From Gemmatimonadota bacterium (GTDB lineage: Bacteria > JBHIER01 > G020348925): 64,000 nt of DNA. Of the stretch, positions 1 through 64,000 are shown piece by piece. Below the pieces are notes generated by a model. That model had not been told where the DNA came from. It searched no databases and saw only the letters and a program-made list of their open reading frames with translations. Made by a program: the position numbers and the translations under genes. Positions within the stretch are counted from its first letter, which is position 1, and each line of letters begins with the position of its first letter. The stretch lies in NCBI GenBank assembly GCA_020348925.1, contig CP070758.1:2416874-2480873 (forward strand), given 5' to 3'.

Positions 1-644
1 ACAGTTATGACTATTTGCACATGGCGGCTGTCGCGTATGCTGAAGAGATCTCCGGCGAAGAGGACGCAGCCACAATGACGATCCGCAATACGGGGGAAGG
101 GGTCTTGGAGGTGTCACGTATCTCCTGCAATCAGTCCTGGGTGCAGTCCATTGTTCCGGCTTCGTTTCTCGTTGTTCCCCAGAACAGCCAGCTCGTCACC
201 ATAACAGTCAGTTCTGCCGGGCTTGAGAGGGGACGGTATGATGGAATTCTGCACATTGTCTCGAACGACCCGATTGCTCCCGAGTATCAGGAACCTCTTG
301 TGTTTGATATTACGCAGGTGGGTGTTGAAGAGGATGGATCTGTCTCCTTTGTGCCGCAAGCATGTGCCCTGTCTCAGAACTCTCCCAATCCCTTCAATCC
401 TGAGACGCATATTGAATACCAGATAGGAGAAGGGGAATCGCCCGTCCACACGACCCTCGCGGTCTACAATGTTCTTGGGCGGAAAGTGGGCACGCTGGTG
501 GATGAGATTCAGGCGTCTGGACACTACACCGTCACCTGGGATGGACGGGACAATGCTGGCCACGAACTTCCGAGCGGATTGTATTTCTTCATGTTGAAAG
601 CAGGCCATTTCACGGCGACCAAGAAAATGGTGCTGTTGAAGTAG
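1..644 (+). CDS. Secreted protein, C-terminal part, with FlgD-like/T9SS-type sorting domain (5' end outside window)
   Basis: The reading frame is open to the left edge, so the start lies upstream. The first ~100 visible residues look like an Ig-like/ASH-type beta domain (TIRNTGEG, then a stretch ending in SNDPIAPEYQEPL), common in 'choice-of-anchor' secreted proteins. The last ~85 residues carry the SPNPFNPETHIEYQI motif, then VYNVLGRKVGTLVDE, TVTWDGRDNAGHELPSGLYFF and a final KMVLLK. That order is the FlgD-like Ig/type IX-style C-terminal sorting domain of FCB-group secreted proteins. The function of the missing N-terminal part is unknown. The same domain ends the 39505-42492 protein, so the organism uses this export or anchoring tag repeatedly. 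Confidence 0.85.
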   Translation, partial: SYDYLHMAAVAYAEEISGEEDAATMTIRNTGEGVLEVSRISCNQSWVQSIVPASFLVVPQNSQLVTITVSSAGLERGRYDGILHIVSNDPIAPEYQEPLVFDITQVGVEEDGSVSFVPQACALSQNSPNPFNPETHIEYQIGEGESPVHTTLAVYNVLGRKVGTLVDEIQASGHYTVTWDGRDNAGHELPSGLYFFMLKAGHFTATKKMVLLK

Positions 645-819
645 CATGTATCGTATTTTCTCCGTCACCTCGACTTCCTCAGTCTCCCAGATGCTGGAAG
701 TCGGCAGGAGCTTCTCGCCTCAGGCAAACCCTCGACACTCCGCTGATGGCACCAAATCCCCGGGAATGGAATGGGGAACCTCAAGATTCAAACTTTTTCT
801 TTGCCGAGAAAATTTTCCC
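645..819. other. Intergenic region, no gene recognised
   Basis: No convincing gene. An 8-bp inverted repeat (cgacttcc at 671-678, ggaagtcg at 696-703) could form a hairpin after the upstream gene, but no T-run follows, so I do not call a terminator. A 74-codon open frame starting at 646 has no ribosome binding site and an unnatural composition. Confidence 0.5.
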
Positions 820-848
820 TTGACAATCCCGTGCAGGTACATTATATT
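820..848 (+). promoter_or_regulatory. Sigma70-type promoter of the fur/perR gene
   Basis: TTGACA at 820-825 and TATATT at 843-848 are separated by exactly 17 bp, giving a perfect -35 and a 5/6 -10. The start codon of the regulator is 36 bp downstream. The operator at 850-868 abuts the -10, so a bound repressor would cover the transcription start. Confidence 0.8.
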
Positions 849-849
849 T

Positions 850-868
850 GATAATGATAATTATTATT
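850..868 (+). promoter_or_regulatory. Fur/PerR-family operator (Fur box)
   Basis: gataatgataattattatt matches the classical 19-bp Fur box GATAATGATAATCATTATC at 17 of 19 positions and is an imperfect palindrome. It lies between the -10 hexamer and the start codon of the Fur-family gene, which implies negative autoregulation. Whether the metal sensed is iron (Fur) or peroxide through iron/manganese (PerR) cannot be decided from the box alone; PerR boxes are very similar. Confidence 0.8.
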
Positions 869-884
869 AATAAGGATATTCTTT

Positions 885-1265
885 ATGAATATTAGGCAAA
901 CGAGACAAAGAGAGACGATTTTAGAAATTTTGAGGTCGACGCACTGTCACCCGACGGCGGACTGGGTTTACGAGCAGGCGCGGAAGATCATCCCGAACAT
1001 CAGCCTGGGTACGGTCTATCGCAATTTAAACTTTCTGGCCAAGCAAAATCAAGTCCTCCGCTTTGAACACGATCACGTCTGTCGGTACGATGGGTATACG
1101 GAGAACCATTATCACTTTGTCTGCACGGATTGTGGGAGGGTGTGCGATATTAACGTACCCATTGATACGACGTTAAACAGGAGGGTCGCACGGGGTTCGG
1201 GGTACTCCGTTTCCTCCCATCGAGCCATGTTCTTTGGATTGTGCTCGGAGTGTAAACGAAAATGA
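885..1265 (+). CDS. Fur/PerR-family metal-dependent transcriptional repressor
   Basis: A 126-residue protein with the Fur layout: an N-terminal winged helix (TRQRETILEIL, then PTADWVYEQAR and SLGTVYRNLNFL, the recognition helix) and a C-terminal metal/dimer domain. The latter has the HYHFVCTDCGRVCDI signature (His-rich sensory site plus first structural CxxC) and a second pair, CSEC, near the end, forming the structural zinc site. The family represses iron uptake (Fur) or peroxide-defence genes (PerR). PerR is favoured because the next 26 kb is a peroxide/superoxide defence island, but the PerR-specific Asp could not be settled by eye. It has its own promoter and a Fur box upstream. Confidence 0.9.
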   Translation: MNIRQTRQRETILEILRSTHCHPTADWVYEQARKIIPNISLGTVYRNLNFLAKQNQVLRFEHDHVCRYDGYTENHYHFVCTDCGRVCDINVPIDTTLNRRVARGSGYSVSSHRAMFFGLCSECKRK

Positions 1266-1434
1266 GGGTGATTGTGGGGGCGGGTTCGGTTGACAATGTT
1301 TTTGAAAAGGTTGAGAGGAGGTGATATACGAAAGGGAAGATCCAAAATCAAAAATCATAAATTCAAAACTCAAAATGTGTGAGAGAGTTGAAAAGGAGAA
1401 GAGTTAACAGGTTCCTTGAAAGGAGATGGAGGCG

Positions 1435-1665
1435 ATGGAAACATTGAAGCAGAGAGTTGAAGCGGCGTTGAATAAGGTACGGCCCGGATTGCAAGCCGAT
1501 GGTGGGGATGTGGAATTGGTGGATGTTGAAGAGGATGGCGTCGTAAAAGTGAGACTCACCGGAGCATGCGGTGGATGTCCCATGTCCCAGATGACCTTGA
1601 AGATGGGCATCGAAAAGGTTTTAAAACAGGAGGTGGCGGAAGTAAAAGAGGTTGTGTCTCTATAG
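1435..1665 (+). CDS. nfu: NifU C-terminal-domain (Nfu) iron-sulfur cluster scaffold protein
   Basis: A 76-residue single-domain Nfu protein. The hallmark is LTGACGGCPMSQMTLK, whose CxxC pair bridges a [4Fe-4S] cluster between two subunits for transfer to apoproteins. The N-terminal VRPGLQADGGDVELVDV is typical. I place the start at 1435 because aaggag at 1420-1425 is 9 nt upstream; the in-frame ATG at 1426 touches that site and is too close. Placement behind a Fur/PerR regulator suits a role in repairing or supplying clusters under oxidative stress. Confidence 0.88.
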   Translation: METLKQRVEAALNKVRPGLQADGGDVELVDVEEDGVVKVRLTGACGGCPMSQMTLKMGIEKVLKQEVAEVKEVVSL

Positions 1666-1854
1666 TCGGCTCTGATGTGTCCTTTCGCAGAAGTCCTGAA
1701 TTTATTAAAAAGTGACGAAGCGGTGTGAGGATTTATGCCTGTCGAGCGTGCGAGGAACTCATCAAGGAGTCTGTGCACCATACACCCGTAAAGGGCTCCA
1801 CTCCAGTTTTCATTTCTGTGATCAATGAGGTATTCGAAAGGAATGTGGGAGAAC

Positions 1855-2859
1855 ATGGAGAAAGAGATTGACGCTTTGAGGAATGAGGCCTCGGCTTTTA
1901 TGAGGTCGCAGGTGCTCCTCGTGGCCAACCAGTATGACCTCTTTACCAGAATAGAGGGGCGGAGATTGAAGGCAAGTGAGATCTCGGATATTTTGGGAAC
2001 CGATGGGAGAGCCACCCGCATGCTGCTCGATGCGTTATGCGGCATGAACTATTTGGAAAAGCACAACGGGAGGTATCGGAATTCCGAAGTCTCAAGCAAA
2101 CTCCTGGTTGCGAGTTCGCCTCATTACCAGGGGGACAGTTTGCGTCATCGGTACAGATTGTGGTCCAGTTGGTCGGCCCTGCGGAACGTGGTAAAAACAG
2201 GTGTGCCTCCGGAGGAGCCTCACGGCGAAGAGGTCGTGGCGGAAAAAGAACGCACCAGGGATTACATTCTGGCTATGGAAAATATCGGCCGGATCAGTGC
2301 TGACCGGTTGGCCGAGAACATTGATCTGACCGACGTGCAACTTCTTTTGGACCTTGGGGGCGGACCGGGGACCTATGCTGTGGCCTTCGCTCGGCAATAT
2401 CCTGGGTTGAGAGCGGTCGTGTATGACCTCCCTGAAGTCTGCCCTATTACGGAAGAACAGATTGCGCAGGAGGGATTTACCGACAGGGTGACGACGAAGG
2501 CCGGCGATTTTCTTGTGGACGAGCTTGGGAGCGGATACGACATGATTTTCGTCTCGAATGTTCTTCACATGTATTCCTTGGTCGAAATTCGGCATATTCT
2601 ATCCAAGTGCTTTCATGCCCTCAACCCCGACGGTCGCATCGCCGTGAAAGATTTCTTTCTGAATGAGGACAGATCAGGACCGCTCTTCTCTCAGCTTTTT
2701 GCCGTGAACATGCTGCTCAGAACGAGGGCTGGCGATACGTATACTTTTGGCCAGATTGAGGGAGCACTCACCGAGGCTGGATTGAGGAGGCTGCGAAGGG
2801 AGAAATGTACGGAGGAGTCCTGGTTGATTTTCGGTGAAAAAGAAAGGGGTTGTTCATGA
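1855..2859 (+). CDS. SAM-dependent O-methyltransferase, hydroxyindole/acetylserotonin type
   Basis: About 334 residues in two parts. An N-terminal winged-helix dimerisation domain (ALRNEASAFMRSQVLLVANQ, then LKASEISDILGTDGRATRML) is followed by a Rossmann methyltransferase domain whose SAM-binding loop reads LLDLGGGPGTYAVAFA, with the acidic VVYDLPEV strand after it. Domain order and motifs match the acetylserotonin/caffeate O-methyltransferase-like family, which acts on small aromatic or polyketide-like molecules; the substrate is unknown. In-frame ATGs at 1825 and 1843 are alternative starts; 1855 has gggag upstream and matches the family N-terminus. It overlaps trpS by ATGA. Confidence 0.8.
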   Translation: MEKEIDALRNEASAFMRSQVLLVANQYDLFTRIEGRRLKASEISDILGTDGRATRMLLDALCGMNYLEKHNGRYRNSEVSSKLLVASSPHYQGDSLRHRYRLWSSWSALRNVVKTGVPPEEPHGEEVVAEKERTRDYILAMENIGRISADRLAENIDLTDVQLLLDLGGGPGTYAVAFARQYPGLRAVVYDLPEVCPITEEQIAQEGFTDRVTTKAGDFLVDELGSGYDMIFVSNVLHMYSLVEIRHILSKCFHALNPDGRIAVKDFFLNEDRSGPLFSQLFAVNMLLRTRAGDTYTFGQIEGALTEAGLRRLRREKCTEESWLIFGEKERGCS

Positions 2860-3830
2860 AGCGTATCTTCAGTGGCATCCAGCCGTCCGGGGAAATTCAT
2901 ATCGGAAATTATGTCGGTGCTATCCAGAATTGGGTCAAACTGTTGGATTCATGCGATTCCATCTTCTGCATCGTCGATTACCATGCCATCACCGTCGAGT
3001 ACGATGTTTCCCGCATGCAAAGAAATATCCGAGAGGCGGCCATTGTCAATATCGCCTCGGGGTTGGATCCGAGTAAGTGTACGCTCTTCGTACAATCGAA
3101 GGTTCCAGAGCATACTGAGCTCACCTGGATATTCAACTGTGTTTCACCTTTGGGTGAGCTCATGCGCATGACCCAGTTCAAAGAGAAAGCAAAGCAGCAC
3201 TTGCGGAATGTCAATGTGGGATTGCTCGACTATCCGGTGCTTCAGGCTGCCGATATTCTTCTGTATAAGGCTGATGGCGTGCCAGTGGGAGAGGATCAGG
3301 TGCAGCATATCGAGTTCTCGAGAGAGGTCGCTCGAAAGTTCAATCACCGCTACGGTGAGACGTTTCCAGAGCCGCAGGCATTGCTGACCAAGAGTCCGCG
3401 GATCATGGGGCTCGACGGTAAAACGAAAATGTCAAAAAGCTTGAACAACTACATCGGTCTTCTCGAAGATGGGGATGTGATCTGGGAAAAATTGCGGACC
3501 GCCCTGACCGATGAAAATCGAAAACGACGGAACGATCCGGGGAATCCGGATATCTGTAATCTCTTTACCCTTCACCAGGCATTTTCAACCCCGGAGGAGA
3601 TCGAGCGCATAAACAGGGAATGCCGGACAGCGGAGATCGGCTGTGTTGCATGCAAAAAAAACCTGTTCAATAATATGATGGCCCATTTGGAGCCGATTCA
3701 GAAGCGAGCGAAGGAATTGACGAAGGATCAGACCTATGTCGATTCGGTGCTGGCTCAGGGCGCGAAGCGTTGCCAGGAGATCGCCGGGGAGGTCATGAGG
3801 GAGGTTCGAGAGGTTATCGGCCTGAAATGA
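2856..3830 (+). CDS. trpS: Tryptophanyl-tRNA synthetase
   Basis: About 324 residues, normal for bacterial TrpS. It attaches tryptophan to tRNA-Trp in the cytoplasm. Class I signatures are clear: SGIQPSGEIHIGNYVGAI (HIGH motif as HIGN) at the N-terminus and KTKMSKSLNNYI (KMSKS loop) in the middle. GVPVGEDQVQHIEF is a family hallmark. The start at 2856 is supported by agaaagggg just upstream. The start codon overlaps the methyltransferase stop as ATGA, indicating translational coupling. It is a housekeeping gene caught in the redox island. Confidence 0.96.
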   Translation: MKRIFSGIQPSGEIHIGNYVGAIQNWVKLLDSCDSIFCIVDYHAITVEYDVSRMQRNIREAAIVNIASGLDPSKCTLFVQSKVPEHTELTWIFNCVSPLGELMRMTQFKEKAKQHLRNVNVGLLDYPVLQAADILLYKADGVPVGEDQVQHIEFSREVARKFNHRYGETFPEPQALLTKSPRIMGLDGKTKMSKSLNNYIGLLEDGDVIWEKLRTALTDENRKRRNDPGNPDICNLFTLHQAFSTPEEIERINRECRTAEIGCVACKKNLFNNMMAHLEPIQKRAKELTKDQTYVDSVLAQGAKRCQEIAGEVMREVREVIGLK

Positions 3831-3877
3831 TGGACCGTGTATTCTGTGTTCAGGAATCAAGGAGAAAGGATTGCATT

Positions 3878-4405
3878 ATGGCGAAAGCTCCAGAAAAGAT
3901 TTACAGAGAGGCCTCGGGCAGAGTTTGGGAAACGATGGGAGCTTTGGAAGCTCTCGGGATTGCCATTTATAACGAACAAGCGGCTTACGATTTTTACCGT
4001 AACCTCGAACATACAATCGAGAACGAGAGCGGTAAAAATAAGTTCAAATTTCTGGCAGAGGATGAACAGCGACACCGCCGGCTATTAGAGGAGCAGTACG
4101 AAAAAGAGAGCGACGGTCAAAAATTCGTTTACGATTCGGGCCGGGCAAAGACGGTCGATGTCACTGTCGATAGTCAAGCGAGCGCCGTTGATGCCGTTGA
4201 TCTGGCCCTTGAGGCTGAGAAAGCCGCTCATGAGTTTTACAAACAGGCAGCCGAAAAGACAAACGATGAGGAAGGGAGACGCATGTTCGAGCGTCTGGCG
4301 GAGGATGAGGAGAACCATTACGAGACACTCCGCGCAGAACGAGAGGCACTCTTGGGCGGACCATACTGGTTCAGTGCGGACGAGCACAGGATGATGGAAA
4401 GTTAA
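3878..4405 (+). CDS. Rubrerythrin-like ferritin-superfamily diiron protein (no rubredoxin domain), paralog 1
   Basis: A 175-residue protein made of two helical half-sites. Half one has a Glu in IYNEQAAYDFY and the ExxH pair in FLAEDEQRHRRLLEE; half two has a Glu in LALEAEKAAHEFY and ExxH in LAEDEENHYETL. The E...ExxH...E...ExxH pattern supplies the six ligands of a rubrerythrin/ferritin-type diiron site. There is no C-terminal rubredoxin domain, so electrons must come from a separate carrier. The family reduces hydrogen peroxide or handles iron; the exact role here is inferred. The start at 3878 follows ggagaaagga. This is the first of eight such genes in the island. Confidence 0.85.
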   Translation: MAKAPEKIYREASGRVWETMGALEALGIAIYNEQAAYDFYRNLEHTIENESGKNKFKFLAEDEQRHRRLLEEQYEKESDGQKFVYDSGRAKTVDVTVDSQASAVDAVDLALEAEKAAHEFYKQAAEKTNDEEGRRMFERLAEDEENHYETLRAEREALLGGPYWFSADEHRMMES

Positions 4406-4442
4406 GATCTGGGTTCGTGTATCAAAACAGGAGGTTACGGGC

Positions 4443-4952
4443 ATGGCAGTGGATTCCGGTTTGACGTCATTAGAGGTTTTAGGCATCGCGATTCAGTCGG
4501 AGATTGAGGCGGCGAAACTTTACGAGAGGATGGAGAAGAGGGTTCGAAATATCGATCTGAAGGAGAAATTGGAATTCCTCAAGGGAGAGGAGGAGAAGCA
4601 TCGGTCGATCTTCGAAGATATCCACCGGAAGAGATATCCGGATGTGGAGCTGAAACTGCCAGAGAAATCGATGGTGCCCATGATGGACGTTGCTCTGACG
4701 AAAGAGATGACCCTTAAAGAGCTTTTCGAAGTGGCCATGAAGGCTGAAAAAATTTCGGAGGAATTTTATACGGATCTGGCGAGAAAATCGAAAGACGCAT
4801 CCGGTACTTCAATGCTCAACTATCTCAGCGGTATAGAACGGGGACATTACAATCTTCTCAAGAACGAATATGATATGGTGGTTACGTTTCCGGCCTATGC
4901 TGAGACGGAGGAGTTCTTGATGGGTGAGAGGCTGACGCACGTCGGACCATAG
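4443..4952 (+). CDS. Rubrerythrin-like ferritin-superfamily diiron protein, paralog 2
   Basis: 169 residues with the same two-half-site plan: Glu in IAIQSEIEAAKLYERM and ExxH in GEEEKHRSIFED, then Glu in AMKAEKISEEFYTDL and ExxH in GIERGHYNLL. No rubredoxin or CxxC metal site is present. aggagg lies just upstream. It is 37 bp after paralog 1 and 24 bp before the disulfide oxidoreductase, so the genes are probably co-transcribed. Likely a peroxide-reducing or iron-handling protein; the specific substrate is not visible. Confidence 0.83.
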   Translation: MAVDSGLTSLEVLGIAIQSEIEAAKLYERMEKRVRNIDLKEKLEFLKGEEEKHRSIFEDIHRKRYPDVELKLPEKSMVPMMDVALTKEMTLKELFEVAMKAEKISEEFYTDLARKSKDASGTSMLNYLSGIERGHYNLLKNEYDMVVTFPAYAETEEFLMGERLTHVGP

Positions 4953-4976
4953 TTGAGAAAGGGGGAACGTCAGAAA

Positions 4977-5639
4977 ATGGCATTTCTTCAGGATAAAGAC
5001 AAAAAGGTTATTCAGGATCGGCTTAAGGATCTGGTCGATCCTGTGAAATTGATCAATTTCACCCAGGAGTTGGAGTGCCAGTTCTGCCGGGAGACGAGGC
5101 AGCTTGTGACCGAGCTCGCTGCGCTGTCGGACAAGTTGGAATTGGAGGTCTACAATTTTCAGATCGACAAAGAGAAAGCGGACCAGTATAAGGTCGACAA
5201 GGTCCCGGCCATAGTGATCGAAGGGGCGAAGGACTATGGTGTGAGGTATTACGGGATACCCTCCGGATACGAGTTCGCATCTCTTCTGGAAACAATCCTG
5301 GCAATATCGCAGGGTGCATCGGGCCTGTCCGAGGAGAGCAAGGAAAAACTCCGTACGCTCGATCAAGAACTTCATATACAGGTCTTTGTCACACCCACCT
5401 GACCGTACTGTCCCTCGGCCGTAGTTACGGCTCACAAGCTGGCCATTGAAAGTGATTTCATTGTGGCTGATATGGTGGAAAGTACTGAATTTCCCCAACT
5501 GGCCATCAGATACAATGTGCGCGGTGTCCCTCGGATTGTCGTCAACGAGGAGACTCAGATTGAAGGCGCTTTGACGGAGCAAAACTTTGTGGACGAGATC
5601 CTGAAGGCCGCGCGGAAGAAGACTTCAAAAGAACAATAG
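4977..5639 (+). CDS. Protein disulfide oxidoreductase (double thioredoxin fold) with in-frame TGA, candidate selenoprotein
   Basis: Read through, the gene gives 220 residues with two thioredoxin/glutaredoxin folds, the PDO architecture. Fold one has C34-QF-C37 (FTQELECQFCRETR) and cis-Pro VPAIVIEG; fold two has VTPT-TGA-PYCPSAV and cis-Pro GVPRIVVNE. The TGA (5400-5402, codon 142) falls exactly where the family has the nucleophilic Cys of VTPTCPYCP, so it most likely encodes selenocysteine. The downstream frame stays open and conserved for 78 codons to TAG. A hairpin with GU in its loop lies 15-28 nt after the TGA. The alternative is a simple TGC-to-TGA nonsense change. aaaggggg precedes the ATG. 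The likely role is disulfide/peroxide redox chemistry in the cytoplasm. Confidence 0.8.
5413..5436 (+). promoter_or_regulatory. Candidate bacterial SECIS hairpin
   Basis: GCCGTAGTTACGGC at 5418-5431 is a perfect inverted repeat (GCCGT/ACGGC with loop AGTT; GCCGTA/TACGGC if the inner pair forms). The loop GU at 5424-5425 is 22-23 nt after the TGA. Bacterial SECIS elements are short hairpins inside the coding sequence just downstream of UGA with a conserved G/U in the apical loop, and this spacing fits. The lower stem is imperfect. Confidence 0.6.
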
Positions 5640-5671
5640 AGGAAAGGTATCACAGAGAGGTGAAAAGCAAA

Positions 5672-5758
5672 ATGAACTTCGTGGTCGTATTGGTAATTTT
5701 TCTGGCGTATGTGTTTCTCATGGGGTACGTTCTCCCCAAATTGGGCGTTTCTACCTGA
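5672..5758 (+). CDS. 28-residue single-pass membrane peptide
   Basis: A short ORF encoding a hydrophobic helix followed by a small polar tail (starts MNFVVVLVIFLAYVFL, ends YVLPKLGVST). agagaggtg lies about 10 nt upstream of the ATG. It sits between the candidate selenoprotein and rubrerythrin with 32 and 92 bp gaps, all on the same strand. I do not recognise a family. The sharp hydrophobic-segment/LPKLG boundary and good ribosome site make it more likely real than chance. It may be a small membrane subunit or regulator; no function is claimed. Confidence 0.5.
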   Translation: MNFVVVLVIFLAYVFLMGYVLPKLGVST

Positions 5759-5850
5759 ATATCAAATGTCTGCAGCGTTTCGGGGGAACGCGAAAATAAG
5801 ACCGATGATGAGAGAACATCACCGAACTTAGAGTAAGAGGAGGTTTCGTT

Positions 5851-6354
5851 GTGAAGAAAATGACGGAGCAAAATCTGAGAGCTGCTTTTGCGGGAGAAAG
5901 TCAGGCCCACATGCGGTATCAGATTTTTGCCGATAAGGCGGAAGAGGAAAGAAAGCCAAATGTGGCTCGGCTCTTCCGGGCCATCTCCTTCGCCGAGCGG
6001 GTTCATGACACGAACCACTTCAAGACCTTCGGCGATCTGGCCAACACGGCCTCCAATCTCCAGATGGCTATAGACGGAGAGACTTTTGAGGTCGATGAGA
6101 TGTATCCGGCCTACGACGCTGTGGCCACATTGCAGAATGAGAAGGGGGCCGAATCGAGCATTCGCTTCGCTTTGGAGGCAGAGAAGATCCACGCGGCCAT
6201 GTATCAAACGGCCAAGCAGGCCGTGGCAGCGGGCCAGGACGTGGATCTCGGCGCGGTTCAGATATGTGGAGTATGCGGCTACTCGACTGAGGGGAATGCC
6301 CCGGACACATGTCCGATCTGTGGTGCTCCGAAGGGGAAGTTTCGCAGTTTCTGA
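5851..6354 (+). CDS. rbr: Rubrerythrin
   Basis: 167 residues, classical rubrerythrin. The N-terminal four-helix diiron domain (LRAAFAGESQAHMRY, AERVHDTNHFK, then FALEAEKIHAAMY) is followed by a C-terminal rubredoxin domain with CGVCG and CPICGAPKGKF. It reduces hydrogen peroxide to water in the cytoplasm, taking electrons from NAD(P)H or rubredoxin. The GTG start at 5851 follows agaggaggt by 6 nt; an ATG at 5860 is the alternative. It is the only member of the local diiron set with its own rubredoxin domain. Confidence 0.95.
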   Translation: MKKMTEQNLRAAFAGESQAHMRYQIFADKAEEERKPNVARLFRAISFAERVHDTNHFKTFGDLANTASNLQMAIDGETFEVDEMYPAYDAVATLQNEKGAESSIRFALEAEKIHAAMYQTAKQAVAAGQDVDLGAVQICGVCGYSTEGNAPDTCPICGAPKGKFRSF

Positions 6355-6432
6355 GAAAGAAATCTCAACCTCTTGGGGCTCCGTCAGAGAACCGAACCAA
6401 AAGATGATGCCCAACGATCCGCTTTTTGAAGG

Positions 6433-7824
6433 GTGCAATCCATCGTGAGAACGTCCACATCGATCGCTGTTTTTTTTCTCGGGGCCGTCTCCCTTGCCCC
6501 GGTATTTGCCCAGGAGAGCGCGAGGGAAACGTATCCCTTTTTCCCGTCGTTGATCAATACTTCGTCTGGAAACCCGGTGGCCTCGAAACGATTTATGGAC
6601 CCGGCACTATGTCAGGGTTGTCACGGAGAGATCTTCGATCAATGGCAGGGATCGATGCATTCCTTTGCCTTTCCCGATCCGGTATTCCAGGCTCTGTGGA
6701 GACTGGCCTCTGAGGAGACGGGAGGTCTGACGGACATCCTCTGTGCCGGGTGCCACACGGCCATCGGCACGGTGAGCGAAGAGGTGGTCTTTGAGGGTGG
6801 CGAGTTTCGGGTCAGCGAGATCGCGCGAAAGGGGGTTCAGTGCGATCTGTGCCACAGTATCAGCGCCTCCAGCTTTTTGAAGACGCCCACGCATTTGCCG
6901 CAAAATGCCTCCATCATTGTCGATCCCGGAGTGGTGAAGCGGGGTCCTTACGATGACTCTGTGTCCCCTTTTCATGAATGCGCCTATTCAGAATTGCACA
7001 CAACGTCAGAATTTTGTGGGAATTGTCACAATGTTTTCCATCCGGTGACGAATTTCCACATTGAAAACACTTACAGTGAATGGAAATTTTCCGTGTATGC
7101 CCAGAAAGGTATTCAGTGTCAGGATTGCCACATGATGCCGGTGGAGAAAGCCATCGAAGTGGCTCGGACGCTCGAAAAGCCGAAAAATCCTGGGAAGGCT
7201 TCCATCATGGGACCGGAGCGGGATCAGGTCTATACCCATGAATTTGTTGGAGCAAATTATACGGTCACCTCACTCCTTGGCTCGGATCGGCATGCAGAGA
7301 TTGCCCGGGAACGGTTGAAGGGCGCAGCGGAAGTTGAAATTCTTGCGCCGGAGTCAGCGCAAAAGGGAGGTTTGGTCACAGTCAAGGTGAAAGTGACCAA
7401 TGTGGGGGCAGGTCACAATTTGCCGACGAGCTTGACGGAAGTGCGACAGATGTGGCTGGATGTCTCGGTTAAGGATGCTTCAGGAGTCGAAATATTCAGG
7501 TCCGGGGCTTTGGACGCTGCAGGAAATATCGACGAGGAAGCTGTGATATTCAATGCCCACGCAGTCACTCAGGATGGGCATCATACTGTGAGGCCCTGGG
7601 AGATTGCGCGGTTCGAGTACAATCGCACCATTCCCCCCAAGGGTTCGGCCAGGGAAAAATACAGCTTCCTAGTCCCCCACAACGCCCATGGACCATTGGC
7701 AGTTGAAGCTACCCTGCGATATCGCTCATATCCTCAATCGATGGCGGACATGTTGTTGGGGGATGAGGCGCCGGTGTTGCCGGTTGTGGACATGGCTCGA
7801 AAAGAGGTGCAGATCGTCATCTGA
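6433..7824 (+). CDS. Exported five-heme c-type cytochrome (cytochrome c554-like)
   Basis: 463 residues with an N-terminal signal peptide (SIAVFFLGAVSLAPVFAQ) and five CXXCH heme-binding motifs in the first half: CQGCH, CAGCH, CDLCH, CGNCH and CQDCH. The second half is a beta-rich domain (VTVKVKVTNVGAGHNLPT). The arrangement resembles multiheme cytochrome c554/octaheme-like periplasmic proteins that move electrons to nitrogen compounds, metals or peroxide; the acceptor is unknown. The start may be GTG 6433 or GTG 6445; gaaggg at 6428-6433 fits the latter better. Placing a periplasmic multiheme protein between rubrerythrin and catalase suggests a link between respiration and peroxide defence. 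Confidence 0.85.
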   Translation: MQSIVRTSTSIAVFFLGAVSLAPVFAQESARETYPFFPSLINTSSGNPVASKRFMDPALCQGCHGEIFDQWQGSMHSFAFPDPVFQALWRLASEETGGLTDILCAGCHTAIGTVSEEVVFEGGEFRVSEIARKGVQCDLCHSISASSFLKTPTHLPQNASIIVDPGVVKRGPYDDSVSPFHECAYSELHTTSEFCGNCHNVFHPVTNFHIENTYSEWKFSVYAQKGIQCQDCHMMPVEKAIEVARTLEKPKNPGKASIMGPERDQVYTHEFVGANYTVTSLLGSDRHAEIARERLKGAAEVEILAPESAQKGGLVTVKVKVTNVGAGHNLPTSLTEVRQMWLDVSVKDASGVEIFRSGALDAAGNIDEEAVIFNAHAVTQDGHHTVRPWEIARFEYNRTIPPKGSAREKYSFLVPHNAHGPLAVEATLRYRSYPQSMADMLLGDEAPVLPVVDMARKEVQIVI

Positions 7825-7876
7825 TAGGGTCAGGTAGTCAGAGACTGATAAACAGCCTGGGAGACCACTTTTGCTC

Positions 7877-7905
7877 TTGACACGAAAGGAATTTGTTCCT
7901 ACATT
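7877..7905 (+). promoter_or_regulatory. Possible promoter with palindrome in spacer
   Basis: TTGACA (7877-7882), 17 bp, TACATT (7900-7905, 4/6). The spacer contains the palindrome AGGAA-TTTG-TTCCT (7887-7900), placed where a repressor could block polymerase. Likely drives the catalase transcript with a ~410-nt leader. Confidence 0.4.
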
Positions 7906-7950
7906 ATTTCCGATCCCATGCAATTCATTCCCGCCAGGTGGGTGATTCAA

Positions 7951-8085
7951 ATGAACCTGAAGAGACAGCGCCGTATGCTTCAACGTTGTAAAGTGTTTGA
8001 CATGGAGACGGGGTATTGTCGGATGAAGGGAGGCTTCTCCAAACAGGAGAGTCCACACCTCAGGGCTGACAACCCTGCGAAATGA
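7951..8085 (+). CDS. Possible 44-residue Cys-containing small protein
   Basis: ATG to TGA open frame with aggtggg 8 nt upstream. The product is basic at the N-terminus and includes RCKVFDMETGYCRMKGGF, with two Cys (residues 13 and 23) and a Gly-rich turn that looks protein-like rather than random. It could be a small metal-binding or regulatory protein expressed ahead of catalase. No family recognised; conservation is untested, so a chance ORF in the leader remains possible. Confidence 0.35.
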   Translation: MNLKRQRRMLQRCKVFDMETGYCRMKGGFSKQESPHLRADNPAK

Positions 8086-8270
8086 CGCTGAAACGTACCA
8101 TTGTTTTGGGACGCGACATATGGGTGACGAGGGGAACGGACACATCGTTTTGAGATCGTCGTCCACTGTCACTTGTTCACGGAAGCGGTAATCAATCGTG
8201 ACATGACAGGTTCCTGTAAAGTGTGTCGCACCCGGAACAATGTGTATCCCTGGCAGGGGCAGAGGGAACC

Positions 8271-8309
8271 TTCACATCATGAAGCGGAGAGATGTTCCAT
8301 TGATGTGAA
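8271..8309 (+). promoter_or_regulatory. Inverted repeat just upstream of the catalase ribosome binding site
   Basis: TTCACATCA (8271-8279) and TGATGTGAA (8301-8309) are perfect 9-bp complementary arms with a 21-nt spacer. They end 2-3 nt before aaaggaggg of the catalase gene. A third partial copy, ttcacatg, spans the start codon and could pair competitively. This could be an operator or an mRNA hairpin controlling translation. Confidence 0.45.
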
Positions 8310-8324
8310 AAAAGGAGGGTTCAC

Positions 8325-9836
8325 ATGGCAAAGAAGAAAAAAAATCTGACGACCGCTTTTGGAATTCCGGTGGGTGATGACCAGAACAGCCAAACCGCCG
8401 GTGACCGAGGGCCGGTTCTGATGCAGGACGTTCACCTGCTGGAGAAGCTGGCCCATTTCGACCGAGAGCGCATCCCGGAACGCGTGGTGCATGCCAAGGG
8501 TGCTGGTGCGGGCGGTTATTTCGAGGTGACCGCCGACGTGACAAAGTATACCAAGGCCAAGTTCTTTTCCGACATCGGCAAGCGCACGGAGATCTTCGCC
8601 CGCTTTTCAACGGTGGGTGGAGAGAAGGGTTCTGCGGATGCCGCGCGCGATCCCAGGGGGTTCGCCGTCAAGTTTTATACCGAGGAGGGCAACTACGACT
8701 TTGTGGGCAACAACACGCCGGTGTTCTTCATTCGTGACCCGCTCAAGTTCCCCGACTTCATCCACACCCAGAAGCGGCACCCGGCCACAAATCTCCCGGA
8801 TCCGGATATGTTCTGGGATTTTCTGTCCCTCACCCCGGAATCGATCCACCAGGTGACCATCCTCTTCTCCGACCGGGGGACGCCTGCCACCTACCGCCAC
8901 ATGAACGGCTACTCCAGTCACACGTTCAAGTGGTACAACAAGAAAGGAGAGTCCTTCTGGGTCCAGTATCATTTCAAGACCGACCAGGGTATCAAGAACC
9001 TTACCCGGGAGGAGGCGACGCGCATCTCAGGGGAGGATCCGAATAACGCCACCCGGGACCTGTACGAGGCCATCGAGCGGGGCGAGTATCCCTCCTGGAC
9101 ACTCGAAATGCAGATCATGACGCAGGAGCAGGCAAAAGACTACCGTTTCGACATTTTTGACATCACTAAGGTCTGGCCTCATGGAGACGTTCCGCCCATC
9201 AAAGTGGGTCGTCTGGTACTGAATCGCAATCCGGTCAATTACTTCGCAGAAGTGGAGCAAGCCGCCTTCTGTCCGGGGAATCTGGTGCCGGGCATCGCCG
9301 CCTCGCCGGATAAGATGCTTCAGGCCCGGCTCTTCTCCTATCACGACACTCACATCCACCGTCTGGGACCCAACTATCACCTGCTTCCTGTGAACGCGCC
9401 CAAGAACGCGCCGGAGAGCAGTTACCAGCGTGACGGCTTCATGCGGACCGACGTCAACGGCGGCGGCGGACCCAATTACTGGCCGAATAGCTTCGGGGGA
9501 CCGGAACCAGACCCGGGTGCTCTGGAACCACCCTTCGAGGTCTCCGGACATGCGGCCCGTCATCCTTACACCCATCCCAACGACGATTTCGTCCAGGCCG
9601 GGGATCTGTATCACAAGGTGATGACGGACGAGGATCGCGATCACCTTGTAGGCAACATTGTGGATCACCTGGGTGGAGCGCAGAGGCGCATTCAAGTGCG
9701 TCAGACAGCCCTCTTCCATAAGGCCGACCCCGATTACGGTCGCCGCGTGGCCGAGGGATTGGGCCTGGACGTGAAGGAGGTCGAGCGTCTGGCCGAAATG
9801 TCCCAGGAGGACCGGGCTGAAACAACATCACAATAA
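8325..9836 (+). CDS. katA: Monofunctional heme catalase
   Basis: 503 residues, small-subunit (clade 3 size) catalase that dismutates hydrogen peroxide. The active-site His is in [18 protein letters not shown] (His56). The distal Asn region is [20 protein letters not shown]. The proximal heme Tyr motif is [18 protein letters not shown]. Codons here end in G/C much more often than in the flanking rubrerythrin genes, which suggests later acquisition. It has a perfect ribosome site and is followed 25 bp later by ferritin. A catalase beside rubrerythrin and superoxide reductase gives a high-capacity route for large peroxide loads. Confidence 0.97.
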
Positions 9837-9861
9837 GATTGATGTGGAAAGGAGGTTTGTT

Positions 9862-10380
9862 ATGTTGAGTAAAAAGATGGTGAAGGCGCTGAACGAACAG
9901 ATCAATAAGGAGATCTATTCGGCCTATCTGTACATGTCGATGTCGTCCTATAGCGACTCAATCGGATTGAAGGGCTTTGCCAACTGGTTCATGGTCCAGT
10001 ACCAGGAAGAGATGGAGCACGCCATGCGGTTCTACAATTACGTTCAGGAACAGGGTGAACAGGTAACGCTGATGGCTATCGACCAACCTGAAACGAAGTT
10101 TGCATCGCCGTTGGCCTTGTTTGAAAAGACTCTGGAGCATGAGAAGTACGTCACCAAACGGATCAACACATTGGTTGATCAGGCCATGAAGGAGAACGAT
10201 CATGCCACCCGGATTTTCCTCCAGTGGTTCGTGACCGAGCAGGTCGAAGAAGAAGCCAATGCCTCGGATATCATTGGGAAGTTGAAGCTTGTGGGGAAGG
10301 ACAGCAGTGGCTTGTTGATGGTGGACCAGGAGTTGGCTGCGAGGACGTTCACGCCCTCATTGGGGAAGGGGGAGGAGTGA
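9862..10380 (+). CDS. ftnA: Non-heme ferritin
   Basis: 172 residues, the usual length for bacterial FtnA, which forms a 24-subunit shell oxidising and storing iron. The ferroxidase residues lie in LNEQINKEIYSAYLYMSMS and WFMVQYQEEMEHAMRFYNYV, with the third-helix Glu in FVTEQVEEEAN. The start at 9862 follows aaaggagg. Co-location with catalase limits Fenton chemistry by removing both free iron and peroxide. Confidence 0.95.
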   Translation: MLSKKMVKALNEQINKEIYSAYLYMSMSSYSDSIGLKGFANWFMVQYQEEMEHAMRFYNYVQEQGEQVTLMAIDQPETKFASPLALFEKTLEHEKYVTKRINTLVDQAMKENDHATRIFLQWFVTEQVEEEANASDIIGKLKLVGKDSSGLLMVDQELAARTFTPSLGKGEE

Positions 10381-10436
10381 GGCGTCACTGCTCGTAAACT
10401 GAAATTCATGAATTCTACATTTTGAGGAGGTGTCCA

Positions 10437-10802
10437 ATGGCGAAATTTGGGGATATTCTCAATCCTCCTGAGAAAGAGGGGAAAGAGAAGCACGTGCCGG
10501 TGATCGAGGCTCCGTCTTCTGTGAAGGCAGGAGAGGCGTTTGATGTGACCGTCGTTGTCGGAAAGGAAGTGGCCCATCCCAACACCATCGAGCACCATAT
10601 CAAGTGGATTCAAATCTACGCTTCCATTGAAGGGCGGCCGAACAACCCTGTTCACGTCGCCACATTTGACGTCGGGCCCACTTTTGGAGATCCGAAAGTG
10701 ACGTTTCCCATGAAACTTGAAAACAGCGCCAGCATCTTTGCCTTAGAGTACTGCAACATTCATGGTGTATGGGAGAACTCAGTCGACATAACAGTTGAAT
10801 GA
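10437..10802 (+). CDS. sorA: Superoxide reductase, neelaredoxin type
   Basis: 121 residues, lacking the N-terminal desulforedoxin domain, so a 1Fe (class II) superoxide reductase. It reduces superoxide to peroxide without making oxygen, using electrons from rubredoxin. Seen: EKHVPVIEAP (the Glu-Lys active-site loop and first His), TIEHHIKWIQIY (equatorial His ligands) and CNIHGVWEN (axial Cys106 and His109). Strong aggagg just upstream. Its product, hydrogen peroxide, is handled by the catalase and rubrerythrins nearby. The missing desulforedoxin module occurs as a free gene at 15228. Confidence 0.95.
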   Translation: MAKFGDILNPPEKEGKEKHVPVIEAPSSVKAGEAFDVTVVVGKEVAHPNTIEHHIKWIQIYASIEGRPNNPVHVATFDVGPTFGDPKVTFPMKLENSASIFALEYCNIHGVWENSVDITVE

Positions 10803-10893
10803 GTCAGGTAACGGAGCGAAGAATTTTCGTGACGGTGTATCGAACTGACGGTTGGGAGCGGAACGCGCGACACACGGAAAGGAGAAACGAAGC

Positions 10894-11196
10894 ATGGCGG
10901 AGGAGGCAGTAAAGGTATCTCCAGAGGTATGCGCCTGGGTTGATGAGGACCATACAAAGATACATCTTGAGATATCTCTTCCAGGTGTGAAGAAAAAGGA
11001 TATAAAGCTCAAGATGCATGAGGACAGTTTTAACCTCACTGCACCAAGAACGGATTTCGAGTATGTTACCGCTTTGTCCTTCTGTTGCCCGGTAAGACCG
11101 GAAAAAGCGGAGGCGAGGTATGAGGACGGTCTTCTCAAAATTGAAATTCCGTTCAAGGATCCCATGGAGGATGTTGTCGAAATAGCAGTGACGTGA
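10894..11196 (+). CDS. Small heat-shock protein, Hsp20/alpha-crystallin-like
   Basis: 100 residues, essentially one alpha-crystallin/CS-type beta-sandwich. Recognisable stretches are IHLEISLPGVKKKDIKLKM, a hydrophobic core strand, and YEDGLLKIEIPF (the conserved GxLxIxIP-type motif). Such proteins hold unfolding clients under stress. It is shorter than typical Hsp20 because the N-terminal arm and C-terminal extension are minimal. The start at 10894 follows aaaggag. Confidence 0.8.
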   Translation: MAEEAVKVSPEVCAWVDEDHTKIHLEISLPGVKKKDIKLKMHEDSFNLTAPRTDFEYVTALSFCCPVRPEKAEARYEDGLLKIEIPFKDPMEDVVEIAVT

Positions 11197-11245
11197 GAGG
11201 GTGTCGATCGGTGAGATGATCTTCAGGTAGCAAAAGGCGAAAGGC

Positions 11246-12007
11246 ATGGAAAACAATGTTGGCCTGGCCTTACTACTCACGGCTGTGGCAGGCCTTTCCA
11301 CGACCATCGGAAGCGGACTGGGCTTAATTTTTCGAGAACCTGAGCGGCGCTTCATGGGGTTCACGTTGGGCTTCTCAGCAGGCGTAATGATCCTGGTCTC
11401 CTTTGTTGAATTGCTTCAGGGTAGCATCGAATCGATTGGATTTCTGTTCGCACATATGGGGTTCATCCTCGGGATGGGGGGATTCTTTCTTATCGATTTT
11501 ATTGTGCCCCACGATTACATCGGCCAGCACGATCATCCTCAGGGTCAGTCCGGTGACCGATTCATGCGGATTGGTTTGCTGGTCGCAGTAGGGATCGGGA
11601 TCCATAACTTTCCTGAAGGCATGGCCACTTTTACCGGTGCTCTCAAGGACATACGATTGGGAATTGCTCTTGCCGTGGCCATTGCCATACACAACATTCC
11701 CGAAGGGCTGGCAGTATCGGTTCCAGTCTATGCGGCCACCGGCAGCCGTAAAAAAGCGTTTCTCTGGTCCTTTTTATCCGGAGTGAGCGAGCCGGCGGGA
11801 GCGGCGTTGGCCGCACTTGTTCTCCTACCAATTTTGACGCCAATCCTCTTGGGTTGGATTCTTGCGGGTGTCGCAGGCGTAATGGTGGCGATATCACTCG
11901 ATGAGCTTATGCCGGCGGCCAAATCATTCGATACCGAGCATATTCCGATCCTTGGTGTCATTGTTGGCATGTCCGTAATGGCACTCAGCCTTTGGATGTT
12001 GAAGTGA
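11246..12007 (+). CDS. zupT: ZIP-family metal transporter (ZupT-like)
   Basis: 253 residues with about eight membrane helices. The two ZIP signature helices are GIGIHNFPEGMATF and AIAIHNIPEGLAVSVPV, whose His/Glu residues bind the transported divalent metal; a cytoplasmic His-rich loop (DYIGQHDHPQG) precedes them. ZupT-type proteins import zinc, iron or manganese. In this island, import of manganese or iron for the diiron proteins and regulator is plausible but inferred. Confidence 0.9.
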   Translation: MENNVGLALLLTAVAGLSTTIGSGLGLIFREPERRFMGFTLGFSAGVMILVSFVELLQGSIESIGFLFAHMGFILGMGGFFLIDFIVPHDYIGQHDHPQGQSGDRFMRIGLLVAVGIGIHNFPEGMATFTGALKDIRLGIALAVAIAIHNIPEGLAVSVPVYAATGSRKKAFLWSFLSGVSEPAGAALAALVLLPILTPILLGWILAGVAGVMVAISLDELMPAAKSFDTEHIPILGVIVGMSVMALSLWMLK

Positions 12008-12126
12008 AAACTGAAATACGGTCAAGGCACAAACAGAACGCACCATTCTGTTGAAGAGGAGGTGAAATCGTTGAGAGTAGAACTCCTGTAAGGCAGGGGT
12101 GACGCTCCTTCAAGGAGAACTTTCGA

Positions 12127-12897
12127 ATGAAGCGATATGTGCTGTTGTTATCGGTTTGGATCCTGGGAATAACTTTTTCTCTCGATGCCTGGGCTGCAGG
12201 TTTTAAAGTTTACGGATATAAGACTCGGAAACAGGGGGAAATCGAGCTCGTCTATTTCAACAACTTTTTTGCCAAGAGCGATCTGATGCAGTCGTTCTTC
12301 GGGAAAACAGTGGAGAAGAAAGGGCATCTTTCGCATTCCCTCGAGATCGAATACGGTTTTACGAATCGGTGGACTGTATCGGCCTATGTGGATTTCGAGC
12401 AACCGGAGGGTCAGGGAATACGGTATACCCGCATGCGAAGTGTCTTCTTCAGATATCGTTTTTTCGAGAAGGGGGATCGCTTCCTCGATGCGGCGATATA
12501 CTGTGAGTACTATCTTCCCAGGAAGAGGTACAAAAATGAAGAAGAGCTGGAAATCAAGCTGATCCTGGAGAAAGAGACCGGTCCGTTCACAATCGACCTC
12601 AATCCATCGGTCGAGAAAGCAACGAGTGGACCGGAGATAGGGGAGGGGCTCAAATTCAACTATGCATCAGGTGTCTATCACAATCTCTCACCGAAGGTGC
12701 GGGCCGGATTGGAATTTTACGGCAAAATCGGTGAGCTGGGTGCACCGGAAGAGATGCGTCGGCAACGTCACTGGATCTTCCCGGCGCTGAAGGTAAAACT
12801 TCCGAAGCGAATCGGTTGGGATATTGGTGCCGGTTTCGGATTGACCGAGGCAAGTGATGATGTCGTCCTAAAGAGCATTACCTCAATCGTGTTTTAG
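12127..12897 (+). CDS. Predicted outer-membrane beta-barrel protein
   Basis: 256 residues with a signal peptide (YVLLLSVWILGITF ending at DAWAA). The rest alternates hydrophobic and polar residues in amphipathic strands and ends in an aromatic residue (SITSIVF), the usual barrel-insertion signature. Motifs such as SLEIEYGFTNRWTVSAYVDF resemble copper-resistance/transporter-like barrels of unknown substrate. The adjacent ZIP transporter hints at metal movement, but this is inference only. Confidence 0.7.
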   Translation: MKRYVLLLSVWILGITFSLDAWAAGFKVYGYKTRKQGEIELVYFNNFFAKSDLMQSFFGKTVEKKGHLSHSLEIEYGFTNRWTVSAYVDFEQPEGQGIRYTRMRSVFFRYRFFEKGDRFLDAAIYCEYYLPRKRYKNEEELEIKLILEKETGPFTIDLNPSVEKATSGPEIGEGLKFNYASGVYHNLSPKVRAGLEFYGKIGELGAPEEMRRQRHWIFPALKVKLPKRIGWDIGAGFGLTEASDDVVLKSITSIVF

Positions 12898-12972
12898 CGG
12901 GAATGTCGTCTGATGCTTGGTTCGGTTTCTGCTCGTTCTTGAAAAGGTGTTTTTGACAACGAGGAGGTGTGT

Positions 12973-13446
12973 ATGTCTCATCATTATCCGAAAGTGGGCG
13001 AAAAGGCCCCGGATTTTGAACTCCCCGCCGTTGGGGACAAGAGGGTCAGATTGAGCAATTTCGCAGGGGAAAAAAACGTGATTCTCTCGTTCCATCCTCT
13101 GGCCTGGACCGGACTCTGCGCCGCCCAGATGCAGGATCTTGAAAAGAATATTGAGAAGTGGATTGAGACGGATACAGTTGCCCTGGGTGTCAGTGTCGAC
13201 AGTATTCCGACAAAGGATGCCTGGGCAGATTCGCTGGGGGTGACGCACGTTGAATTCCTCTCGGATTTTGAACCAAAGGGGGAGGTTGCTCAGATGTACG
13301 GCGTCTATCGCGAGAATGGTTTTAGCGAACGGGCCATTTTCGTCATCGACCGGGAAGGGACCATACGTTTTGCCAAAGTGTATCCGATCAAGGAGAAACC
13401 CGACCTGTCGGAGATCTTTCCGGTTTTAGAAACTCGGAAATCATAG
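12973..13446 (+). CDS. 1-Cys peroxiredoxin (AhpC/TSA family, AhpE/BCP-like)
   Basis: 157 residues with a thioredoxin-fold peroxiredoxin core. APDFELPAVGDKRVRL opens the fold. HPLAWTGLCAAQM contains the PxxxTxxC motif with peroxidatic Cys49; DREGTIRFAKVYP is the typical later strand. Cys49 is the only cysteine, so it works by a one-Cys mechanism needing an external thiol or disulfide reductase. The candidate selenocysteine oxidoreductase at 4977 is an obvious potential partner (inference). gaggagg precedes ATG 12973. Confidence 0.92.
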   Translation: MSHHYPKVGEKAPDFELPAVGDKRVRLSNFAGEKNVILSFHPLAWTGLCAAQMQDLEKNIEKWIETDTVALGVSVDSIPTKDAWADSLGVTHVEFLSDFEPKGEVAQMYGVYRENGFSERAIFVIDREGTIRFAKVYPIKEKPDLSEIFPVLETRKS

Positions 13447-13487
13447 ATTCGCCTTGGGGAATCATGTAACAGACAAGGAACAGTGAC

Positions 13488-14021
13488 ATGCGCGAGAAAA
13501 GATTGTCTCGAAGAGGTTTTGTGAAACAGGCAACTCTGGGTGCTGCGGCTCTGGGTGTTTCGGGGATGACTTGGACTGGAGAAAAAACAGCTCGGGTGTT
13601 TCCCGGAAAAATGGAGCCAACCGAAGTTGTTCGGCTCCTCAACCAGGACATTACGGGAGAGATCGACGCCATTCTCACTTACATGAGAAATGCATTCATC
13701 ATCCCCCAGTGCGAGGCACGTTGTGAGATGGAGGAGATCGGCAAGGATGAGATGAGGCACGTGGAATGGCTTTCGGGTTTGGTGACCGATTTCGGCGGAA
13801 TTCCGACCATGGAACACCACGAGCTTTCTTTTGGGGGGGATAGTCCTAGGGATTTTCTCAAGCGGGCGATTGCGCTGGAAAAAGGCGCCATTGCCCAGTA
13901 CAAAGATCATAGTGAACAGATCGATCACAGGGAAGTGGTAGAGTACTTGGAGGTCATCCTGTGGGAGGAGGAGAAGCATCTGAAGGAATTTGAGGAGCTC
14001 CTTGAGGATATGATGGAATAG
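13488..14021 (+). CDS. Tat-exported ferritin-like diiron protein
   Basis: 177 residues. The N-terminus has a perfect twin-arginine motif, LSRRGFVKQ, and a hydrophobic stretch (ATLGAAALGVSG), so the folded protein is probably exported with its metal in place. The mature part has two half-sites: Glu in GEIDAILTY with ExxH in GKDEMRHVEWL, and Glu in IALEKGAIAQY with ExxH in WEEEKHLKEFEEL. A periplasmic diiron peroxidase or iron-oxidising protein fits. It is the only exported member of the local diiron family. Confidence 0.83.
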   Translation: MREKRLSRRGFVKQATLGAAALGVSGMTWTGEKTARVFPGKMEPTEVVRLLNQDITGEIDAILTYMRNAFIIPQCEARCEMEEIGKDEMRHVEWLSGLVTDFGGIPTMEHHELSFGGDSPRDFLKRAIALEKGAIAQYKDHSEQIDHREVVEYLEVILWEEEKHLKEFEELLEDMME

Positions 14022-14119
14022 GCCTCCTCGTGCAAAAATGGTGTTTTCTATTGTACCAAGTTGTTATTTTAAACGGAGTATTGCGTTCTTCATAGTTGGT
14101 ATAGATCCAAAGGAGGTAC

Positions 14120-14602
14120 ATGATGGCCGTTCTGTTTTCTGCGCGTGAAATTGTCGAAGCCGCTGTTGAGAAGGAAAGGAAGAGAAAGGGGTTCTATTCG
14201 AATGTGTCGGAGTTGAGCGAAAATGAAGAAATGAAGGACCTGTTTCGATTCCTGACAGAAGAGGAACAGAGGCATGTTGAGTCCTTTCTCAACATCCGGG
14301 ATCGCCTCCCTGAAGCATCACACACCATTGAGTATTCTGAAGAAATGCAGGCCTATATGGACTCCGTCATTGACGATCGCCTCTATTCCGATATTGATTC
14401 AAAGGGTTTTGTCCAAAAAGCCATAGATGCCAAAAACGTTTTCCGTTTGGCCATCGGTTTTGAGAAAGATGCGATCCTGTACTTCAGAGAATTTCTGCCC
14501 TATCTGTCTGAATCGGACCGGAAGGTCGTGGAGGAACTGATTGAACAGGAAAAAGGCCATATTCGGAGGCTCTCAGATATGAAGAAGCGGATGGCTGAAT
14601 AG
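14120..14602 (+). CDS. Rubrerythrin-like diiron protein, paralog 4
   Basis: 160 residues with the double half-site layout: Glu in AAVEKERKRKGFY and ExxH in LTEEEQRHVESF, then Glu in AIGFEKDAILYF and ExxH in IEQEKGHIRRL. No rubredoxin domain. caaaggagg precedes the ATG pair at 14120/14123. The first half is more diverged than in its neighbours. Closest in pattern to the 15905 protein, suggesting one of several local duplications. Confidence 0.8.
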   Translation: MMAVLFSAREIVEAAVEKERKRKGFYSNVSELSENEEMKDLFRFLTEEEQRHVESFLNIRDRLPEASHTIEYSEEMQAYMDSVIDDRLYSDIDSKGFVQKAIDAKNVFRLAIGFEKDAILYFREFLPYLSESDRKVVEELIEQEKGHIRRLSDMKKRMAE

Positions 14603-14622
14603 GATTAAAGGAGGATGGTAGC

Positions 14623-15159
14623 ATGGGAGAAACTGTGGGATGCCCGACAGAAATATTGGAGTATGCCCTCACACTGGAGAAAGATGGCTACGACTTCTAT
14701 TGCAGCGCCAGCGAGAAGGTTGCGAATCCTATAGGAAAAAAGATGCTGGCGTGGTTGGCCAAAGAGGAAACAGAGCATATTAAGACGCTGACAAAGGCCC
14801 TCAAAAGTATGCAGGAGGAGGGGAAGTTGGCCTGCTCGGAGGAGGAGCTCGAGAGGGCCGATACATTCAGATTTCGAACGATGTTCAGCCAAGCCAAGGA
14901 GAAGGTCAAGGCCCTCGTCCCAGCAGATGCGGATGATCTCAAAGCCCTGGAAATTGCCATGGAAATGGAAAACAAAGGGTACACCTTTTATAAAGATTCG
15001 GTGAAAGAGGTTGATGATCCTGAAGGAAAAGCTCTTCTTGAATCGTTGGCACAGGATGAATCTGACCACTACGATGCGCTTCAAAACACCTATACCTATC
15101 TGAAAACGCCTGATCTCTGGTTCGCCTGGGAGGAGGGGCATATGTACGAGGCCGGATAA
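14623..15159 (+). CDS. Rubrerythrin-like diiron protein, paralog 5
   Basis: 178 residues. Half-sites: Glu in ALTLEKDGYDFY with ExxH in KEETEHIKTL, and Glu in AMEMENKGYTFY with ExxH in QDESDHYDALQ. A linker of ~40 charged residues separates them. The C-terminal LWFAWEEGHMYEAG resembles the tail of the 3878 protein (PYWFSADEHRMMES), so the two may share ancestry. Only 20 bp separate it from the preceding gene. Confidence 0.8.
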   Translation: MGETVGCPTEILEYALTLEKDGYDFYCSASEKVANPIGKKMLAWLAKEETEHIKTLTKALKSMQEEGKLACSEEELERADTFRFRTMFSQAKEKVKALVPADADDLKALEIAMEMENKGYTFYKDSVKEVDDPEGKALLESLAQDESDHYDALQNTYTYLKTPDLWFAWEEGHMYEAG

Positions 15160-15227
15160 GAAACAAGAAAAAGATCTCCGAGGTTTCCGAGACTTCGGAC
15201 GTCTGATGATGAAAGGAGGTGATTTTC

Positions 15228-15344
15228 ATGGCGGAGCAAGGGAAAACCTATGTATGTAACATCTGTGGACAGGAAGTCACTGTCACAAAAGCAGGCGTGG
15301 GGACGCTCGTCTGTTGCAACAAGCCGATGGAAGTGAACGAGTGA
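15228..15344 (+). CDS. Desulforedoxin (Fe(SCys)4 mini-protein)
   Basis: 38 residues, matching free-standing desulforedoxin. Four cysteines occur as VCNICGQ and LVCCNKPM, the CxxC...CC pattern that binds one iron in a distorted tetrahedral site. The same module is the N-terminal domain of 2Fe superoxide reductases; here it is encoded separately from the 1Fe superoxide reductase at 10437. Strong aaaggaggt upstream of ATG 15228. Probable electron donor within the island. Confidence 0.92.
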   Translation: MAEQGKTYVCNICGQEVTVTKAGVGTLVCCNKPMEVNE

Positions 15345-15413
15345 AAGAAATCGTGATATGGACAGCGCTCTTTTTTTGAGCAGACATTCGTGTCTATCTG
15401 AACGGAGGTGACA

Positions 15414-15866
15414 ATGGAGCACAAGGAATTTCAGGACGTGTTGACATTTGCCATTGAAAAGGAAGAGGAAGCGGCCGCTTTTTATCAGGAAGCGAGCCGG
15501 AAAGCCGAAAAGTCTCACATGAAGGAGGCTTTTCTGAGTATGGCGGAAGAAGAACAGAAACACAAGGAACTGCTCACGAATCTCGATGTGGAAAAAGTTG
15601 CCGAGAAAAAAATCGAGAGTGTCGCGGATTTGAAGATCTCCGATTATCTTGTGGATGTAAAGTACAGCCCTGATATGGAGTATCAGGATGTATTGATTCT
15701 GGCCATGAAACGGGAGAAGAAGGCCTTTCAGCTCTATACGAACATTGCGGACCGGACGGACGACACTGACATACAAAAGCTGTTTCAGGTTCTGGCCCAG
15801 GAGGAGGCCAAGCACAAGCTGAAGCTGGAGACCGAATACGATGAACATGTCATGGAGGGCTATTAA
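15414..15866 (+). CDS. Rubrerythrin-like diiron protein, paralog 6
   Basis: 150 residues, the most compact two-half-site member. Glu in FAIEKEEEAAAFY with ExxH in AEEEQKHKELL, and Glu in AMKREKKAFQLY with ExxH in AQEEAKHKLKLE. No rubredoxin domain and no Cys, so electrons must come from elsewhere. Start ATG 15414 is preceded by ggagg; the upstream in-frame GTG at 15408 overlaps that site. Confidence 0.83.
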   Translation: MEHKEFQDVLTFAIEKEEEAAAFYQEASRKAEKSHMKEAFLSMAEEEQKHKELLTNLDVEKVAEKKIESVADLKISDYLVDVKYSPDMEYQDVLILAMKREKKAFQLYTNIADRTDDTDIQKLFQVLAQEEAKHKLKLETEYDEHVMEGY

Positions 15867-15904
15867 TCGGCCGGATGATGCGTGATACATAGGAGGGAGT
15901 CAAC

Positions 15905-16399
15905 ATGACGATCTATTGGTCCGGGGAAGAGATCCTCGAAATGGCCGTTCAGATAGAAAAGAATGGTGTGGATTTCTACCTGGGACTGGCCGAGTCGGCG
16001 AAAGATGATAACATGAGAGGACTGATGCAATACCTGGCCGAAGAGGAAAAGAAGCACATGGCCATCTTTCGGAAATTGTCCGGTGTGTCTGACCAAGAGC
16101 ACCTGAAAAACCTGTACGAGCTTCAGTATGGTGAGGAAGGGCGTCTCTACCTCAAAGCATTGGCCGACACGAAGATTTTTGCTGATTCCAACGAAGCGGC
16201 GCACTGGGCCAGGGGGGCGGAAAATCCCTCAGAGGCCCTGGGGACAGCGATCGATCTGGAGAAGGATTCTATCCTTTTCTATCAGGAAATGCGGAATTTC
16301 GTGCGTGCCGATGACCGGAACCTCGTTGATGAGATCATCAACGAAGAAAAAAAGCACATTCAGACGTTGGCCACGTTGAAAAAGGAATGTCTTTCATAG
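15905..16399 (+). CDS. Rubrerythrin-like diiron protein, paralog 7
   Basis: 164 residues. Half-sites: Glu in AVQIEKNGVDFY with ExxH in AEEEKKHMAIF, and Glu in AIDLEKDSILFYQEM with ExxH in NEEKKHIQTLATL. The middle segment (EEGRLYLKALADTKIF) matches the 14120 protein in position and style. aggaggg precedes the ATG. Function as for the other members: peroxide reduction or iron oxidation, inferred. Confidence 0.82.
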   Translation: MTIYWSGEEILEMAVQIEKNGVDFYLGLAESAKDDNMRGLMQYLAEEEKKHMAIFRKLSGVSDQEHLKNLYELQYGEEGRLYLKALADTKIFADSNEAAHWARGAENPSEALGTAIDLEKDSILFYQEMRNFVRADDRNLVDEIINEEKKHIQTLATLKKECLS

Positions 16400-16529
16400 G
16401 GAGAGTCTTTAAGATGAAAGGAGTATTTCAATATCGTCTCTCACCGCTTCTCCCTCTTTCCGAGTTTTGAATGTCATTTTTGAACGAGGCGATCTCATTT
16501 CAACACAGTTCGGTCTTGGAGATAGAAAC

Positions 16530-17531
16530 ATGAGGCTTGAAAAAGCACTTTTGGTCGTCAGTGTTCAGAACGATTTCTGCTCGGGTGGTGCTCTGACCGT
16601 TCCGTGGGGTGATGACGTTGTACCGGTGCTCAATGCGTACATTGAGCTCTTTTCTGAGAGGCGCTTGCCGGTTTTTGCCTCGCGGAATTGGCATCCAAAA
16701 AGGTCAAAGCATTTTCGGGAGTTCGGCGGTCAATGGCCCATCCATTGTGTGCAGAATACCGATGGAGCCCGATTCCATGGAGCACTCACATTGCCCCAAG
16801 ATGTCATTGTCCTGTCAAAGGGGATGGATCCTGAGAAGGATACCTATTCGGATTTTGAGTCGTTCGATTCCAACGGAGTCGCTTTTTCAGATATACTGAG
16901 AATTCTTGGAATAGATGAATTGTTCGTAGGTGGACTTGCCACGGACTCCTGTGTCAAGCATACGGTTCTCGATGCGCTGAAATTTGGATTTCAGGTGAAA
17001 TTATTGATGGATGGTATCAGAGGCGTCAATGTAAAATCCAAAGATTCAGAAGCTGCGATACGGGAGATGATGAAGCATGGCGCCAAGAAGATGACTCTGG
17101 GGAGGCTGCCGGCTTCCGTGCCGGAGCGGAAGCGTGCAACCTGCGATCACATCGGTATTTTCACTATGAACGTCAAAAAATTATCCGATTTTTATGTGAG
17201 GACCCTGGGGTTCAAAAGTGAAAAGGAAGAGGTGTTCACCACGTCCCTTATGAGAAAGGCTCTGGGAGTGCATTCGGATTGTATGATGATTCGACTTGTA
17301 TCGGGCGATGTCAGACTTGAGTTATTCCAACCAACTTCGGTTCGGCTCGCAAGGAGGCTCAATATTTCGGCAGGCTACAATCATTGGGGATATCACGTCG
17401 GTGACAGAGGGAGATATGTTCGGAAGCTCAAAAAAAAAGGTGTTCCTATCATTGAGGTTCGACGGAACGACCGGACAGTCTATTTCGTGAAAGATCCCGA
17501 TGGAAACAGGATCGAAATTCGAGGATATTAA
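16530..17531 (+). CDS. Nicotinamidase-like isochorismatase domain fused to a glyoxalase/VOC domain
   Basis: 333 residues in two domains. Residues 1-~200 are a PncA-type cysteine hydrolase: Asp in VVSVQNDFCSGGAL, metal-binding NWHPKRSKHF, WPIHCVQ, and the nucleophile in GLATDSCVKHTVLDAL. Residues ~210-333 form a VOC/glyoxalase fold (CDHIGIFTMNVKKLSDFYVRT, ending in VKDPDGNRIEIRGY). PncA deamidates nicotinamide for NAD salvage. VOC domains bind metals and small substrates; the fused function is unknown. ggag is 9 nt before ATG 16530; a TTG at 16467 is a weaker start. Confidence 0.85.
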   Translation: MRLEKALLVVSVQNDFCSGGALTVPWGDDVVPVLNAYIELFSERRLPVFASRNWHPKRSKHFREFGGQWPIHCVQNTDGARFHGALTLPQDVIVLSKGMDPEKDTYSDFESFDSNGVAFSDILRILGIDELFVGGLATDSCVKHTVLDALKFGFQVKLLMDGIRGVNVKSKDSEAAIREMMKHGAKKMTLGRLPASVPERKRATCDHIGIFTMNVKKLSDFYVRTLGFKSEKEEVFTTSLMRKALGVHSDCMMIRLVSGDVRLELFQPTSVRLARRLNISAGYNHWGYHVGDRGRYVRKLKKKGVPIIEVRRNDRTVYFVKDPDGNRIEIRGY

Positions 17532-17570
17532 ACCAACCGTGAAGTGGCACAGGAATTGGAGGTATACGGA

Positions 17571-18770
17571 ATGCCAGCAGTGGAAATCAAGCCAGGCGTC
17601 TACTGGATCGGAGTTAATGACCGGACCACAGATCTTTTTGAAGGTCTGTGGCCCATCACGAAGGAGGGGGTCTCATACAACAGCTATTTTGTGGACGATG
17701 AGAAGAAAGTTCTTATCGATTTGACCAAATCCTTCAAAGTTGATGAGTTTCTCAATCAGATCAGCCAGATTACGGATATTGCACGGATCGATTATATCGT
17801 GATCAACCATATGGAGCCGGATCACTCCGGCGTGTTGAGCACGATGAGGAAGATCGCACCGAATGTGACTCTTGTAGGGTGCAAGAAGACAAAAGACATG
17901 TTGGCATCATTTCTCGGTATTACAGAAAATATCAGAGTTATCCAAGACGGAGAAACCCTCCCTCTTGGAAAAAGGGAGCTGCAATTCTTCGTCACTCCCT
18001 TCGTCCACTGGCCTGAGACCATTATGACCTATGAGCTGTCGGATAAGATACTCTTCTCCTGCGATGCCTTCGGTGGATACGGCGCACTTCGGGGGGCGAT
18101 ATTTGACGACGAGTGCACGGATTTCGATTTCTATGAGAGAGAGTCGCTCCGGTATTATGTCAATATCGTGGCCAAATACAGCGCTCCTGTGCTCAAGGCT
18201 ACTGACAGACTGACCGATGTTCCCGTTGATATTATCGCGCCCTCCCACGGTCTGATCTGGCGAAAAAATCCTCAGATCATTGTCCAATTGTACAAAACGT
18301 GGGCGGGGTATGCAGGTGGAAAGACCGAACCCGGTGTGACACTCGTATACGGTTCGATGTACGGCAATACCGAGGCGATGATGAACGCCGTGGCGCAAGG
18401 TATCTCAAGCGTTGGCGTTCCCGTGGATATCTTTGATGCGGCGCGGACCCATTCCAGTTATATTTTACCGTCGTTATGGACGAAGAGAGGGGTGATGATC
18501 GGCGCCCCCACGTACGAGACGAAGTTGTTCCCGCCGGTGGCCCAGATTCTTGAGATGGCGGTTCAAAAGCGCGTCTTGAATAAGAAAGTGGCTGTTTTTG
18601 GAAGTTACGGATGGAGTAAAGGAGCCGAAAAACATCTGGAGGAGATCATCGCACCGCTGGAATGGGAGATGGTCGATCTGTTCCAGTTCAACGGGCGTCC
18701 GACCCAGGAGGATCTGAAAAAAGGTGAGACATTTGGGGTGAACTTTGCTACTCTCGTAAAGACTGAGTAG
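17571..18770 (+). CDS. fprA: A-type flavoprotein / flavodiiron oxygen (or NO) reductase
   Basis: 399 residues. An N-terminal metallo-beta-lactamase-like diiron domain has the ligand set HMEPDHSG (HxExDH), TPFVHWPET, FSCDAFGGYG and APSHGLIW. The C-terminal flavodoxin domain binds FMN through VYGSMYGNTEAM. This is the FprA/rubredoxin:oxygen oxidoreductase family, reducing O2 to water (or NO to N2O) in the cytoplasm with electrons from rubredoxin. A rubredoxin gene follows 51 bp later, its natural donor. ATG 17571 is preceded by ttggagg. Confidence 0.96.
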   Translation: MPAVEIKPGVYWIGVNDRTTDLFEGLWPITKEGVSYNSYFVDDEKKVLIDLTKSFKVDEFLNQISQITDIARIDYIVINHMEPDHSGVLSTMRKIAPNVTLVGCKKTKDMLASFLGITENIRVIQDGETLPLGKRELQFFVTPFVHWPETIMTYELSDKILFSCDAFGGYGALRGAIFDDECTDFDFYERESLRYYVNIVAKYSAPVLKATDRLTDVPVDIIAPSHGLIWRKNPQIIVQLYKTWAGYAGGKTEPGVTLVYGSMYGNTEAMMNAVAQGISSVGVPVDIFDAARTHSSYILPSLWTKRGVMIGAPTYETKLFPPVAQILEMAVQKRVLNKKVAVFGSYGWSKGAEKHLEEIIAPLEWEMVDLFQFNGRPTQEDLKKGETFGVNFATLVKTE

Positions 18771-18821
18771 TGATCGTGAATTGCACTGAATAGGCGATTT
18801 GGAGAGGAGGTGAGAGAATAA

Positions 18822-18986
18822 ATGGAAAAATGGCAATGTATCGTGTGTGGTTACGTGTATGATCCTGAGAAGGGTGATCCGGACAACGGAGTCAATCCCG
18901 GAACGTCTTTTGCGGATGTACCCGACGATTGGATCTGCCCGGAATGTGGAGCGCCGAAGGATCAGTTTGAAAAAATGAGCGAATAA
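18822..18986 (+). CDS. rub: Rubredoxin
   Basis: 54 residues with the two CxxCG knuckles [14 protein letters not shown] and [12 protein letters not shown] that hold one iron. It shuttles single electrons from NADH:rubredoxin oxidoreductase (36509) to the flavodiiron protein directly upstream and to superoxide reductase and rubrerythrins. ggagaggagg lies upstream. Confidence 0.97.
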
Positions 18987-18997
18987 GGAGGACCTGG

Positions 18998-19495
18998 ATG
19001 GACAAGGACATCGACATGTTGGGCGCCATTGAGCTGGCTATGGAGGCTGAAGACAAAGCGCATACGTTTTACAAAGAGGGTGCGGAGAAAACCGAACATC
19101 CGCGGGGGAAAGACCTCTTTCTCCAACTGGCCGATTTTGAGAAGAATCATTACGACCATTTGAAGAGGCTGCATGAGTCCTTGAGCGGTTCGGGTCAGTA
19201 CATCGATTATGGCGGTACGTCGTTTTCGAAATCCGAGGTCGAGGCCACATCCGAGGTGGCGGGCGAACCGAAGAAGACCGAGGTTCTTGAGATATTGAAC
19301 ATGGCCATCGGGGCCGAGCGCGAAGCTCAAAAGCGGTATGCGGATCTGGCCGGGCAGACGAGCGATCCGTCCGGCCGGAACATGTTTCAAACATTATCGG
19401 AAGAAGAGGGCGTCCACCTGCGGATTTTAAACGACGAATATTATAACATCGCAAATCAGGGGTCGTGGAGTTCCAAGTCCCTGTGGAGTGAGTAG
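18998..19495 (+). CDS. Rubrerythrin-like diiron protein, paralog 8
   Basis: 165 residues. Half-sites: Glu in AMEAEDKAHTFY with ExxH in DFEKNHYDHL, and Glu in AIGAEREAQKRY with ExxH in EEEGVHLRIL. The gene follows rubredoxin by 11 bp and so is almost certainly co-translated with it, supporting rubredoxin as electron donor for these domain-poor rubrerythrins. Confidence 0.83.
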   Translation: MDKDIDMLGAIELAMEAEDKAHTFYKEGAEKTEHPRGKDLFLQLADFEKNHYDHLKRLHESLSGSGQYIDYGGTSFSKSEVEATSEVAGEPKKTEVLEILNMAIGAEREAQKRYADLAGQTSDPSGRNMFQTLSEEEGVHLRILNDEYYNIANQGSWSSKSLWSE

Positions 19496-19650
19496 TCGGA
19501 TTTTTGAAGGGGAGTGCACTTTCCCTTGCGTGTTTCACATCGCATGTGAGAGGAAGGAGCTGAAAGGCATGATCTTGGGAGCCTGTTTTGATACGGGCTC
19601 CCAGAGTATCATTCGTTCTTGCCCAATCCGTCACGTCTCATGTTCTTCTC

Positions 19651-20811
19651 ATGAATTATCTGACAGCATTAGCCGTTTTTCTTATTGTTGGTTATGCCCT
19701 CGGGCGTGGGGCCGGTAAAATCCATCTGCCGGAGGTGGTTGGGTTAATTCTCTGCGGTGTGCTCGTGGGACCATCAGCCCTGGGGCTCTTTTCGAAATCC
19801 TTTCTTGAGAATTTCAAAGTCATTGAAATCGTGGCCCTCTCATTTATCGCCTACCAAATTGGCGGCGAGTTGGATCTTCGTCAAGTGCATCGCGAGGGGA
19901 AGGCCCTCGGCTTCGTTGTTTTTTTCCAGGCCTTTGCGGCTTATGCGTGCGTAGCGGGTCTGGTGTGGCTTTGGAGTAAGGATATTGTTTTTTCCACACT
20001 CTTGGCTGCAACGGCGGTAGCAACAGCACCGGCCTCGGTAAAAGCGGTCTTGGATGAGAGTCGAGCTCAGGGACCGTTTACAAAATTTCTCTATCATGTC
20101 GTGGCCATAGATGATTTTTTTGCCGTTCTTTTTTTTGCACTCACTCTGAGCATATTAGGATTGGAAGGACACATCGTTCTCCATTCAGTGTACGAAATTG
20201 TTGGAGCGCTCTGCATCGGGACCGTCTTGGGATTTGGAATTTATTTGCTTCAAAGACATCATGCCCAGGTTGAGACACTCCTCATCTATGAAGTCGGCGG
20301 ATTATTACTCGGAGTTGGCGTATCCCTTACATACGGTTTTTCCTATCTCATTGCGGGAATGATGTTCGGGTTTACTCTGGTCAATCTGTCTCGACAGGGT
20401 CGCAACCTGTTCGCACTCTCCCGGAGTCTTGAGAGAGTGATCTACGTTATATTCTTCGTTCTCATAGGAACACAATTTGAACTGAATGCCATATTGAAAA
20501 TGGGTTGGATAGGATTTTTATATGTTATCGGAAGGGCTGTGGGGAAATTTGTGGGGGTCAAGATTGGAGGGACCATCGGACGTGCCCCGGGGGTCATACG
20601 AAGCTATTTGGGAGCCGGATTGCTGCCGCAGGAGGGAGTCACAATTGGTCTTGTCTACGTTATAGGAGGACGCTACCCTCAATTGAGCCAAGCGGTGACT
20701 GCCGTTGTATTATCGGCAATAATTATTAATGAAATTATCGGTCCACTCGGTGTACGATGGGCCGTCACAAAAGCAGGTGAAGCAAGATTTCAGGAAGATG
20801 AAAAGGAATAG
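19651..20811 (+). CDS. Cation:proton antiporter, CPA2/Kef-type membrane protein
   Basis: About 386 residues and roughly twelve hydrophobic helices. Conserved stretches are [20 protein letters not shown] (family N-terminal signature), [18 protein letters not shown] and [16 protein letters not shown] (membrane Asp pair of the transport site). The family exchanges Na+ or K+ for protons. There is no C-terminal TrkA-N domain, so it is the short form. The start is uncertain: ATG 19651 fits the family best, but an in-frame TTG at 19588 exists. Confidence 0.85.
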
Positions 20812-20855
20812 ATGTTTCTCTGTTTTCTGTCGGCGTATTCATTGGAGGAGCGACA

Positions 20856-22973
20856 ATGTCCCGGGGATCTGCGGTCGGTAGCTCACAAGCCACTCCAAAC
20901 AGATTGATATCGGAAAAAAGTCCCTATCTGCTCCAACATGCCCATAATCCAGTTGACTGGTACCCCTGGGGCAAGGAGGCTTTTGACATAGCGGTGAAGG
21001 AAGACAAACCGATCTTTCTGTCCATCGGATATTCTACCTGCCACTGGTGTCATGTCATGGCGCACGAGTCCTTTGAAGATCCTGAAGTGGCCCAAGCGAT
21101 GAACAACACTTTTGTATCCATCAAGGTGGATAAAGAGGAACGACCTGACATTGATAGCATCTATATGACCGTCTGCCAGATGATGACGGGCAGCGGCGGC
21201 TGGCCCTTGACCGTTGTGATGACTCCGGAAAAGATGCCCTTCTTCGCGGCGACGTATATTCCCAGGGAATCGAGATTCGGGCGAGTCGGCATGAAGGAGC
21301 TGATCCCTCAGATTCGGGAAAAATGGAAATCCCAAAGAGAAGAGATCCTCAATTCGGCCGAGAACGTCGCCGGACAACTCAGACGTGTTACCAGTGTATC
21401 CCCCGGTGCAGAATTGGGCAGGGATGTTTTGACCGCTGCCTTCCGAACGCTTTCGAGGCGTTTCGATGAGCACTACGGAGGGTTTGGTAAGGCGCCCAAA
21501 TTTCCAACGCCCCACAATCTCACGTTTCTCCTGCGCTACTGGAAAAGCACCGGAGATGAAAAGGCCCTGCGCATGGCAGAGAAAACCCTTCAATTCATGC
21601 GTCGAGGCGGCGTGTACGACCATATCGGATTTGGCTTCCACAGATATTCCACTGATGAGCGGTGGCTCGTTCCTCATTTTGAGAAAATGCTTTACGATCA
21701 AGCTTTATTGACAATGGCATATGTGGAGGCGTATCAAGCCACAGGTAAGGAAGAGTACAAAAGGACTGGGGAGGAAGTCCTGTCCTACGTCTTACGGGAT
21801 ATGACTTCCCCAGAGGGCGGATTTTACTCTGCCGAGGATGCGGACAGCGAAGGTGAAGAAGGAAAGTTTTACCTGTGGGAGGAGGGTGAAATCAGAGGGG
21901 TGCTGCCGCCGGAGGAAGCCGAAGTGATCATACGTGCCCTCAATGTTGAAGAGAAGGGCAATTTCAGGGGTGAATCGACCGGAGAGAAAACCAATGAGAA
22001 TATTCTTCATCTCAGGATGTCTTTGGCCGAGTCTGTTCCAGAGTTGGGGCTTGAACAGGGGGAACTGCTGCACCGTTTGGAGTCGGCCAGAAGAGCGCTG
22101 TTCGATGTGAGGCAGAGACGTCCCCGTCCCTTTAGGGACGAGAAGATTCTGACGGATTGGAACGGCTTAATGATAGCGGCATTGGCCAAAGCAGCGCGCG
22201 TTTTTGATAATGCTGATTATACGAATGCAGCCGGTACGGCAACGGCGTTTGTTCTTTCGAGAATGCGAGATAAAGAAGGACGACTCTATCATCGATTTGG
22301 AGATGGTGAAGTGGCTCTTGGGGGATTCCTGGATGACTATGCTTTTTTTACGTGGGGTCTTATAGAGATGTACGAAACCACCTTTGAAGTCGACTATCTG
22401 AAAGCGGCACTCGAAATGACGGAGAGAATGATACACCATTTTTGGGATAAGTCTGAGGGTGGATTCTACTTTACTGCGGACGATGCCGAGACCACGCTTA
22501 TCAGAAGGAAGGAGATATATGACGGTGCGATCCCTTCGGGAAATTCCGTGGCCATGTTGAACCTGCTCCGCTTAGGTCGAATGACGGCTCGTCCTGAATT
22601 TGCGGAGAACGCTGCGCACATTGGGCGAGCCTTTTCCAAAGATATTGAGAGGACTCCGGTGGCATATACCCAGCTCATGAGCGCCTTGGATTTCCAATCT
22701 GGGGAATCCTATGAAGTCGTTCTTGTCGGAGATGTGTTGTCCGCCGATACAAAAGTGATGCTCGATGCGCTTCGAAAACGATTCCTCCCGAAGACAGTGG
22801 TGCTTTTTTCTCCTGCACATGGGGAATCATCCGAAATCTCAAAGCTCGCCGACTATACGCAATCCATGTCGAGTATCAATGGAAAAACAACCGCCTATGT
22901 TTGCCAGAACTATAGCTGTAAACAACCGACGACAGATGTAAGAAAAGTGCTTCAAATATTGAAAGAGAAATGA
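20856..22973 (+). CDS. Thioredoxin-domain protein of the YyaL/SSP411 (DUF255) family
   Basis: 705 residues, full family length. The N-terminal thioredoxin-like domain is marked by [18 protein letters not shown] and the redox motif [16 protein letters not shown]. The large C-terminal (alpha/alpha)6-barrel-like domain resembles N-acylglucosamine epimerases ([44 protein letters not shown]). The biochemical role is unsettled; placement in a thiol/peroxide island is consistent with a redox function. A TATA-free 44-bp gap follows the antiporter, so it may be co-transcribed. Confidence 0.93.
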
Positions 22974-23060
22974 AGTATGCAGTTTACGAATACAGAAATC
23001 TGAACACGATCTGAAAGAGCAGAAGGATTGAAAACAGTGATAGCTATCAGGGAGGCGAAA

Positions 23061-24170
23061 ATGAATAAAATATTCTTCCTTAAAAAGAGAACTTTTTACG
23101 TCCTCATGATGTGTCTGACATCGTGCATAGTACTCCGCATCATGCTCCATGCTCAGGAATCTGTCCCGAAACTTATCGATGCGAAATGGTTGAAGGAAAA
23201 CCTTTCGAGAGAGAACATGCGGATCGTTGATGTAAGAGACGATGTCAAAGAGTACTGGAAGGGTCATATCCCCGGTGCTGTCTATCTCGATCCTGAAGCG
23301 ATGAAGTGGCCTCAGGGAGGGGTACCGGTGAAATTGATCCGGCCTGCGGCTTTTGTGGAATTACTGGGAGAAATGGGTATTGATCGAAACACGTTCGTCA
23401 TTGCCTATTCTGAGAGAGGGGACTTCAGCGCTCCATATTTGGTGTGGGCTCTCGATTATATCGGTCATGAAAAGAGCGCGGTGTTGGACGGTGGTTTTTT
23501 GAAATGGGAGAAGGAGAAAGGTGCTGTAACTCAGGACTATCCTCAAATAGGGAGCGAACGGTATCCCCCTCCTTCAGGCTTGAATGAAAATGTCCGGGCG
23601 ACGTTGAAGCAAGTGGAGCAATCCATAGGGCAGGAAGACGTGCTTGTGCTCGATGTCAGGACCGAAGCGCTCTATACAGGGGAAGCGGGTGTCTGGAAAC
23701 GGAGGGGACATATTCAGGGTGCTGTCCATCACTTCTGGGGTGATGACATGAATGAGGACGGCACATGGAAAGAGGCTAAAGAAATACGGAGGATATACGA
23801 GACGTTAGGCGCTACCCCTGATAAGACGATTATTGTCTCCTGCGGTCAGGGGAGTATGTCCTCTCATACGTATTTTACCCTCAAGCATGTTCTTGGTTAT
23901 CCCAAGGTGAAACACTACGACGGGAGCTTTCATGAGTGGTCGAACCTTGAGGAACTTCCGGTCCAATCCGGTCGGAGTGCAGGACCGGATCCGGAAAAGC
24001 TCCTTCAGAACAGGTGCACGGCCTGTCACAATCTGGACCGGGTCCACAAGCAGAAGGAAGACGCGGCCGGCTGGGAGAAGATCATCGACCGGATGATTAA
24101 GAGAGGCACAAAGCTTAATGAGACTGAACGGATGATGCTGGTGGATTTTCTCTCGAAAAAAGGGAAGTAA
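23061..24170 (+). CDS. Exported double rhodanese with C-terminal monoheme cytochrome c-like domain
   Basis: 369 residues. An N-terminal hydrophobic segment ([19 protein letters not shown]) targets export. Two rhodanese domains follow. The first has YSERGDFSA where the catalytic Cys would be, so Ser replaces it and it is probably inactive; the second keeps the Cys in [13 protein letters not shown]. The C-terminus has one heme motif, [12 protein letters not shown], and a [10 protein letters not shown]...[11 protein letters not shown] cytochrome-like fold. It may transfer sulfane sulfur and pass electrons in the periplasm; the substrate is unknown. Confidence 0.85.
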
Positions 24171-24195
24171 GAGACCATATGAAAGGAGGAACGCT

Positions 24196-24360
24196 GTGAG
24201 TAAATGGGAGTGTTTGGCATGCGGATACATCTACGATCCGGCAAAAGGTGATCCTGAAAACGACATTGGGCCGAACGTGCCTTTCGAGGATCTACCGGAC
24301 GATTGGGTCTGCCCTGCCTGCGGAGCGGGGAAGGATATGTTTGAAAAACTGGAGGGCTGA
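24196..24360 (+). CDS. rub: Rubredoxin (second copy)
   Basis: 54 residues with [14 protein letters not shown] and [12 protein letters not shown] iron knuckles. GTG start after gaaaggagg. It ends 4 bp before the 2-oxoacid oxidoreductase alpha gene, so the two are translationally coupled. That suggests this rubredoxin draws electrons from 2-oxoacid oxidation, directly or through ferredoxin, unlike the copy at 18822 next to the flavodiiron gene. Confidence 0.97.
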
Positions 24361-24364
24361 GCGT

Positions 24365-26110
24365 ATGGTTACCAATGACATGTCGTTCCTCATCGGAGGA
24401 GATGCCGGGCAGGGGGTGGAATCGAGCGGGGCAGGATTCGCCAAGGCGCTGGCCAGGGGTGGGCTGCACATCTTCGCCATGCAGGACTATCACTCGCGGA
24501 TCCGAGGCGGACACAATTTTTTTCAGATTCGGGTGAACAAACGAAGCGTCCATTCTCACACCGAAGCCGTTCACCTGGTGTTGGCTCTGACTGAGGACAC
24601 AATATCGAAGCACACAGAATCCCTCGTTCCGGGCGGTGGGATCATTTACGATGCCGAAGTTGAAGTGACCGAGAAGGAGCTTGATGAAAAGGATATTAGG
24701 CTCTTTCCGGTTCCGTTGTCGAAGATGGCACAAGAGCATGGGGGAGCAGAGGTGATGAGAAATACGGCAGCCCTTGGTGCGGCTGCAGGTGTCGTTGAGT
24801 ACGAAATTGATCGGATTGAAAGTGTCATCAGGGATAACTTTCGGAAAAAAGGCGAAGCCGTCATTGAGAACAACCTCAAAGTGGCGGGGGCCGCCTATCG
24901 CTTTGCTCGCGAGCACTACGCCGCCGAATTCGAATTCAAGCTCAAAACCGTGGATGCTCCTGCAAGAATGGTCATCAATGGCAACCACGCTTTCGCCCTG
25001 GGGGCTGCGGTCTCGGGCTGCAAGTTCGTGGCAGGGTATCCCATGACCCCGGGAACATCCGTTCTCATTTGGATGGCCACCCATGGGAAGCGCTTGGGCA
25101 TTGTTACGAAACACACGGAGGATGAGATCGCCGCCATCTGTATGGCCATCGGCGCCGGTCATGCCGGGGTGAGGGCCATGGTGCCGACCTCAGGCGGCGG
25201 CTTCGCCCTTATGGCCGAGGCATTGGGTCTGGCCGGGATGACGGAGACACCGGTCGTCATCTTTGAGGCCCAGCGGCCAGGACCCTCGACCGGTTTTGCC
25301 ACCAGAACCGAGCAGGGAGACTTACTCTTCATGCTTCATGCCTCCCAGGGTGAGTTTCCCCGTATTGTTCTCAGTCCCTGTACTGTGGAGCAATGTTACC
25401 AGGCAGGGGTACGGGCCTTCAACTTTGCGGAGAAGTACCAGTGTCCGGTCATCGTCCTTTCCGATAATTATCTGGCCAATTCCCTGAGGACCCTTGACCA
25501 TGACCAATTTGACTTCAATCAGGTTGCCATCGATCGCGGTGCTTTTCTTACGGATGAGGATATGGAAAACCTTTCGGATGCGTATAAACGCTATGCGTTC
25601 ACGGAATCGGGGATTTCACCGCGAGCTATAGCCGGTCACCCGAAAGCTGTGTACTCCACGACGAGCGATGAGCATGACGAGTACGGCCACATCACCGAGG
25701 ATGCCGGCAACAGGGTGAAAATGATGGACAAGCGCATGAGAAAGCTCGAAGAGGCGGCTCGGGATATGCAACCGCCGGAGTTGTACGGTCCTCACAGGGC
25801 GGATGTGACCTTCATCTGCTGGGGATCGACGTACGGTCCTCTGCGCGAGGCTGTTGATATCCTCAATGAAGACGGAGACAGGGCCAATCTTCTCACAATT
25901 ATGGATATGTGGCCGTTTCCCAAGGACAGCGTCGGTCAAAGGATCGATGCATCGAAACGCGTCATTATCGTTGAGGGGAATTACGCTGGGCAGTTGGCCG
26001 AGCTGATCCGAATGTGCACCGGTCGAGAAATAGAGGAACGGATCCTGAGATTTGACGGTCGTCCCTTCTCGCCGGAATATATTCTTCAGCGGTTGAAGGA
26101 AGGAGAATGA
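24365..26110 (+). CDS. korA: 2-oxoacid:ferredoxin oxidoreductase, fused gamma-alpha subunit
   Basis: 581 residues. Residues 1-~190 are the gamma domain (FLIGGDAGQGVESSGAGFAK, DYHSRIRGGHNFFQIR). The remainder is the pyrimidine-binding alpha domain (FVAGYPMTPGTSVLIWMA, TPVVIFEAQRPGPSTGFAT). This domain order is typical of KorA. With KorB it converts 2-oxoglutarate or related acids plus CoA to acyl-CoA and CO2, reducing ferredoxin. ATG 24365 directly follows the rubredoxin stop. Substrate (2-oxoglutarate versus other oxoacids) is not determined. Confidence 0.94.
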   Translation: MVTNDMSFLIGGDAGQGVESSGAGFAKALARGGLHIFAMQDYHSRIRGGHNFFQIRVNKRSVHSHTEAVHLVLALTEDTISKHTESLVPGGGIIYDAEVEVTEKELDEKDIRLFPVPLSKMAQEHGGAEVMRNTAALGAAAGVVEYEIDRIESVIRDNFRKKGEAVIENNLKVAGAAYRFAREHYAAEFEFKLKTVDAPARMVINGNHAFALGAAVSGCKFVAGYPMTPGTSVLIWMATHGKRLGIVTKHTEDEIAAICMAIGAGHAGVRAMVPTSGGGFALMAEALGLAGMTETPVVIFEAQRPGPSTGFATRTEQGDLLFMLHASQGEFPRIVLSPCTVEQCYQAGVRAFNFAEKYQCPVIVLSDNYLANSLRTLDHDQFDFNQVAIDRGAFLTDEDMENLSDAYKRYAFTESGISPRAIAGHPKAVYSTTSDEHDEYGHITEDAGNRVKMMDKRMRKLEEAARDMQPPELYGPHRADVTFICWGSTYGPLREAVDILNEDGDRANLLTIMDMWPFPKDSVGQRIDASKRVIIVEGNYAGQLAELIRMCTGREIEERILRFDGRPFSPEYILQRLKEGE

Positions 26111-26114
26111 GCCT

Positions 26115-26984
26115 ATGTCTGAGATGAAAGATTTTCTTAGCCCGGTGAGACCGACGTGGTGTCCTGGTTGCGGGAATCATGGTATTTGGAACGCCCTGAA
26201 AATGGCTCTGGCCGATCTCGATCTGTCACCGCATGAGGTCCTGCTTGTGTCCGGTATCGGCTGTGGAAGCAAACTCCCCGATTACACCCGAGCCAATGGA
26301 TATCAAAGTCTTCACGGGCGAACTGTGCCCGTGGCAACCGGTGCCAAATTGGCCAATCATGCCCTCACAGTGATAGCCGTTCACGGCGACGGGGACGGTT
26401 ACGGCATGGGCATGGGGCACTTTGTGCACGCGGCCCGGCGAAACATCGATCTCGTGGATATTCACCAGGATAATCAGATCTACGGACTCACCAAGGGACA
26501 ATACTCGCCGACGAGTGACCACGGTTTTCTCAGTAAAACGTCGCCCGAAGGGGCCATTGAAACCGCAGTCCGGCCTTTGGCCACGGCATTGGCGGCAGGG
26601 GCGACCTTTGTCTCACGCGGTTTCGCCCTGGATCCGAAGCACCTCTCCCGGGTTATTCAAAAAGCGATCCAACATAAGGGCTATGCCTTGGTCGACATCC
26701 TGCAGCCGTGCGTGACCTTTAACAAGGTGAACACCTACGACTGGTACAAGGAGCGGGTGTACAAGGTGGAAGATGAGGATGATTACGATCCCACGAATCG
26801 CGAACGTGCCTTTCGGATAGCTTGCGAGTGGGGCGATCGCATTCCCACCGGTGTGGTCTATCAGGTTGAGGGTGTTCCCTCGTACGAAGATCAGATCCCG
26901 GCCCTTGAGGCAGGGCCCCTGGTCAAACAGCCGCTGCAGCGGAGTATGGAGGAGTACGAGGCGTTAAAGGAGGAGTTTGTATAG
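26115..26984 (+). CDS. korB: 2-oxoacid:ferredoxin oxidoreductase, beta (TPP-binding) subunit
   Basis: 289 residues. RPTWCPGCGNHGIW opens the subunit and holds cluster Cys residues; GIGCGSKLPDY and AVHGDGDGYGMGMGHFVHAARRN form the thiamine diphosphate/Mg site; DNQIYGLTKGQYSPTSD is typical of KorB. It pairs with the alpha subunit 4 bp upstream. No separate delta (ferredoxin) subunit gene is adjacent; the ferredoxin at 32737 or the rubredoxin upstream may serve. Confidence 0.95.
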   Translation: MSEMKDFLSPVRPTWCPGCGNHGIWNALKMALADLDLSPHEVLLVSGIGCGSKLPDYTRANGYQSLHGRTVPVATGAKLANHALTVIAVHGDGDGYGMGMGHFVHAARRNIDLVDIHQDNQIYGLTKGQYSPTSDHGFLSKTSPEGAIETAVRPLATALAAGATFVSRGFALDPKHLSRVIQKAIQHKGYALVDILQPCVTFNKVNTYDWYKERVYKVEDEDDYDPTNRERAFRIACEWGDRIPTGVVYQVEGVPSYEDQIPALEAGPLVKQPLQRSMEEYEALKEEFV

Positions 26985-27043
26985 GATCCTTGAGATTTCA
27001 TCACCTGGGTGCGACAGAAATTCGTGTCTCGGTGCCATTCTGG

Positions 27044-27177
27044 CAAAATTTTATGAAGTGTTCGGGCCCTATTTCGCCAATAGGAGGAGGAGTCATCTCT
27101 TTGATGTAGAGTTTTTACAGAAGAACCCCATGAAGAGTGCAGAGAAAAATTGAGTTTTAAAGGTTTGACCTCATAGA
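27044..27177 (+). repeat. Dispersed palindromic repeat, copy A
   Basis: Shares with copies B (28702-28858) and C (29629-29786) the blocks 'tctctttgat', 'tttttacag', 'ccatgaagagtgc' and the right end 'tgacctcatagac'. The left half is diverged or lost. It sits between korB and the SDR gene. Confidence 0.65.
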
Positions 27178-27206
27178 CGTATACGAAGTGAAACCACGAG
27201 GACACT

Positions 27207-27869
27207 ATGAAAGTGGCCATCATCGGAGCATCCGGCCAAACAGGGCTGAAACTGGTTCGTGAATCGCTGAGGCGCGGGCACCAGGTGGTGGCGGTGTGCC
27301 GCACCTCGTCTGCAGACAGACTGAAGGAATTTTCCGACAACGGCGGATGCACGGTGATCACTGCCCCAGTGGTGTCCGACCTGGCCACCCTTACCCAGGC
27401 GCTTGCCGGCTGCGATGCTGGGGTAGCCGTTTTGATTTCGGTGCGACGCCTGAGGGCGACTGAACTGGTGAGATCCCTGGCCAAGGCAGCGGCCGCCAAT
27501 GGGGTGAAGCGGCTGGTGTTTACCGCCGGTGAGGTGACTGCCGCGCCTGAAAAGGACGAAACTTTTACCCTGCGGCAACGGATCATGCTTCTGGTATTCA
27601 CACTCATGACGTGGTTTACGCCCTACTCCATGACAGATATGATCGAGGCATCGGTGCTGGTCAGACAACAGCCTGACTGGGATTGGACGATCGTGCGCGC
27701 GCCCACCTTGCGTGAGGAGCCTGGGGTGGGGTACAGGTTATGTGAGATCAATGAGGTCACGGCAAAACACGTTCTGTCCCGAGAGGACTACGCGACCTGC
27801 CTGCTCGATTCCTTGGAGAATCCCGAGCACTACCGCCGCGCCCTGACGGTGGTGTCGGCCGGGGGCTGA
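27207..27869 (+). CDS. NAD(P)-binding atypical SDR (NmrA/SDR_a5-like)
   Basis: 220 residues with the Rossmann start VAIIGASGQTGLKLVRESL (GxxGxxG), a conserved Arg (VCRTSSADRL), and VKRLVFTAGEVTAAP in place of the catalytic strand. It belongs to the NAD(P)H-binding NmrA-like/flavin-reductase-like group, which may be oxidoreductases or redox sensors. GC-rich codons and its position between repeat copies suggest acquisition. Confidence 0.82.
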   Translation: MKVAIIGASGQTGLKLVRESLRRGHQVVAVCRTSSADRLKEFSDNGGCTVITAPVVSDLATLTQALAGCDAGVAVLISVRRLRATELVRSLAKAAAANGVKRLVFTAGEVTAAPEKDETFTLRQRIMLLVFTLMTWFTPYSMTDMIEASVLVRQQPDWDWTIVRAPTLREEPGVGYRLCEINEVTAKHVLSREDYATCLLDSLENPEHYRRALTVVSAGG

Positions 27870-28015
27870 GGATCGTGTGGTGAAGACCAGAGTCAGCCAT
27901 CAAGATGCAAGTGAAGGGGAACGCCCGACCAGTGGCTGCAGGGACGCGTTGAACGCGCGCCCCTGAGCCCGATGTTCGGTGACCCAGGCGTAATCGACGG
28001 AAGGAGTGAACGACA

Positions 28016-28570
28016 ATGACCTGCTCTGAGAGTGAAACCGCCTTGAAATATCCGATTGGCCGTTTCACGGTAGAACATCTGGAGAAGCAGACCGACCCGG
28101 CGACTCGGCAGCTGCGGATCGAATCCCTTGCGAAGACTCCATCCTTGTTCGAGTGTGCTGTTGCGGGTTTGACTGAGGAGCAACAGAACGTTCCATACCG
28201 TCCGGGCGGGTGGAGTATACGCCAAGTGGTCCATCATATGGCGGACAGCCATCTCCAAGCATATGCGGTCTTCAAGATGACGCTCACAACTGATAAGCCG
28301 TTGCTCCGGATGTATGACTGTGCGGCTTGGGGGGAGTTCGTGGATGCGCGCACCGGTCCGGTGGCCGCGTCACTCTCGCTCCTGTCGGGTGTTCACGCGC
28401 GATGGGACTTACTTCTGCATTCCATGGATGTTGAGGGGTTCTCGCGCTCTTTCGAGCGCCCAGAATGGGGTGGGCTGATTACCCTGGACAACTTCCTTCA
28501 GATGTTGGACTGGCACCATCGCCATCACCTGGCGCAGGTCACGAATGTGAGGCACAAGCAAGGGCGGTGA
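28016..28570 (+). CDS. DinB/YfiT-like metal-dependent thiol transferase or hydrolase
   Basis: 184 residues of the YfiT/DinB four-helix fold. YPIGRFTVEHL opens as in YfiT; metal-binding His residues lie in VVHHMADSHLQAY and DWHHRHHLAQV; the conserved YRPGGWSIRQVVHH is present. Relatives transfer bacillithiol or similar thiols to electrophiles, or act as hydrolases. Which thiol this organism uses is unknown. It lies 146 bp after the SDR gene. Confidence 0.85.
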   Translation: MTCSESETALKYPIGRFTVEHLEKQTDPATRQLRIESLAKTPSLFECAVAGLTEEQQNVPYRPGGWSIRQVVHHMADSHLQAYAVFKMTLTTDKPLLRMYDCAAWGEFVDARTGPVAASLSLLSGVHARWDLLLHSMDVEGFSRSFERPEWGGLITLDNFLQMLDWHHRHHLAQVTNVRHKQGR

Positions 28571-29034
28571 GCGCCACTGTGGGCCACCTCACATGCGCCT
28601 GAAGCTGGTGAGCACTGGATTTTAAAGGAACGTCGTTGGTTTGTTGGCACGGCAGCATCACTGTTGACCGACGCATCAAGAAGCCGGGGAAAGTTCCCTA
28701 CTCACGAGGGTCAGGGCTTAACTTCTAAATTTTGAGAGTACAAAGGGACACTCCTCGTAGAAGGGGGAGAGGAGTCGTCTCTTTGATTTCATTTTTACAG
28801 TAGAATCCCATGAAGGGTGCTGAGAAAAATTTATTTTATAGAGTTGACCCTCGGAGACGGCTTCGTTTAACATGGTTTTACCCGCAATTGAGTGTGATTG
28901 GAGAAGGATTCGGATGTTATCCACAGACTCTTCCATTCAGTCTGCTTCGAATGAACTCTTCCTGCTCAACTGCCGATAAAATCCTGAGTGTTAAACGTTG
29001 CTCGCAAGATTTCCAGTCAGAGAGGAGGCATATC
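28571..29034. other. 464-bp intergenic stretch containing repeat copy B
   Basis: Apart from repeat B (28702-28858) I see no gene. A single sequence ttatccaca at 28917-28925 matches a DnaA box but is isolated. The stretch 28600-28735 can be translated only with a frameshift and resembles no family I know. Confidence 0.45.
28702..28858 (+). repeat. Dispersed palindromic repeat, copy B (with terminal inverted repeats)
   Basis: The best-preserved copy. Ends carry a 9-bp inverted repeat, cgagggtca (28704-28712) and tgaccctcg (28845-28853). The centre folds as a long imperfect stem: caaagggacactcctc pairs with gaggagtcgtctctttg with one bulge. Overall it looks like a small non-autonomous mobile element (MITE-like) or a structured RNA-type repeat. 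Confidence 0.75.
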
Positions 29035-29421
29035 ATGGCAATCCGAATTGTGCGTCTCGGAACCGATAGGTTCAGGGGAGAAGGACTACGCATCGGGACG
29101 GTCAGGCGTCCGCCACGTGGCGTGCCCAAGAGCGAATACGCATCCCAAAATTGGTATGACGTGTGGCTCCCAAACGTTGCACCAACCCACGAACTCATGA
29201 AACTGGGGCGGGCTGCTGAATCCGAGAAAGATTGGAATGTATTTGCCAGGAAATATCGCGCTGAGATGGCCGATCCTGAAAAGAGCAGGATTCTTGATCT
29301 CCTTGCCGCGCTGTCTCACGACGCAAACTTCTCTGTGGGTTGTTACTGCGAGAACGAGGCGCGCTGTCACAGGTCCATCCTGCGCGAGCTGTTGGCCCAG
29401 AGAGAGGCTCAGCTCGAATGA
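29035..29421 (+). CDS. DUF488-family protein (YeaO-like)
   Basis: 128 residues. IRIVRLGTDRFRGEGLRIGT and VRRPPRGVPKSEYASQNWYD open the fold; WNVFARKYRAEM and LSHDANFSVGCYCENEARC with RSILRELL close it, matching the DUF488/YeaO family. CYCENEARCHR contains the family's typical Cys/His cluster. The molecular function of the family is unknown. agaggagg precedes ATG 29035. Located between repeat copies B and C. Confidence 0.88.
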   Translation: MAIRIVRLGTDRFRGEGLRIGTVRRPPRGVPKSEYASQNWYDVWLPNVAPTHELMKLGRAAESEKDWNVFARKYRAEMADPEKSRILDLLAALSHDANFSVGCYCENEARCHRSILRELLAQREAQLE

Positions 29422-29526
29422 GTCTGAAAGGGGCGCAGCACAACAGGGCCCACCCCCCTGCTGCAGTTGACTCGCTATGGCTCGCAACAGAACAGCCCGT
29501 TCGGCGTACTGGAGAAGTGGGATTGC

Positions 29527-29617
29527 ATGAAAATACGATACGCTATCGATCCAGAGTGCGGAGAACCTCACATTTTTTAAGCACGCGGAATCTGAAGCCG
29601 AAGGAGAAGATGTTTGA
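29527..29617 (+). pseudogene. Frameshifted remnant of a DUF4258/BrnT-like toxin gene
   Basis: The frame starting at ATG 29527 reads MKIRYAIDPECGEPHIF then TAA. Removing one T from the run of six restores KHAESEAEGEDV before a TGA. The joined peptide follows the N-terminal pattern of small toxins in which PETGxPHIYKHGVTExEVxxVL is typical. Only ~30 residues remain, and the homologous sequence stops next to repeat C, so the gene looks truncated as well as frameshifted. Confidence 0.5.
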
Positions 29618-29628
29618 CAGGGTCCAGC

Positions 29629-29786
29629 CACGAGGGTCAGGGCTTGAATTTTAAATTTTGACAGTACAGGGAGCCTCCCTTGTAATGGGTCGAAAGGAGC
29701 CATCCCTTTGATTTCATTTTTTGCAGAAGAGTTCCATGAAGAGTGCGGGGAAATATATTGTTTTGAAGGGGTGATCCTCATAGACT
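29629..29786 (+). repeat. Dispersed palindromic repeat, copy C
   Basis: Begins cacgagggtcagggctt exactly like copy B, continues with aaattttga, the central imperfect stem (cagggagcctccc / ggagccatccctttg) and the shared ccctttgatttcattttt and ccatgaagagtgc blocks, and ends tgatcctcatagac. The terminal inverted repeat is slightly degraded compared with copy B. Confidence 0.72.
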
Positions 29787-29914
29787 TTACAAAAAGTCGG
29801 CCCTGTCTGTTTCGTGCGCAGTATCTGGGAGCTTTTCGAAGCGGAGCAATAAGGGGTGGCCTCATTGAAATCGGTCGATCAAACTTTTGTCTGCGAGTCT
29901 TCAAGAAAACCTTC

Positions 29915-29943
29915 TTGACATCATAGATCATGAGCGCTATAAT
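29915..29943 (+). promoter_or_regulatory. Perfect-consensus sigma70 promoter
   Basis: TTGACA (29915-29920), 17 bp, TATAAT (29938-29943). The predicted start near 29950 leaves a ~165-nt untranslated leader ahead of the DJ-1/PfpI gene at 30117. Such a strong promoter is usually controlled after initiation or by a repressor. Confidence 0.75.
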
Positions 29944-30116
29944 ATGGACAAAAAGAAAATGCATCGTCAACCCGTTCTCAACCTCCATGTGAGAGCGGAC
30001 ATTTGGAATGGTAACGAGTTTCCGTCGGTGTTTACGTCCCCAAACAGCGTTTGGGAAGGGTGGCGTAGCCGTAACCAAAGAGCGTAATCCGGGAGTCAAC
30101 ACATAAGGAGAGCGAC

Positions 30117-30656
30117 ATGCGGTTGCAAGGGAAAAGAGCGATTGTCCTCGTTGAAAACCAGTACCAGGAGCTTGAAGTCTGGTATCCTTACTACCGGTTA
30201 AAGGAGGAGGGGGTTGAGGTTTTTCTGGTGGGATCGGGGAGTGCGACGGTCTATTCCAGTAAGGTTGGATATCCGGCCGAAGCGGATGTATCTGCCGATG
30301 AAGTGAATATTGCGAAGTTCGATGCCGTCATTATACCAGGTGGCTACGCACCCGATTTCATGCGACGATACCCGGCCATGGTCAAGCTGGTCAAGGACGC
30401 ATACGATCAGGGTAAGATTGTTGCTGCCATTTGTCATGCCGGGTGGATGCTCGTCTCGGCCGGTATTCTCGAAGGGAAAAAGGTGACGTGTTTCTTTGCC
30501 ATCAAGGATGATGTGATCAATGCCGTTGCAGAATACGTGGACGAGGAAGTTGTCAGGGACGGCCGGTTGATCACGTCGCGCAAACCCGATGATCTGCCCG
30601 CCTTCTGTCGGGAACTTATTGCGGCTTTGGAGGGAGAAGGGAAGAGGAGGAAATAG
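30117..30656 (+). CDS. DJ-1/PfpI-family protein
   Basis: 179 residues. RAIVLVENQYQELEVWYP, DAVIIPGGYAPDFMRR and the nucleophile elbow IVAAICHAGWMLVSAG (Cys with following His) are the family signatures; LITSRKPDDLPAFCRE is the usual C-terminal strand. The family includes glyoxalase III-type deglycases, stress chaperones and amidases; which applies here is not determined. taaggag precedes the ATG and a strong promoter lies ~170 nt upstream. Confidence 0.92.
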   Translation: MRLQGKRAIVLVENQYQELEVWYPYYRLKEEGVEVFLVGSGSATVYSSKVGYPAEADVSADEVNIAKFDAVIIPGGYAPDFMRRYPAMVKLVKDAYDQGKIVAAICHAGWMLVSAGILEGKKVTCFFAIKDDVINAVAEYVDEEVVRDGRLITSRKPDDLPAFCRELIAALEGEGKRRK

Positions 30657-30802
30657 AAGGGGAGATTTGGGAAGAGTGGGGATTGGAAGATATGCCAGAG
30701 CGTCTAAGATCCAAAGAAGAGTGAGAAATAGAAAAGCCCTCTTTGCCCTCTCGCACATGTGATGTCCTCTTATTCCCTCTTCACCCCTCTTCATGGTGGA
30801 AC

Positions 30803-32473
30803 ATGAAATCAGATATCGAAATAGCCCAGGCAGCGCACCTTAAGCCCATACGGGAGGTGGCCGCCAGCGCAGGAATCCTGGAGGAGGAAGTCATTCTCTG
30901 CGGAAACCATAAGGCCAAAATTTCCCTGAATCTTCTTGAGCGTTTGAAATCCAAAGGGGATGGTAAACTTGTCGTCATTACGGCGATGACACCGACGGCC
31001 TTGGGTGAGGGAAAAACCACAACGGCTGTCGGGCTGTCCATGGCATTGACCAGACTCGGTATCTCCTCCATTGTTACTCTGAGAGAACCATCCTTGGGAC
31101 CGGTGTTCGGTTTGAAGGGGGGAGCTGCCGGTGGGGGGTCTGCCCAGGTCCTCCCCATGGAGGAGATCAATCTTCATTTTACCGGCGATATGCATGCCGT
31201 TACGAGCGCCCACAATCTTGTCTCGGCCGTGATCGATAATCATATCTATCAGGGCAATGCCATGGATATCGATCCGACGCAAGTGGTGTTTCCCAGGGCC
31301 ATGGACATGAACGATCGGGCCTTACGAGATATCGTCGTTGCCCTGGGTGGGACTCGGCACGGCATTCCACGGGAGGATGCATTCATTATCACGGCCGCTT
31401 CCGAAGTCATGGCCGTGCTCTCGCTGTCAGAAAGTCTCGGGGAACTGAAAGAACGGTTGGGCTCGATCATTGTGGCGTTTACACGGCGGGGAGAACCTGT
31501 CACCGTTGAAGATCTTGCCATTCGCGGCGCCGTAGCCGCACTCTTGAAAAATGCCCTGCAGCCGAACCTGGTACAGACCGTTGAACACACCCCCGCTTTC
31601 GTCCATTGCGGTCCTTTCGCCAATATCGCCCACGGCACGAACAGCGTGGTCGCCACGAAGATGGCGCTCAAACTCGCCGATGTCGTGGTGACAGAAACCG
31701 GTTTCGGCTCCGATCTGGGTGCTGAGAAGTTTTTCCACATCGTCGCACCCCGGGCGGGTTTTCGCGTTCATTGTGTCGTGATTGTGGCTTCCCTGCGAGC
31801 TTTGAAGCTCCACGGAGGCGCCTCAAAAGAACAGATGGGTAAAACATCGATTGCTGCCTTAGAGATGGGTCTGCCCAATCTTCTGCGGCATCTTGAAAAC
31901 ATGAATAAATTTGGGGTGCCGACAGTGGTCGCCCTCAATAGGTTCCCCGGCGATTCCGATGAAGAAGTGAGGTTCTTTACCGAGTACTGTTCCGAGAAAA
32001 ATATCCCCTCCGCCGTGTCGGAAGTGTTCGAGAGAGGGGGGCCAGGGGGGCGCGAATTGGCCCATCTTGTGCATGAGCGGGTCAAGACAAGCGACGGTAC
32101 GTTTTCGAAACTGTACACCTCGAATATTGCCGTCGAGGAGAAGATCAATACAATTGCCAGAGAGATTTACCGGGCCGAGGACATTGTGTATCAGCTTCAG
32201 GCCAAGAGAGATGTTCGGAGAATTGTGGACCTGGGTCTTGATCATCTGCCTGTATGTATGGCGAAAACGCCTCGATCTTTTTCTGATGATCCGAAGATAT
32301 ATGGGGCTCCTGAGGGCTTTTCCGTGACCATTCGCAAAGTGAGCATCTCTGCGGGAGCTGGATTTTTGGTGCCGATAGCGGGTGACATCATGTTGATGCC
32401 CGGCCTCCCGAAACACCCTGCGGCGATGGACATGGATCTCGATGAGGGGGATATGATTTCAGGGCTCTTCTAA
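30803..32473 (+). CDS. fhs: Formate-tetrahydrofolate ligase
   Basis: 556 residues, the normal length. It makes 10-formyl-THF from formate, ATP and THF, feeding purine synthesis and possibly the methyl branch of the Wood-Ljungdahl pathway. The P-loop is AMTPTALGEGKTTTAVGLS; REPSLGPVFGLKGGAAGGG, HFTGDMHAVTSAHNL and ETGFGSDLGAEKF are family hallmarks. ATG 30803 is the family start; the ribosome site is weak (catggtgg). It stands alone, without mthfr or folD beside it. Confidence 0.96.
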   Translation: MKSDIEIAQAAHLKPIREVAASAGILEEEVILCGNHKAKISLNLLERLKSKGDGKLVVITAMTPTALGEGKTTTAVGLSMALTRLGISSIVTLREPSLGPVFGLKGGAAGGGSAQVLPMEEINLHFTGDMHAVTSAHNLVSAVIDNHIYQGNAMDIDPTQVVFPRAMDMNDRALRDIVVALGGTRHGIPREDAFIITAASEVMAVLSLSESLGELKERLGSIIVAFTRRGEPVTVEDLAIRGAVAALLKNALQPNLVQTVEHTPAFVHCGPFANIAHGTNSVVATKMALKLADVVVTETGFGSDLGAEKFFHIVAPRAGFRVHCVVIVASLRALKLHGGASKEQMGKTSIAALEMGLPNLLRHLENMNKFGVPTVVALNRFPGDSDEEVRFFTEYCSEKNIPSAVSEVFERGGPGGRELAHLVHERVKTSDGTFSKLYTSNIAVEEKINTIAREIYRAEDIVYQLQAKRDVRRIVDLGLDHLPVCMAKTPRSFSDDPKIYGAPEGFSVTIRKVSISAGAGFLVPIAGDIMLMPGLPKHPAAMDMDLDEGDMISGLF

Positions 32474-32577
32474 GCGGAGGACGGCTGATTCCTGGGTAGC
32501 GTGGCTTGGCCGTACAAAATGATTTTAATGCGGTGAGGTCTCTTTTTACACGTCTTTCGTTTTTTTGTAGATTCTTG

Positions 32578-32606
32578 TTGACAGGGGGCGGTGCAAAGAT
32601 TATTTT
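32578..32606 (+). promoter_or_regulatory. Promoter upstream of the ferredoxin gene
   Basis: TTGACA (32578-32583), 17 bp, TATTTT (32601-32606). It is ~130 nt before the ferredoxin start. The preceding T-rich tract (tctttttacacgtctttcgttttttt) may include the end of the fhs transcript. Confidence 0.6.
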
Positions 32607-32736
32607 TGCGGCCAATAGGTTTCGAACTTTTGTTTCGGGTCAGATGGGATTCTGGAGGAGTTCTACAGACGGAATCTGATGAGAGTTCATATGTATAAAA
32701 CAGGCTACACTATTTTTATTCGCAGGAGGTGAGATG

Positions 32737-32925
32737 ATGAGAGCTACAGTCGATGCAGATCTGTGCACGGGGTGTGAACTCTGCGTAGAAACTTGTCCGG
32801 AGATTTTTGAAATGCAGGGTGACGTAGCCGTAGCGACGGTGGATGTGATTCCCGTCGATGCGGTTGAGAGCGCCAGGGAAGCTGCTGAAGAGTGTCCTGT
32901 TGAGGCGATCACTCTTGAGGAATAA
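32737..32925 (+). CDS. Single-cluster [4Fe-4S] ferredoxin
   Basis: 62 residues. DADLCTGCELCVETCPEIF supplies CxxCxxC...CP ligands and AAEECPVEAITLEE the distal Cys-Pro, the small one-cluster type seen in Thermotoga and Desulfovibrio. It carries low-potential electrons, for example from the korAB oxidoreductase. aggaggtg favours ATG 32737; an ATG at 32734 is adjacent. Monocistronic, with its own promoter and terminator. Confidence 0.94.
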   Translation: MRATVDADLCTGCELCVETCPEIFEMQGDVAVATVDVIPVDAVESAREAAEECPVEAITLEE

Positions 32926-33092
32926 CATCGCTCATATGTACCCAATTCGTTGTTGAACAAGAAGACACAAGTATCCTCTCACATATGTGATCCTTGCTCG
33001 GTATCGTTTTCGAACCTGGAGCTCATGTGTGACCACGAAGATATCCGTGTCTGATACCGAACCGATCTGAGGAGAAAGGTCTCTATTTCTGA

Positions 33093-33134
33093 ACACCGCC
33101 CTGCTACATTCGTCGTAGCGGGGCGGTGTGTTTT
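33093..33134 (+). terminator. Rho-independent-type terminator after ferredoxin
   Basis: Left arm acaccgccctgctac (33093-33107) and right arm gtagcggggcggtgt (33115-33129) form a 15-bp stem with a single G-T pair and a 7-nt loop, followed by gTTTT. It separates ferredoxin from the ribonucleotide reductase gene. The T-run is short, so efficiency is uncertain. Confidence 0.7.
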
Positions 33135-33170
33135 GAAGCGTTCGAATTTCAGTATGATTCTGGGCGGCCC

Positions 33171-35255
33171 ATGAAAAAGTTTACGCACATCCGCAAACGA
33201 GACGGGCGACTCCAGTCGTTCCAGCGCAAGAAAATCACGGCAGCCATCGATGCGGCGCTCAAAGAAGTGGGGATGGCGGATCACGCTCTGGCCGATGCGC
33301 TCTCCCGTGAAACCGTCGATCACCTGCAGGCGAAAAATTTCGCAAAGGTCATTGACCTGGAAAAAGTCCAGGACGCTGTGGAGCACGTGCTCGTCCGGAA
33401 GGATCTTACGGATGCAGCCAAAGCTTACATTCTCTCTCGTCAGAGGCACGCTGATGCCCGTCTGGTGAAAAGGATTTTGGGCGTCGAGGACGAGCTCAAG
33501 TTGAGTCTCAATGCCATTCGAGTCTTGGAAAGACGATATTTGGCGAAGGATACTCACGGTCGGATCGTTGAGAGCCCGTTGGGTATGTTTCAGCGTGTCG
33601 CCAGGGCTGTCGCTGAGCCTGATTTGGATTTTGGAGGGCGAAGTGCTGCGGCCGAGGCGGAAGGAAAATTTCTGGCGCTCATGGCCGATCTCGAATTTTT
33701 CCCCAACTCACCCACCCTCATGAATGGAGGCACGGACGTCGGGCAATTGGCCGCCTGTTTCACGCTGCCCGTCGATGATTCGATGGAGAGTATCTTCGGA
33801 ACGTTGAAACATATGGCCCTCATCCACCAGTCCGGCGGCGGAACAGGATTTTCCTTCAGTCACATAAGACCGAAAGGTGACGTCGTTCAATCGACCCAGG
33901 GCATCGCATCCGGTCCTGTCTCTTTTATGTCCATTTACGATGCAGCCACAGATGTCATTCGCCAGGGGGGGCGTCGCCGCGGTGCAAATATGGGCATACT
34001 CAGGATTGATCACCCTGATATCATGGATTTTATCAATGCCAAACGAAACGGTAATGCCTTTCGAAATTTCAATCTGTCCGTCGCCGTGACAGATGCTTTC
34101 ATGAACTGTCTGCGGCGAAACGGTATGTTTTCTCTGGTCAACCCGCGAACGAGGAAAGTCCAGGGACATGTGAGAGCGCGGGAGATCTTTCGCTCGATGG
34201 TCACGAGCGCTTGGGAAATGGGTGACCCGGGGGTGCTCTTCATTGATACCGTGAATCGCAGGAATCCAACCCCGGCCCTGGGAAAAATGGAGAGCACGAA
34301 TCCCTGCGGGGAAGTCCCTCTGCTGCCCTACGAGAGTTGCAATTTAGGATCGATAAATTTGGCCAGGATGGTTTGCGATGGGGCCATCGACTGGCAAAAG
34401 CTGGAGCGAGTCGTTCGGACGGCCGTGCATTTTCTTGACAATGTCATCGAAGCAAATTCGTTTCCTCTTCCTCAGATTGAATCCGTGACCAAGACGAACC
34501 GTAAAATCGGTCTCGGCGTCATGGGGCTTGCCGACTTGTTTCTGTTACTCGGTGTCCCGTATCATTCTGAGGAGGCGCGCAAGATCGGGACGAACATAAT
34601 GAAATTCATTACCCAAAAAGCTCGGAACGCTTCAGCCGACCTGGGGCGCACGCGCGGATCCTTTCCCCATTTTCAAAAGAGCATTTGGCCGAAACGCGGT
34701 TTTGACGCTCTGCGGAATGCAACCACCACCACGATTGCCCCAACCGGAACCATCAGCCTCATAGCCGGCGCCTCCAGCGGCATTGAACCGCTCTTTGCTC
34801 TGTCCTTTCGCCGCTATATCATGGAGGGGACGGAACTGCAGGAGGTTCATCCTATTTTTGAACGGATGTTGAGAGAGCGCAATATTTACAGTCAGGATCT
34901 TTTGGCCGAAGTGGCGCACACAGGATCCATAAGGGGGATCAAGACCCTGCCCAGAGATGTGCGGAACCTTTTTGTGACGAGTATGGATATCTCGCCCAAG
35001 GAGCATGTGACCATGCAGGCGAGTTTCCAGCGATTTGTGGACAATGCGGTATCGAAAACGGTCAATCTGCCTCAGAACGCCACGCTTGATCACGTTCGGC
35101 ACATCTATCATCTCGCATACACATTGAAATGCAAGGGTATTACGGTCTACCGCTTCGGCAGTAAGCGGGGGCAGCCCGTGTCTTGGGGGCGACCGGAGCT
35201 TGCCTTGGAACCTGAGGAGACGGGGGCATGCTCGCCGGAAAGGTGTTTTTATTGA
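33171..35255 (+). CDS. nrdJ: Adenosylcobalamin-dependent (class II) ribonucleotide reductase with ATP-cone
   Basis: 694 residues. An N-terminal ATP-cone (HIRKRDGRLQSFQRKKITAAI) provides allosteric control; the catalytic barrel has PNSPTLMNGG, FTLPVDDSMESIF, HQSGGGTGFSFS, TNPCGEVPLLPYESCNLGS with the active Cys, and ATTTTIAPTGTISLIAG. The C-terminus ends in ACSPERCFY, a Cys pair that re-reduces the active site. NrdJ makes deoxynucleotides with or without oxygen, which suits an organism living near oxygen. It requires a B12 supply. No NrdB-type radical subunit is present, consistent with class II. Confidence 0.93.
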   Translation: MKKFTHIRKRDGRLQSFQRKKITAAIDAALKEVGMADHALADALSRETVDHLQAKNFAKVIDLEKVQDAVEHVLVRKDLTDAAKAYILSRQRHADARLVKRILGVEDELKLSLNAIRVLERRYLAKDTHGRIVESPLGMFQRVARAVAEPDLDFGGRSAAAEAEGKFLALMADLEFFPNSPTLMNGGTDVGQLAACFTLPVDDSMESIFGTLKHMALIHQSGGGTGFSFSHIRPKGDVVQSTQGIASGPVSFMSIYDAATDVIRQGGRRRGANMGILRIDHPDIMDFINAKRNGNAFRNFNLSVAVTDAFMNCLRRNGMFSLVNPRTRKVQGHVRAREIFRSMVTSAWEMGDPGVLFIDTVNRRNPTPALGKMESTNPCGEVPLLPYESCNLGSINLARMVCDGAIDWQKLERVVRTAVHFLDNVIEANSFPLPQIESVTKTNRKIGLGVMGLADLFLLLGVPYHSEEARKIGTNIMKFITQKARNASADLGRTRGSFPHFQKSIWPKRGFDALRNATTTTIAPTGTISLIAGASSGIEPLFALSFRRYIMEGTELQEVHPIFERMLRERNIYSQDLLAEVAHTGSIRGIKTLPRDVRNLFVTSMDISPKEHVTMQASFQRFVDNAVSKTVNLPQNATLDHVRHIYHLAYTLKCKGITVYRFGSKRGQPVSWGRPELALEPEETGACSPERCFY

Positions 35256-35369
35256 GTTGAAGATTTCAAAGCCACGGAGGCGCGGAGAGGCGCACTGTTG
35301 CGCAGAAGAGAGATCGAAACGGATGTGTGCCGATTCCCTCGGAGAAAACGGATGTGTCGGGAGGTATCA

Positions 35370-36161
35370 TTGAATCTCGGTTTAAAGGGCAGGACGGCTG
35401 TTGTCGGAGGTGCGAGCCAGGGACTGGGCCGGGCGGTGGCCCTGGCCCTGGCACAGGAAGGCATAACCGTTGCTCTGTCCGCCCGCAACGAAGATCGTTT
35501 GAGGGATACAGCCGAGGAGATAGAAAAGACCACGGGTGTTCAGGCTCTCCCCATCCGGGCCGATCACACACAATATGCTGACATCAAAAGAATCGTTGAG
35601 CAGACCATCACGACCTTTGGACGGATCGATATCCTCTTCACGAATACAGGTGGACCTACTCCCGGGACCTTTTTCGATTTCGATGACCGTCAGTGGCAGG
35701 CGGCTTACGAGCAACTCTTGCTGTATGTCGTGCGGATGTGTCGCGAGGTTATACCTCACATGAAGAGACAGAGATGGGGGCGCATTATCAACAATGCGTC
35801 TGTGGCCGTCAAGGAGCCCTATGAGGATCTGTTACTGTCCAACGTTTTTCGTGTGGGTGTTACCAGCTTGGGCAAGACCCTTTCCAGACAGATGGCCCAA
35901 TACAACGTTCTCATAAACACGCTCTGCCCTGGGTTTACCCGGACGGAGCGGGCTATGGCACTGCTTCAAAGACGGGCGGAGGCTCGTAATATTTCATTGG
36001 AAGATATGGAGAAAATAACTGTGAGCGAAATCCCGGTCGGTTTTATACCCTATCCGGAGGGCGTCGCCAGCCTGGTTGTCTTTTTGGCCTCAGAGCGAGC
36101 GTCCAGTCTGACAGGTACGACCATTCAAATTGATGGAGGCCATACGAGGGGTCTTCTTTAG
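35370..36161 (+). CDS. SDR-family oxidoreductase with atypical active site
   Basis: 263 residues. Rossmann motif VVGGASQGLGRAVALALA and LFTNTGGP are clear. Around the active site INNASVAVKEPYEDLLLSNVFRVGVTSL keeps the Ser but lacks the usual YxxxK, having LSNVFR instead, the pattern of a 3-oxoacyl-ACP-reductase-like subgroup; FLASERASSLTGTTIQIDGG ends the fold. Substrate unknown. TTG 35370 has gggagg 6 nt upstream; ATG 35352 is an alternative start. Confidence 0.85.
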   Translation: MNLGLKGRTAVVGGASQGLGRAVALALAQEGITVALSARNEDRLRDTAEEIEKTTGVQALPIRADHTQYADIKRIVEQTITTFGRIDILFTNTGGPTPGTFFDFDDRQWQAAYEQLLLYVVRMCREVIPHMKRQRWGRIINNASVAVKEPYEDLLLSNVFRVGVTSLGKTLSRQMAQYNVLINTLCPGFTRTERAMALLQRRAEARNISLEDMEKITVSEIPVGFIPYPEGVASLVVFLASERASSLTGTTIQIDGGHTRGLL

Positions 36162-36220
36162 GACGTCGGAGCTCCCGATGCGGTTCAATCGTACAACTCC
36201 CAAAAGGAAAAAAGAGAAAG

Positions 36221-36463
36221 ATGTCCCTTGAGATCATAGGTCTTTTGGTGGGTGCGGCCATAATTGTTATTGAAACAATTATTCTGGCGATGTTGGTGCA
36301 TCACCTCAGAAAATTGAATGAGCATACAATGAAATTGGATTTTCACGTGAAGAAACTTGATACGTATTTTGATGAGCTTCATGAACACGCGCACTATTTG
36401 GAGAAAAATGTGGATCGCCTATGTTCCTGTGTTCTTCCTTCGGAAGAAGCCGAGGGAAATTGA
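36221..36463 (+). CDS. Small membrane-anchored coiled-coil protein
   Basis: 80 residues. Residues ~5-27 (IIGLLVGAAIIVIETIILAM) are one membrane helix; the rest (HHLRKLNEHTMKLDFHVKKL and on to EKNVDRL) is His-rich and forms a probable coiled coil; two Cys sit near the C-terminus (LCSCVLP). No family recognised. It lies 45 bp before the NADH:rubredoxin reductase gene and may be co-transcribed, perhaps as a membrane tether (inference). Confidence 0.65.
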   Translation: MSLEIIGLLVGAAIIVIETIILAMLVHHLRKLNEHTMKLDFHVKKLDTYFDELHEHAHYLEKNVDRLCSCVLPSEEAEGN

Positions 36464-36508
36464 GAGGGAACCGCTCTGTCCAAGACGGTCGAAACAAAGG
36501 AGTAAACC

Positions 36509-37720
36509 ATGAGAGTAGTTATTATTGGAAATGGACCGGCTGGTATTACGGCGGCCAAAACGATTCGGGAGAGGGATTCTGAGATTGAAATCGAGATCTA
36601 TGCGGAAGAGAAGCACCCGTACTACTTCAGGCCGAAGCTTCCTGACCTTTTGGGTGGAACCGTCAAACCGAGTGAGATTTACGCCTATTCCGAAGCGTGG
36701 TACAGGCAACGGAACATCGAGGTCCATCTGGGAATCAGCGTCACCCAGATCGTCCCCTCCGATAAGGGCGTTGTTCTCGAGACGGGTGAGAGCGTACGCT
36801 ATGATAAACTGCTTTTGGCGACAGGGAGCCACTGTTTCGTTCCACCGATTCAAGGCGCCGATAAGAGCGGTGTGTTTACGTTGCGCACCATTGACGACGC
36901 AGTGGCAATCAAAGAGTATGCAAAAGATAAAAAACGTGCTATTGTCATTGGCGGGGGATTATTGGGGCTCGAAACGTCACGGGCATTACGCTCCCTTGGG
37001 CTTGAAATCACCGTCGTTGAGTTCTTACCACGGCTCTTGCCCCGCCAACTGGACGAGGAAGGTGCGTCCTTTTTAAAAACGAAGATGGAGGAGATGAGTA
37101 TCCAGGTGGTTCTGGATGCAGAGTCGGACGAGATTTTAGGGGAGGGGGGGGTGGCGGGTCTTCTATTGAAAGACGAAAGGATTGTGAACGGTGATGTGGT
37201 CCTCATATCGGCAGGTGTCCGGGCAAATGCAGAGATCGCCCGAAGGGCAGGCATCGCGGTCAATAAAGGTGTTGTCGTTGACGAGCATATGAAAACGAAT
37301 ATTGATGATATCTATGCGGCTGGTGATGTGACTGAATTTCAGGAGAGACTGTGGGGCATCATTCCGGCGGCCGTTGATCAGGCCAAGGTGGCGGCTGCCA
37401 ATATTGTGGGTCAGGATGAAGTCGAATATACGGGGACGGTACCATACACCACGCTCAAAGTTGTGGGTGTCGATCTCACTTCGATTGGCATTGTGAAACC
37501 GGAGGGAGAAGGATTCAAAGAAATCAGAAAGACGAAACCGCGGGAAGGTATTTACAAGAAGCTGGTGCTCCAGGACGGATATATTGTGGGGGCCATCTTT
37601 TTGGGTGACCGGGCCGACGTGACGCCGGCGAACAAGATCATCAATGAGAAGATAAACGTGGCGAAATACGCGAATCGGTTACTCGATGACGATTTTGATC
37701 TGAGGATCCTGATCCCATAG
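36509..37720 (+). CDS. nroR: NAD(P)/FAD oxidoreductase, NADH:rubredoxin oxidoreductase type
   Basis: 403 residues. FAD motif VVIIGNGPAGITAAKTI, NAD(P) motif AIVIGGGLLGLETSRALRSLG, second FAD motif IDDIYAAGDVTEF. Layout and length match NADH:rubredoxin oxidoreductases and the related nitrite reductase large-subunit FAD domain. It would reduce the rubredoxins at 18822 and 24196, which feed the flavodiiron protein, superoxide reductase and rubrerythrins, closing an NADH-driven oxygen and peroxide scavenging chain. No nitrite reductase domains are attached. aaggag precedes the ATG. Confidence 0.88.
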   Translation: MRVVIIGNGPAGITAAKTIRERDSEIEIEIYAEEKHPYYFRPKLPDLLGGTVKPSEIYAYSEAWYRQRNIEVHLGISVTQIVPSDKGVVLETGESVRYDKLLLATGSHCFVPPIQGADKSGVFTLRTIDDAVAIKEYAKDKKRAIVIGGGLLGLETSRALRSLGLEITVVEFLPRLLPRQLDEEGASFLKTKMEEMSIQVVLDAESDEILGEGGVAGLLLKDERIVNGDVVLISAGVRANAEIARRAGIAVNKGVVVDEHMKTNIDDIYAAGDVTEFQERLWGIIPAAVDQAKVAAANIVGQDEVEYTGTVPYTTLKVVGVDLTSIGIVKPEGEGFKEIRKTKPREGIYKKLVLQDGYIVGAIFLGDRADVTPANKIINEKINVAKYANRLLDDDFDLRILIP

Positions 37721-38192
37721 GCCGGGGCAGTTCTGAACCGGAGTGCACCATGTCATCCGTCATCGTCTGGACGTTGCCGGATCTGAAAATGAAAAACCCA
37801 ACCAGACACTCCCCTTTAACATGCCCGCCCTTTTTAGCGAACGAATCATCATGAATCAATCTGAAAGTGCCAAGTTGGGCATATATTCATGGTATAGATT
37901 ATGAACTTTTTTCGGAGTTGTCAAGTCCTTTTTTAAGATCCTTGGAAAAATATTTTTTATCGTTGCCCGGAGGGTTGTGCCAGGCTTTTGGAGGCCTCTG
38001 CGAGGAGGGTCGTGCGCCGCAATCCTTTCATCTCACCTCATCGTTGCGAGGATGAATGGTGGACGTGGCAATCTCCTTATCCCACCTCGTCATTGCCAGG
38101 AAAGCCGTGCGGAGCGCAGCATGACGAAGCAGTTTCCTTGTTCGAGAGAGATCACTTCACCTCTTTCGCAGTGACAGGTTTCTATGAATGTA
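37721..38192. other. 472-bp convergent intergenic region with REP-like repeats
   Basis: Lies between nroR (+) and the propeller lipoprotein (-). 37985-38190 holds degenerate REP-like units (see separate entry). The first 240 bp are T/A-rich with no gene. A minus-strand TTGACA-17-TAATCT pair at 37924-37896 could fire an antisense RNA into nroR. Confidence 0.5.
37985..38190. repeat. Degenerate REP-like repeats
   Basis: Two or three units related to the GTCATTGCGAG...CGAAGCAATC repeats common in environmental genomes: tcgttgcgagga...ggcaatctcc (38041-38076) and gtcattgccaggaaagccgtgcg...cgaagcagttt (38089-38138). Similar units occur at 63563-63682. Confidence 0.6.
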
Positions 38193-39215
38193 CTATCTCC
38201 AGTCCCAAACATAATCGAGATCAGACTGGCTTGTAAGTTGCACGAATCCGGTCCCATCGATGTTGATCCGGTAGATATTGTGATCTCCGTCGCGGTCTGA
38301 GACGAAGGCGATGCTTTGACCGTCAGGGGCCCACAGAGGTTGACTGTCCGAAGCCGGATCGTAGGTGAGCTGGAATTGTTGTGATCCGTCTGCACGCATG
38401 ACATAGAGCTCCGGCTTTCCATTAATGAGGGAGGTGAAGGCGACCTTGCTCCCGTCCGGAGACCATCGGGCCTCAAGGTCGAACCGACCGTTGTTCGAAA
38501 TGTTGATAAGACCGGACCCGTCAGGACTCATCGTGTAGACGTCGCTCTGTCCCTCCCGACCGGAGAGGAAGAGAATACGGCTCCCATCCGGAGACCAGGT
38601 GGGGTAGAGGTCGTCGGCGGGGTGGTGTGAAAGATTGGCCAGATCGCCACCTTCTCGATTCACTCTATATATCTCACCGTGACCGTCGCGTTTCGACTGA
38701 AAAATTATAGAGTGGCCATCAGGTGACCAGGCACCATGGTCATCCGCCCCCGGATGATTTGTCACGTTTATAAACCAGGAGCCGCTCCCATCGACGGTGT
38801 AGATTTCCGAGTTGCCGTCACGATTCGAGGTGAATGCGATGATGTCTCCATCCGGAGACCAGATAGGCGAGAAATCGTGGGCGGGATTCTTCGTCAGGTT
38901 TCGTAGGTTTGAGCCGTCCGGATCCATGATCCAGATATCCGGAGGTCCGTTCTTCATCTCGCTGGCCTCGAAAGCGATCATGTCACCCTCAGGAGACCAG
39001 ACAGGGTTCCACTCCCATTGAGAGCTCTTGGTGAGGTTCGTCTGTCCGCTCCCGTCAGGATTCATGACAAAGATGTCATACGTTCCCTCCCGGTCTGAGA
39101 TGAATAGAATTCCTTCTCCGGATGGCACTGTCACCTCTGTCGGCTTCTTATCGCAGCTGAAGAATAGGACTATTGACAGGAGCAAAACAATCATTGAAAG
39201 CATAGTGTCTGTCAC
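38193..39215 (-). CDS. TolB-like/PD40 beta-propeller lipoprotein
   Basis: 340 residues. Signal and lipobox LLLSIVLFFSC indicate a lipid-anchored protein. It contains about seven PD40 repeats of the form WSPDG...IAFxSxRDGxxxIYxxNxDG (WSPEGDMIAFEAS, WSPDGDIIAFTSNRDGNSEIY, WSPDGSRILFLSGREG), the TolB C-terminal-type propeller used for protein binding. No enzymatic domain is visible. The GTG start at 39215 overlaps the stop of a dockerin remnant upstream. Confidence 0.85.
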   Translation of the reverse strand: MTDTMLSMIVLLLSIVLFFSCDKKPTEVTVPSGEGILFISDREGTYDIFVMNPDGSGQTNLTKSSQWEWNPVWSPEGDMIAFEASEMKNGPPDIWIMDPDGSNLRNLTKNPAHDFSPIWSPDGDIIAFTSNRDGNSEIYTVDGSGSWFINVTNHPGADDHGAWSPDGHSIIFQSKRDGHGEIYRVNREGGDLANLSHHPADDLYPTWSPDGSRILFLSGREGQSDVYTMSPDGSGLINISNNGRFDLEARWSPDGSKVAFTSLINGKPELYVMRADGSQQFQLTYDPASDSQPLWAPDGQSIAFVSDRDGDHNIYRINIDGTGFVQLTSQSDLDYVWDWR

Positions 39216-39331
39216 TTGAGTTTTTCTTGTGTCATGAAAAGGTTCCCAGCGCCTTTTCTCTGACCAAGGATACGATTGATTGTCAAAACAACGTCCACGA
39301 TATTCACGACACCGTCACCGTTGGAACAAGA
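39212..39331 (-). pseudogene. Remnant of a dockerin domain
   Basis: On the minus strand the frame ending at TGA 39214-39212 reads SNGDGVVNIVDVVLTINRIL then GQRKGAG..., the second Ca-binding repeat and helix of a dockerin (compare [20 protein letters not shown] at the end of the 53470 protein). An in-frame stop at 39370-39368 and the lack of the first repeat show it is a fragment. It immediately precedes the propeller lipoprotein gene and probably marks an eroded secreted-protein gene. Confidence 0.6.
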
Positions 39332-39504
39332 CGCCCTCCCAATTCTCCTCTGTTGTAATTTTTCTTTTTAAATTGTGGAGTCACCGTACCAACTAATTGC
39401 ATCTTCCCATCTTGTTTCAGCATTTGTCTGCGGCTCGTGAGGACACTCGGATTTCCTGTTCCCATGTTCGTAGACGGGAGGGTGAAACTCTTTCGAACTT
39501 TTTC

Positions 39505-42492
39505 CTATTTGAGGAAAACCATTCGTTTTGTATCTGAAAATTGACCTACCTCGATACGGTAAAAGTAAATCCCACTGGCCACCTCTCGTCCTTGACCGTC
39601 CCTTCCGTCCCAGGTGGCTGTGTGGGATCCCGCTTGCCGAGCTTCATCCACCAGTGTCCGCACCTCCTGGCCCAGAATATTAAAAACCTTCAAGGTGGTG
39701 TGGCTGGGAGATCTCATATCTGGAATCTGATATCTAATATCTGTCCGCGGGTTGAAGGGATTGGGGTAGTTTTGAAAAAGCCTGTACGTCTCCGGAGAAA
39801 TCTGGGCGACCTGCCCGGGAATGACTTCGGTCCTTTGTGTGCTGAAGTTGAAGACGTCCTCGCCGGTAAAGGGCTTTGTCACGATAAGACTCAGAATGGC
39901 ACCAGGTTGGGGATCGATGGGATCCTCATCCTCCGGACTGCTGAGGGTGATGCGCCACGTATAATCCGGAAAAGGTTCGGTCAGAATAATAACGTCACCA
40001 CTTGACCAGTCTTTCGAATCGTCTGTATCATGAATCATGAACTGTACCTTGTACTGCTCGGTGAGGTTTGAAATTTCAAAGGGGACCGGGATAAAATTGG
40101 TGATGGACGTATCCCCAGCAACTGTGAATCGAATTTCATAGTCCGCTGGGCGAGGTTGAAATCGCTGGATACGAAAGTCCCAATTGCAATCACCAGCAGT
40201 CCAGCCCGTCAGCGAATCGATGATGGAGATCGAGGTCCAATCCCTGATGAGTACCCGCAGGCCATCAAACTCCGGACTTTCGACCCTGCCCGTCATATCG
40301 ATCTGATCCCGGACCACGAATTGAGCCAGACCTCTATCGAAGATATTGTATATTTTCACGTCAGCTGTGTCGACGAAACCCAATTGATACGCGTGGCCGG
40401 TGAAGCGGGTGGAATCGACGACAAGAACGTGGACCTCACCGTTTCCGTGGCCGGAGATGTGCACGGCTTCGATTTCTGAACGCTCGTGAACGAGAGTGAA
40501 GTCACCGTTTGATATGTCTTCCCCGGTGGTGTCTCCGTCGGAGGCCACGACCCTGATCCTGGCACCATCGCCTGAGCCGCACACCCACGGGTCCCACAGA
40601 TAGCGACCGTCGTTCTCCTCATCGAGCGCAACGGACTCCCAGGCCGAATTCTCGGAGGAGCGGTAGAAGATGTCGATGGTCAGCTCATCCCCGTCGGCGT
40701 CCCGGGCCCACCATGCGATCTCAAAGACACCCTGGATGTTCTCGCCTCCGTTCGGGGAGAGGAGGCGTATTTCCGGCACGGCGTGACCGGGATTGTTGAT
40801 TGTGAAGAGTGAATCGGAACGGTCCTCGCCAGGGAGATACCCGTCTGTGGTTGAGACGGCAAGACAGTATTGGGTTCCATCCGGGACCTCCTCCGTATTC
40901 CAGGAGGCGAGACCGTCGTTTTCCTCTTTCGAGGCAATGGAGAACCAGGACGAGCCGCCGTCACTGCTGCCCCAGAGATCGACGGTTTCGAACGGCTGTT
41001 CCGTAATGCTGTGTGCGGTCCAGGAGATGTCCACCGGTCCAGCCAAAACCTCACCACCATTGGGTGAGAGGAGCGTCACCCCCTGTTGCCGAAACCCATA
41101 GTCGTACATGGCATGAGCGGTTTTCGTATTCAGTTTCATATCCTCTTCATCGTCGCCCATGACCAGTGCGAAGGCCACCTCTGTCGTGCCACCCGCTTCC
41201 AGAGCGAAAGGTCCGGTGGACATGAGGAAGGCACAATCAAGACCATTGGGATAGAGGCCGGGGATTTGTTCCCAGTCGTCGTAATGAGGATCGATCCGAC
41301 CCGCGGCGTCCGGATGGAAGTAGGCCTCCTGCTCCTCAGGGCGAAGATCGGTCGTATCGCCGCTCAGTACTTTGTATTGAATGAGCTCCTTGCGGAAAGC
41401 GGTCAATGCTCCGGGTCGGTCGTACCAGTCGAACCAGTGCCAGTCGGAGAGGCCCACTTCCTGGCCCGTCGTGTCCTTGGGGGATCCCAGCAGCGTGACA
41501 CCGGCGTAGGCCCGCCAGTTCGGTTCCGGCCTGAAATCGTATATAAAACCAAGATCGTAACGAATCGTATCCTCGGTCTCCGGGTCAACCTCCTTGAGCA
41601 AGAGTTTCGTCCAATCCTCATTATCGTTGACGGTCCCGCTTGAGTCGCGATCTTCGATATCGGCATCAAGGTACAGCCCGATGAACATGCCCTCATATTT
41701 GAAAAGACTCGTATTGATGGCCTTCGCCTTGAAAAAGAGTATATCCCGGGCATAGGACGCCTTGAAGGCGAAGGCGGCGACATCGCATTGCAGGCCGATG
41801 GAAAAGCCCTGGTCCAACTGCTCGTCGCGGTCGGCGTAGCCATCGTCGGTCATGCTGAAAAAGACCTCCTGGTCCGCAGCAAACACACCTTCAATGCCCT
41901 CTGTTGTCAGGGGGTCCACCGCCCAAAATCCCGGCCAGTGTCGTTCTCCAGGCGTGGCAATGAATATACCATGTCCGTCGAAGTACCCCTCAGGCCAGGT
42001 GGCAGGAAGGGTGCTCGTGGCCATAAGGGGAATGTCAGGGAATCTGGAGTGCGGGATGAGATCACCCGCGACAACATCTCCTGAATGGAACCAGCCCAGG
42101 GAGCCGAAACGGGGGCCCCAGTCCGATTGATCGGTGCCACCGTGGATCTGGGCTTCGGTGACGGTCGGTCCCTCAATACCGGGCGGATTCCAGGGCCCTT
42201 CGGGGATGCCGACCCAGAGGTTGAAACCGGCAATGTACCCGTACCCCTTGTACCAACCGCAGGGCAGATCTGGGACGGAATAACCGGACAATACCCAAGT
42301 ACCCAGTTGACCGTTGTTGTACACGGTGTGCACCAGTGTGCCGATGTCCAGAATACCTGCGGCCAAGTCGATGTCGTCCAAGACAGGTGAATGGGTTTCT
42401 GGGCTTAACTCCCTGGGAGCTGGACAAAGGGTTTCCGGCAGGGATATGAGAACGAGCGTAAAAATCATCCAGATGTATACGAACGTCTTCAC
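39505..42492 (-). CDS. Large secreted protein with PNGGE Ig-like repeats and T9SS-type sorting domain
   Basis: About 995 residues. The signal peptide is FVYIWMIFTLVLISLPET. The middle is a long region with Asp-rich loops of unknown fold. Two repeats begin LLSPNGGE (VLAGPVDISWTAHS and NIQGVFEIAWWARD), the Ig-like 'GxxWxP' type. The C-terminus has LFQNYPNPFNPRTDIRYQI, VFNILGQEVRTLVDEA, TATWDGRDGQGREVASGIYFY and KMVFLK, the FlgD-like sorting domain. I choose GTG 42492 because the signal peptide starts there with aaggga upstream; the frame is open to 42591. Confidence 0.82.
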   Translation of the reverse strand: MKTFVYIWMIFTLVLISLPETLCPAPRELSPETHSPVLDDIDLAAGILDIGTLVHTVYNNGQLGTWVLSGYSVPDLPCGWYKGYGYIAGFNLWVGIPEGPWNPPGIEGPTVTEAQIHGGTDQSDWGPRFGSLGWFHSGDVVAGDLIPHSRFPDIPLMATSTLPATWPEGYFDGHGIFIATPGERHWPGFWAVDPLTTEGIEGVFAADQEVFFSMTDDGYADRDEQLDQGFSIGLQCDVAAFAFKASYARDILFFKAKAINTSLFKYEGMFIGLYLDADIEDRDSSGTVNDNEDWTKLLLKEVDPETEDTIRYDLGFIYDFRPEPNWRAYAGVTLLGSPKDTTGQEVGLSDWHWFDWYDRPGALTAFRKELIQYKVLSGDTTDLRPEEQEAYFHPDAAGRIDPHYDDWEQIPGLYPNGLDCAFLMSTGPFALEAGGTTEVAFALVMGDDEEDMKLNTKTAHAMYDYGFRQQGVTLLSPNGGEVLAGPVDISWTAHSITEQPFETVDLWGSSDGGSSWFSIASKEENDGLASWNTEEVPDGTQYCLAVSTTDGYLPGEDRSDSLFTINNPGHAVPEIRLLSPNGGENIQGVFEIAWWARDADGDELTIDIFYRSSENSAWESVALDEENDGRYLWDPWVCGSGDGARIRVVASDGDTTGEDISNGDFTLVHERSEIEAVHISGHGNGEVHVLVVDSTRFTGHAYQLGFVDTADVKIYNIFDRGLAQFVVRDQIDMTGRVESPEFDGLRVLIRDWTSISIIDSLTGWTAGDCNWDFRIQRFQPRPADYEIRFTVAGDTSITNFIPVPFEISNLTEQYKVQFMIHDTDDSKDWSSGDVIILTEPFPDYTWRITLSSPEDEDPIDPQPGAILSLIVTKPFTGEDVFNFSTQRTEVIPGQVAQISPETYRLFQNYPNPFNPRTDIRYQIPDMRSPSHTTLKVFNILGQEVRTLVDEARQAGSHTATWDGRDGQGREVASGIYFYRIEVGQFSDTKRMVFLK

Positions 42493-42717
42493 AGAACTGC
42501 ATCCCTTTTTGGAACAGATGGAGTGGGGGGACTGCACGCAGTCATCCGATGCATTAATAATATGAACCGATCCCTTGTGTGTCAAGTCCATAATGGTCCA
42601 GGACAGGTTGCGCTCGCGTGTTCTGTTTTCACGGAGAGCAGTGAGGGTGTGTCGAGGAGGTGGAGACTGTAAAACCGGAATCTCCTTAGTAGAGAGGAAG
42701 TTGAGCCAACCGAGGGG

Positions 42718-42764
42718 ATTCCGGCACGGAGTTTACCCCCGTATTCTATTACGGGGGCCGGAAT
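42718..42764. repeat. Palindromic REP-like element
   Basis: Nested inverted repeats: ATTCCGG (42718-42724) with CCGGAAT (42758-42764), and CCCCCGTA (42736-42743) with TACGGGGG (42750-42757) around TTCTAT. It lies 22 bp past the end of the PpiD-like gene and could stabilise or end that transcript, though no T-run is present on the minus strand. Confidence 0.6.
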
Positions 42765-42786
42765 GACAGCTTGTGAATAAAGCAGG

Positions 42787-44595
42787 TTAGAAATACATGT
42801 TGCGGTAGTCTTTGATATCCGCTTTTTCCTTTAAGTCGTTAAACCACGCGGTATAGGTCTCGCTCTGCTTCTGTTGAAGGAGGGTCTGTTTCAGATTCTC
42901 CTTCTCCAGTTCGAAGGTCGCCTCGTCAATGGGCTGAAAATCCATCTTTTGAATGATGTAGAATCCCCGCGATGCTTCGATGACATCACTCAATTGATCC
43001 TGTTCCAGTGTGAAAGCGGTCCCGATAAAATTTTCGTCTCGCCCCACACCGGAGACATAGCCTGAACGCGCGAAGGGATCGGTCTCTTCTATTTCGAGGG
43101 AGCACGCGGCGGTCACCTGATCGAAGGTCAACCCTCTGGCCAATGAGTCGGCAATACTCCGGGCTTTGGCTTTTGCCAGGACCATTCGCTTTTCATTGAG
43201 GACGGCGGTCTTCACCTTGTCTCTCACGTCCTCCAGTGGTTGATAACCGGCCTCCGTCTCGTCGGCGAGGCGCAGGACGTAATAGGCCTTCTGATCCTCG
43301 TTGACATCGCTCGTCGCCCCAATTTTGGAATTGAAGGCAAAATTGACACCCCGCTGCATGTACCCGATGCCGGGAATATAGCCGGCCTGACCGAAGAAGC
43401 GCGTTTGCTGAACCTCGAGGCTGTCCAAGGCGGCCAGGGAGTCGAAACCGACCTCCTGGCAGGATTGGGCGAAATCCTCGGCAGCATATCTGAGTTTTTC
43501 CAGAGTAGCCTCACTGGCTTCGATTTTCAAGAGAATATGACTGGCTTTGACCTGCTCCTCGCCGTCCTCTTTTTTCCTGTCGGTGACTTTCAGGATGTGC
43601 CATCCGTACTGCGTCTGAATGGGCTCGGAGAGAGCGCCGATATCAAGACCGAAAGCGGCGTCTTCAAAGGGTTTGACCATATTGCCCCGCCCGAAGAACC
43701 CCAGGTCACCGCCGTTCTCCCGCGTGCCGATATCTTCGGAGTAGATACTGGCCAGTTCCGCAAAGTCCTCCCCGTTTGCGATTCTTTCGTGCAGCTCCTG
43801 GATCTCCCTTTTGACGTCGGCACTGTCCTCAGGGCTCGGATTCTTGTTGAATTGAACGTAGTCCAATTTACGCTGGGCCTCCTGGGTATATTCCTCTTTG
43901 TTGTTATTGTAATAGGCTAAAATCTCCTCGTCCGAGGCCTCATCGAGGGAGTCGACAAAGTCTCGAGCACCGAAGAACATGTACCGCACCTTGACCTTTT
44001 CATTCTTTTGAATATAGTCCTGGCGGACCTCGTTGTCGGTAACTCTGACAGTGGCCATAACCTGGTTCTGCAGTTTTTGGAGAGGCAAAAAGGCTCGAAA
44101 GTAATTCTCCACTTGAATCCAGGGAACCCTCGGATCGTCCAATGCCTGCTGAAATTTCGTCGTATCGAACTGTCCCTGTTCATTTTGAAAAATCTCTGCC
44201 TGTGTTATGTACTCAGGGGGGTTGTGACGGATGTGAAAGGAGATTTCTGGGTCCGAGACCGTAATGCCGCGTTTTACGATCTCCTGTCGTTGAAGGATGA
44301 CGGCGATAATGTCATCCCACGCTTTCTGAGAGGCCTGCTCGTAATCCCTTTCGGTCAGTTCGGTCTCGCCTCTCTGGGCTTTCATCTGTTGGATTGCCTG
44401 CCAGCGCGTATCACGAAAGGTTTCCCAGCGGACCTCCTGACCGTTTACTTCACCAATAACGCCGGCATTGCGGGCACTTCCTCCCCGGCCCGAGATGTCC
44501 AGACCCCATTGGAAAACGATGAATCCCACGAATCCGGCGAGGGCAATCCACAGGACTGTTTTCATAAAACCGGCCGATCGCATTTTTCCCATCAT
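42787..44595 (-). CDS. ppiD: PpiD/SurA-like periplasmic peptidyl-prolyl isomerase
   Basis: 602 residues, PpiD length. An N-terminal membrane anchor (FMKTVLWIALAGFVGFIVFQW) precedes a SurA-N-like chaperone region (GEVNGQEVRWETFRD) and a parvulin domain (LHERIANGEDFAELASIYSED, GGDLGFFGRGNMVKPFEDAAF, YGWHILKVTDRK), with a second degenerate parvulin-like region downstream. PpiD helps newly exported proteins fold at the inner membrane. It is transcribed divergently from the M23-domain gene, which shares the 180-bp control region. Confidence 0.9.
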   Translation of the reverse strand: MMGKMRSAGFMKTVLWIALAGFVGFIVFQWGLDISGRGGSARNAGVIGEVNGQEVRWETFRDTRWQAIQQMKAQRGETELTERDYEQASQKAWDDIIAVILQRQEIVKRGITVSDPEISFHIRHNPPEYITQAEIFQNEQGQFDTTKFQQALDDPRVPWIQVENYFRAFLPLQKLQNQVMATVRVTDNEVRQDYIQKNEKVKVRYMFFGARDFVDSLDEASDEEILAYYNNNKEEYTQEAQRKLDYVQFNKNPSPEDSADVKREIQELHERIANGEDFAELASIYSEDIGTRENGGDLGFFGRGNMVKPFEDAAFGLDIGALSEPIQTQYGWHILKVTDRKKEDGEEQVKASHILLKIEASEATLEKLRYAAEDFAQSCQEVGFDSLAALDSLEVQQTRFFGQAGYIPGIGYMQRGVNFAFNSKIGATSDVNEDQKAYYVLRLADETEAGYQPLEDVRDKVKTAVLNEKRMVLAKAKARSIADSLARGLTFDQVTAACSLEIEETDPFARSGYVSGVGRDENFIGTAFTLEQDQLSDVIEASRGFYIIQKMDFQPIDEATFELEKENLKQTLLQQKQSETYTAWFNDLKEKADIKDYRNMYF

Positions 44596-44718
44596 GGCTT
44601 TGTATCTCCTTTTACATGAACAAAATTCTCACTATACGACGCTCGACATAAAAACCTCATAAAGATACATTTTCACTTTGAAAATGCAAATCTTTTTTCA
44701 AGGGGCTTCAACTTAGCC

Positions 44719-44746
44719 TTGACCTTTTGAGAACAGGATATTATAC
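44719..44746 (+). promoter_or_regulatory. Promoter of the M23-domain gene
   Basis: TTGACC (44719-44724), 16 bp, TTATAC (44741-44746). The start codon is 29 bp beyond the -10. It lies in the divergent spacer with ppiD. Confidence 0.5.
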
Positions 44747-44774
44747 TTCAGAACATGCGACAGCGGGTGACCAT

Positions 44775-47084
44775 ATGAAAAGGGGCCTTGTTCATGTCAC
44801 GGTGATGCTGGGGCTTCTGTGTGCCGCGCTCTTTTCTCGGGCTCAGGATTATCACTGGCCTTTAGAGGCCGAGCCGGCTGTGACGTCGACTTTTTGCGAG
44901 TATCGACCCGGCCACTTCCATTCCGGAATCGATCTCAAAACCTGGGGTGACGTCGGGTTGAAGGTCTATGCCATTGATGACGGTTATGTCTGGAGGGTGA
45001 AAGTGTCCCCGTGGGGCGGTGGCCGCTCCGTCTATTTGAAATTGACCCAGGGCTCTCTCGCCGCCTATTTTCACCTTTCAGCGTTTCATCCTTCCATTGA
45101 GAATGTGGTTGGACGCGAACAGGAGAGAGTGGGGCGCTACAGCATCGATCTTTTTCTTAGGCCAGGGGAAATTCCTGTCGCCTCCGGAGAGGTCATCGGT
45201 TATTCGGGGGAGAGCGGTATTGGGGGGCCTCATCTTCACTTTGAACTGCGCGATGAGGAGAACAGACCTCTCAATCCGCTCAGACATGGGTTCTGTGTTG
45301 AGGATACGATCCCTCCCACGGTTACGAAGGTGAGTGTCTCTCCGGTGGACCTGCAGTCGAGTGTGAACGGTGGGCACCGGACCTTGATTCTGCCCGTCCG
45401 GAAGGTTCGGGATGGCCTCTTTCGTGTCGATCAAGGGGTGACCATCACGGGATGTGTGGGCTTTGGCGTGTGTCTGTATGATCGGGCCAATGCCGCCCGG
45501 AACAAAGTGTCCGTCTACCGATTGGATCTTTCCGTGGACGGCGAGTTGATGTTTCGCACCCAGTACGATTCGTTCCCTTTTGAACGGACACGCCAGGTGG
45601 ACCTGGATCGAGATTTCTCCGTCAAGCGCGCCGGACACGGTCTGTTTCAGAGGTTGTACACGGTCAGGGGGAATGACCTCCCTTTTTACTCCGAGGTCGT
45701 TCCAGGGGGTCATGAAGGGGGACAAGGGGCTCGTGCGACACCACCGTGCGCCTGGACGTCGATGCCTGGCTGGCACGCGGTCCGAATTGTTGGAGCCGAT
45801 GTCAATGGCAATGAGGCCGTTGTTGAGATGGATGTTTTGGTCGATCAATCACCTCAGATCCTGGCCTGTGATGGCCGGCATGAGGACGGTCGACTCTCTC
45901 TCAAGGCACAGGCGAAAGACGATGACGACGAGGTGCGCCTGGTTTGCTTTGAATATTCGACGGATTTCGGAGCCCATTGGGCCGTTGTGGCCGTCGACTC
46001 AGCGAACAGTCCTACCGGTTCATACAGTGCCGAGGTTCAAAAGGGCCCGAACGAACCGTGTCAGGTGCGGGCCAGGGCCTGCGATGCTTTCGGTGTGTGG
46101 TCTGCCCCTCACATATGTTGTGTTACGGAGATGGAGGGTGCGGCCTATCCGGGCAACCGGATCGTTCAGTGGGAACCTCGATTTCAGAACACCTTTATCG
46201 AATGGACCCTGACGTCTGATCGACCTCTGGTGTCCACGCCACGTGTTACGCTTTTTCAGCCTTCGAATGCTCCTGTTTCCTTACGGGTGAACCGGCTCGA
46301 TGAACACAGCTTTGCCGTGCTTTCAACCTATGAACCGGATCCCAGGGGCCAGGCGGTGTTGGTCGTGGAGGCTCGCGATCTGGGGGGCGCTCCGTGTCGC
46401 ACTGAGATCCCGTGTGATGCCTTCAGAATTACGAGGGAGGATGGAGGGGTGGTGGTGTCCGAGGGGGCAAAGGTATCGGCGTCCTTTGAACCGGGCGGGG
46501 TGTACTGGGATCTCTGGGCCCGCATCGATATTGATTCGGTGTCCGAGCTTCCTGTGCTCCCCATGCGAAGCGATCCTTACCTCATGCGTCCCGATGATGT
46601 TCCCTTCGATAAGGGGGCACAGATCGCCTTTCGCTGGGGATTGGACAGGGGGTCCGCACAAAGAGTCGGGGTCTATCGGTTCCTTGAGGGAGGGGCGTGG
46701 GAGTATGTTGGATCCGAAAGGGATACCTTGAGCGAGATCATTTCAGCCGACGTCTACAGTTTTGGGATGTTTGCCCTCTTGGAGGATACGATTCCTCCGA
46801 GAATTTGGAACCTCAGACCGAAACAGGGGTCAAAAATCAGGACGAAAGGTCTCCGGCTTTTTGCTCGAATACGGGATGAGGGATCGGGTCTGGGCAGAGA
46901 GGGCGATCTCGTCATGGAGCTGGACGGCCGCCGGATGATCAGCGAATACGATCCGGAAGGAGCGTGGCTCCAGTATCGGGTGAAAGACCCTTTGTCCGTG
47001 GGTTTTCACCGATTGAGCGTGTCGGTCACGGATCTCGCCGGCAACACGACCACGCGAGAGAGTCTCTTTCAGGTGGTGCAGTAG
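44775..47084 (+). CDS. Exported M23-type peptidase-domain protein with extra beta domains
   Basis: 769 residues. A signal peptide (VTVMLGLLCAALFSRAQ) is followed by an M23/LytM domain with GHFHSGIDLKTWGD (metal His/Asp), VYAIDDGYVWRV and GGPHLHFELRDEENRPLNP (HxH). The long C-terminal part has Ig-like domains (VSVTDLAGNTTTRESLFQV at the end). LytM proteins cut peptidoglycan bridges or activate amidases; the first motif is HxxxxD-like and could be catalytic, but activity is not assured. Full family members are often smaller; the C-terminal extension is unusual. Confidence 0.85.
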   Translation: MKRGLVHVTVMLGLLCAALFSRAQDYHWPLEAEPAVTSTFCEYRPGHFHSGIDLKTWGDVGLKVYAIDDGYVWRVKVSPWGGGRSVYLKLTQGSLAAYFHLSAFHPSIENVVGREQERVGRYSIDLFLRPGEIPVASGEVIGYSGESGIGGPHLHFELRDEENRPLNPLRHGFCVEDTIPPTVTKVSVSPVDLQSSVNGGHRTLILPVRKVRDGLFRVDQGVTITGCVGFGVCLYDRANAARNKVSVYRLDLSVDGELMFRTQYDSFPFERTRQVDLDRDFSVKRAGHGLFQRLYTVRGNDLPFYSEVVPGGHEGGQGARATPPCAWTSMPGWHAVRIVGADVNGNEAVVEMDVLVDQSPQILACDGRHEDGRLSLKAQAKDDDDEVRLVCFEYSTDFGAHWAVVAVDSANSPTGSYSAEVQKGPNEPCQVRARACDAFGVWSAPHICCVTEMEGAAYPGNRIVQWEPRFQNTFIEWTLTSDRPLVSTPRVTLFQPSNAPVSLRVNRLDEHSFAVLSTYEPDPRGQAVLVVEARDLGGAPCRTEIPCDAFRITREDGGVVVSEGAKVSASFEPGGVYWDLWARIDIDSVSELPVLPMRSDPYLMRPDDVPFDKGAQIAFRWGLDRGSAQRVGVYRFLEGGAWEYVGSERDTLSEIISADVYSFGMFALLEDTIPPRIWNLRPKQGSKIRTKGLRLFARIRDEGSGLGREGDLVMELDGRRMISEYDPEGAWLQYRVKDPLSVGFHRLSVSVTDLAGNTTTRESLFQVVQ

Positions 47085-47106
47085 GTGGCGGAGCGGAGAC
47101 GAAACG

Positions 47107-47802
47107 GTGATCCCTTTTAAAGACGACAATCCGACGGAGCGCTATCCGTTCGTTACGGTATCGTTGATCCTGGCAAATGTTGTGGTCTTTCTCTATCAGC
47201 TCTCTCTGGGAAGAGGGGCGGAGCGGTTTCTCTTTCAGATGGGGGCCATCCCGTACGAGATCAGTCACATGGTGGATCTTCCTCCTCTGGCCGCAGTGCC
47301 GATTCCGCTGACGCTCATTTCTGCCATGTTCATGCACGGGGGCTTCATGCACTTGGGTGGCAACATGCTCTATTTGTGGATCTTCGGTGATAATGTCGAA
47401 GATGCCATGGGACGGTCCCGGTTCCTTCTCTTTTATCTGATCTGCGGTATCGCCGCCAGCGGACTCCACATCGCCATCGATCCCAACTCGAGAATTCCCA
47501 TGGTGGGGGCCAGCGGAGCGATTGCCGGAGTCTTGGGAGCCTACCTTCTTCTCTATCCGCAGGCGCGGGTGTACACGCTCCTCTTCCTCTTTTTCTTCAT
47601 TCAGGTCATACGGCTTCCGGCTCTGATGGTCCTGGGCTTCTGGTTCCTGTTACAGATTTTATACGGGTTACCCTCACTCGGCGGTATGCCCGGTGGGGGC
47701 GTGGCCTGGTTTGCGCACATAGGGGGATTTTTGGCCGGAATGATTTTGATCAAAGGATTTGTACGACCCAGACCGGCGAAGAAGATATGGTATTTCCGAT
47801 AA
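47107..47802 (+). CDS. Rhomboid-family intramembrane serine protease
   Basis: 231 residues with six to seven helices. The catalytic Ser is in VGASGAIAGVLGAYLLL and the catalytic His in WFAHIGGFLAGMILIKG; FMHGGFMHLGGNMLYLWIFG is the typical helix-2 motif. It cleaves membrane proteins within the bilayer; substrates are unknown. GTG start 47107, 22 bp after the previous gene, suggests an operon. Confidence 0.93.
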   Translation: MIPFKDDNPTERYPFVTVSLILANVVVFLYQLSLGRGAERFLFQMGAIPYEISHMVDLPPLAAVPIPLTLISAMFMHGGFMHLGGNMLYLWIFGDNVEDAMGRSRFLLFYLICGIAASGLHIAIDPNSRIPMVGASGAIAGVLGAYLLLYPQARVYTLLFLFFFIQVIRLPALMVLGFWFLLQILYGLPSLGGMPGGGVAWFAHIGGFLAGMILIKGFVRPRPAKKIWYFR

Positions 47803-47824
47803 TTATCGGTGGAAAGGAGGCGTT

Positions 47825-48313
47825 GTGAAAAGAGGGATTTTGTGCGTTGTGTTGCTGGCTCTTCTCATCGGAGCGTGCGGAAAACAAGAGGAGGCTGAAA
47901 AAGATGTTCTGATGGGCAAGCTCACGATGGCGGAGGTGTACGCGTCATCTCCGAAATTTCGTCAGAATTCAGAACGCTCGAGGCCGGATGAGGCCGTGGT
48001 TCAAAGGTTGCGGGCTATTCAACGGCACATCACCTTCAGGGTTTTTTTAGGCACGTGGTGCTCCGATTCTGAGGAGCACGTGCCGCCCTTTGAGGTCCTT
48101 ATGGAAGAAGTGAAGAATCCCTTTTTCGTAGTGGAGTACTACGGTGTCAACCGAGACATGTGCGATGGGATCAGAATGGCCAGAAGCCACAACATTCAGT
48201 ATGTGCCTACGTTCGTCCTTCTGGAGAAGAACAAGGAGATCGGCCGCATTGTAGAAACGCCGCAGGTCTCGATCGGGAAGGATATTCTGAACATCCTGGA
48301 GGGAGGGGTGTGA
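47825..48313 (+). CDS. Thioredoxin-like lipoprotein
   Basis: 162 residues. The signal and lipobox LLALLIGAC anchor it by lipid. The thioredoxin-like fold has FRVFLGTWCSDSEEHVPPF (CSDS, one Cys with Ser at the resolving position) and YVPTFVLLEKNKEIGRI (cis-Pro). With a single active-site Cys it cannot work as a normal CxxC oxidoreductase; it may bind thiols or serve as a chaperone. aaaggagg precedes GTG 47825. The stop overlaps the dnaE start as TGATG. Confidence 0.8.
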   Translation: MKRGILCVVLLALLIGACGKQEEAEKDVLMGKLTMAEVYASSPKFRQNSERSRPDEAVVQRLRAIQRHITFRVFLGTWCSDSEEHVPPFEVLMEEVKNPFFVVEYYGVNRDMCDGIRMARSHNIQYVPTFVLLEKNKEIGRIVETPQVSIGKDILNILEGGV

Positions 48314-49713
48314 TGGCTCAGGGGACGTTCGTTCATCTTCACACGCACACCCACTACAGTCTGTTGGACGGTGCCTCTCGCATCGACAGTTTGGTCTCGG
48401 CGGCAAAGGAATTTCACATGGGAGCTCTGGCTATCACGGATCACGGAAACATGTTCGGGGCGATCGAGTTCTACCAAAAGGCCATGAAAGCAGGGATTAA
48501 GCCCATCATCGGGTGCGAGGTGTACGTGGCTCCCGGAGATCGACGGGACCGGACGTCCGCCAGAGGGATGTCCGATGCCAGTTTTCATCTTATTCTTCTG
48601 GCGAAAGACAAGCGAGGGTATGAGAATTTGATGCAGCTGTCCTCGCTGGCCTATTTGGAGGGATTTTACTACCGACCCCGGGTGGACAAGGAAATATTAT
48701 CCCTGTATCATGAGGGATTGATCGGTCTTTCCGCCTGTCTGAAAGGGGAAGTGGCACACGCTGTGTTGCACGATCAGCTCGACAAGGCAAAAGAGACCGC
48801 CTCGTATTACCTTGATCTTTTCGGTCCGGGTAATTTTTTTCTGGAAATACAGGATCACGGTATTGAGGAAGAAGCCCGAGTCCGTCAGGCCTTTCAAGAG
48901 ATGAGTCGGGAACTGGGAATCCCCCTGGTGGCCACAAACGACTGCCATTACCTGCACAAAAGAGATGCCGCGGCCCACGATATTCTTCTCTGTCTCCAGA
49001 CGGGCAAAGATCGGGACGATCCCAACCGGCTCCGCTTTTCAACCGATGAGGCGTATTTTAAATCTTCACCGGAGATGACCGATCTCTTCTCCGAGATACC
49101 GGAAGCCTGCGACAACACGCTGAAAATCGCGGAGAAATGCAATCTCCTGTTGGATTTTGGGAGATCGCACCTGCCCCATTACACGGTTCCGAAGGGATTT
49201 GAGAGTCTGGATACCTATTTGGAAAGTATGGCTCGACAGGGCTTGGCTGAACGGTATTCGAAAGTGACGCCCGGCATGGAGGAGCGACTGGAATACGAGA
49301 TCAAGTCCATCGTAAAAATGGGGTACTCCGGCTATTTTCTCATCGTCAAGGACTTCATCGATTACGCCCGGAAAGAGGGCATCGCCGTCGGGCCGGGCAG
49401 GGGATCAGCCGCTGGAAGCCTCGTGTCCTACGCCTTGGGGATTACGGACGTCGATCCCATCAGATATGGTCTCATCTTTGAGCGGTTTCTCAATCCCGAA
49501 CGCGTGACGTTGCCTGACATCGATATTGATTTTTCTGATTGGGGTCGGGATAGAATTATTGAGTACGTCAAGGAGAAATATGGGCAGGAGAACGTGACCC
49601 AGATAATTACCTTTGGGACGATGGCGGCCAGGGCGGCTATTCGAGATGTGGGTAGGGTCCTGAAGATTTCGTACGCTGAGGCCGATCGCTTGGCAAAGCT
49701 GGTGCCTTTTTAG
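48313..49713 (+). CDS. dnaE: DNA polymerase III alpha subunit, N-terminal part (ends at in-frame amber)
   Basis: 466 residues. PHP domain (FVHLHTHTHYSLLDGASRI, LAITDHGNMFGAIEFY) and the first part of the polymerase domain (GPGRGSAAGSLVSYALGI, and the palm motif TLPDIDIDFSDWGR with two catalytic Asp). Translation meets TAG at 49711-49713 in the middle of a conserved stretch (LAKLVPF-TAG-IGMTL). The same frame continues immediately as the C-terminal part, so the original gene was 1149 residues. The third catalytic Asp lies downstream, so this half alone cannot polymerise DNA. Confidence 0.93.
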   Translation: MAQGTFVHLHTHTHYSLLDGASRIDSLVSAAKEFHMGALAITDHGNMFGAIEFYQKAMKAGIKPIIGCEVYVAPGDRRDRTSARGMSDASFHLILLAKDKRGYENLMQLSSLAYLEGFYYRPRVDKEILSLYHEGLIGLSACLKGEVAHAVLHDQLDKAKETASYYLDLFGPGNFFLEIQDHGIEEEARVRQAFQEMSRELGIPLVATNDCHYLHKRDAAAHDILLCLQTGKDRDDPNRLRFSTDEAYFKSSPEMTDLFSEIPEACDNTLKIAEKCNLLLDFGRSHLPHYTVPKGFESLDTYLESMARQGLAERYSKVTPGMEERLEYEIKSIVKMGYSGYFLIVKDFIDYARKEGIAVGPGRGSAAGSLVSYALGITDVDPIRYGLIFERFLNPERVTLPDIDIDFSDWGRDRIIEYVKEKYGQENVTQIITFGTMAARAAIRDVGRVLKISYAEADRLAKLVPF

Positions 49714-49719
49714 ATTGGA

Positions 49720-51762
49720 ATGACGCTGCACAAGGCCCTGGATACAGTCCACGAGTTGAGGCAGCTCGTCGACTCGGACGGACGCTATCAGGAGCTCATG
49801 GACTATGCCCAGACGTTGGAGGGCATCGCCCGCCACGCCTCCACTCATGCGGCCGGTGTCGTGATCACACCCCAAAAACTGACGAAATACGTTCCTCTTT
49901 TCAAATCGACGAAGGGCGAGGTGACCACCCAGTACGACATGAAGTGTGTTGAGGAGATCGGTCTCCTGAAGATGGATTTCTTGGGACTTCGGACGCTGTC
50001 TGTGATCCAGGAGGCGACGGAGCTGATAGCCGAAAACAGAGGGGTGGCCATCGATTGGGCGCACATCCCTCTGGACGACACGAGAACGTTCCGCCTCCTG
50101 TCCGGAGGTGAGACAGTGGGGGTTTTTCAGTTTGAGAGTCCCGGCATGCGGGATTATTTGCGGAAGCTCAAGCCCGAATCGATCGAGGACATGATTGCCA
50201 TGAATGCCCTGTACCGACCAGGCCCCCTCAGCGGTGACATGATTGATGATTTTATTCATCGCAAGCACGGTTTCAAGCGCATTCAATACGAGCATCCTCT
50301 GCTCGAACCCATATTGAGGGAGACCTACGGCGTCATCGTCTATCAGGAGCAGGTGATGCATATCGCCAGTCAGTTGGCGGGCTTCAGCCTGGGGAAAGCC
50401 GACATGCTGCGGCGAGCGATGGGGAAAAAGCAGATGGATATTATGGCCGAGCAGCGGGAGGAATTTGTGGTGGGCGCGACGAAAAAGGGGATAAAAAAAG
50501 CGACGGCCAACAAGATCTTTGACCTCATGGCCCATTTCGCCGGATACGGTTTCAACAAATCTCACAGCGCGGCCTACGCCCACATCGCCTATCAGACCGC
50601 GTATTTGAAGGCCCATTATCCCTTGGAGTTCATGGCCGCGACCATGAGCAGCGAGATGGATAACACCGATCGTATTGTCGTCCTCATCGAGGAATGCCGG
50701 AGGATGGGTATTGAAGTCCTCCCGCCCGATGTGAACGAGAGTCAGGCCAGGTTCCGGGTGTTGGACAAGGGGCTCCGGTTCGCCTTGGGGGCCATTAAGA
50801 ATGTCGGTCTCGGCGCGATTGACTCCATCGTCACAACGAGGCGGGATCATGGCCCGTTCACATCCCTGTACGACTTCTGTCAACGGGTGGATCTCCGGCT
50901 GGTCAACAAGCGGGTGATCGAGAGCCTTATTCAGGCGGGGGCCATGGATTCCCTCCAGGGTCATCGGGCCCAGCTCATGGCCGTTGTGGAACAGGCCATT
51001 GAGGCGGCCCAAACATATCAGAATGACCGCCTGCGGGGTCAGACGTCCCTCTTCGAGGAGACCGGTTCCGGGAGTGGATTGGCAATCACGTTTCAAAGCT
51101 TGCCCGATGTTCCGGAATGGCCGGTGAATGAAGGCTTGGCCAAGGAGAAGGACGTTCTTGGGTTCTATGTGTCCGGCCATCCCCTGGCCAGATTTGAGGA
51201 GGAGATCAAGAGCTTTGCGACGCACGCGATCAGTTCTCTCGAAGCGACACGAGAGAATCAAGAGATCGTCTTGGGAGGATCCCTCATTGCGGTTAAGCAG
51301 ATCACGGACCGAAAAGGGAATCCCATGGCTTTTGGCACGTTGGAGGATTTCACCGGGACCACGGAGGTTCTTTTCTTTTCCGATTTGTACGGGAAAAGTC
51401 GGACGGTCGTTGCCAACGGATCGATGGTGCTCATTCGGGGGAGAGTATCGATCAAAGACGAAGAGGTGAAAGTCATCGCCCTGGAGGTCACGCCGCTCTC
51501 GGAGGTTCGACAGGAAGTCCCGACGACGGTTCATATCTCCATGTCGACCGCAGGCCTGGAGGATGATACGATCATGACGCTGGCCAACATCCTGGAGCAG
51601 AGTCCGGGCCAATGTGCGGTCTGTCTTCATCTGGAAACACTGCACAGCGGGAAGGTTACGGTGCGCTCGCAGAAATATCGGGTAACCCCCACATCGGAAG
51701 CAATCGACCATGTGCGGTCCCTCGTTGGGGAGGAGGCGGTATGGTTGGGTCACGGTTCGTGA
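49720..51762 (+). CDS. dnaE: DNA polymerase III alpha subunit, C-terminal part (same frame after the amber)
   Basis: 680 residues from the first ATG after the stop, in the same frame as the N-terminal part. It has [28 protein letters not shown] (third catalytic Asp), [25 protein letters not shown], the helix-hairpin-helix region, and an OB-fold ([23 protein letters not shown]). Together with the preceding ORF it makes a full-length DnaE. No ribosome site precedes ATG 49720, so independent translation looks poor. Confidence 0.92.
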
Positions 51763-51943
51763 GTCGCCTGATCATCCCCGGGGGCACGTCTGCGGAACAC
51801 GCGCGATGGGAGGCATCACCCCTCTGATGGGGCGGGGCGATGAGGGCAGTTCCGATTTTTTCCTTGCATCCATCCCCAAAAAGTGCTATAGTTATATATG
51901 CAGGTTTGAGGAAGAGCGTCACGTTTATTCTGGATGCGATGTC

Positions 51944-53479
51944 ATGTTAGCTCGGATTTTCGCCAGCGCAGTACTGGGGATCGATGCCTACATTGTTGAG
52001 GTGGAGGCGGACATCGTCCGCGGATTGCCCTCGTTCTCCACCGTTGGTCTGCCCGACGGCGCCGTCAAGGAGAGCAAGGAGCGGGTCACAGCCGCAATCA
52101 AAAATTCCGGATTTCAGTTTCCGCTGAAGAGGATCACCATCAATCTTGCCCCGGCGGACATACGTAAGGAAGGAGCTGCTTTCGACTTGCCCATTGCCGT
52201 TGGCATTCTGGCGGCCGTGGGACACGTCAGCACGAAGCGCCTCAAGGGATGCGTCGTCTTAGGGGAACTATCCCTGGATGGAGGATTGCGACCTGTCAAG
52301 GGTGTGCTTCCCGTGGCGGTTCATGTGCGAGATCAGGGCCTTGAAGGTATCGTTCTGCCCCAGGAAAACGCCAGGGAAGCTGCCATTGTGGATGGGATTC
52401 ACGTGTACCCGGTCCAGACGCTTCAGGAAGCGGTTGATTTCCTGAACGGGGAGCGTCCTCTCGAGCCCTTTCACGTGAATGTGGCTGAACTGTTTGACGT
52501 CGGGTCTCGGTATGAGGTGACGTTTTCTGATGTGAAGGGACAGGAGCATGTGAAGCGGGCCCTGGAAGTGGCTGCGGCCGGAGGACACAATGTCGTTCTT
52601 ATTGGACCCCCTGGAACGGGGAAGACGATGTTGGCCCGCCGCGTGCCCACTATTCTCCCGGACATGACCCTGGAGGAGGCACTGGAGACGACGAAGATCC
52701 ACAGTGTCGCCGGTCTTCTGGAGCCTGAACGGGCGCTGGTCGCAACCCGCCCCTTCCGAGCACCTCACCATACCATCAGCGATGCGGGATTGATCGGCGG
52801 CGGTCATGTTCCCAGACCAGGCGAGGTGAGTCTGGCCCATTACGGTGTGCTCTTTCTGGACGAACTTCCGGAGTTTAAACGGAATGTCCTGGAGGTCCTG
52901 CGCCAGCCCATGGAGGATAACAAAGTGACCATTTCCCGGGCCGCCTTCTCCCTGACGTATCCTGCCTCGTTTCTCCTTATTGGAGCCATGAACCCCTGCC
53001 CCTGTGGCTATCTGACTGATCCCACGAGCGAATGCACCTGCACGCCTCTCCAAGTGCAACGCTACATGTCGAAGATCTCAGGACCGCTTTTGGATCGGAT
53101 CGACATTCACATTGAGGTGCCTCCGGTCCACTATAAAGAGCTCTCGGGCGAGCCCACGGGCGAATCGTCCGAGACGATACGCGAGCGGATCAATCGTGCT
53201 CGCCGTATCCAGTTGAAGCGATTCAGCGCACGTGAACACATGTTCTGCAATGCCCATATGGAGGCCAGGGACATTCGAACCTACTGCACCATTGATGACA
53301 AGGGTGACGATTTATTGCGCCTGGCGATCACGCGTCTCGGACTAAGCGCCAGGGCCTACGACCGCATTCTCAAGGTTTCGAGAACGATCGCTGACCTGGA
53401 AGGTGCAGCGGACATACTGCCTGAGCATATCAGTGAGGCCATTCAGTATCGGAGTCTGGATAGGAATCTATGGATGTGA
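51944..53479 (+). CDS. comM: YifB/ComM-family Mg-chelatase-like AAA ATPase
   Basis: 511 residues. An N-terminal Lon-like domain ([36 protein letters not shown]) precedes an AAA+ module with Walker [17 protein letters not shown], Walker [10 protein letters not shown], and the family motif [38 protein letters not shown] is typical. In other bacteria ComM is a helicase promoting branch migration in natural transformation. The start at 51944 fits the family. It overlaps the next gene by 10 bp. Confidence 0.93.
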
Positions 53480-55494
53480 GTATGGAGTTTCGGAACACAA
53501 AGAGGGCCGTCGTAACCTTTCTGCTTTTGTGGTGGTGTGCTTTCGATGCAGGTCTTGTGGCCGATACCTATGTGGTCACACATACGGGTGATTCAGGCGC
53601 GGCATCCCTCCATGAGGCCGTCGTAAGGGCCAACAGTCGTTCGGGTGCGGATACGGTGGCATTCAACATTCTCATGGACGATCCCGGTTTCAACGGGGAT
53701 GTCTGGAAAATAGAACTTTCCTGTGCCTGCGAAATGATCGACGACTCCACGTGCATCGATGGTTACAGCCAGACACAATTTTCCGGCGACACCAATCTCG
53801 AAGGTCCTGAAATAGAGATCTCGTTTTTCGGGACCCTGTTTGCGGTCAACTCGTCCCACGGCACCATAAGGGGCCTTATCCTGAACGGGTTTGAAACGAC
53901 CGCTGTCAGGATACGCGGTGGCGGCTTCAACAGAGTCTGCGAGAATTACATAGGCACGGATTTCCGTGGTCTCACGTCCGCCTGTCAGGGTCTCGGGATC
54001 CATATATCAAAAGGGGCCCACGACAACAGAGTCTTTTCCAACCTCATCTCTGGAACTGTGCCCGCGGGCGTCTATATGGAGGGGGATAATGTGGAGCGAA
54101 ATAGTATTCAGGGAAACACAATTGGGACGGACAAAGATGGGTCGAAGGTTATTGGCGGGGGAAACAAGGGACACGGGATTTTTGTCTTAAGCAACCTCTT
54201 GACCTTTCAAGGCCCTGAGGAAAACACGATTGTGGGCAATACGATCGCCGGATTCCAATGGGGTGTCTATTTGGCCGGTGCCGGTACCGATAATAATGTT
54301 GTCGAGGGGAATTATATCGGCATCACCGCCGGGGGCATCCTGTTGGGCAACCGGGATGCGGGCGTCCACCTGTGCGATGGGCCGAAACACAACCGGGTCA
54401 TCGATAACATCGTGGCAGGCGTCAGCGGTGGTTCCGCCTTCAATTCCGGGGTGAATATCAATGGCTCCCAGACATGGGATAACCTCATTGAAGCCAACAC
54501 CGTGATCTCAAATTATTACGGGATATCACTCTCCGGATGGGCGGGTGGGGTACACGAAGACACGTGCTTGAATGAACATTGCGTCAACTGCCTGTCTCGA
54601 AACATAATCCGGAATAATGAGAGTCACGGGGTTTACGTGGCCAGCATGAACTCCAGCAACAGAATATGGGAAAACACGATCGCCGACAATGAGGGAGACG
54701 GTATCCATATCGCCGGTACGAACAACGGCATCATCGTAACCAGAAATTCAATTTTCAACAACGGTGGCTTCGGAATCTGGAGCAGCATCCCGGCTCCCCA
54801 ATTTCAAACATACCAGGATTATGCGGTCCATGGGACAGCCAGGCCGTACGCGATAATTGAACTCTTCTCCGACAGCTTCAACCAGGGTGCGCGGTTCTTG
54901 GGTGAGACCGAAGCGGATGCTTCGGGCTCTTTTCACTTTGATATTTCACATTCGCAGACCTCCGGGGTCGTGACCGCTACGGCGACCCATGGAGAGGCAG
55001 GGACTTCCGGATTTTCGTCGCCCCTGACGATCCCCTTATCGATTACGTCTTCAATGCTTGCGGAGGGATGGAAAGGGATCGCCTACGGCGACACCCTGTC
55101 TGCGATTGGGGGCAAACCGCCCTATGTCTGGGCTCTTGTTACCGGGTCTCTGCCTTCAGGATTGCTCTTGAATTCGGAGGGGATCATCTCCGGAACTCCG
55201 GGCGAGGCGGATACGGCCGAATTTGCGGTGGAACTGTCCGATGATGCGGGAGCGACGGACATCCGGACGCTCACCCTGGCCGTCCATCCGTGCCCGAAAG
55301 GCGATGTGAACGGTGATGGTGAAGTCGACATAGCGGACGTCCTGCGTGTCATAAATATTATTCTGCGAGTCGGAGGCTCACCGACGGCGCATGAAATCTG
55401 TGCTGCGGACGGTAACGGTGACGGTCGCATTGATATTCTCGATGTCGTGGGAATAGTGAACATGATTCTTGGAGCAGGAAGATACACACAGTGA
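53470..55494 (+). CDS. Secreted parallel beta-helix protein with putative Ig domain and dockerin
   Basis: 674 residues. A signal peptide ([20 protein letters not shown]) precedes ~450 residues of right-handed beta-helix repeats (many NxIxGN/NTIxGN turns, for example [14 protein letters not shown] and [14 protein letters not shown]). Next is a putative Ig domain ending [18 protein letters not shown]. The C-terminus is a complete dockerin: [20 protein letters not shown] and [20 protein letters not shown]. Dockerins normally bind cohesins; none is visible here. Start alternatives are ATG 53470 and 53482. Confidence 0.85.
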
Positions 55495-55811
55495 TCGACA
55501 AAAATATGCACTCCTGGTTGAATTCTTTCACAATTTTGAATTATATTTGAGGTATGAAACTGGAAAGGGTGCCTGAGAATGAACGAAGAAGATTTCGAGA
55601 GGGCCCTTTCCGGATCTCTGCGAACCTCGCAGAGCGAGGTGAAGCACTCTCTTGACACCGTAGGGTCATTGCGGAGACGCCGTGTCTTGGTACAGGACAC
55701 ATTCCGCCCGTGGCGATTTCAGGCGTTTCATCGTTCGCTCGGGACAGAGTTTCATCCTCTCTGCGGAAATCTGCTGATCCTTGCAGCGAGAATATGAAGG
55801 AGTTATCGAGT
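55495..55811. other. Intergenic region before the propeller-dockerin gene
   Basis: Contains a promoter-like pair TTGAAT-17-TTATAT (55518-55546). A 72-codon ORF (55579-55797) with gaaaggg upstream follows, but its C-terminal half looks non-protein-like, so I do not annotate it. A fragment ggtcattgcgg resembles the REP core. Confidence 0.45.
55518..55546 (+). promoter_or_regulatory. Possible promoter of the propeller-dockerin gene
   Basis: TTGAAT (55518-55523), 17 bp, TTATAT (55541-55546). It would give a ~260-nt leader before the 55812 start. Confidence 0.4.
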
Positions 55812-57860
55812 ATGATCGGGCGAGTCAAATATTCCCTCGTTTTCTTTTTCTTCGTATTCTTGTTCGTGGGTGGTCTTCACAGTGAGGACTGGACACATTT
55901 CACCTGTATAGAGAATCCGCGAGCCGTAACGGTTGATCCCTATCGTCCCGGCTTGGTCTGGTTTGCCACGAGCGGCGGTCTGGCCAAGTATCATACGACC
56001 GAAGAGAGTTGGAAGGTGTATACGAATTCGGAGGGGTTGTCGAAAATCTGGTGCAGGAGTGTGCTGGTGGATGAGGATTGTCTCTGGGTGGGGACAGAGA
56101 ATGAGGGTGCAAACAGATTTGATCGTGAGACAGAACGGTTGACACCTTTTATTCAGGACATCATCAATCCCTACGCGCCTCGAAGAACGGTCAATTGTTT
56201 TGCCGATGATGACCAAAACCTTTGGGTGGGGACGGATGAGGGGGCACTGTGCGTTGACAAGGAGAGCCTCGAGATCATCGAGGAGATCACTGTCGATGAT
56301 GGCTTGAGCACGAACTGGGTTTTTTCCATCATCGCCGAACCTGAATACATCTGGTTCGCTGCAACCTTTGCCGGTGGGTATATTCCTGAATTTCCCCCCG
56401 ATGTGGGAGGCCTCTCACGATACGAGAGAGCGACCGGTGACGTCCGAACCTTCAGGGCTGGCGAAGGACCGTACATCAACTGGTTCTGGGCCATGATTGA
56501 CGATGGAGACGATCTATGGCTTGGCAGTGACAGAGGGTTGTATGCGTTTTCCAAGAATTCACTGACCTTTACGCAGGTGCTGTGTGACAGTATTCGGTCG
56601 GTCTTCAGTTTGGCCGTTGAGAAGGATACGCTCTGGTGTGGCAGCCGGAGAAAAATATTCAAGATTGATACGGGCAGGAGAGAGATTTTGGAGACGTATG
56701 ACACTGCCGAGGCGCCTTACGGTGAAGTCTATTCACTATCTCTTGATGATGAGTATGTCTGGGTTGCGGTGCACGGGTGTATCAACGTTATTGATAGACG
56801 CCAGCACACCGTTGAAAGAGTCCAGACACCCTTCCTGCCGGAGCGAACGGTCTATGCTCTTGCGCATAAAGATGGCTTCGCCTATATTGGTGCCCAGTCC
56901 CAATTGGTCCAGGTTGATATCGAAAGGATGACGATCCTGAATCGCGACATCACACAAGGGGCCCTCGGTCCTCCCATCAGCTCAACGATACATTGTCTTG
57001 CCTTTGATGGCGATTATCTCTGGATTGGCAAGAACAGTGGTCTGAAGAAATTTAACATACATTCGATGGAGGTTGAAGAATCGTATCTTGAAGAACCGTA
57101 TTCTGAGAGCGCCTCCGTGCGTTGCATTGTCCTCGAGGACCCCTTCTTATGGTTAGGAACCATTAACGGCTTTGTGAGATTGGACAAGCGGAATGGAGAG
57201 AGAGTGTTCTTCCGATACCCTGAATTGGACGGCCCCTGGACTTCCGATATTCTTTCCGATGGGGAGCACCTCTGGATCGGCTCCAGAAGTGGACTGTTCC
57301 GGTTTGACAAGAACACCCAGGATCTTGAAAAAATTACAGACGTTCGAGTCGAGGCGCTGTGCGACGACGGGGAGTACGTCTGGTTTGGCTCCGCACAACT
57401 GAAGAGAATGGAAAAGGAATCCCTGGTCATTACGACGTACACTACGCCCAGGGATATCCGGGACATGACCATGTATCACGGCTATTTATGGGTAGCCACG
57501 CATGAAGGGGCCTTCCTCTTCGACACAGCCCGGGACACAGTCGTCAGACACTATACCGAGGAAGGTCATGTGACGCACAATTGGGTGAATTGCGTGCACC
57601 TGACGGATACGCATGTCTGGCTTGGTTCTTACGGAGGTGCGAGTGCGCTGGACCTGTCAAGCGTCGCCTTTGAGCCCTCGAAGGGAGATGTCAACGGAGA
57701 CGGCAGATTGGATGTGACCGACGTGGTGATAGCTGTCAACATTATTCTGGGTACACGCATGCCGACGCCGGAACAATTTTGGGCGGCCGACTACAATGAT
57801 GATGGTGCGGTGGATATACGAGATGTGGTGCTCATGGTATGCGCCATGATCGGTGGGTGA
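55812..57860 (+). CDS. Secreted two-component-propeller-like protein with C-terminal dockerin
   Basis: 682 residues. A very hydrophobic signal (YSLVFFFFVFLFVGGLHS) precedes ~600 residues of repeats with the pattern GDxLWxGxxxGLxxFxxxT (CLWVGTENEGANRFDRET, NLWVGTDEGALCVDKES, DLWLGSDRGLYAFSKN), the Reg_prop type of ligand-sensing propeller. The C-terminus is a dockerin: GDVNGDGRLDVTDVVIAVNI and DYNDDGAVDIRDVVLMVCAM. aaggag is 9 nt before ATG 55812; ATG 55794 is an alternative. It resembles the sensor half of hybrid two-component proteins, but no kinase is attached. Confidence 0.83.
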   Translation: MIGRVKYSLVFFFFVFLFVGGLHSEDWTHFTCIENPRAVTVDPYRPGLVWFATSGGLAKYHTTEESWKVYTNSEGLSKIWCRSVLVDEDCLWVGTENEGANRFDRETERLTPFIQDIINPYAPRRTVNCFADDDQNLWVGTDEGALCVDKESLEIIEEITVDDGLSTNWVFSIIAEPEYIWFAATFAGGYIPEFPPDVGGLSRYERATGDVRTFRAGEGPYINWFWAMIDDGDDLWLGSDRGLYAFSKNSLTFTQVLCDSIRSVFSLAVEKDTLWCGSRRKIFKIDTGRREILETYDTAEAPYGEVYSLSLDDEYVWVAVHGCINVIDRRQHTVERVQTPFLPERTVYALAHKDGFAYIGAQSQLVQVDIERMTILNRDITQGALGPPISSTIHCLAFDGDYLWIGKNSGLKKFNIHSMEVEESYLEEPYSESASVRCIVLEDPFLWLGTINGFVRLDKRNGERVFFRYPELDGPWTSDILSDGEHLWIGSRSGLFRFDKNTQDLEKITDVRVEALCDDGEYVWFGSAQLKRMEKESLVITTYTTPRDIRDMTMYHGYLWVATHEGAFLFDTARDTVVRHYTEEGHVTHNWVNCVHLTDTHVWLGSYGGASALDLSSVAFEPSKGDVNGDGRLDVTDVVIAVNIILGTRMPTPEQFWAADYNDDGAVDIRDVVLMVCAMIGG

Positions 57861-57921
57861 TGTGTGGCGGTTGGAAATTCACGGTTGAAAAGGACATCAT
57901 GTAACAAAAGCGTTCGGGGTT

Positions 57922-59280
57922 ATGATGAGTAAAATTCTTGTCGTTGACGATGAGCAGAGCATCCGTGATTCGTTGAAGATCATTCTGGAGTACGAGAAGT
58001 ACGGCGTGGTCCTGGCTGCCGATGGGCAAAAGGCTCTCAGGGCTCTCGAGGGGAATGACATCGATGTGGTGCTGCTCGACATCAAGATGCCGGGCATGGA
58101 TGGCTTGGAGGTGTTGCAGGAGATAAAGCAGCGCGACCCCCACATGGCGGTTGTCATCATCTCCGGGCACGGGACGATCTCCACGGCCGTTGAGGCCACC
58201 AAGCTGGGGGCCTTCGATTTTTTGGAAAAACCCCTGGATCGGGATCGACTTCTGTTGACCATCCGAAACGGTCTCGCCCAGAGGAGACTGACGGACGAGA
58301 ACATCGATCTTCGGAAGCAGATCTCCAGACACGATGAGATCATCGGACGGAGCCGTGCCATTCAAGAAATCCTCGCGACGATTCAGAAGGTGGGTCCGAC
58401 CCAGGCGAGGATCTTAATTACTGGTGAGAACGGCACCGGGAAAGAGCTGGTGGCAAAGGCTATCCACAGGAGCAGCCCGCGAAAGGACGGCCCCTTTATT
58501 GAGGTCAACTGTGCCGCGATTCCCACTGAGTTGATAGAGAGCGAACTCTTCGGACACGAGAAAGGGGCCTTCACAGGAGCCGTCGGCCGGCGCATCGGAA
58601 AATTCGAGCTGGCCGACGGGGGGACCATTTTTCTCGATGAAATAGGGGACATGAGCCTTTCGGCTCAGGCCAAAGTTCTTCGTGTCCTGGAAGAGAATCG
58701 ATTGCAGCGTATCGGGGGATCCCAGACGATTGACATCGACGTCCGTGTGCTCGCCGCCACCAACAAGGATCTCCTGGAGGAAGCCGGGCACAAGAGATTT
58801 CGGGAGGATCTCTACTATCGATTGAACGTGGTGCCCCTGCATCTGCGGCCACTGCGGGACCGGATTGAGGATATCCCACTCCTGGTCGACCATTTTCTCC
58901 GCCAGGCCTGCGAACAGAATAATGTCCATCCCAAAGCCATCACTCCTGAAGCCCTCAAGGTCTTGCAACGCCACCACTGGCCGGGCAACATTCGGGAGTT
59001 GCGGAATGCGGTGGAGCGCGTCGTCATTCTTTCCGCTGGCGAAACGATTCTCGAGGGGGACGTCGAGCATGTTATTACAGGTAGAGGAGGCGCATCCGAT
59101 GGCGTGCGTGAGGCGAAGACGTTTCAAGATTTCAAAGAGCAGGCGGAGAAGCAGTTTCTTATGAAGCGACTGAGAGAAAACAGTTGGAACATCAGTCAGA
59201 CCGCCCAGGATCTGAAGATGCAGCGGAGCAACCTCTACCGCAAGATGGAAAAGTACGGCCTGCATCCGCTCGATGGTTGA
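57922..59280 (+). CDS. NtrC-family sigma54-dependent response regulator
   Basis: 452 residues. Receiver domain (ILVVDDEQSIRDSL, phospho-Asp in VVLLDIKMPGMDGLEVL), sigma54-interacting AAA+ domain (Walker A TGENGTGKELVAK, HEKGAFTGAVGRR with GAFTGA, GGTIFLDEIGDM, RVLAATNKDL), and a Fis-type HTH (WNISQTAQDLKMQRSNLYRK). It activates sigma54 promoters when phosphorylated. No partner histidine kinase is adjacent. ATG 57922 and 57925 are equivalent starts. Confidence 0.94.
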   Translation: MMSKILVVDDEQSIRDSLKIILEYEKYGVVLAADGQKALRALEGNDIDVVLLDIKMPGMDGLEVLQEIKQRDPHMAVVIISGHGTISTAVEATKLGAFDFLEKPLDRDRLLLTIRNGLAQRRLTDENIDLRKQISRHDEIIGRSRAIQEILATIQKVGPTQARILITGENGTGKELVAKAIHRSSPRKDGPFIEVNCAAIPTELIESELFGHEKGAFTGAVGRRIGKFELADGGTIFLDEIGDMSLSAQAKVLRVLEENRLQRIGGSQTIDIDVRVLAATNKDLLEEAGHKRFREDLYYRLNVVPLHLRPLRDRIEDIPLLVDHFLRQACEQNNVHPKAITPEALKVLQRHHWPGNIRELRNAVERVVILSAGETILEGDVEHVITGRGGASDGVREAKTFQDFKEQAEKQFLMKRLRENSWNISQTAQDLKMQRSNLYRKMEKYGLHPLDG

Positions 59281-59401
59281 GCCTGTTCTCCCTCAATTCC
59301 GGTGTCTGGGGGTGAAGGTGTGGTGCTCTTTCTCCCCCTTAAGAACATTGTCTGAGACCGCCTCATCCGACCTGCACAGCCGTTACGGGTTCTCCCTTTT
59401 G

Positions 59402-60538
59402 TTATCTCACCGCTCTTTGAAACCCAAACGCATAGACGTGTCCGTCCTTGCTGCCGACGTAAACACCGGCCGGCGTCAGGGCCGGTGAGGAGGAGATACT
59501 TCGATCCGTTGTATAGTGCCACATAAGGGTACCGTTCCTTTTATCCAGCATGGACAGTGAGCCGCTGTGCGCTCCGACGAAAACGGCGTTGTGACTGACG
59601 GCCGGTGAGGAGTGGATGATGCTGTCTGTGTTCCACGTCCACAGGAGATGACCGCTGGAGAGGTCCAGGGCATACAGCCGGCCGTCGTATGATCCGATGT
59701 AACATGCGGAGTCATCGAGAGCTGGGGAGGAATGGATCGATCCTCCTGTCCGGAAGCTCCACATGAGTCGGCCCTGTGAGGCGTCAAGGGCGTAGAGTGT
59801 GCTGTCAGCGGAGCCGATACAGAGTGTGTTTCCTCTGATGGCCGGTGAGGAATCGATGGAACCGCGAGTTTCAAATTCCCAGGCGACTGCGCCGGTGGTC
59901 ACATCAAGCGCGTAGATGCGGCGGTCCATGGAGCCAGCGTAGACGAGGCCCCCAGCGATTGCCGGAGACGATCGGACCGCAGCGCCTGTTTCGAATGTCC
60001 ACAGCACGCGTCCTGAATCCGCCGTGACGGCGTATACGTTTCCGTCACCCGAGCCGAAGAGGAGAACATCTCCGGCTGTCACTGGTGAGGAGAAGATGTC
60101 CCAGGCTTTCATCTTCCACAACATCCGCCCCGAGAGCGCATCAAAGGCGTAGAGGCGGTTATCTCGGTACTCACATCCCACAAAGAGCTTTTCCCTGTCA
60201 ACAGTTGGTGAAGACGAGATGCTGCCTTTCAATCGAATACGGCTCACCCGTTTCCCGTTGAGCGGATTGAGAATATACACTTTTTTATCCCAGGAACCGA
60301 CATAGAGAAGCCCGTGAGCGATGGCCGGTGACGAGACGACGGCCCCGCCTGTTTTATATTTCCAGAGCAGGGAGGGAATGGGTGTTGTTATCGGAACGTA
60401 ACCGGTACGCCCTGGATCTCCCCGAAACATGGGCCATGCCGCGGACGTATCCGCAGACTCCGGGACGAACCGCCCGGTGCTGCATGACCAGGTCAGAAGA
60501 AAGCATACGACGGGATGAATGAGGATGCGAAGCTTCAC
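59402..60538 (-). CDS. PQQ-repeat beta-propeller lipoprotein (BamB-like)
   Basis: 378 residues. The lipobox is VCFLLTWSC. Eight or so tryptophan-docking repeats of the form GGxVxSSPAIxxGxxYxGSxDxxxYALD (GGAVVSSPAIAHGLLYVGSW, GAAVRSSPAIAGGLVYAGSM, GGSIHSSPALDDSACYIGSY) build a PQQ-enzyme/BamB-type propeller. It lacks PQQ catalytic residues, so a scaffold role, possibly in outer-membrane assembly, is more likely. It is 15 bp downstream of the barrel-containing gene on the same strand, consistent with co-transcription and a joint envelope function. Confidence 0.85.
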   Translation of the reverse strand: MKLRILIHPVVCFLLTWSCSTGRFVPESADTSAAWPMFRGDPGRTGYVPITTPIPSLLWKYKTGGAVVSSPAIAHGLLYVGSWDKKVYILNPLNGKRVSRIRLKGSISSSPTVDREKLFVGCEYRDNRLYAFDALSGRMLWKMKAWDIFSSPVTAGDVLLFGSGDGNVYAVTADSGRVLWTFETGAAVRSSPAIAGGLVYAGSMDRRIYALDVTTGAVAWEFETRGSIDSSPAIRGNTLCIGSADSTLYALDASQGRLMWSFRTGGSIHSSPALDDSACYIGSYDGRLYALDLSSGHLLWTWNTDSIIHSSPAVSHNAVFVGAHSGSLSMLDKRNGTLMWHYTTDRSISSSPALTPAGVYVGSKDGHVYAFGFQRAVR

Positions 60539-60553
60539 GGGGATATGAACATG

Positions 60554-63436
60554 TTAGTAGTCCCAGCCGAAGAAAAACTGGACGGAAGGACGGTGTGAAA
60601 CGGTGTGAAAATCGGTGGTCTTGGCGACGTCGAAACGGAGAACAAGAAAACCGGCCACCCTCATACGGGCTCCCAAGCCGAAGCTCCCGTACAGGCCGTC
60701 GTAATTCTTTTCCCAGGCGTTCCCCACATCGAAGAAGAACGCCCCTCGAATGCTCTGAAGCCCAAAGGACAGGAACGGAAGCCCCGCCCTGAGATAGTCG
60801 ATGAGGGGAAACCGGAATTCATTGTTCATCAGGACCAGTTTTCGGCCAAGAAAATGTCGGAAGGAATAGCCCCGCAAGGACCAGCTGCCACCCAAATAGA
60901 AGCGCAGCGGTTCATCACCGCCGCTGTAATATCCCACCAGGCGGAGCGCGTAGGACGTTCGCTGCGAGAGTCGAAAATACTTTCGAATGTCCGTCAGAAA
61001 ACTGATGTTATGATTCTCTCTCTGGGTTATGTTCGTCGTCGTACCGAGGGTGATATTGCAGCGCATGCCGTCGAGCGGTCCGACTGGTCCCCAGAGACTC
61101 GTATCCCGGACGTAGGAGATGTAGTTTGACGCCAGCAGCGCTTTTCTTCGCTTCAGGTAAAATGAATAGTTTCGATCGGATTTCTTGATCTGCAGGCTCG
61201 ATTCAATGCGCTCAAATTTTGTGAGAGGATAGGTGACGGCCCCGAAAACACCGTAATCCCGTTGAAAGTACCAGCCGTCGAAATCGTTGTAGTAATCGTT
61301 GGCCAGGTGGAAGGCTCCGTATCCGTAGTTGAACCGATGGGTCAGGTTCAAATATGTCGCACCAAAGTTGAACCGTTCCAAAAACTCTTGGCTGGCTTCG
61401 GCCGTATTGGCCAGGAGGAAGTAGTAGTGATGGTTGCCCAGCATATCGGAGAAGGCGACCTGAACGCCGCCGAAGGAGCCCCATCCCGGGGAGAAGGCAA
61501 AAGCGCTTTGGGCGATATCGAGGGTAAACTTTTTCCGATAGGTGAGCGGACCTCGAGTGACCTGGGTGCTGAGGCGCGGGGGCTCCCAGCCCGTCGTGTC
61601 CAACGCCGCTGTTTGAGGCACCGGAGAGTTCGACTGCTCCGGAATCTCGAGGCGATAGAGGTGAAACTGGTATTCCTCAAAACCGGAGAAGATAATGTGC
61701 CGTCCGTCAGACGTCCAATCGGGATCGAAGGCTCCTCCGAAGGTATTCGTGACGCACCGGAACCTCGAGCGACGGTCGGTGATATAAATATTGAAGATGC
61801 CCTCACGGTCGGAGCTGTAGGCGATGTGCTGGCCGTCCGGTGACCAGGCCGGTGCGTAATCGTTGTGCTTCCCGGCGGTGAGGGGTGTCGGTCGGAGGGA
61901 TTCATCCGGACCGTTCGGCACCGGTCCTGATCCAACGGCCAACCTGTGCTTCACGGCGCGTCCCTCCAGGCTGAGGAGGTACAGGTTGTAGAAACCTTCC
62001 TGGCCGTATGCTCCCCGGTCTGAGCTGAACACAAGGTGATCGCCGTCGGGTGACCAGTCGGGATCTCGATCGTCGTAGATGTCGTGGGTCACACGACGAA
62101 GGTGGCCCGAGCTTCTATCGAAAACATAGAGATCGGCGGTGCCTCCCTTGTCGATGCCCGAAAAGGCAAGGCGATCGCCCCGCGGCGACCAAGTCGGAGA
62201 CGACAGCGCGATCAACTCCGGCCACTGATATCGAGCCGTCACCCGGTTCTGATCGAGGTTCCAAATGTAGAGGGCATCGCGCTCCTTGTGCTTCGAGACA
62301 AAGGCCAACAGACCATCACGGCTCACACTCAATTTCGTCCGGAATAAATGGAAGGATTCGAACTTCGCCGAGCGACCGCCTTTCACAATCTCTTGAGGTT
62401 TTTTCTCGTCATCTTTTTGGCGAAGCCTGTAGATGTCCGAGTAGCCCGTGGTGTTGCCGAGAAATATAATGTCCTCCTGATCACCTGACACGTCCGGGTT
62501 CGGAACAACGACCGGTCTGACATTGATACCGATCCCATCCGTCAGACGGAAAGCGATCATCTCCGCCGGTTCCTTATCCTTCATAATTGGAAAATATCGC
62601 TTCTTGAGGGTATAGGTCCAGGCGTCGTTGAGTTCTTTGAGCGAGGTGCCGAGGGTCAGTTGCAGGAGCCGGTCGAAATTCTTCGCCTTGGGCCAGTTCT
62701 CAAGAAGCAGCGTGATCGACTCCTGGCCGTAGGTTTCGGCGATGAATTTCACCACCGATTGTCCCTGCTTGTACATCTTGTACGTGCCGAAAATTCTGTG
62801 CATTTCCTGGAGAGGGACGAGGCGTCCGGTGAGGACGGCATCGCGTATGAACATGTCGGCCTCGGTGTTCCACCCTTGGGACCAGTACTCGGCCAAACCC
62901 TCTGTAAACCACAGCGGGGCGGAGAAGGAGACAATCTTTCGGTGCTGACGGAGCGTGGCATCGATCTTATGGTGCATGAAGACGTGGACCAATTCGTGCC
63001 TGAGAATCTGATTGAGGTGGGGCCAGGATCCATGACTGGGAATGACGACGCGACCCTTCATATATTCGAAGAAGCCTCCGACACCTTCCGGGAGAAGATA
63101 CGGTATGGTATTCGTCTGTTGAAAATAACTGGGAGCACTGTACAGGATCAGAGGTATCGGTTTGAAGATGTGATGGGCGACCTTCCGTTCAAGCTCCCTG
63201 TAATGCTTCTCGGCCCAGGCTGCGACAGTTTCGGCCAAAGGTTTCTCTTCCGAGTAAAAATAAATGTGAAAATGTTGGGTCTGAATGACGTGCCAGTCGA
63301 ACTGGCTATACTGGATCTTATTTTTGCCGAAATAGTACTGTCCCTGAACTCGCTGGGGGAGGGACCAGGCGATTATGAGGGCACACGCGATGAAGAGTAT
63401 TACAAAAGAATTGGAAAGAAAAACTCGTGTTCTCAC
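60554..63436 (-). CDS. Fusion of peptidase-MA-like domain, PD40 propeller and outer-membrane barrel
   Basis: 960 residues in three parts. A signal peptide (FVILFIACALIIAWSLPQ) leads to a zincin-like peptidase domain with HExxH in LRHELVHVFMHH and the third ligand region WFTEGLAEYWSQG. The middle is a TolB/PD40 propeller (WSPRGDRLAFSGIDKGG, WSPDGDHLVFSSDRG, WSPDGQHIAYSSDREG). The last ~300 residues are a BamA/Omp85-like barrel (FGGVQVAFSDMLGNHHYYF, GGSWSLRGYSFRHFLG, ending HRPSVQFFFGWDY). The GTG start follows gaaaaggag. Known relatives are few to my knowledge; the role may be surface proteolysis or secretion. Confidence 0.88.
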   Translation of the reverse strand: MRTRVFLSNSFVILFIACALIIAWSLPQRVQGQYYFGKNKIQYSQFDWHVIQTQHFHIYFYSEEKPLAETVAAWAEKHYRELERKVAHHIFKPIPLILYSAPSYFQQTNTIPYLLPEGVGGFFEYMKGRVVIPSHGSWPHLNQILRHELVHVFMHHKIDATLRQHRKIVSFSAPLWFTEGLAEYWSQGWNTEADMFIRDAVLTGRLVPLQEMHRIFGTYKMYKQGQSVVKFIAETYGQESITLLLENWPKAKNFDRLLQLTLGTSLKELNDAWTYTLKKRYFPIMKDKEPAEMIAFRLTDGIGINVRPVVVPNPDVSGDQEDIIFLGNTTGYSDIYRLRQKDDEKKPQEIVKGGRSAKFESFHLFRTKLSVSRDGLLAFVSKHKERDALYIWNLDQNRVTARYQWPELIALSSPTWSPRGDRLAFSGIDKGGTADLYVFDRSSGHLRRVTHDIYDDRDPDWSPDGDHLVFSSDRGAYGQEGFYNLYLLSLEGRAVKHRLAVGSGPVPNGPDESLRPTPLTAGKHNDYAPAWSPDGQHIAYSSDREGIFNIYITDRRSRFRCVTNTFGGAFDPDWTSDGRHIIFSGFEEYQFHLYRLEIPEQSNSPVPQTAALDTTGWEPPRLSTQVTRGPLTYRKKFTLDIAQSAFAFSPGWGSFGGVQVAFSDMLGNHHYYFLLANTAEASQEFLERFNFGATYLNLTHRFNYGYGAFHLANDYYNDFDGWYFQRDYGVFGAVTYPLTKFERIESSLQIKKSDRNYSFYLKRRKALLASNYISYVRDTSLWGPVGPLDGMRCNITLGTTTNITQRENHNISFLTDIRKYFRLSQRTSYALRLVGYYSGGDEPLRFYLGGSWSLRGYSFRHFLGRKLVLMNNEFRFPLIDYLRAGLPFLSFGLQSIRGAFFFDVGNAWEKNYDGLYGSFGLGARMRVAGFLVLRFDVAKTTDFHTVSHRPSVQFFFGWDY

Positions 63437-63562
63437 GCTTCACTCCTTTTCAACCACTCTCAAAACATAGTGGTTCTTGCAGAGGATGTCAACGTAAAAT
63501 TGAACGTTCCGAGGGAGAGATTGTTTCTCATGATCGGCCTTCGAGGTGGAAAGGTTCCTGCT

Positions 63563-63682
63563 GTCATTGCGAGGAGGGCCGTGCGAAGCACGGCGTAACG
63601 GTGTCCGGTCTCGGATTGACAGGCAGGGAAGGTCATTGCGAGCCCCGGGACTCCCCCCGGGACAGGCTCCGCGAAGCAATCT
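63563..63682. repeat. REP-like repeats
   Basis: Two units share GTCATTGCGAG (63563-63573 and 63632-63642). The first encloses gccgtgc-gaa-gcacggc; the second continues ccccggga...tcccgggg-type palindrome to cgaagcaatctcg. They match the repeat at 37985-38190. Confidence 0.65.
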
Positions 63683-63813
63683 CGTGCCATCGAGAGACAG
63701 TTTGGCTTCTTCTGGTTTCGTGCCATTGCTGCACCATACCGGCTGAGGTTCGGACTGGTGGGTGGAAACGATGAGGGCTGTTTTCGGGGAATGAATTTTT
63801 TTTAAAAAAATGC

Positions 63814-63841
63814 TTGACAAGCCTCATTTTTTTTCTATAAT
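63814..63841 (+). promoter_or_regulatory. Strong sigma70 promoter at window edge
   Basis: TTGACA (63814-63819), 16 bp, TATAAT (63836-63841), both hexamers perfect, with an A/T-rich upstream tract (aattttttttaaaaaaa) resembling an UP element. The gene driven lies beyond the window. Confidence 0.7.
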
Positions 63842-64000
63842 TATATCTCGTGCTATTTAGGTAGGATCGCCAAGCCATAACAGGGACAGGGACCAGGGGA
63901 TGGGCAAGGGCTTGAGAGAGAAACAGAGGGGCACCAGTCAAAGTTCAAGACCTCGTCATTCATAATCGGTAAGTGTAATTTTTTCCGGTTGCCCCGAGGC

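Follow-up and report, generated by a model that had tools for sequence, protein, structure and literature searches.

A TIGR02187 protein disulfide oxidoreductase with a predicted selenocysteine in a rubrerythrin-rich region of a Gemmatimonadota genome

The window, the 64,000-nucleotide stretch of DNA analysed here, contains a gene for a protein disulfide oxidoreductase (PDO) whose reading frame is crossed by an in-frame TGA. This raises the question of whether the codon is a genuine stop, an error in the sequence or a codon for selenocysteine (Sec), and what the protein would do in the last case.

The gene, its family and the Sec machinery of the genome

The features of the gene are as follows.

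4977-5639, plus strand: predicted Sec-containing PDO, 220 aa when read through, with two thioredoxin-fold domains (TIGR02187)
5400-5402, plus strand: in-frame TGA, predicted Sec codon 142, with a Cys/Sec pair in the same column at 24 other loci
5417-5432, plus strand: SECIS-like hairpin of 6 bp with the loop AGUU, the loop G lying 22 nt past the UGA

The first-pass annotation had described the TGA as replacing the first Cys of a second CPYC motif, in a frame otherwise intact up to a TAG 78 codons later, and translation bears out both points. The frame comprises 141 residues, the TGA at 5400-5402 as codon 142, 78 sense codons and a TAG at 5637-5639. The first motif, CQFC, occupies residues 34-37, the TGA turns the second into UPYC (residues 142-145), and the cis-proline P185 lies within VPRI. 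When 12 homologues were aligned, the motif cysteines (with Sec drawn as C), the VP at 184-185 with its cis-proline and several surrounding residues were invariant. Standard gene calling would cut the protein at residue 141, and the annotation of this gene is therefore corrected here. The read-through product reaches 295.8 bits against the NCBIfam family TIGR02187 (short name PDO_seleno_TRX; cut-off 185), with residues 6-211 aligned to positions 2-209 of the 209-position profile. By this sequence measure it is a member of the family.

The first-pass annotation had made its reading depend on the presence of sel genes and tRNA-Sec in the genome. The genome is a single contig of 5.04 Mb, and selA (598.9 bits), selB (396.8 bits), selD (378.2 bits, with a TGA of its own) and tRNA-Sec (65.8 bits, anticodon TCA) were all found, so that, judged by homology, the Sec machinery is complete.

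L064 4489-9632 (G000:C1 about 2516490-2521630), minus strand: selA-selB-selD cluster, ~37 kb beyond the window
L155 (G000:C1:4230726-4231484): fdhA-like formate dehydrogenase alpha gene with an in-frame TGA, RI-U-HSATVAALAESFGRGAMTN, and an 8-bp hairpin downstream

The in-frame TGA of SelD lies in the motif GUASKL and is followed by a strong hairpin, CTGATGCAC-GTT-GTGCGTCAG. That of the fdhA-like gene is at the typical Sec site of formate dehydrogenase, and this gene is likely the third selenoprotein of the genome.

Electron donor and candidate clients

In the proposed mechanism, UGA 142 would be decoded as Sec by SelB and tRNA-Sec, aided by the hairpin just downstream. The UPYC site of the C-terminal thioredoxin-fold domain would then provide the nucleophile for thiol/disulfide exchange, and Cys145 would serve as the resolving residue. 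In the redox direction that we infer, the PDO would probably be reduced by a thioredoxin reductase (TrxR; gene G000:C1:2117453-2118370) and would hand electrons on to disulfide or peroxidase substrates. Taken as a whole, this account of a TIGR02187 selenoprotein is considered highly probable. What is known of the family suggests a dithiol or selenol-disulfide exchanger fed by TrxR. TrxR homologues adjoin the PDO gene in 21 Cys-form loci, and no TrxR gene was found beside the PDO in any Sec-form locus examined, so the donor is assigned from the Cys-form relatives. The TrxR gene located elsewhere in the genome would be the likelier electron donor.

The genes closest to the PDO gene suggest another set of partners, and the relevant ones are listed here.

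3878-4405, plus strand: rubrerythrin-like diiron protein, upstream of the PDO gene (PF02915)
4443-4952, plus strand: rubrerythrin-like diiron protein, directly upstream of the PDO gene (PF02915)
5851-6354, plus strand: rubrerythrin with a C-terminal rubredoxin-like domain, downstream of the PDO gene (PF02915, PF21349)
12967-13446, plus strand: AhpC/TSA peroxiredoxin with a TGLC motif, candidate client of the PDO (PF00578)

These genes form part of a dense oxidative-stress island (885-19495 of the window) that holds a Fur-family regulator, at least seven rubrerythrin-like or ferritin-like diiron proteins, catalase, ferritin, desulfoferrodoxin, peroxiredoxin and a flavodiiron protein. The number of rubrerythrin paralogues within 20 kb is unusually high. 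The interval between the PDO gene and the downstream rubrerythrin also contains a small ORF (5672-5758) that would encode a hydrophobic peptide of 28 residues, MNFVVVLVIFLAYVFLMGYVLPKLGVST, and is preceded by a purine-rich stretch. The peroxiredoxin has no evident resolving Cys and is therefore probably of the 1-Cys type. It corresponds to the known Sec peroxiredoxins with a TxxU motif, but with Cys in place of Sec.

Such surroundings invite a refinement that is compatible with Sec, namely that the PDO is dedicated to the local island and directly reduces the 1-Cys peroxiredoxin or the rubrerythrins. The position of the gene between rubrerythrin genes speaks for it, as do the catalase, superoxide reductase, ferritin, Fur-family regulator, flavodiiron protein and peroxiredoxin genes within ~20 kb. 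However, the neighbourhood of PDO genes is not conserved elsewhere, and rubrerythrins usually receive their electrons from rubredoxin and its reductase. Among the 24 other Sec-form loci, many of which had short flanks of only 1.5 kb, homologues of the island proteins near the PDO gave any match in just three, one of them to TrpS only. Because island homologues almost never lie beside the PDO in other genomes, the proposed clients amount to a guess, and dedication to the island is possible but doubtful. Thus, where the first-pass annotation had proposed a reductase of the 1-Cys peroxiredoxin or of the diiron peroxidases, the nearby genes are indeed present, but their association with the PDO hardly ever recurs. 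The narrower idea that the Sec-PDO is co-transcribed with the rubrerythrins and is the selenium-dependent reductant reserved for them in an isolated bacterial lineage is improbable.

Sec, Cys and the hairpin among homologues

The exchanger reading itself depends on codon 142 being Sec, and here the homologues are informative. In all of the following comparisons the host phylum is represented by the window's own genome only. As the first-pass annotation had suggested, the read-through protein was compared with PDO homologues at codon 142, and these carry either Cys or Sec there, with Sec at the 24 other loci. In a sample of 386 genomes spread over the domain, a TGA occurs in 15 PDO genes, that of the window among them, with one TGA in each and all at the same alignment column. 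Ten of the 80 named loci likewise have the Sec form, with TGA at that column, in Zixibacteria, Acidobacteriota, Chloroflexi/Anaerolineae and others. SelB scored above its cut-off in every one of the 15 Sec-PDO genomes, compared with 32 of the 71 PDO genomes overall (hypergeometric p = 6e-7, relatedness not corrected).

If instead codon 142 were really TGC or TGT and the gene encoded an ordinary Cys PDO, the TGA would be a sequencing or assembly error. Single-base draft errors yield exactly such Cys-to-TGA changes, and the Cys form is the majority of the family (100 of the 125 homologues in a quick tree, the other 25 being Sec). However, a TGA stands at this column in the 24 other loci as well, which come from many phyla, the TGA forms of the 71-genome test are confined to genomes with selB, and the host has the full Sec machinery. 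An error at this codon is therefore very unlikely. Equally unlikely is a genuine stop that leaves a pseudogene or a truncated 141-residue protein: the standard bacterial code does read TGA as a stop, but the homologues pair Sec with Cys at this column, the frame stays intact, and mean identity to 124 homologues is 0.505 after the TGA against 0.521 before it, indicating similar constraint on the downstream half.

The functional Sec-PDO put forward in the first-pass annotation is thus strongly supported as a prediction from the recurrence of the TGA column, homology and the Sec machinery of the genome, and from these we infer that Sec is actually inserted. The known range of the family's Sec form thereby grows by one further bacterial lineage, itself poorly sampled. 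In addition, the tree of 125 homologues needs about 13 switches between Sec and Cys, a count that is approximate because many branches are weak, and at least five are forced by well-supported branches. The family is therefore well suited to studying how Sec and Cys repeatedly replace each other.

The hairpin contributes less. The GCCGT-AGTT-ACGGC element reported in the first-pass annotation is present at 5418-5431 (GCCGT 5418-5422, AGTT 5423-5426, ACGGC 5427-5431), with the loop G at 5424 and one additional G-U pair, 5417-5432. Its placement is consistent with a bacterial SECIS, in which a small apical loop contains a guanosine (PMC1088965). Nevertheless, when the peptide was recoded synonymously, 16% of 5000 variants gave an equal or better bSECIS-like hairpin, and 14% of 2000 an equal or lower local energy. 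The folding z-score was +0.9 over a 44-nt stretch and reached -3.2 for a hand-picked 21-nt core only. A scan of 5300-5800 matched no Rfam family.

Across the family, bSECIS-like hairpins were counted at a stem score of at least 5 with the loop G 16-37 nt from the UGA, a rule based on the spacing seen in bacterial SECIS elements. They occurred in 13 of 15 Sec PDO genes versus 8 of 32 Cys PDO genes (p = 9e-5). Among the 15 Sec genes, no covariation above shuffles was found for any single common hairpin register, because the registers differ between genes. Several relatives have a hairpin centred on the GT of the Val codon, for example CGAGCCG-GTC-CGGCTCG, and that of the window lies ~2-3 nt further downstream. 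Given the frequency of matching recodings and the lack of covariation, the hairpin is consistent with a SECIS but carries no evidential weight alone.

Comparison with known relatives

The nearest solved structures, 1a8l and 1j08, align over nearly the whole length of the protein, with their CPYC opposite UPYC. We take 1a8l to be the PDO of Pyrococcus furiosus, 1j08 a Pyrococcus PDO, and 2ywm and 2ayt the PDO of Aquifex. These proteins share with that of the window the whole-length alignment, the two thioredoxin-fold domains and the C-terminal CPYC site, but their nucleophile is Cys whereas that of the window is predicted to be Sec. A second relative is TIGR03143 (AhpF_homolog), a fusion of TrxR and PDO halves. 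Its PDO half aligns with the protein of the window at 111.7 bits, under the TIGR03143 cut-off, and in the window's genome the two halves are separate genes.

The closest known system is the Sec form of TIGR02187 itself. With its UxxC motif, it is listed as a predicted selenoprotein family in two reviews under the name 'Homolog of AhpF N-terminal domain (Grx-like domain protein)', with ABB15282.1 as the example (PMC13188914, PMC9312934). Under the label 'Homolog of AhpF, amino-terminal domain', a 2006 survey had already reported two such selenoproteins, from Carboxydothermus hydrogenoformans and Symbiobacterium thermophilum (PMC1794560), and the Sec form is also present in Asgard archaea according to a 2026 review (PMC13188914). 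The Sec-PDO of the window is therefore not a new family, and the novelty implied by the first-pass annotation was mistaken. It is a genuine but ordinary new representative of a selenoprotein family catalogued by 2006. Overall, it has in common with the catalogued Sec form its family membership by curated score, the UxxC motif, the Sec/Cys pair and the predicted Sec decoding, and it differs in its isolated host lineage and in the position of its gene inside a rubrerythrin-rich peroxide island.
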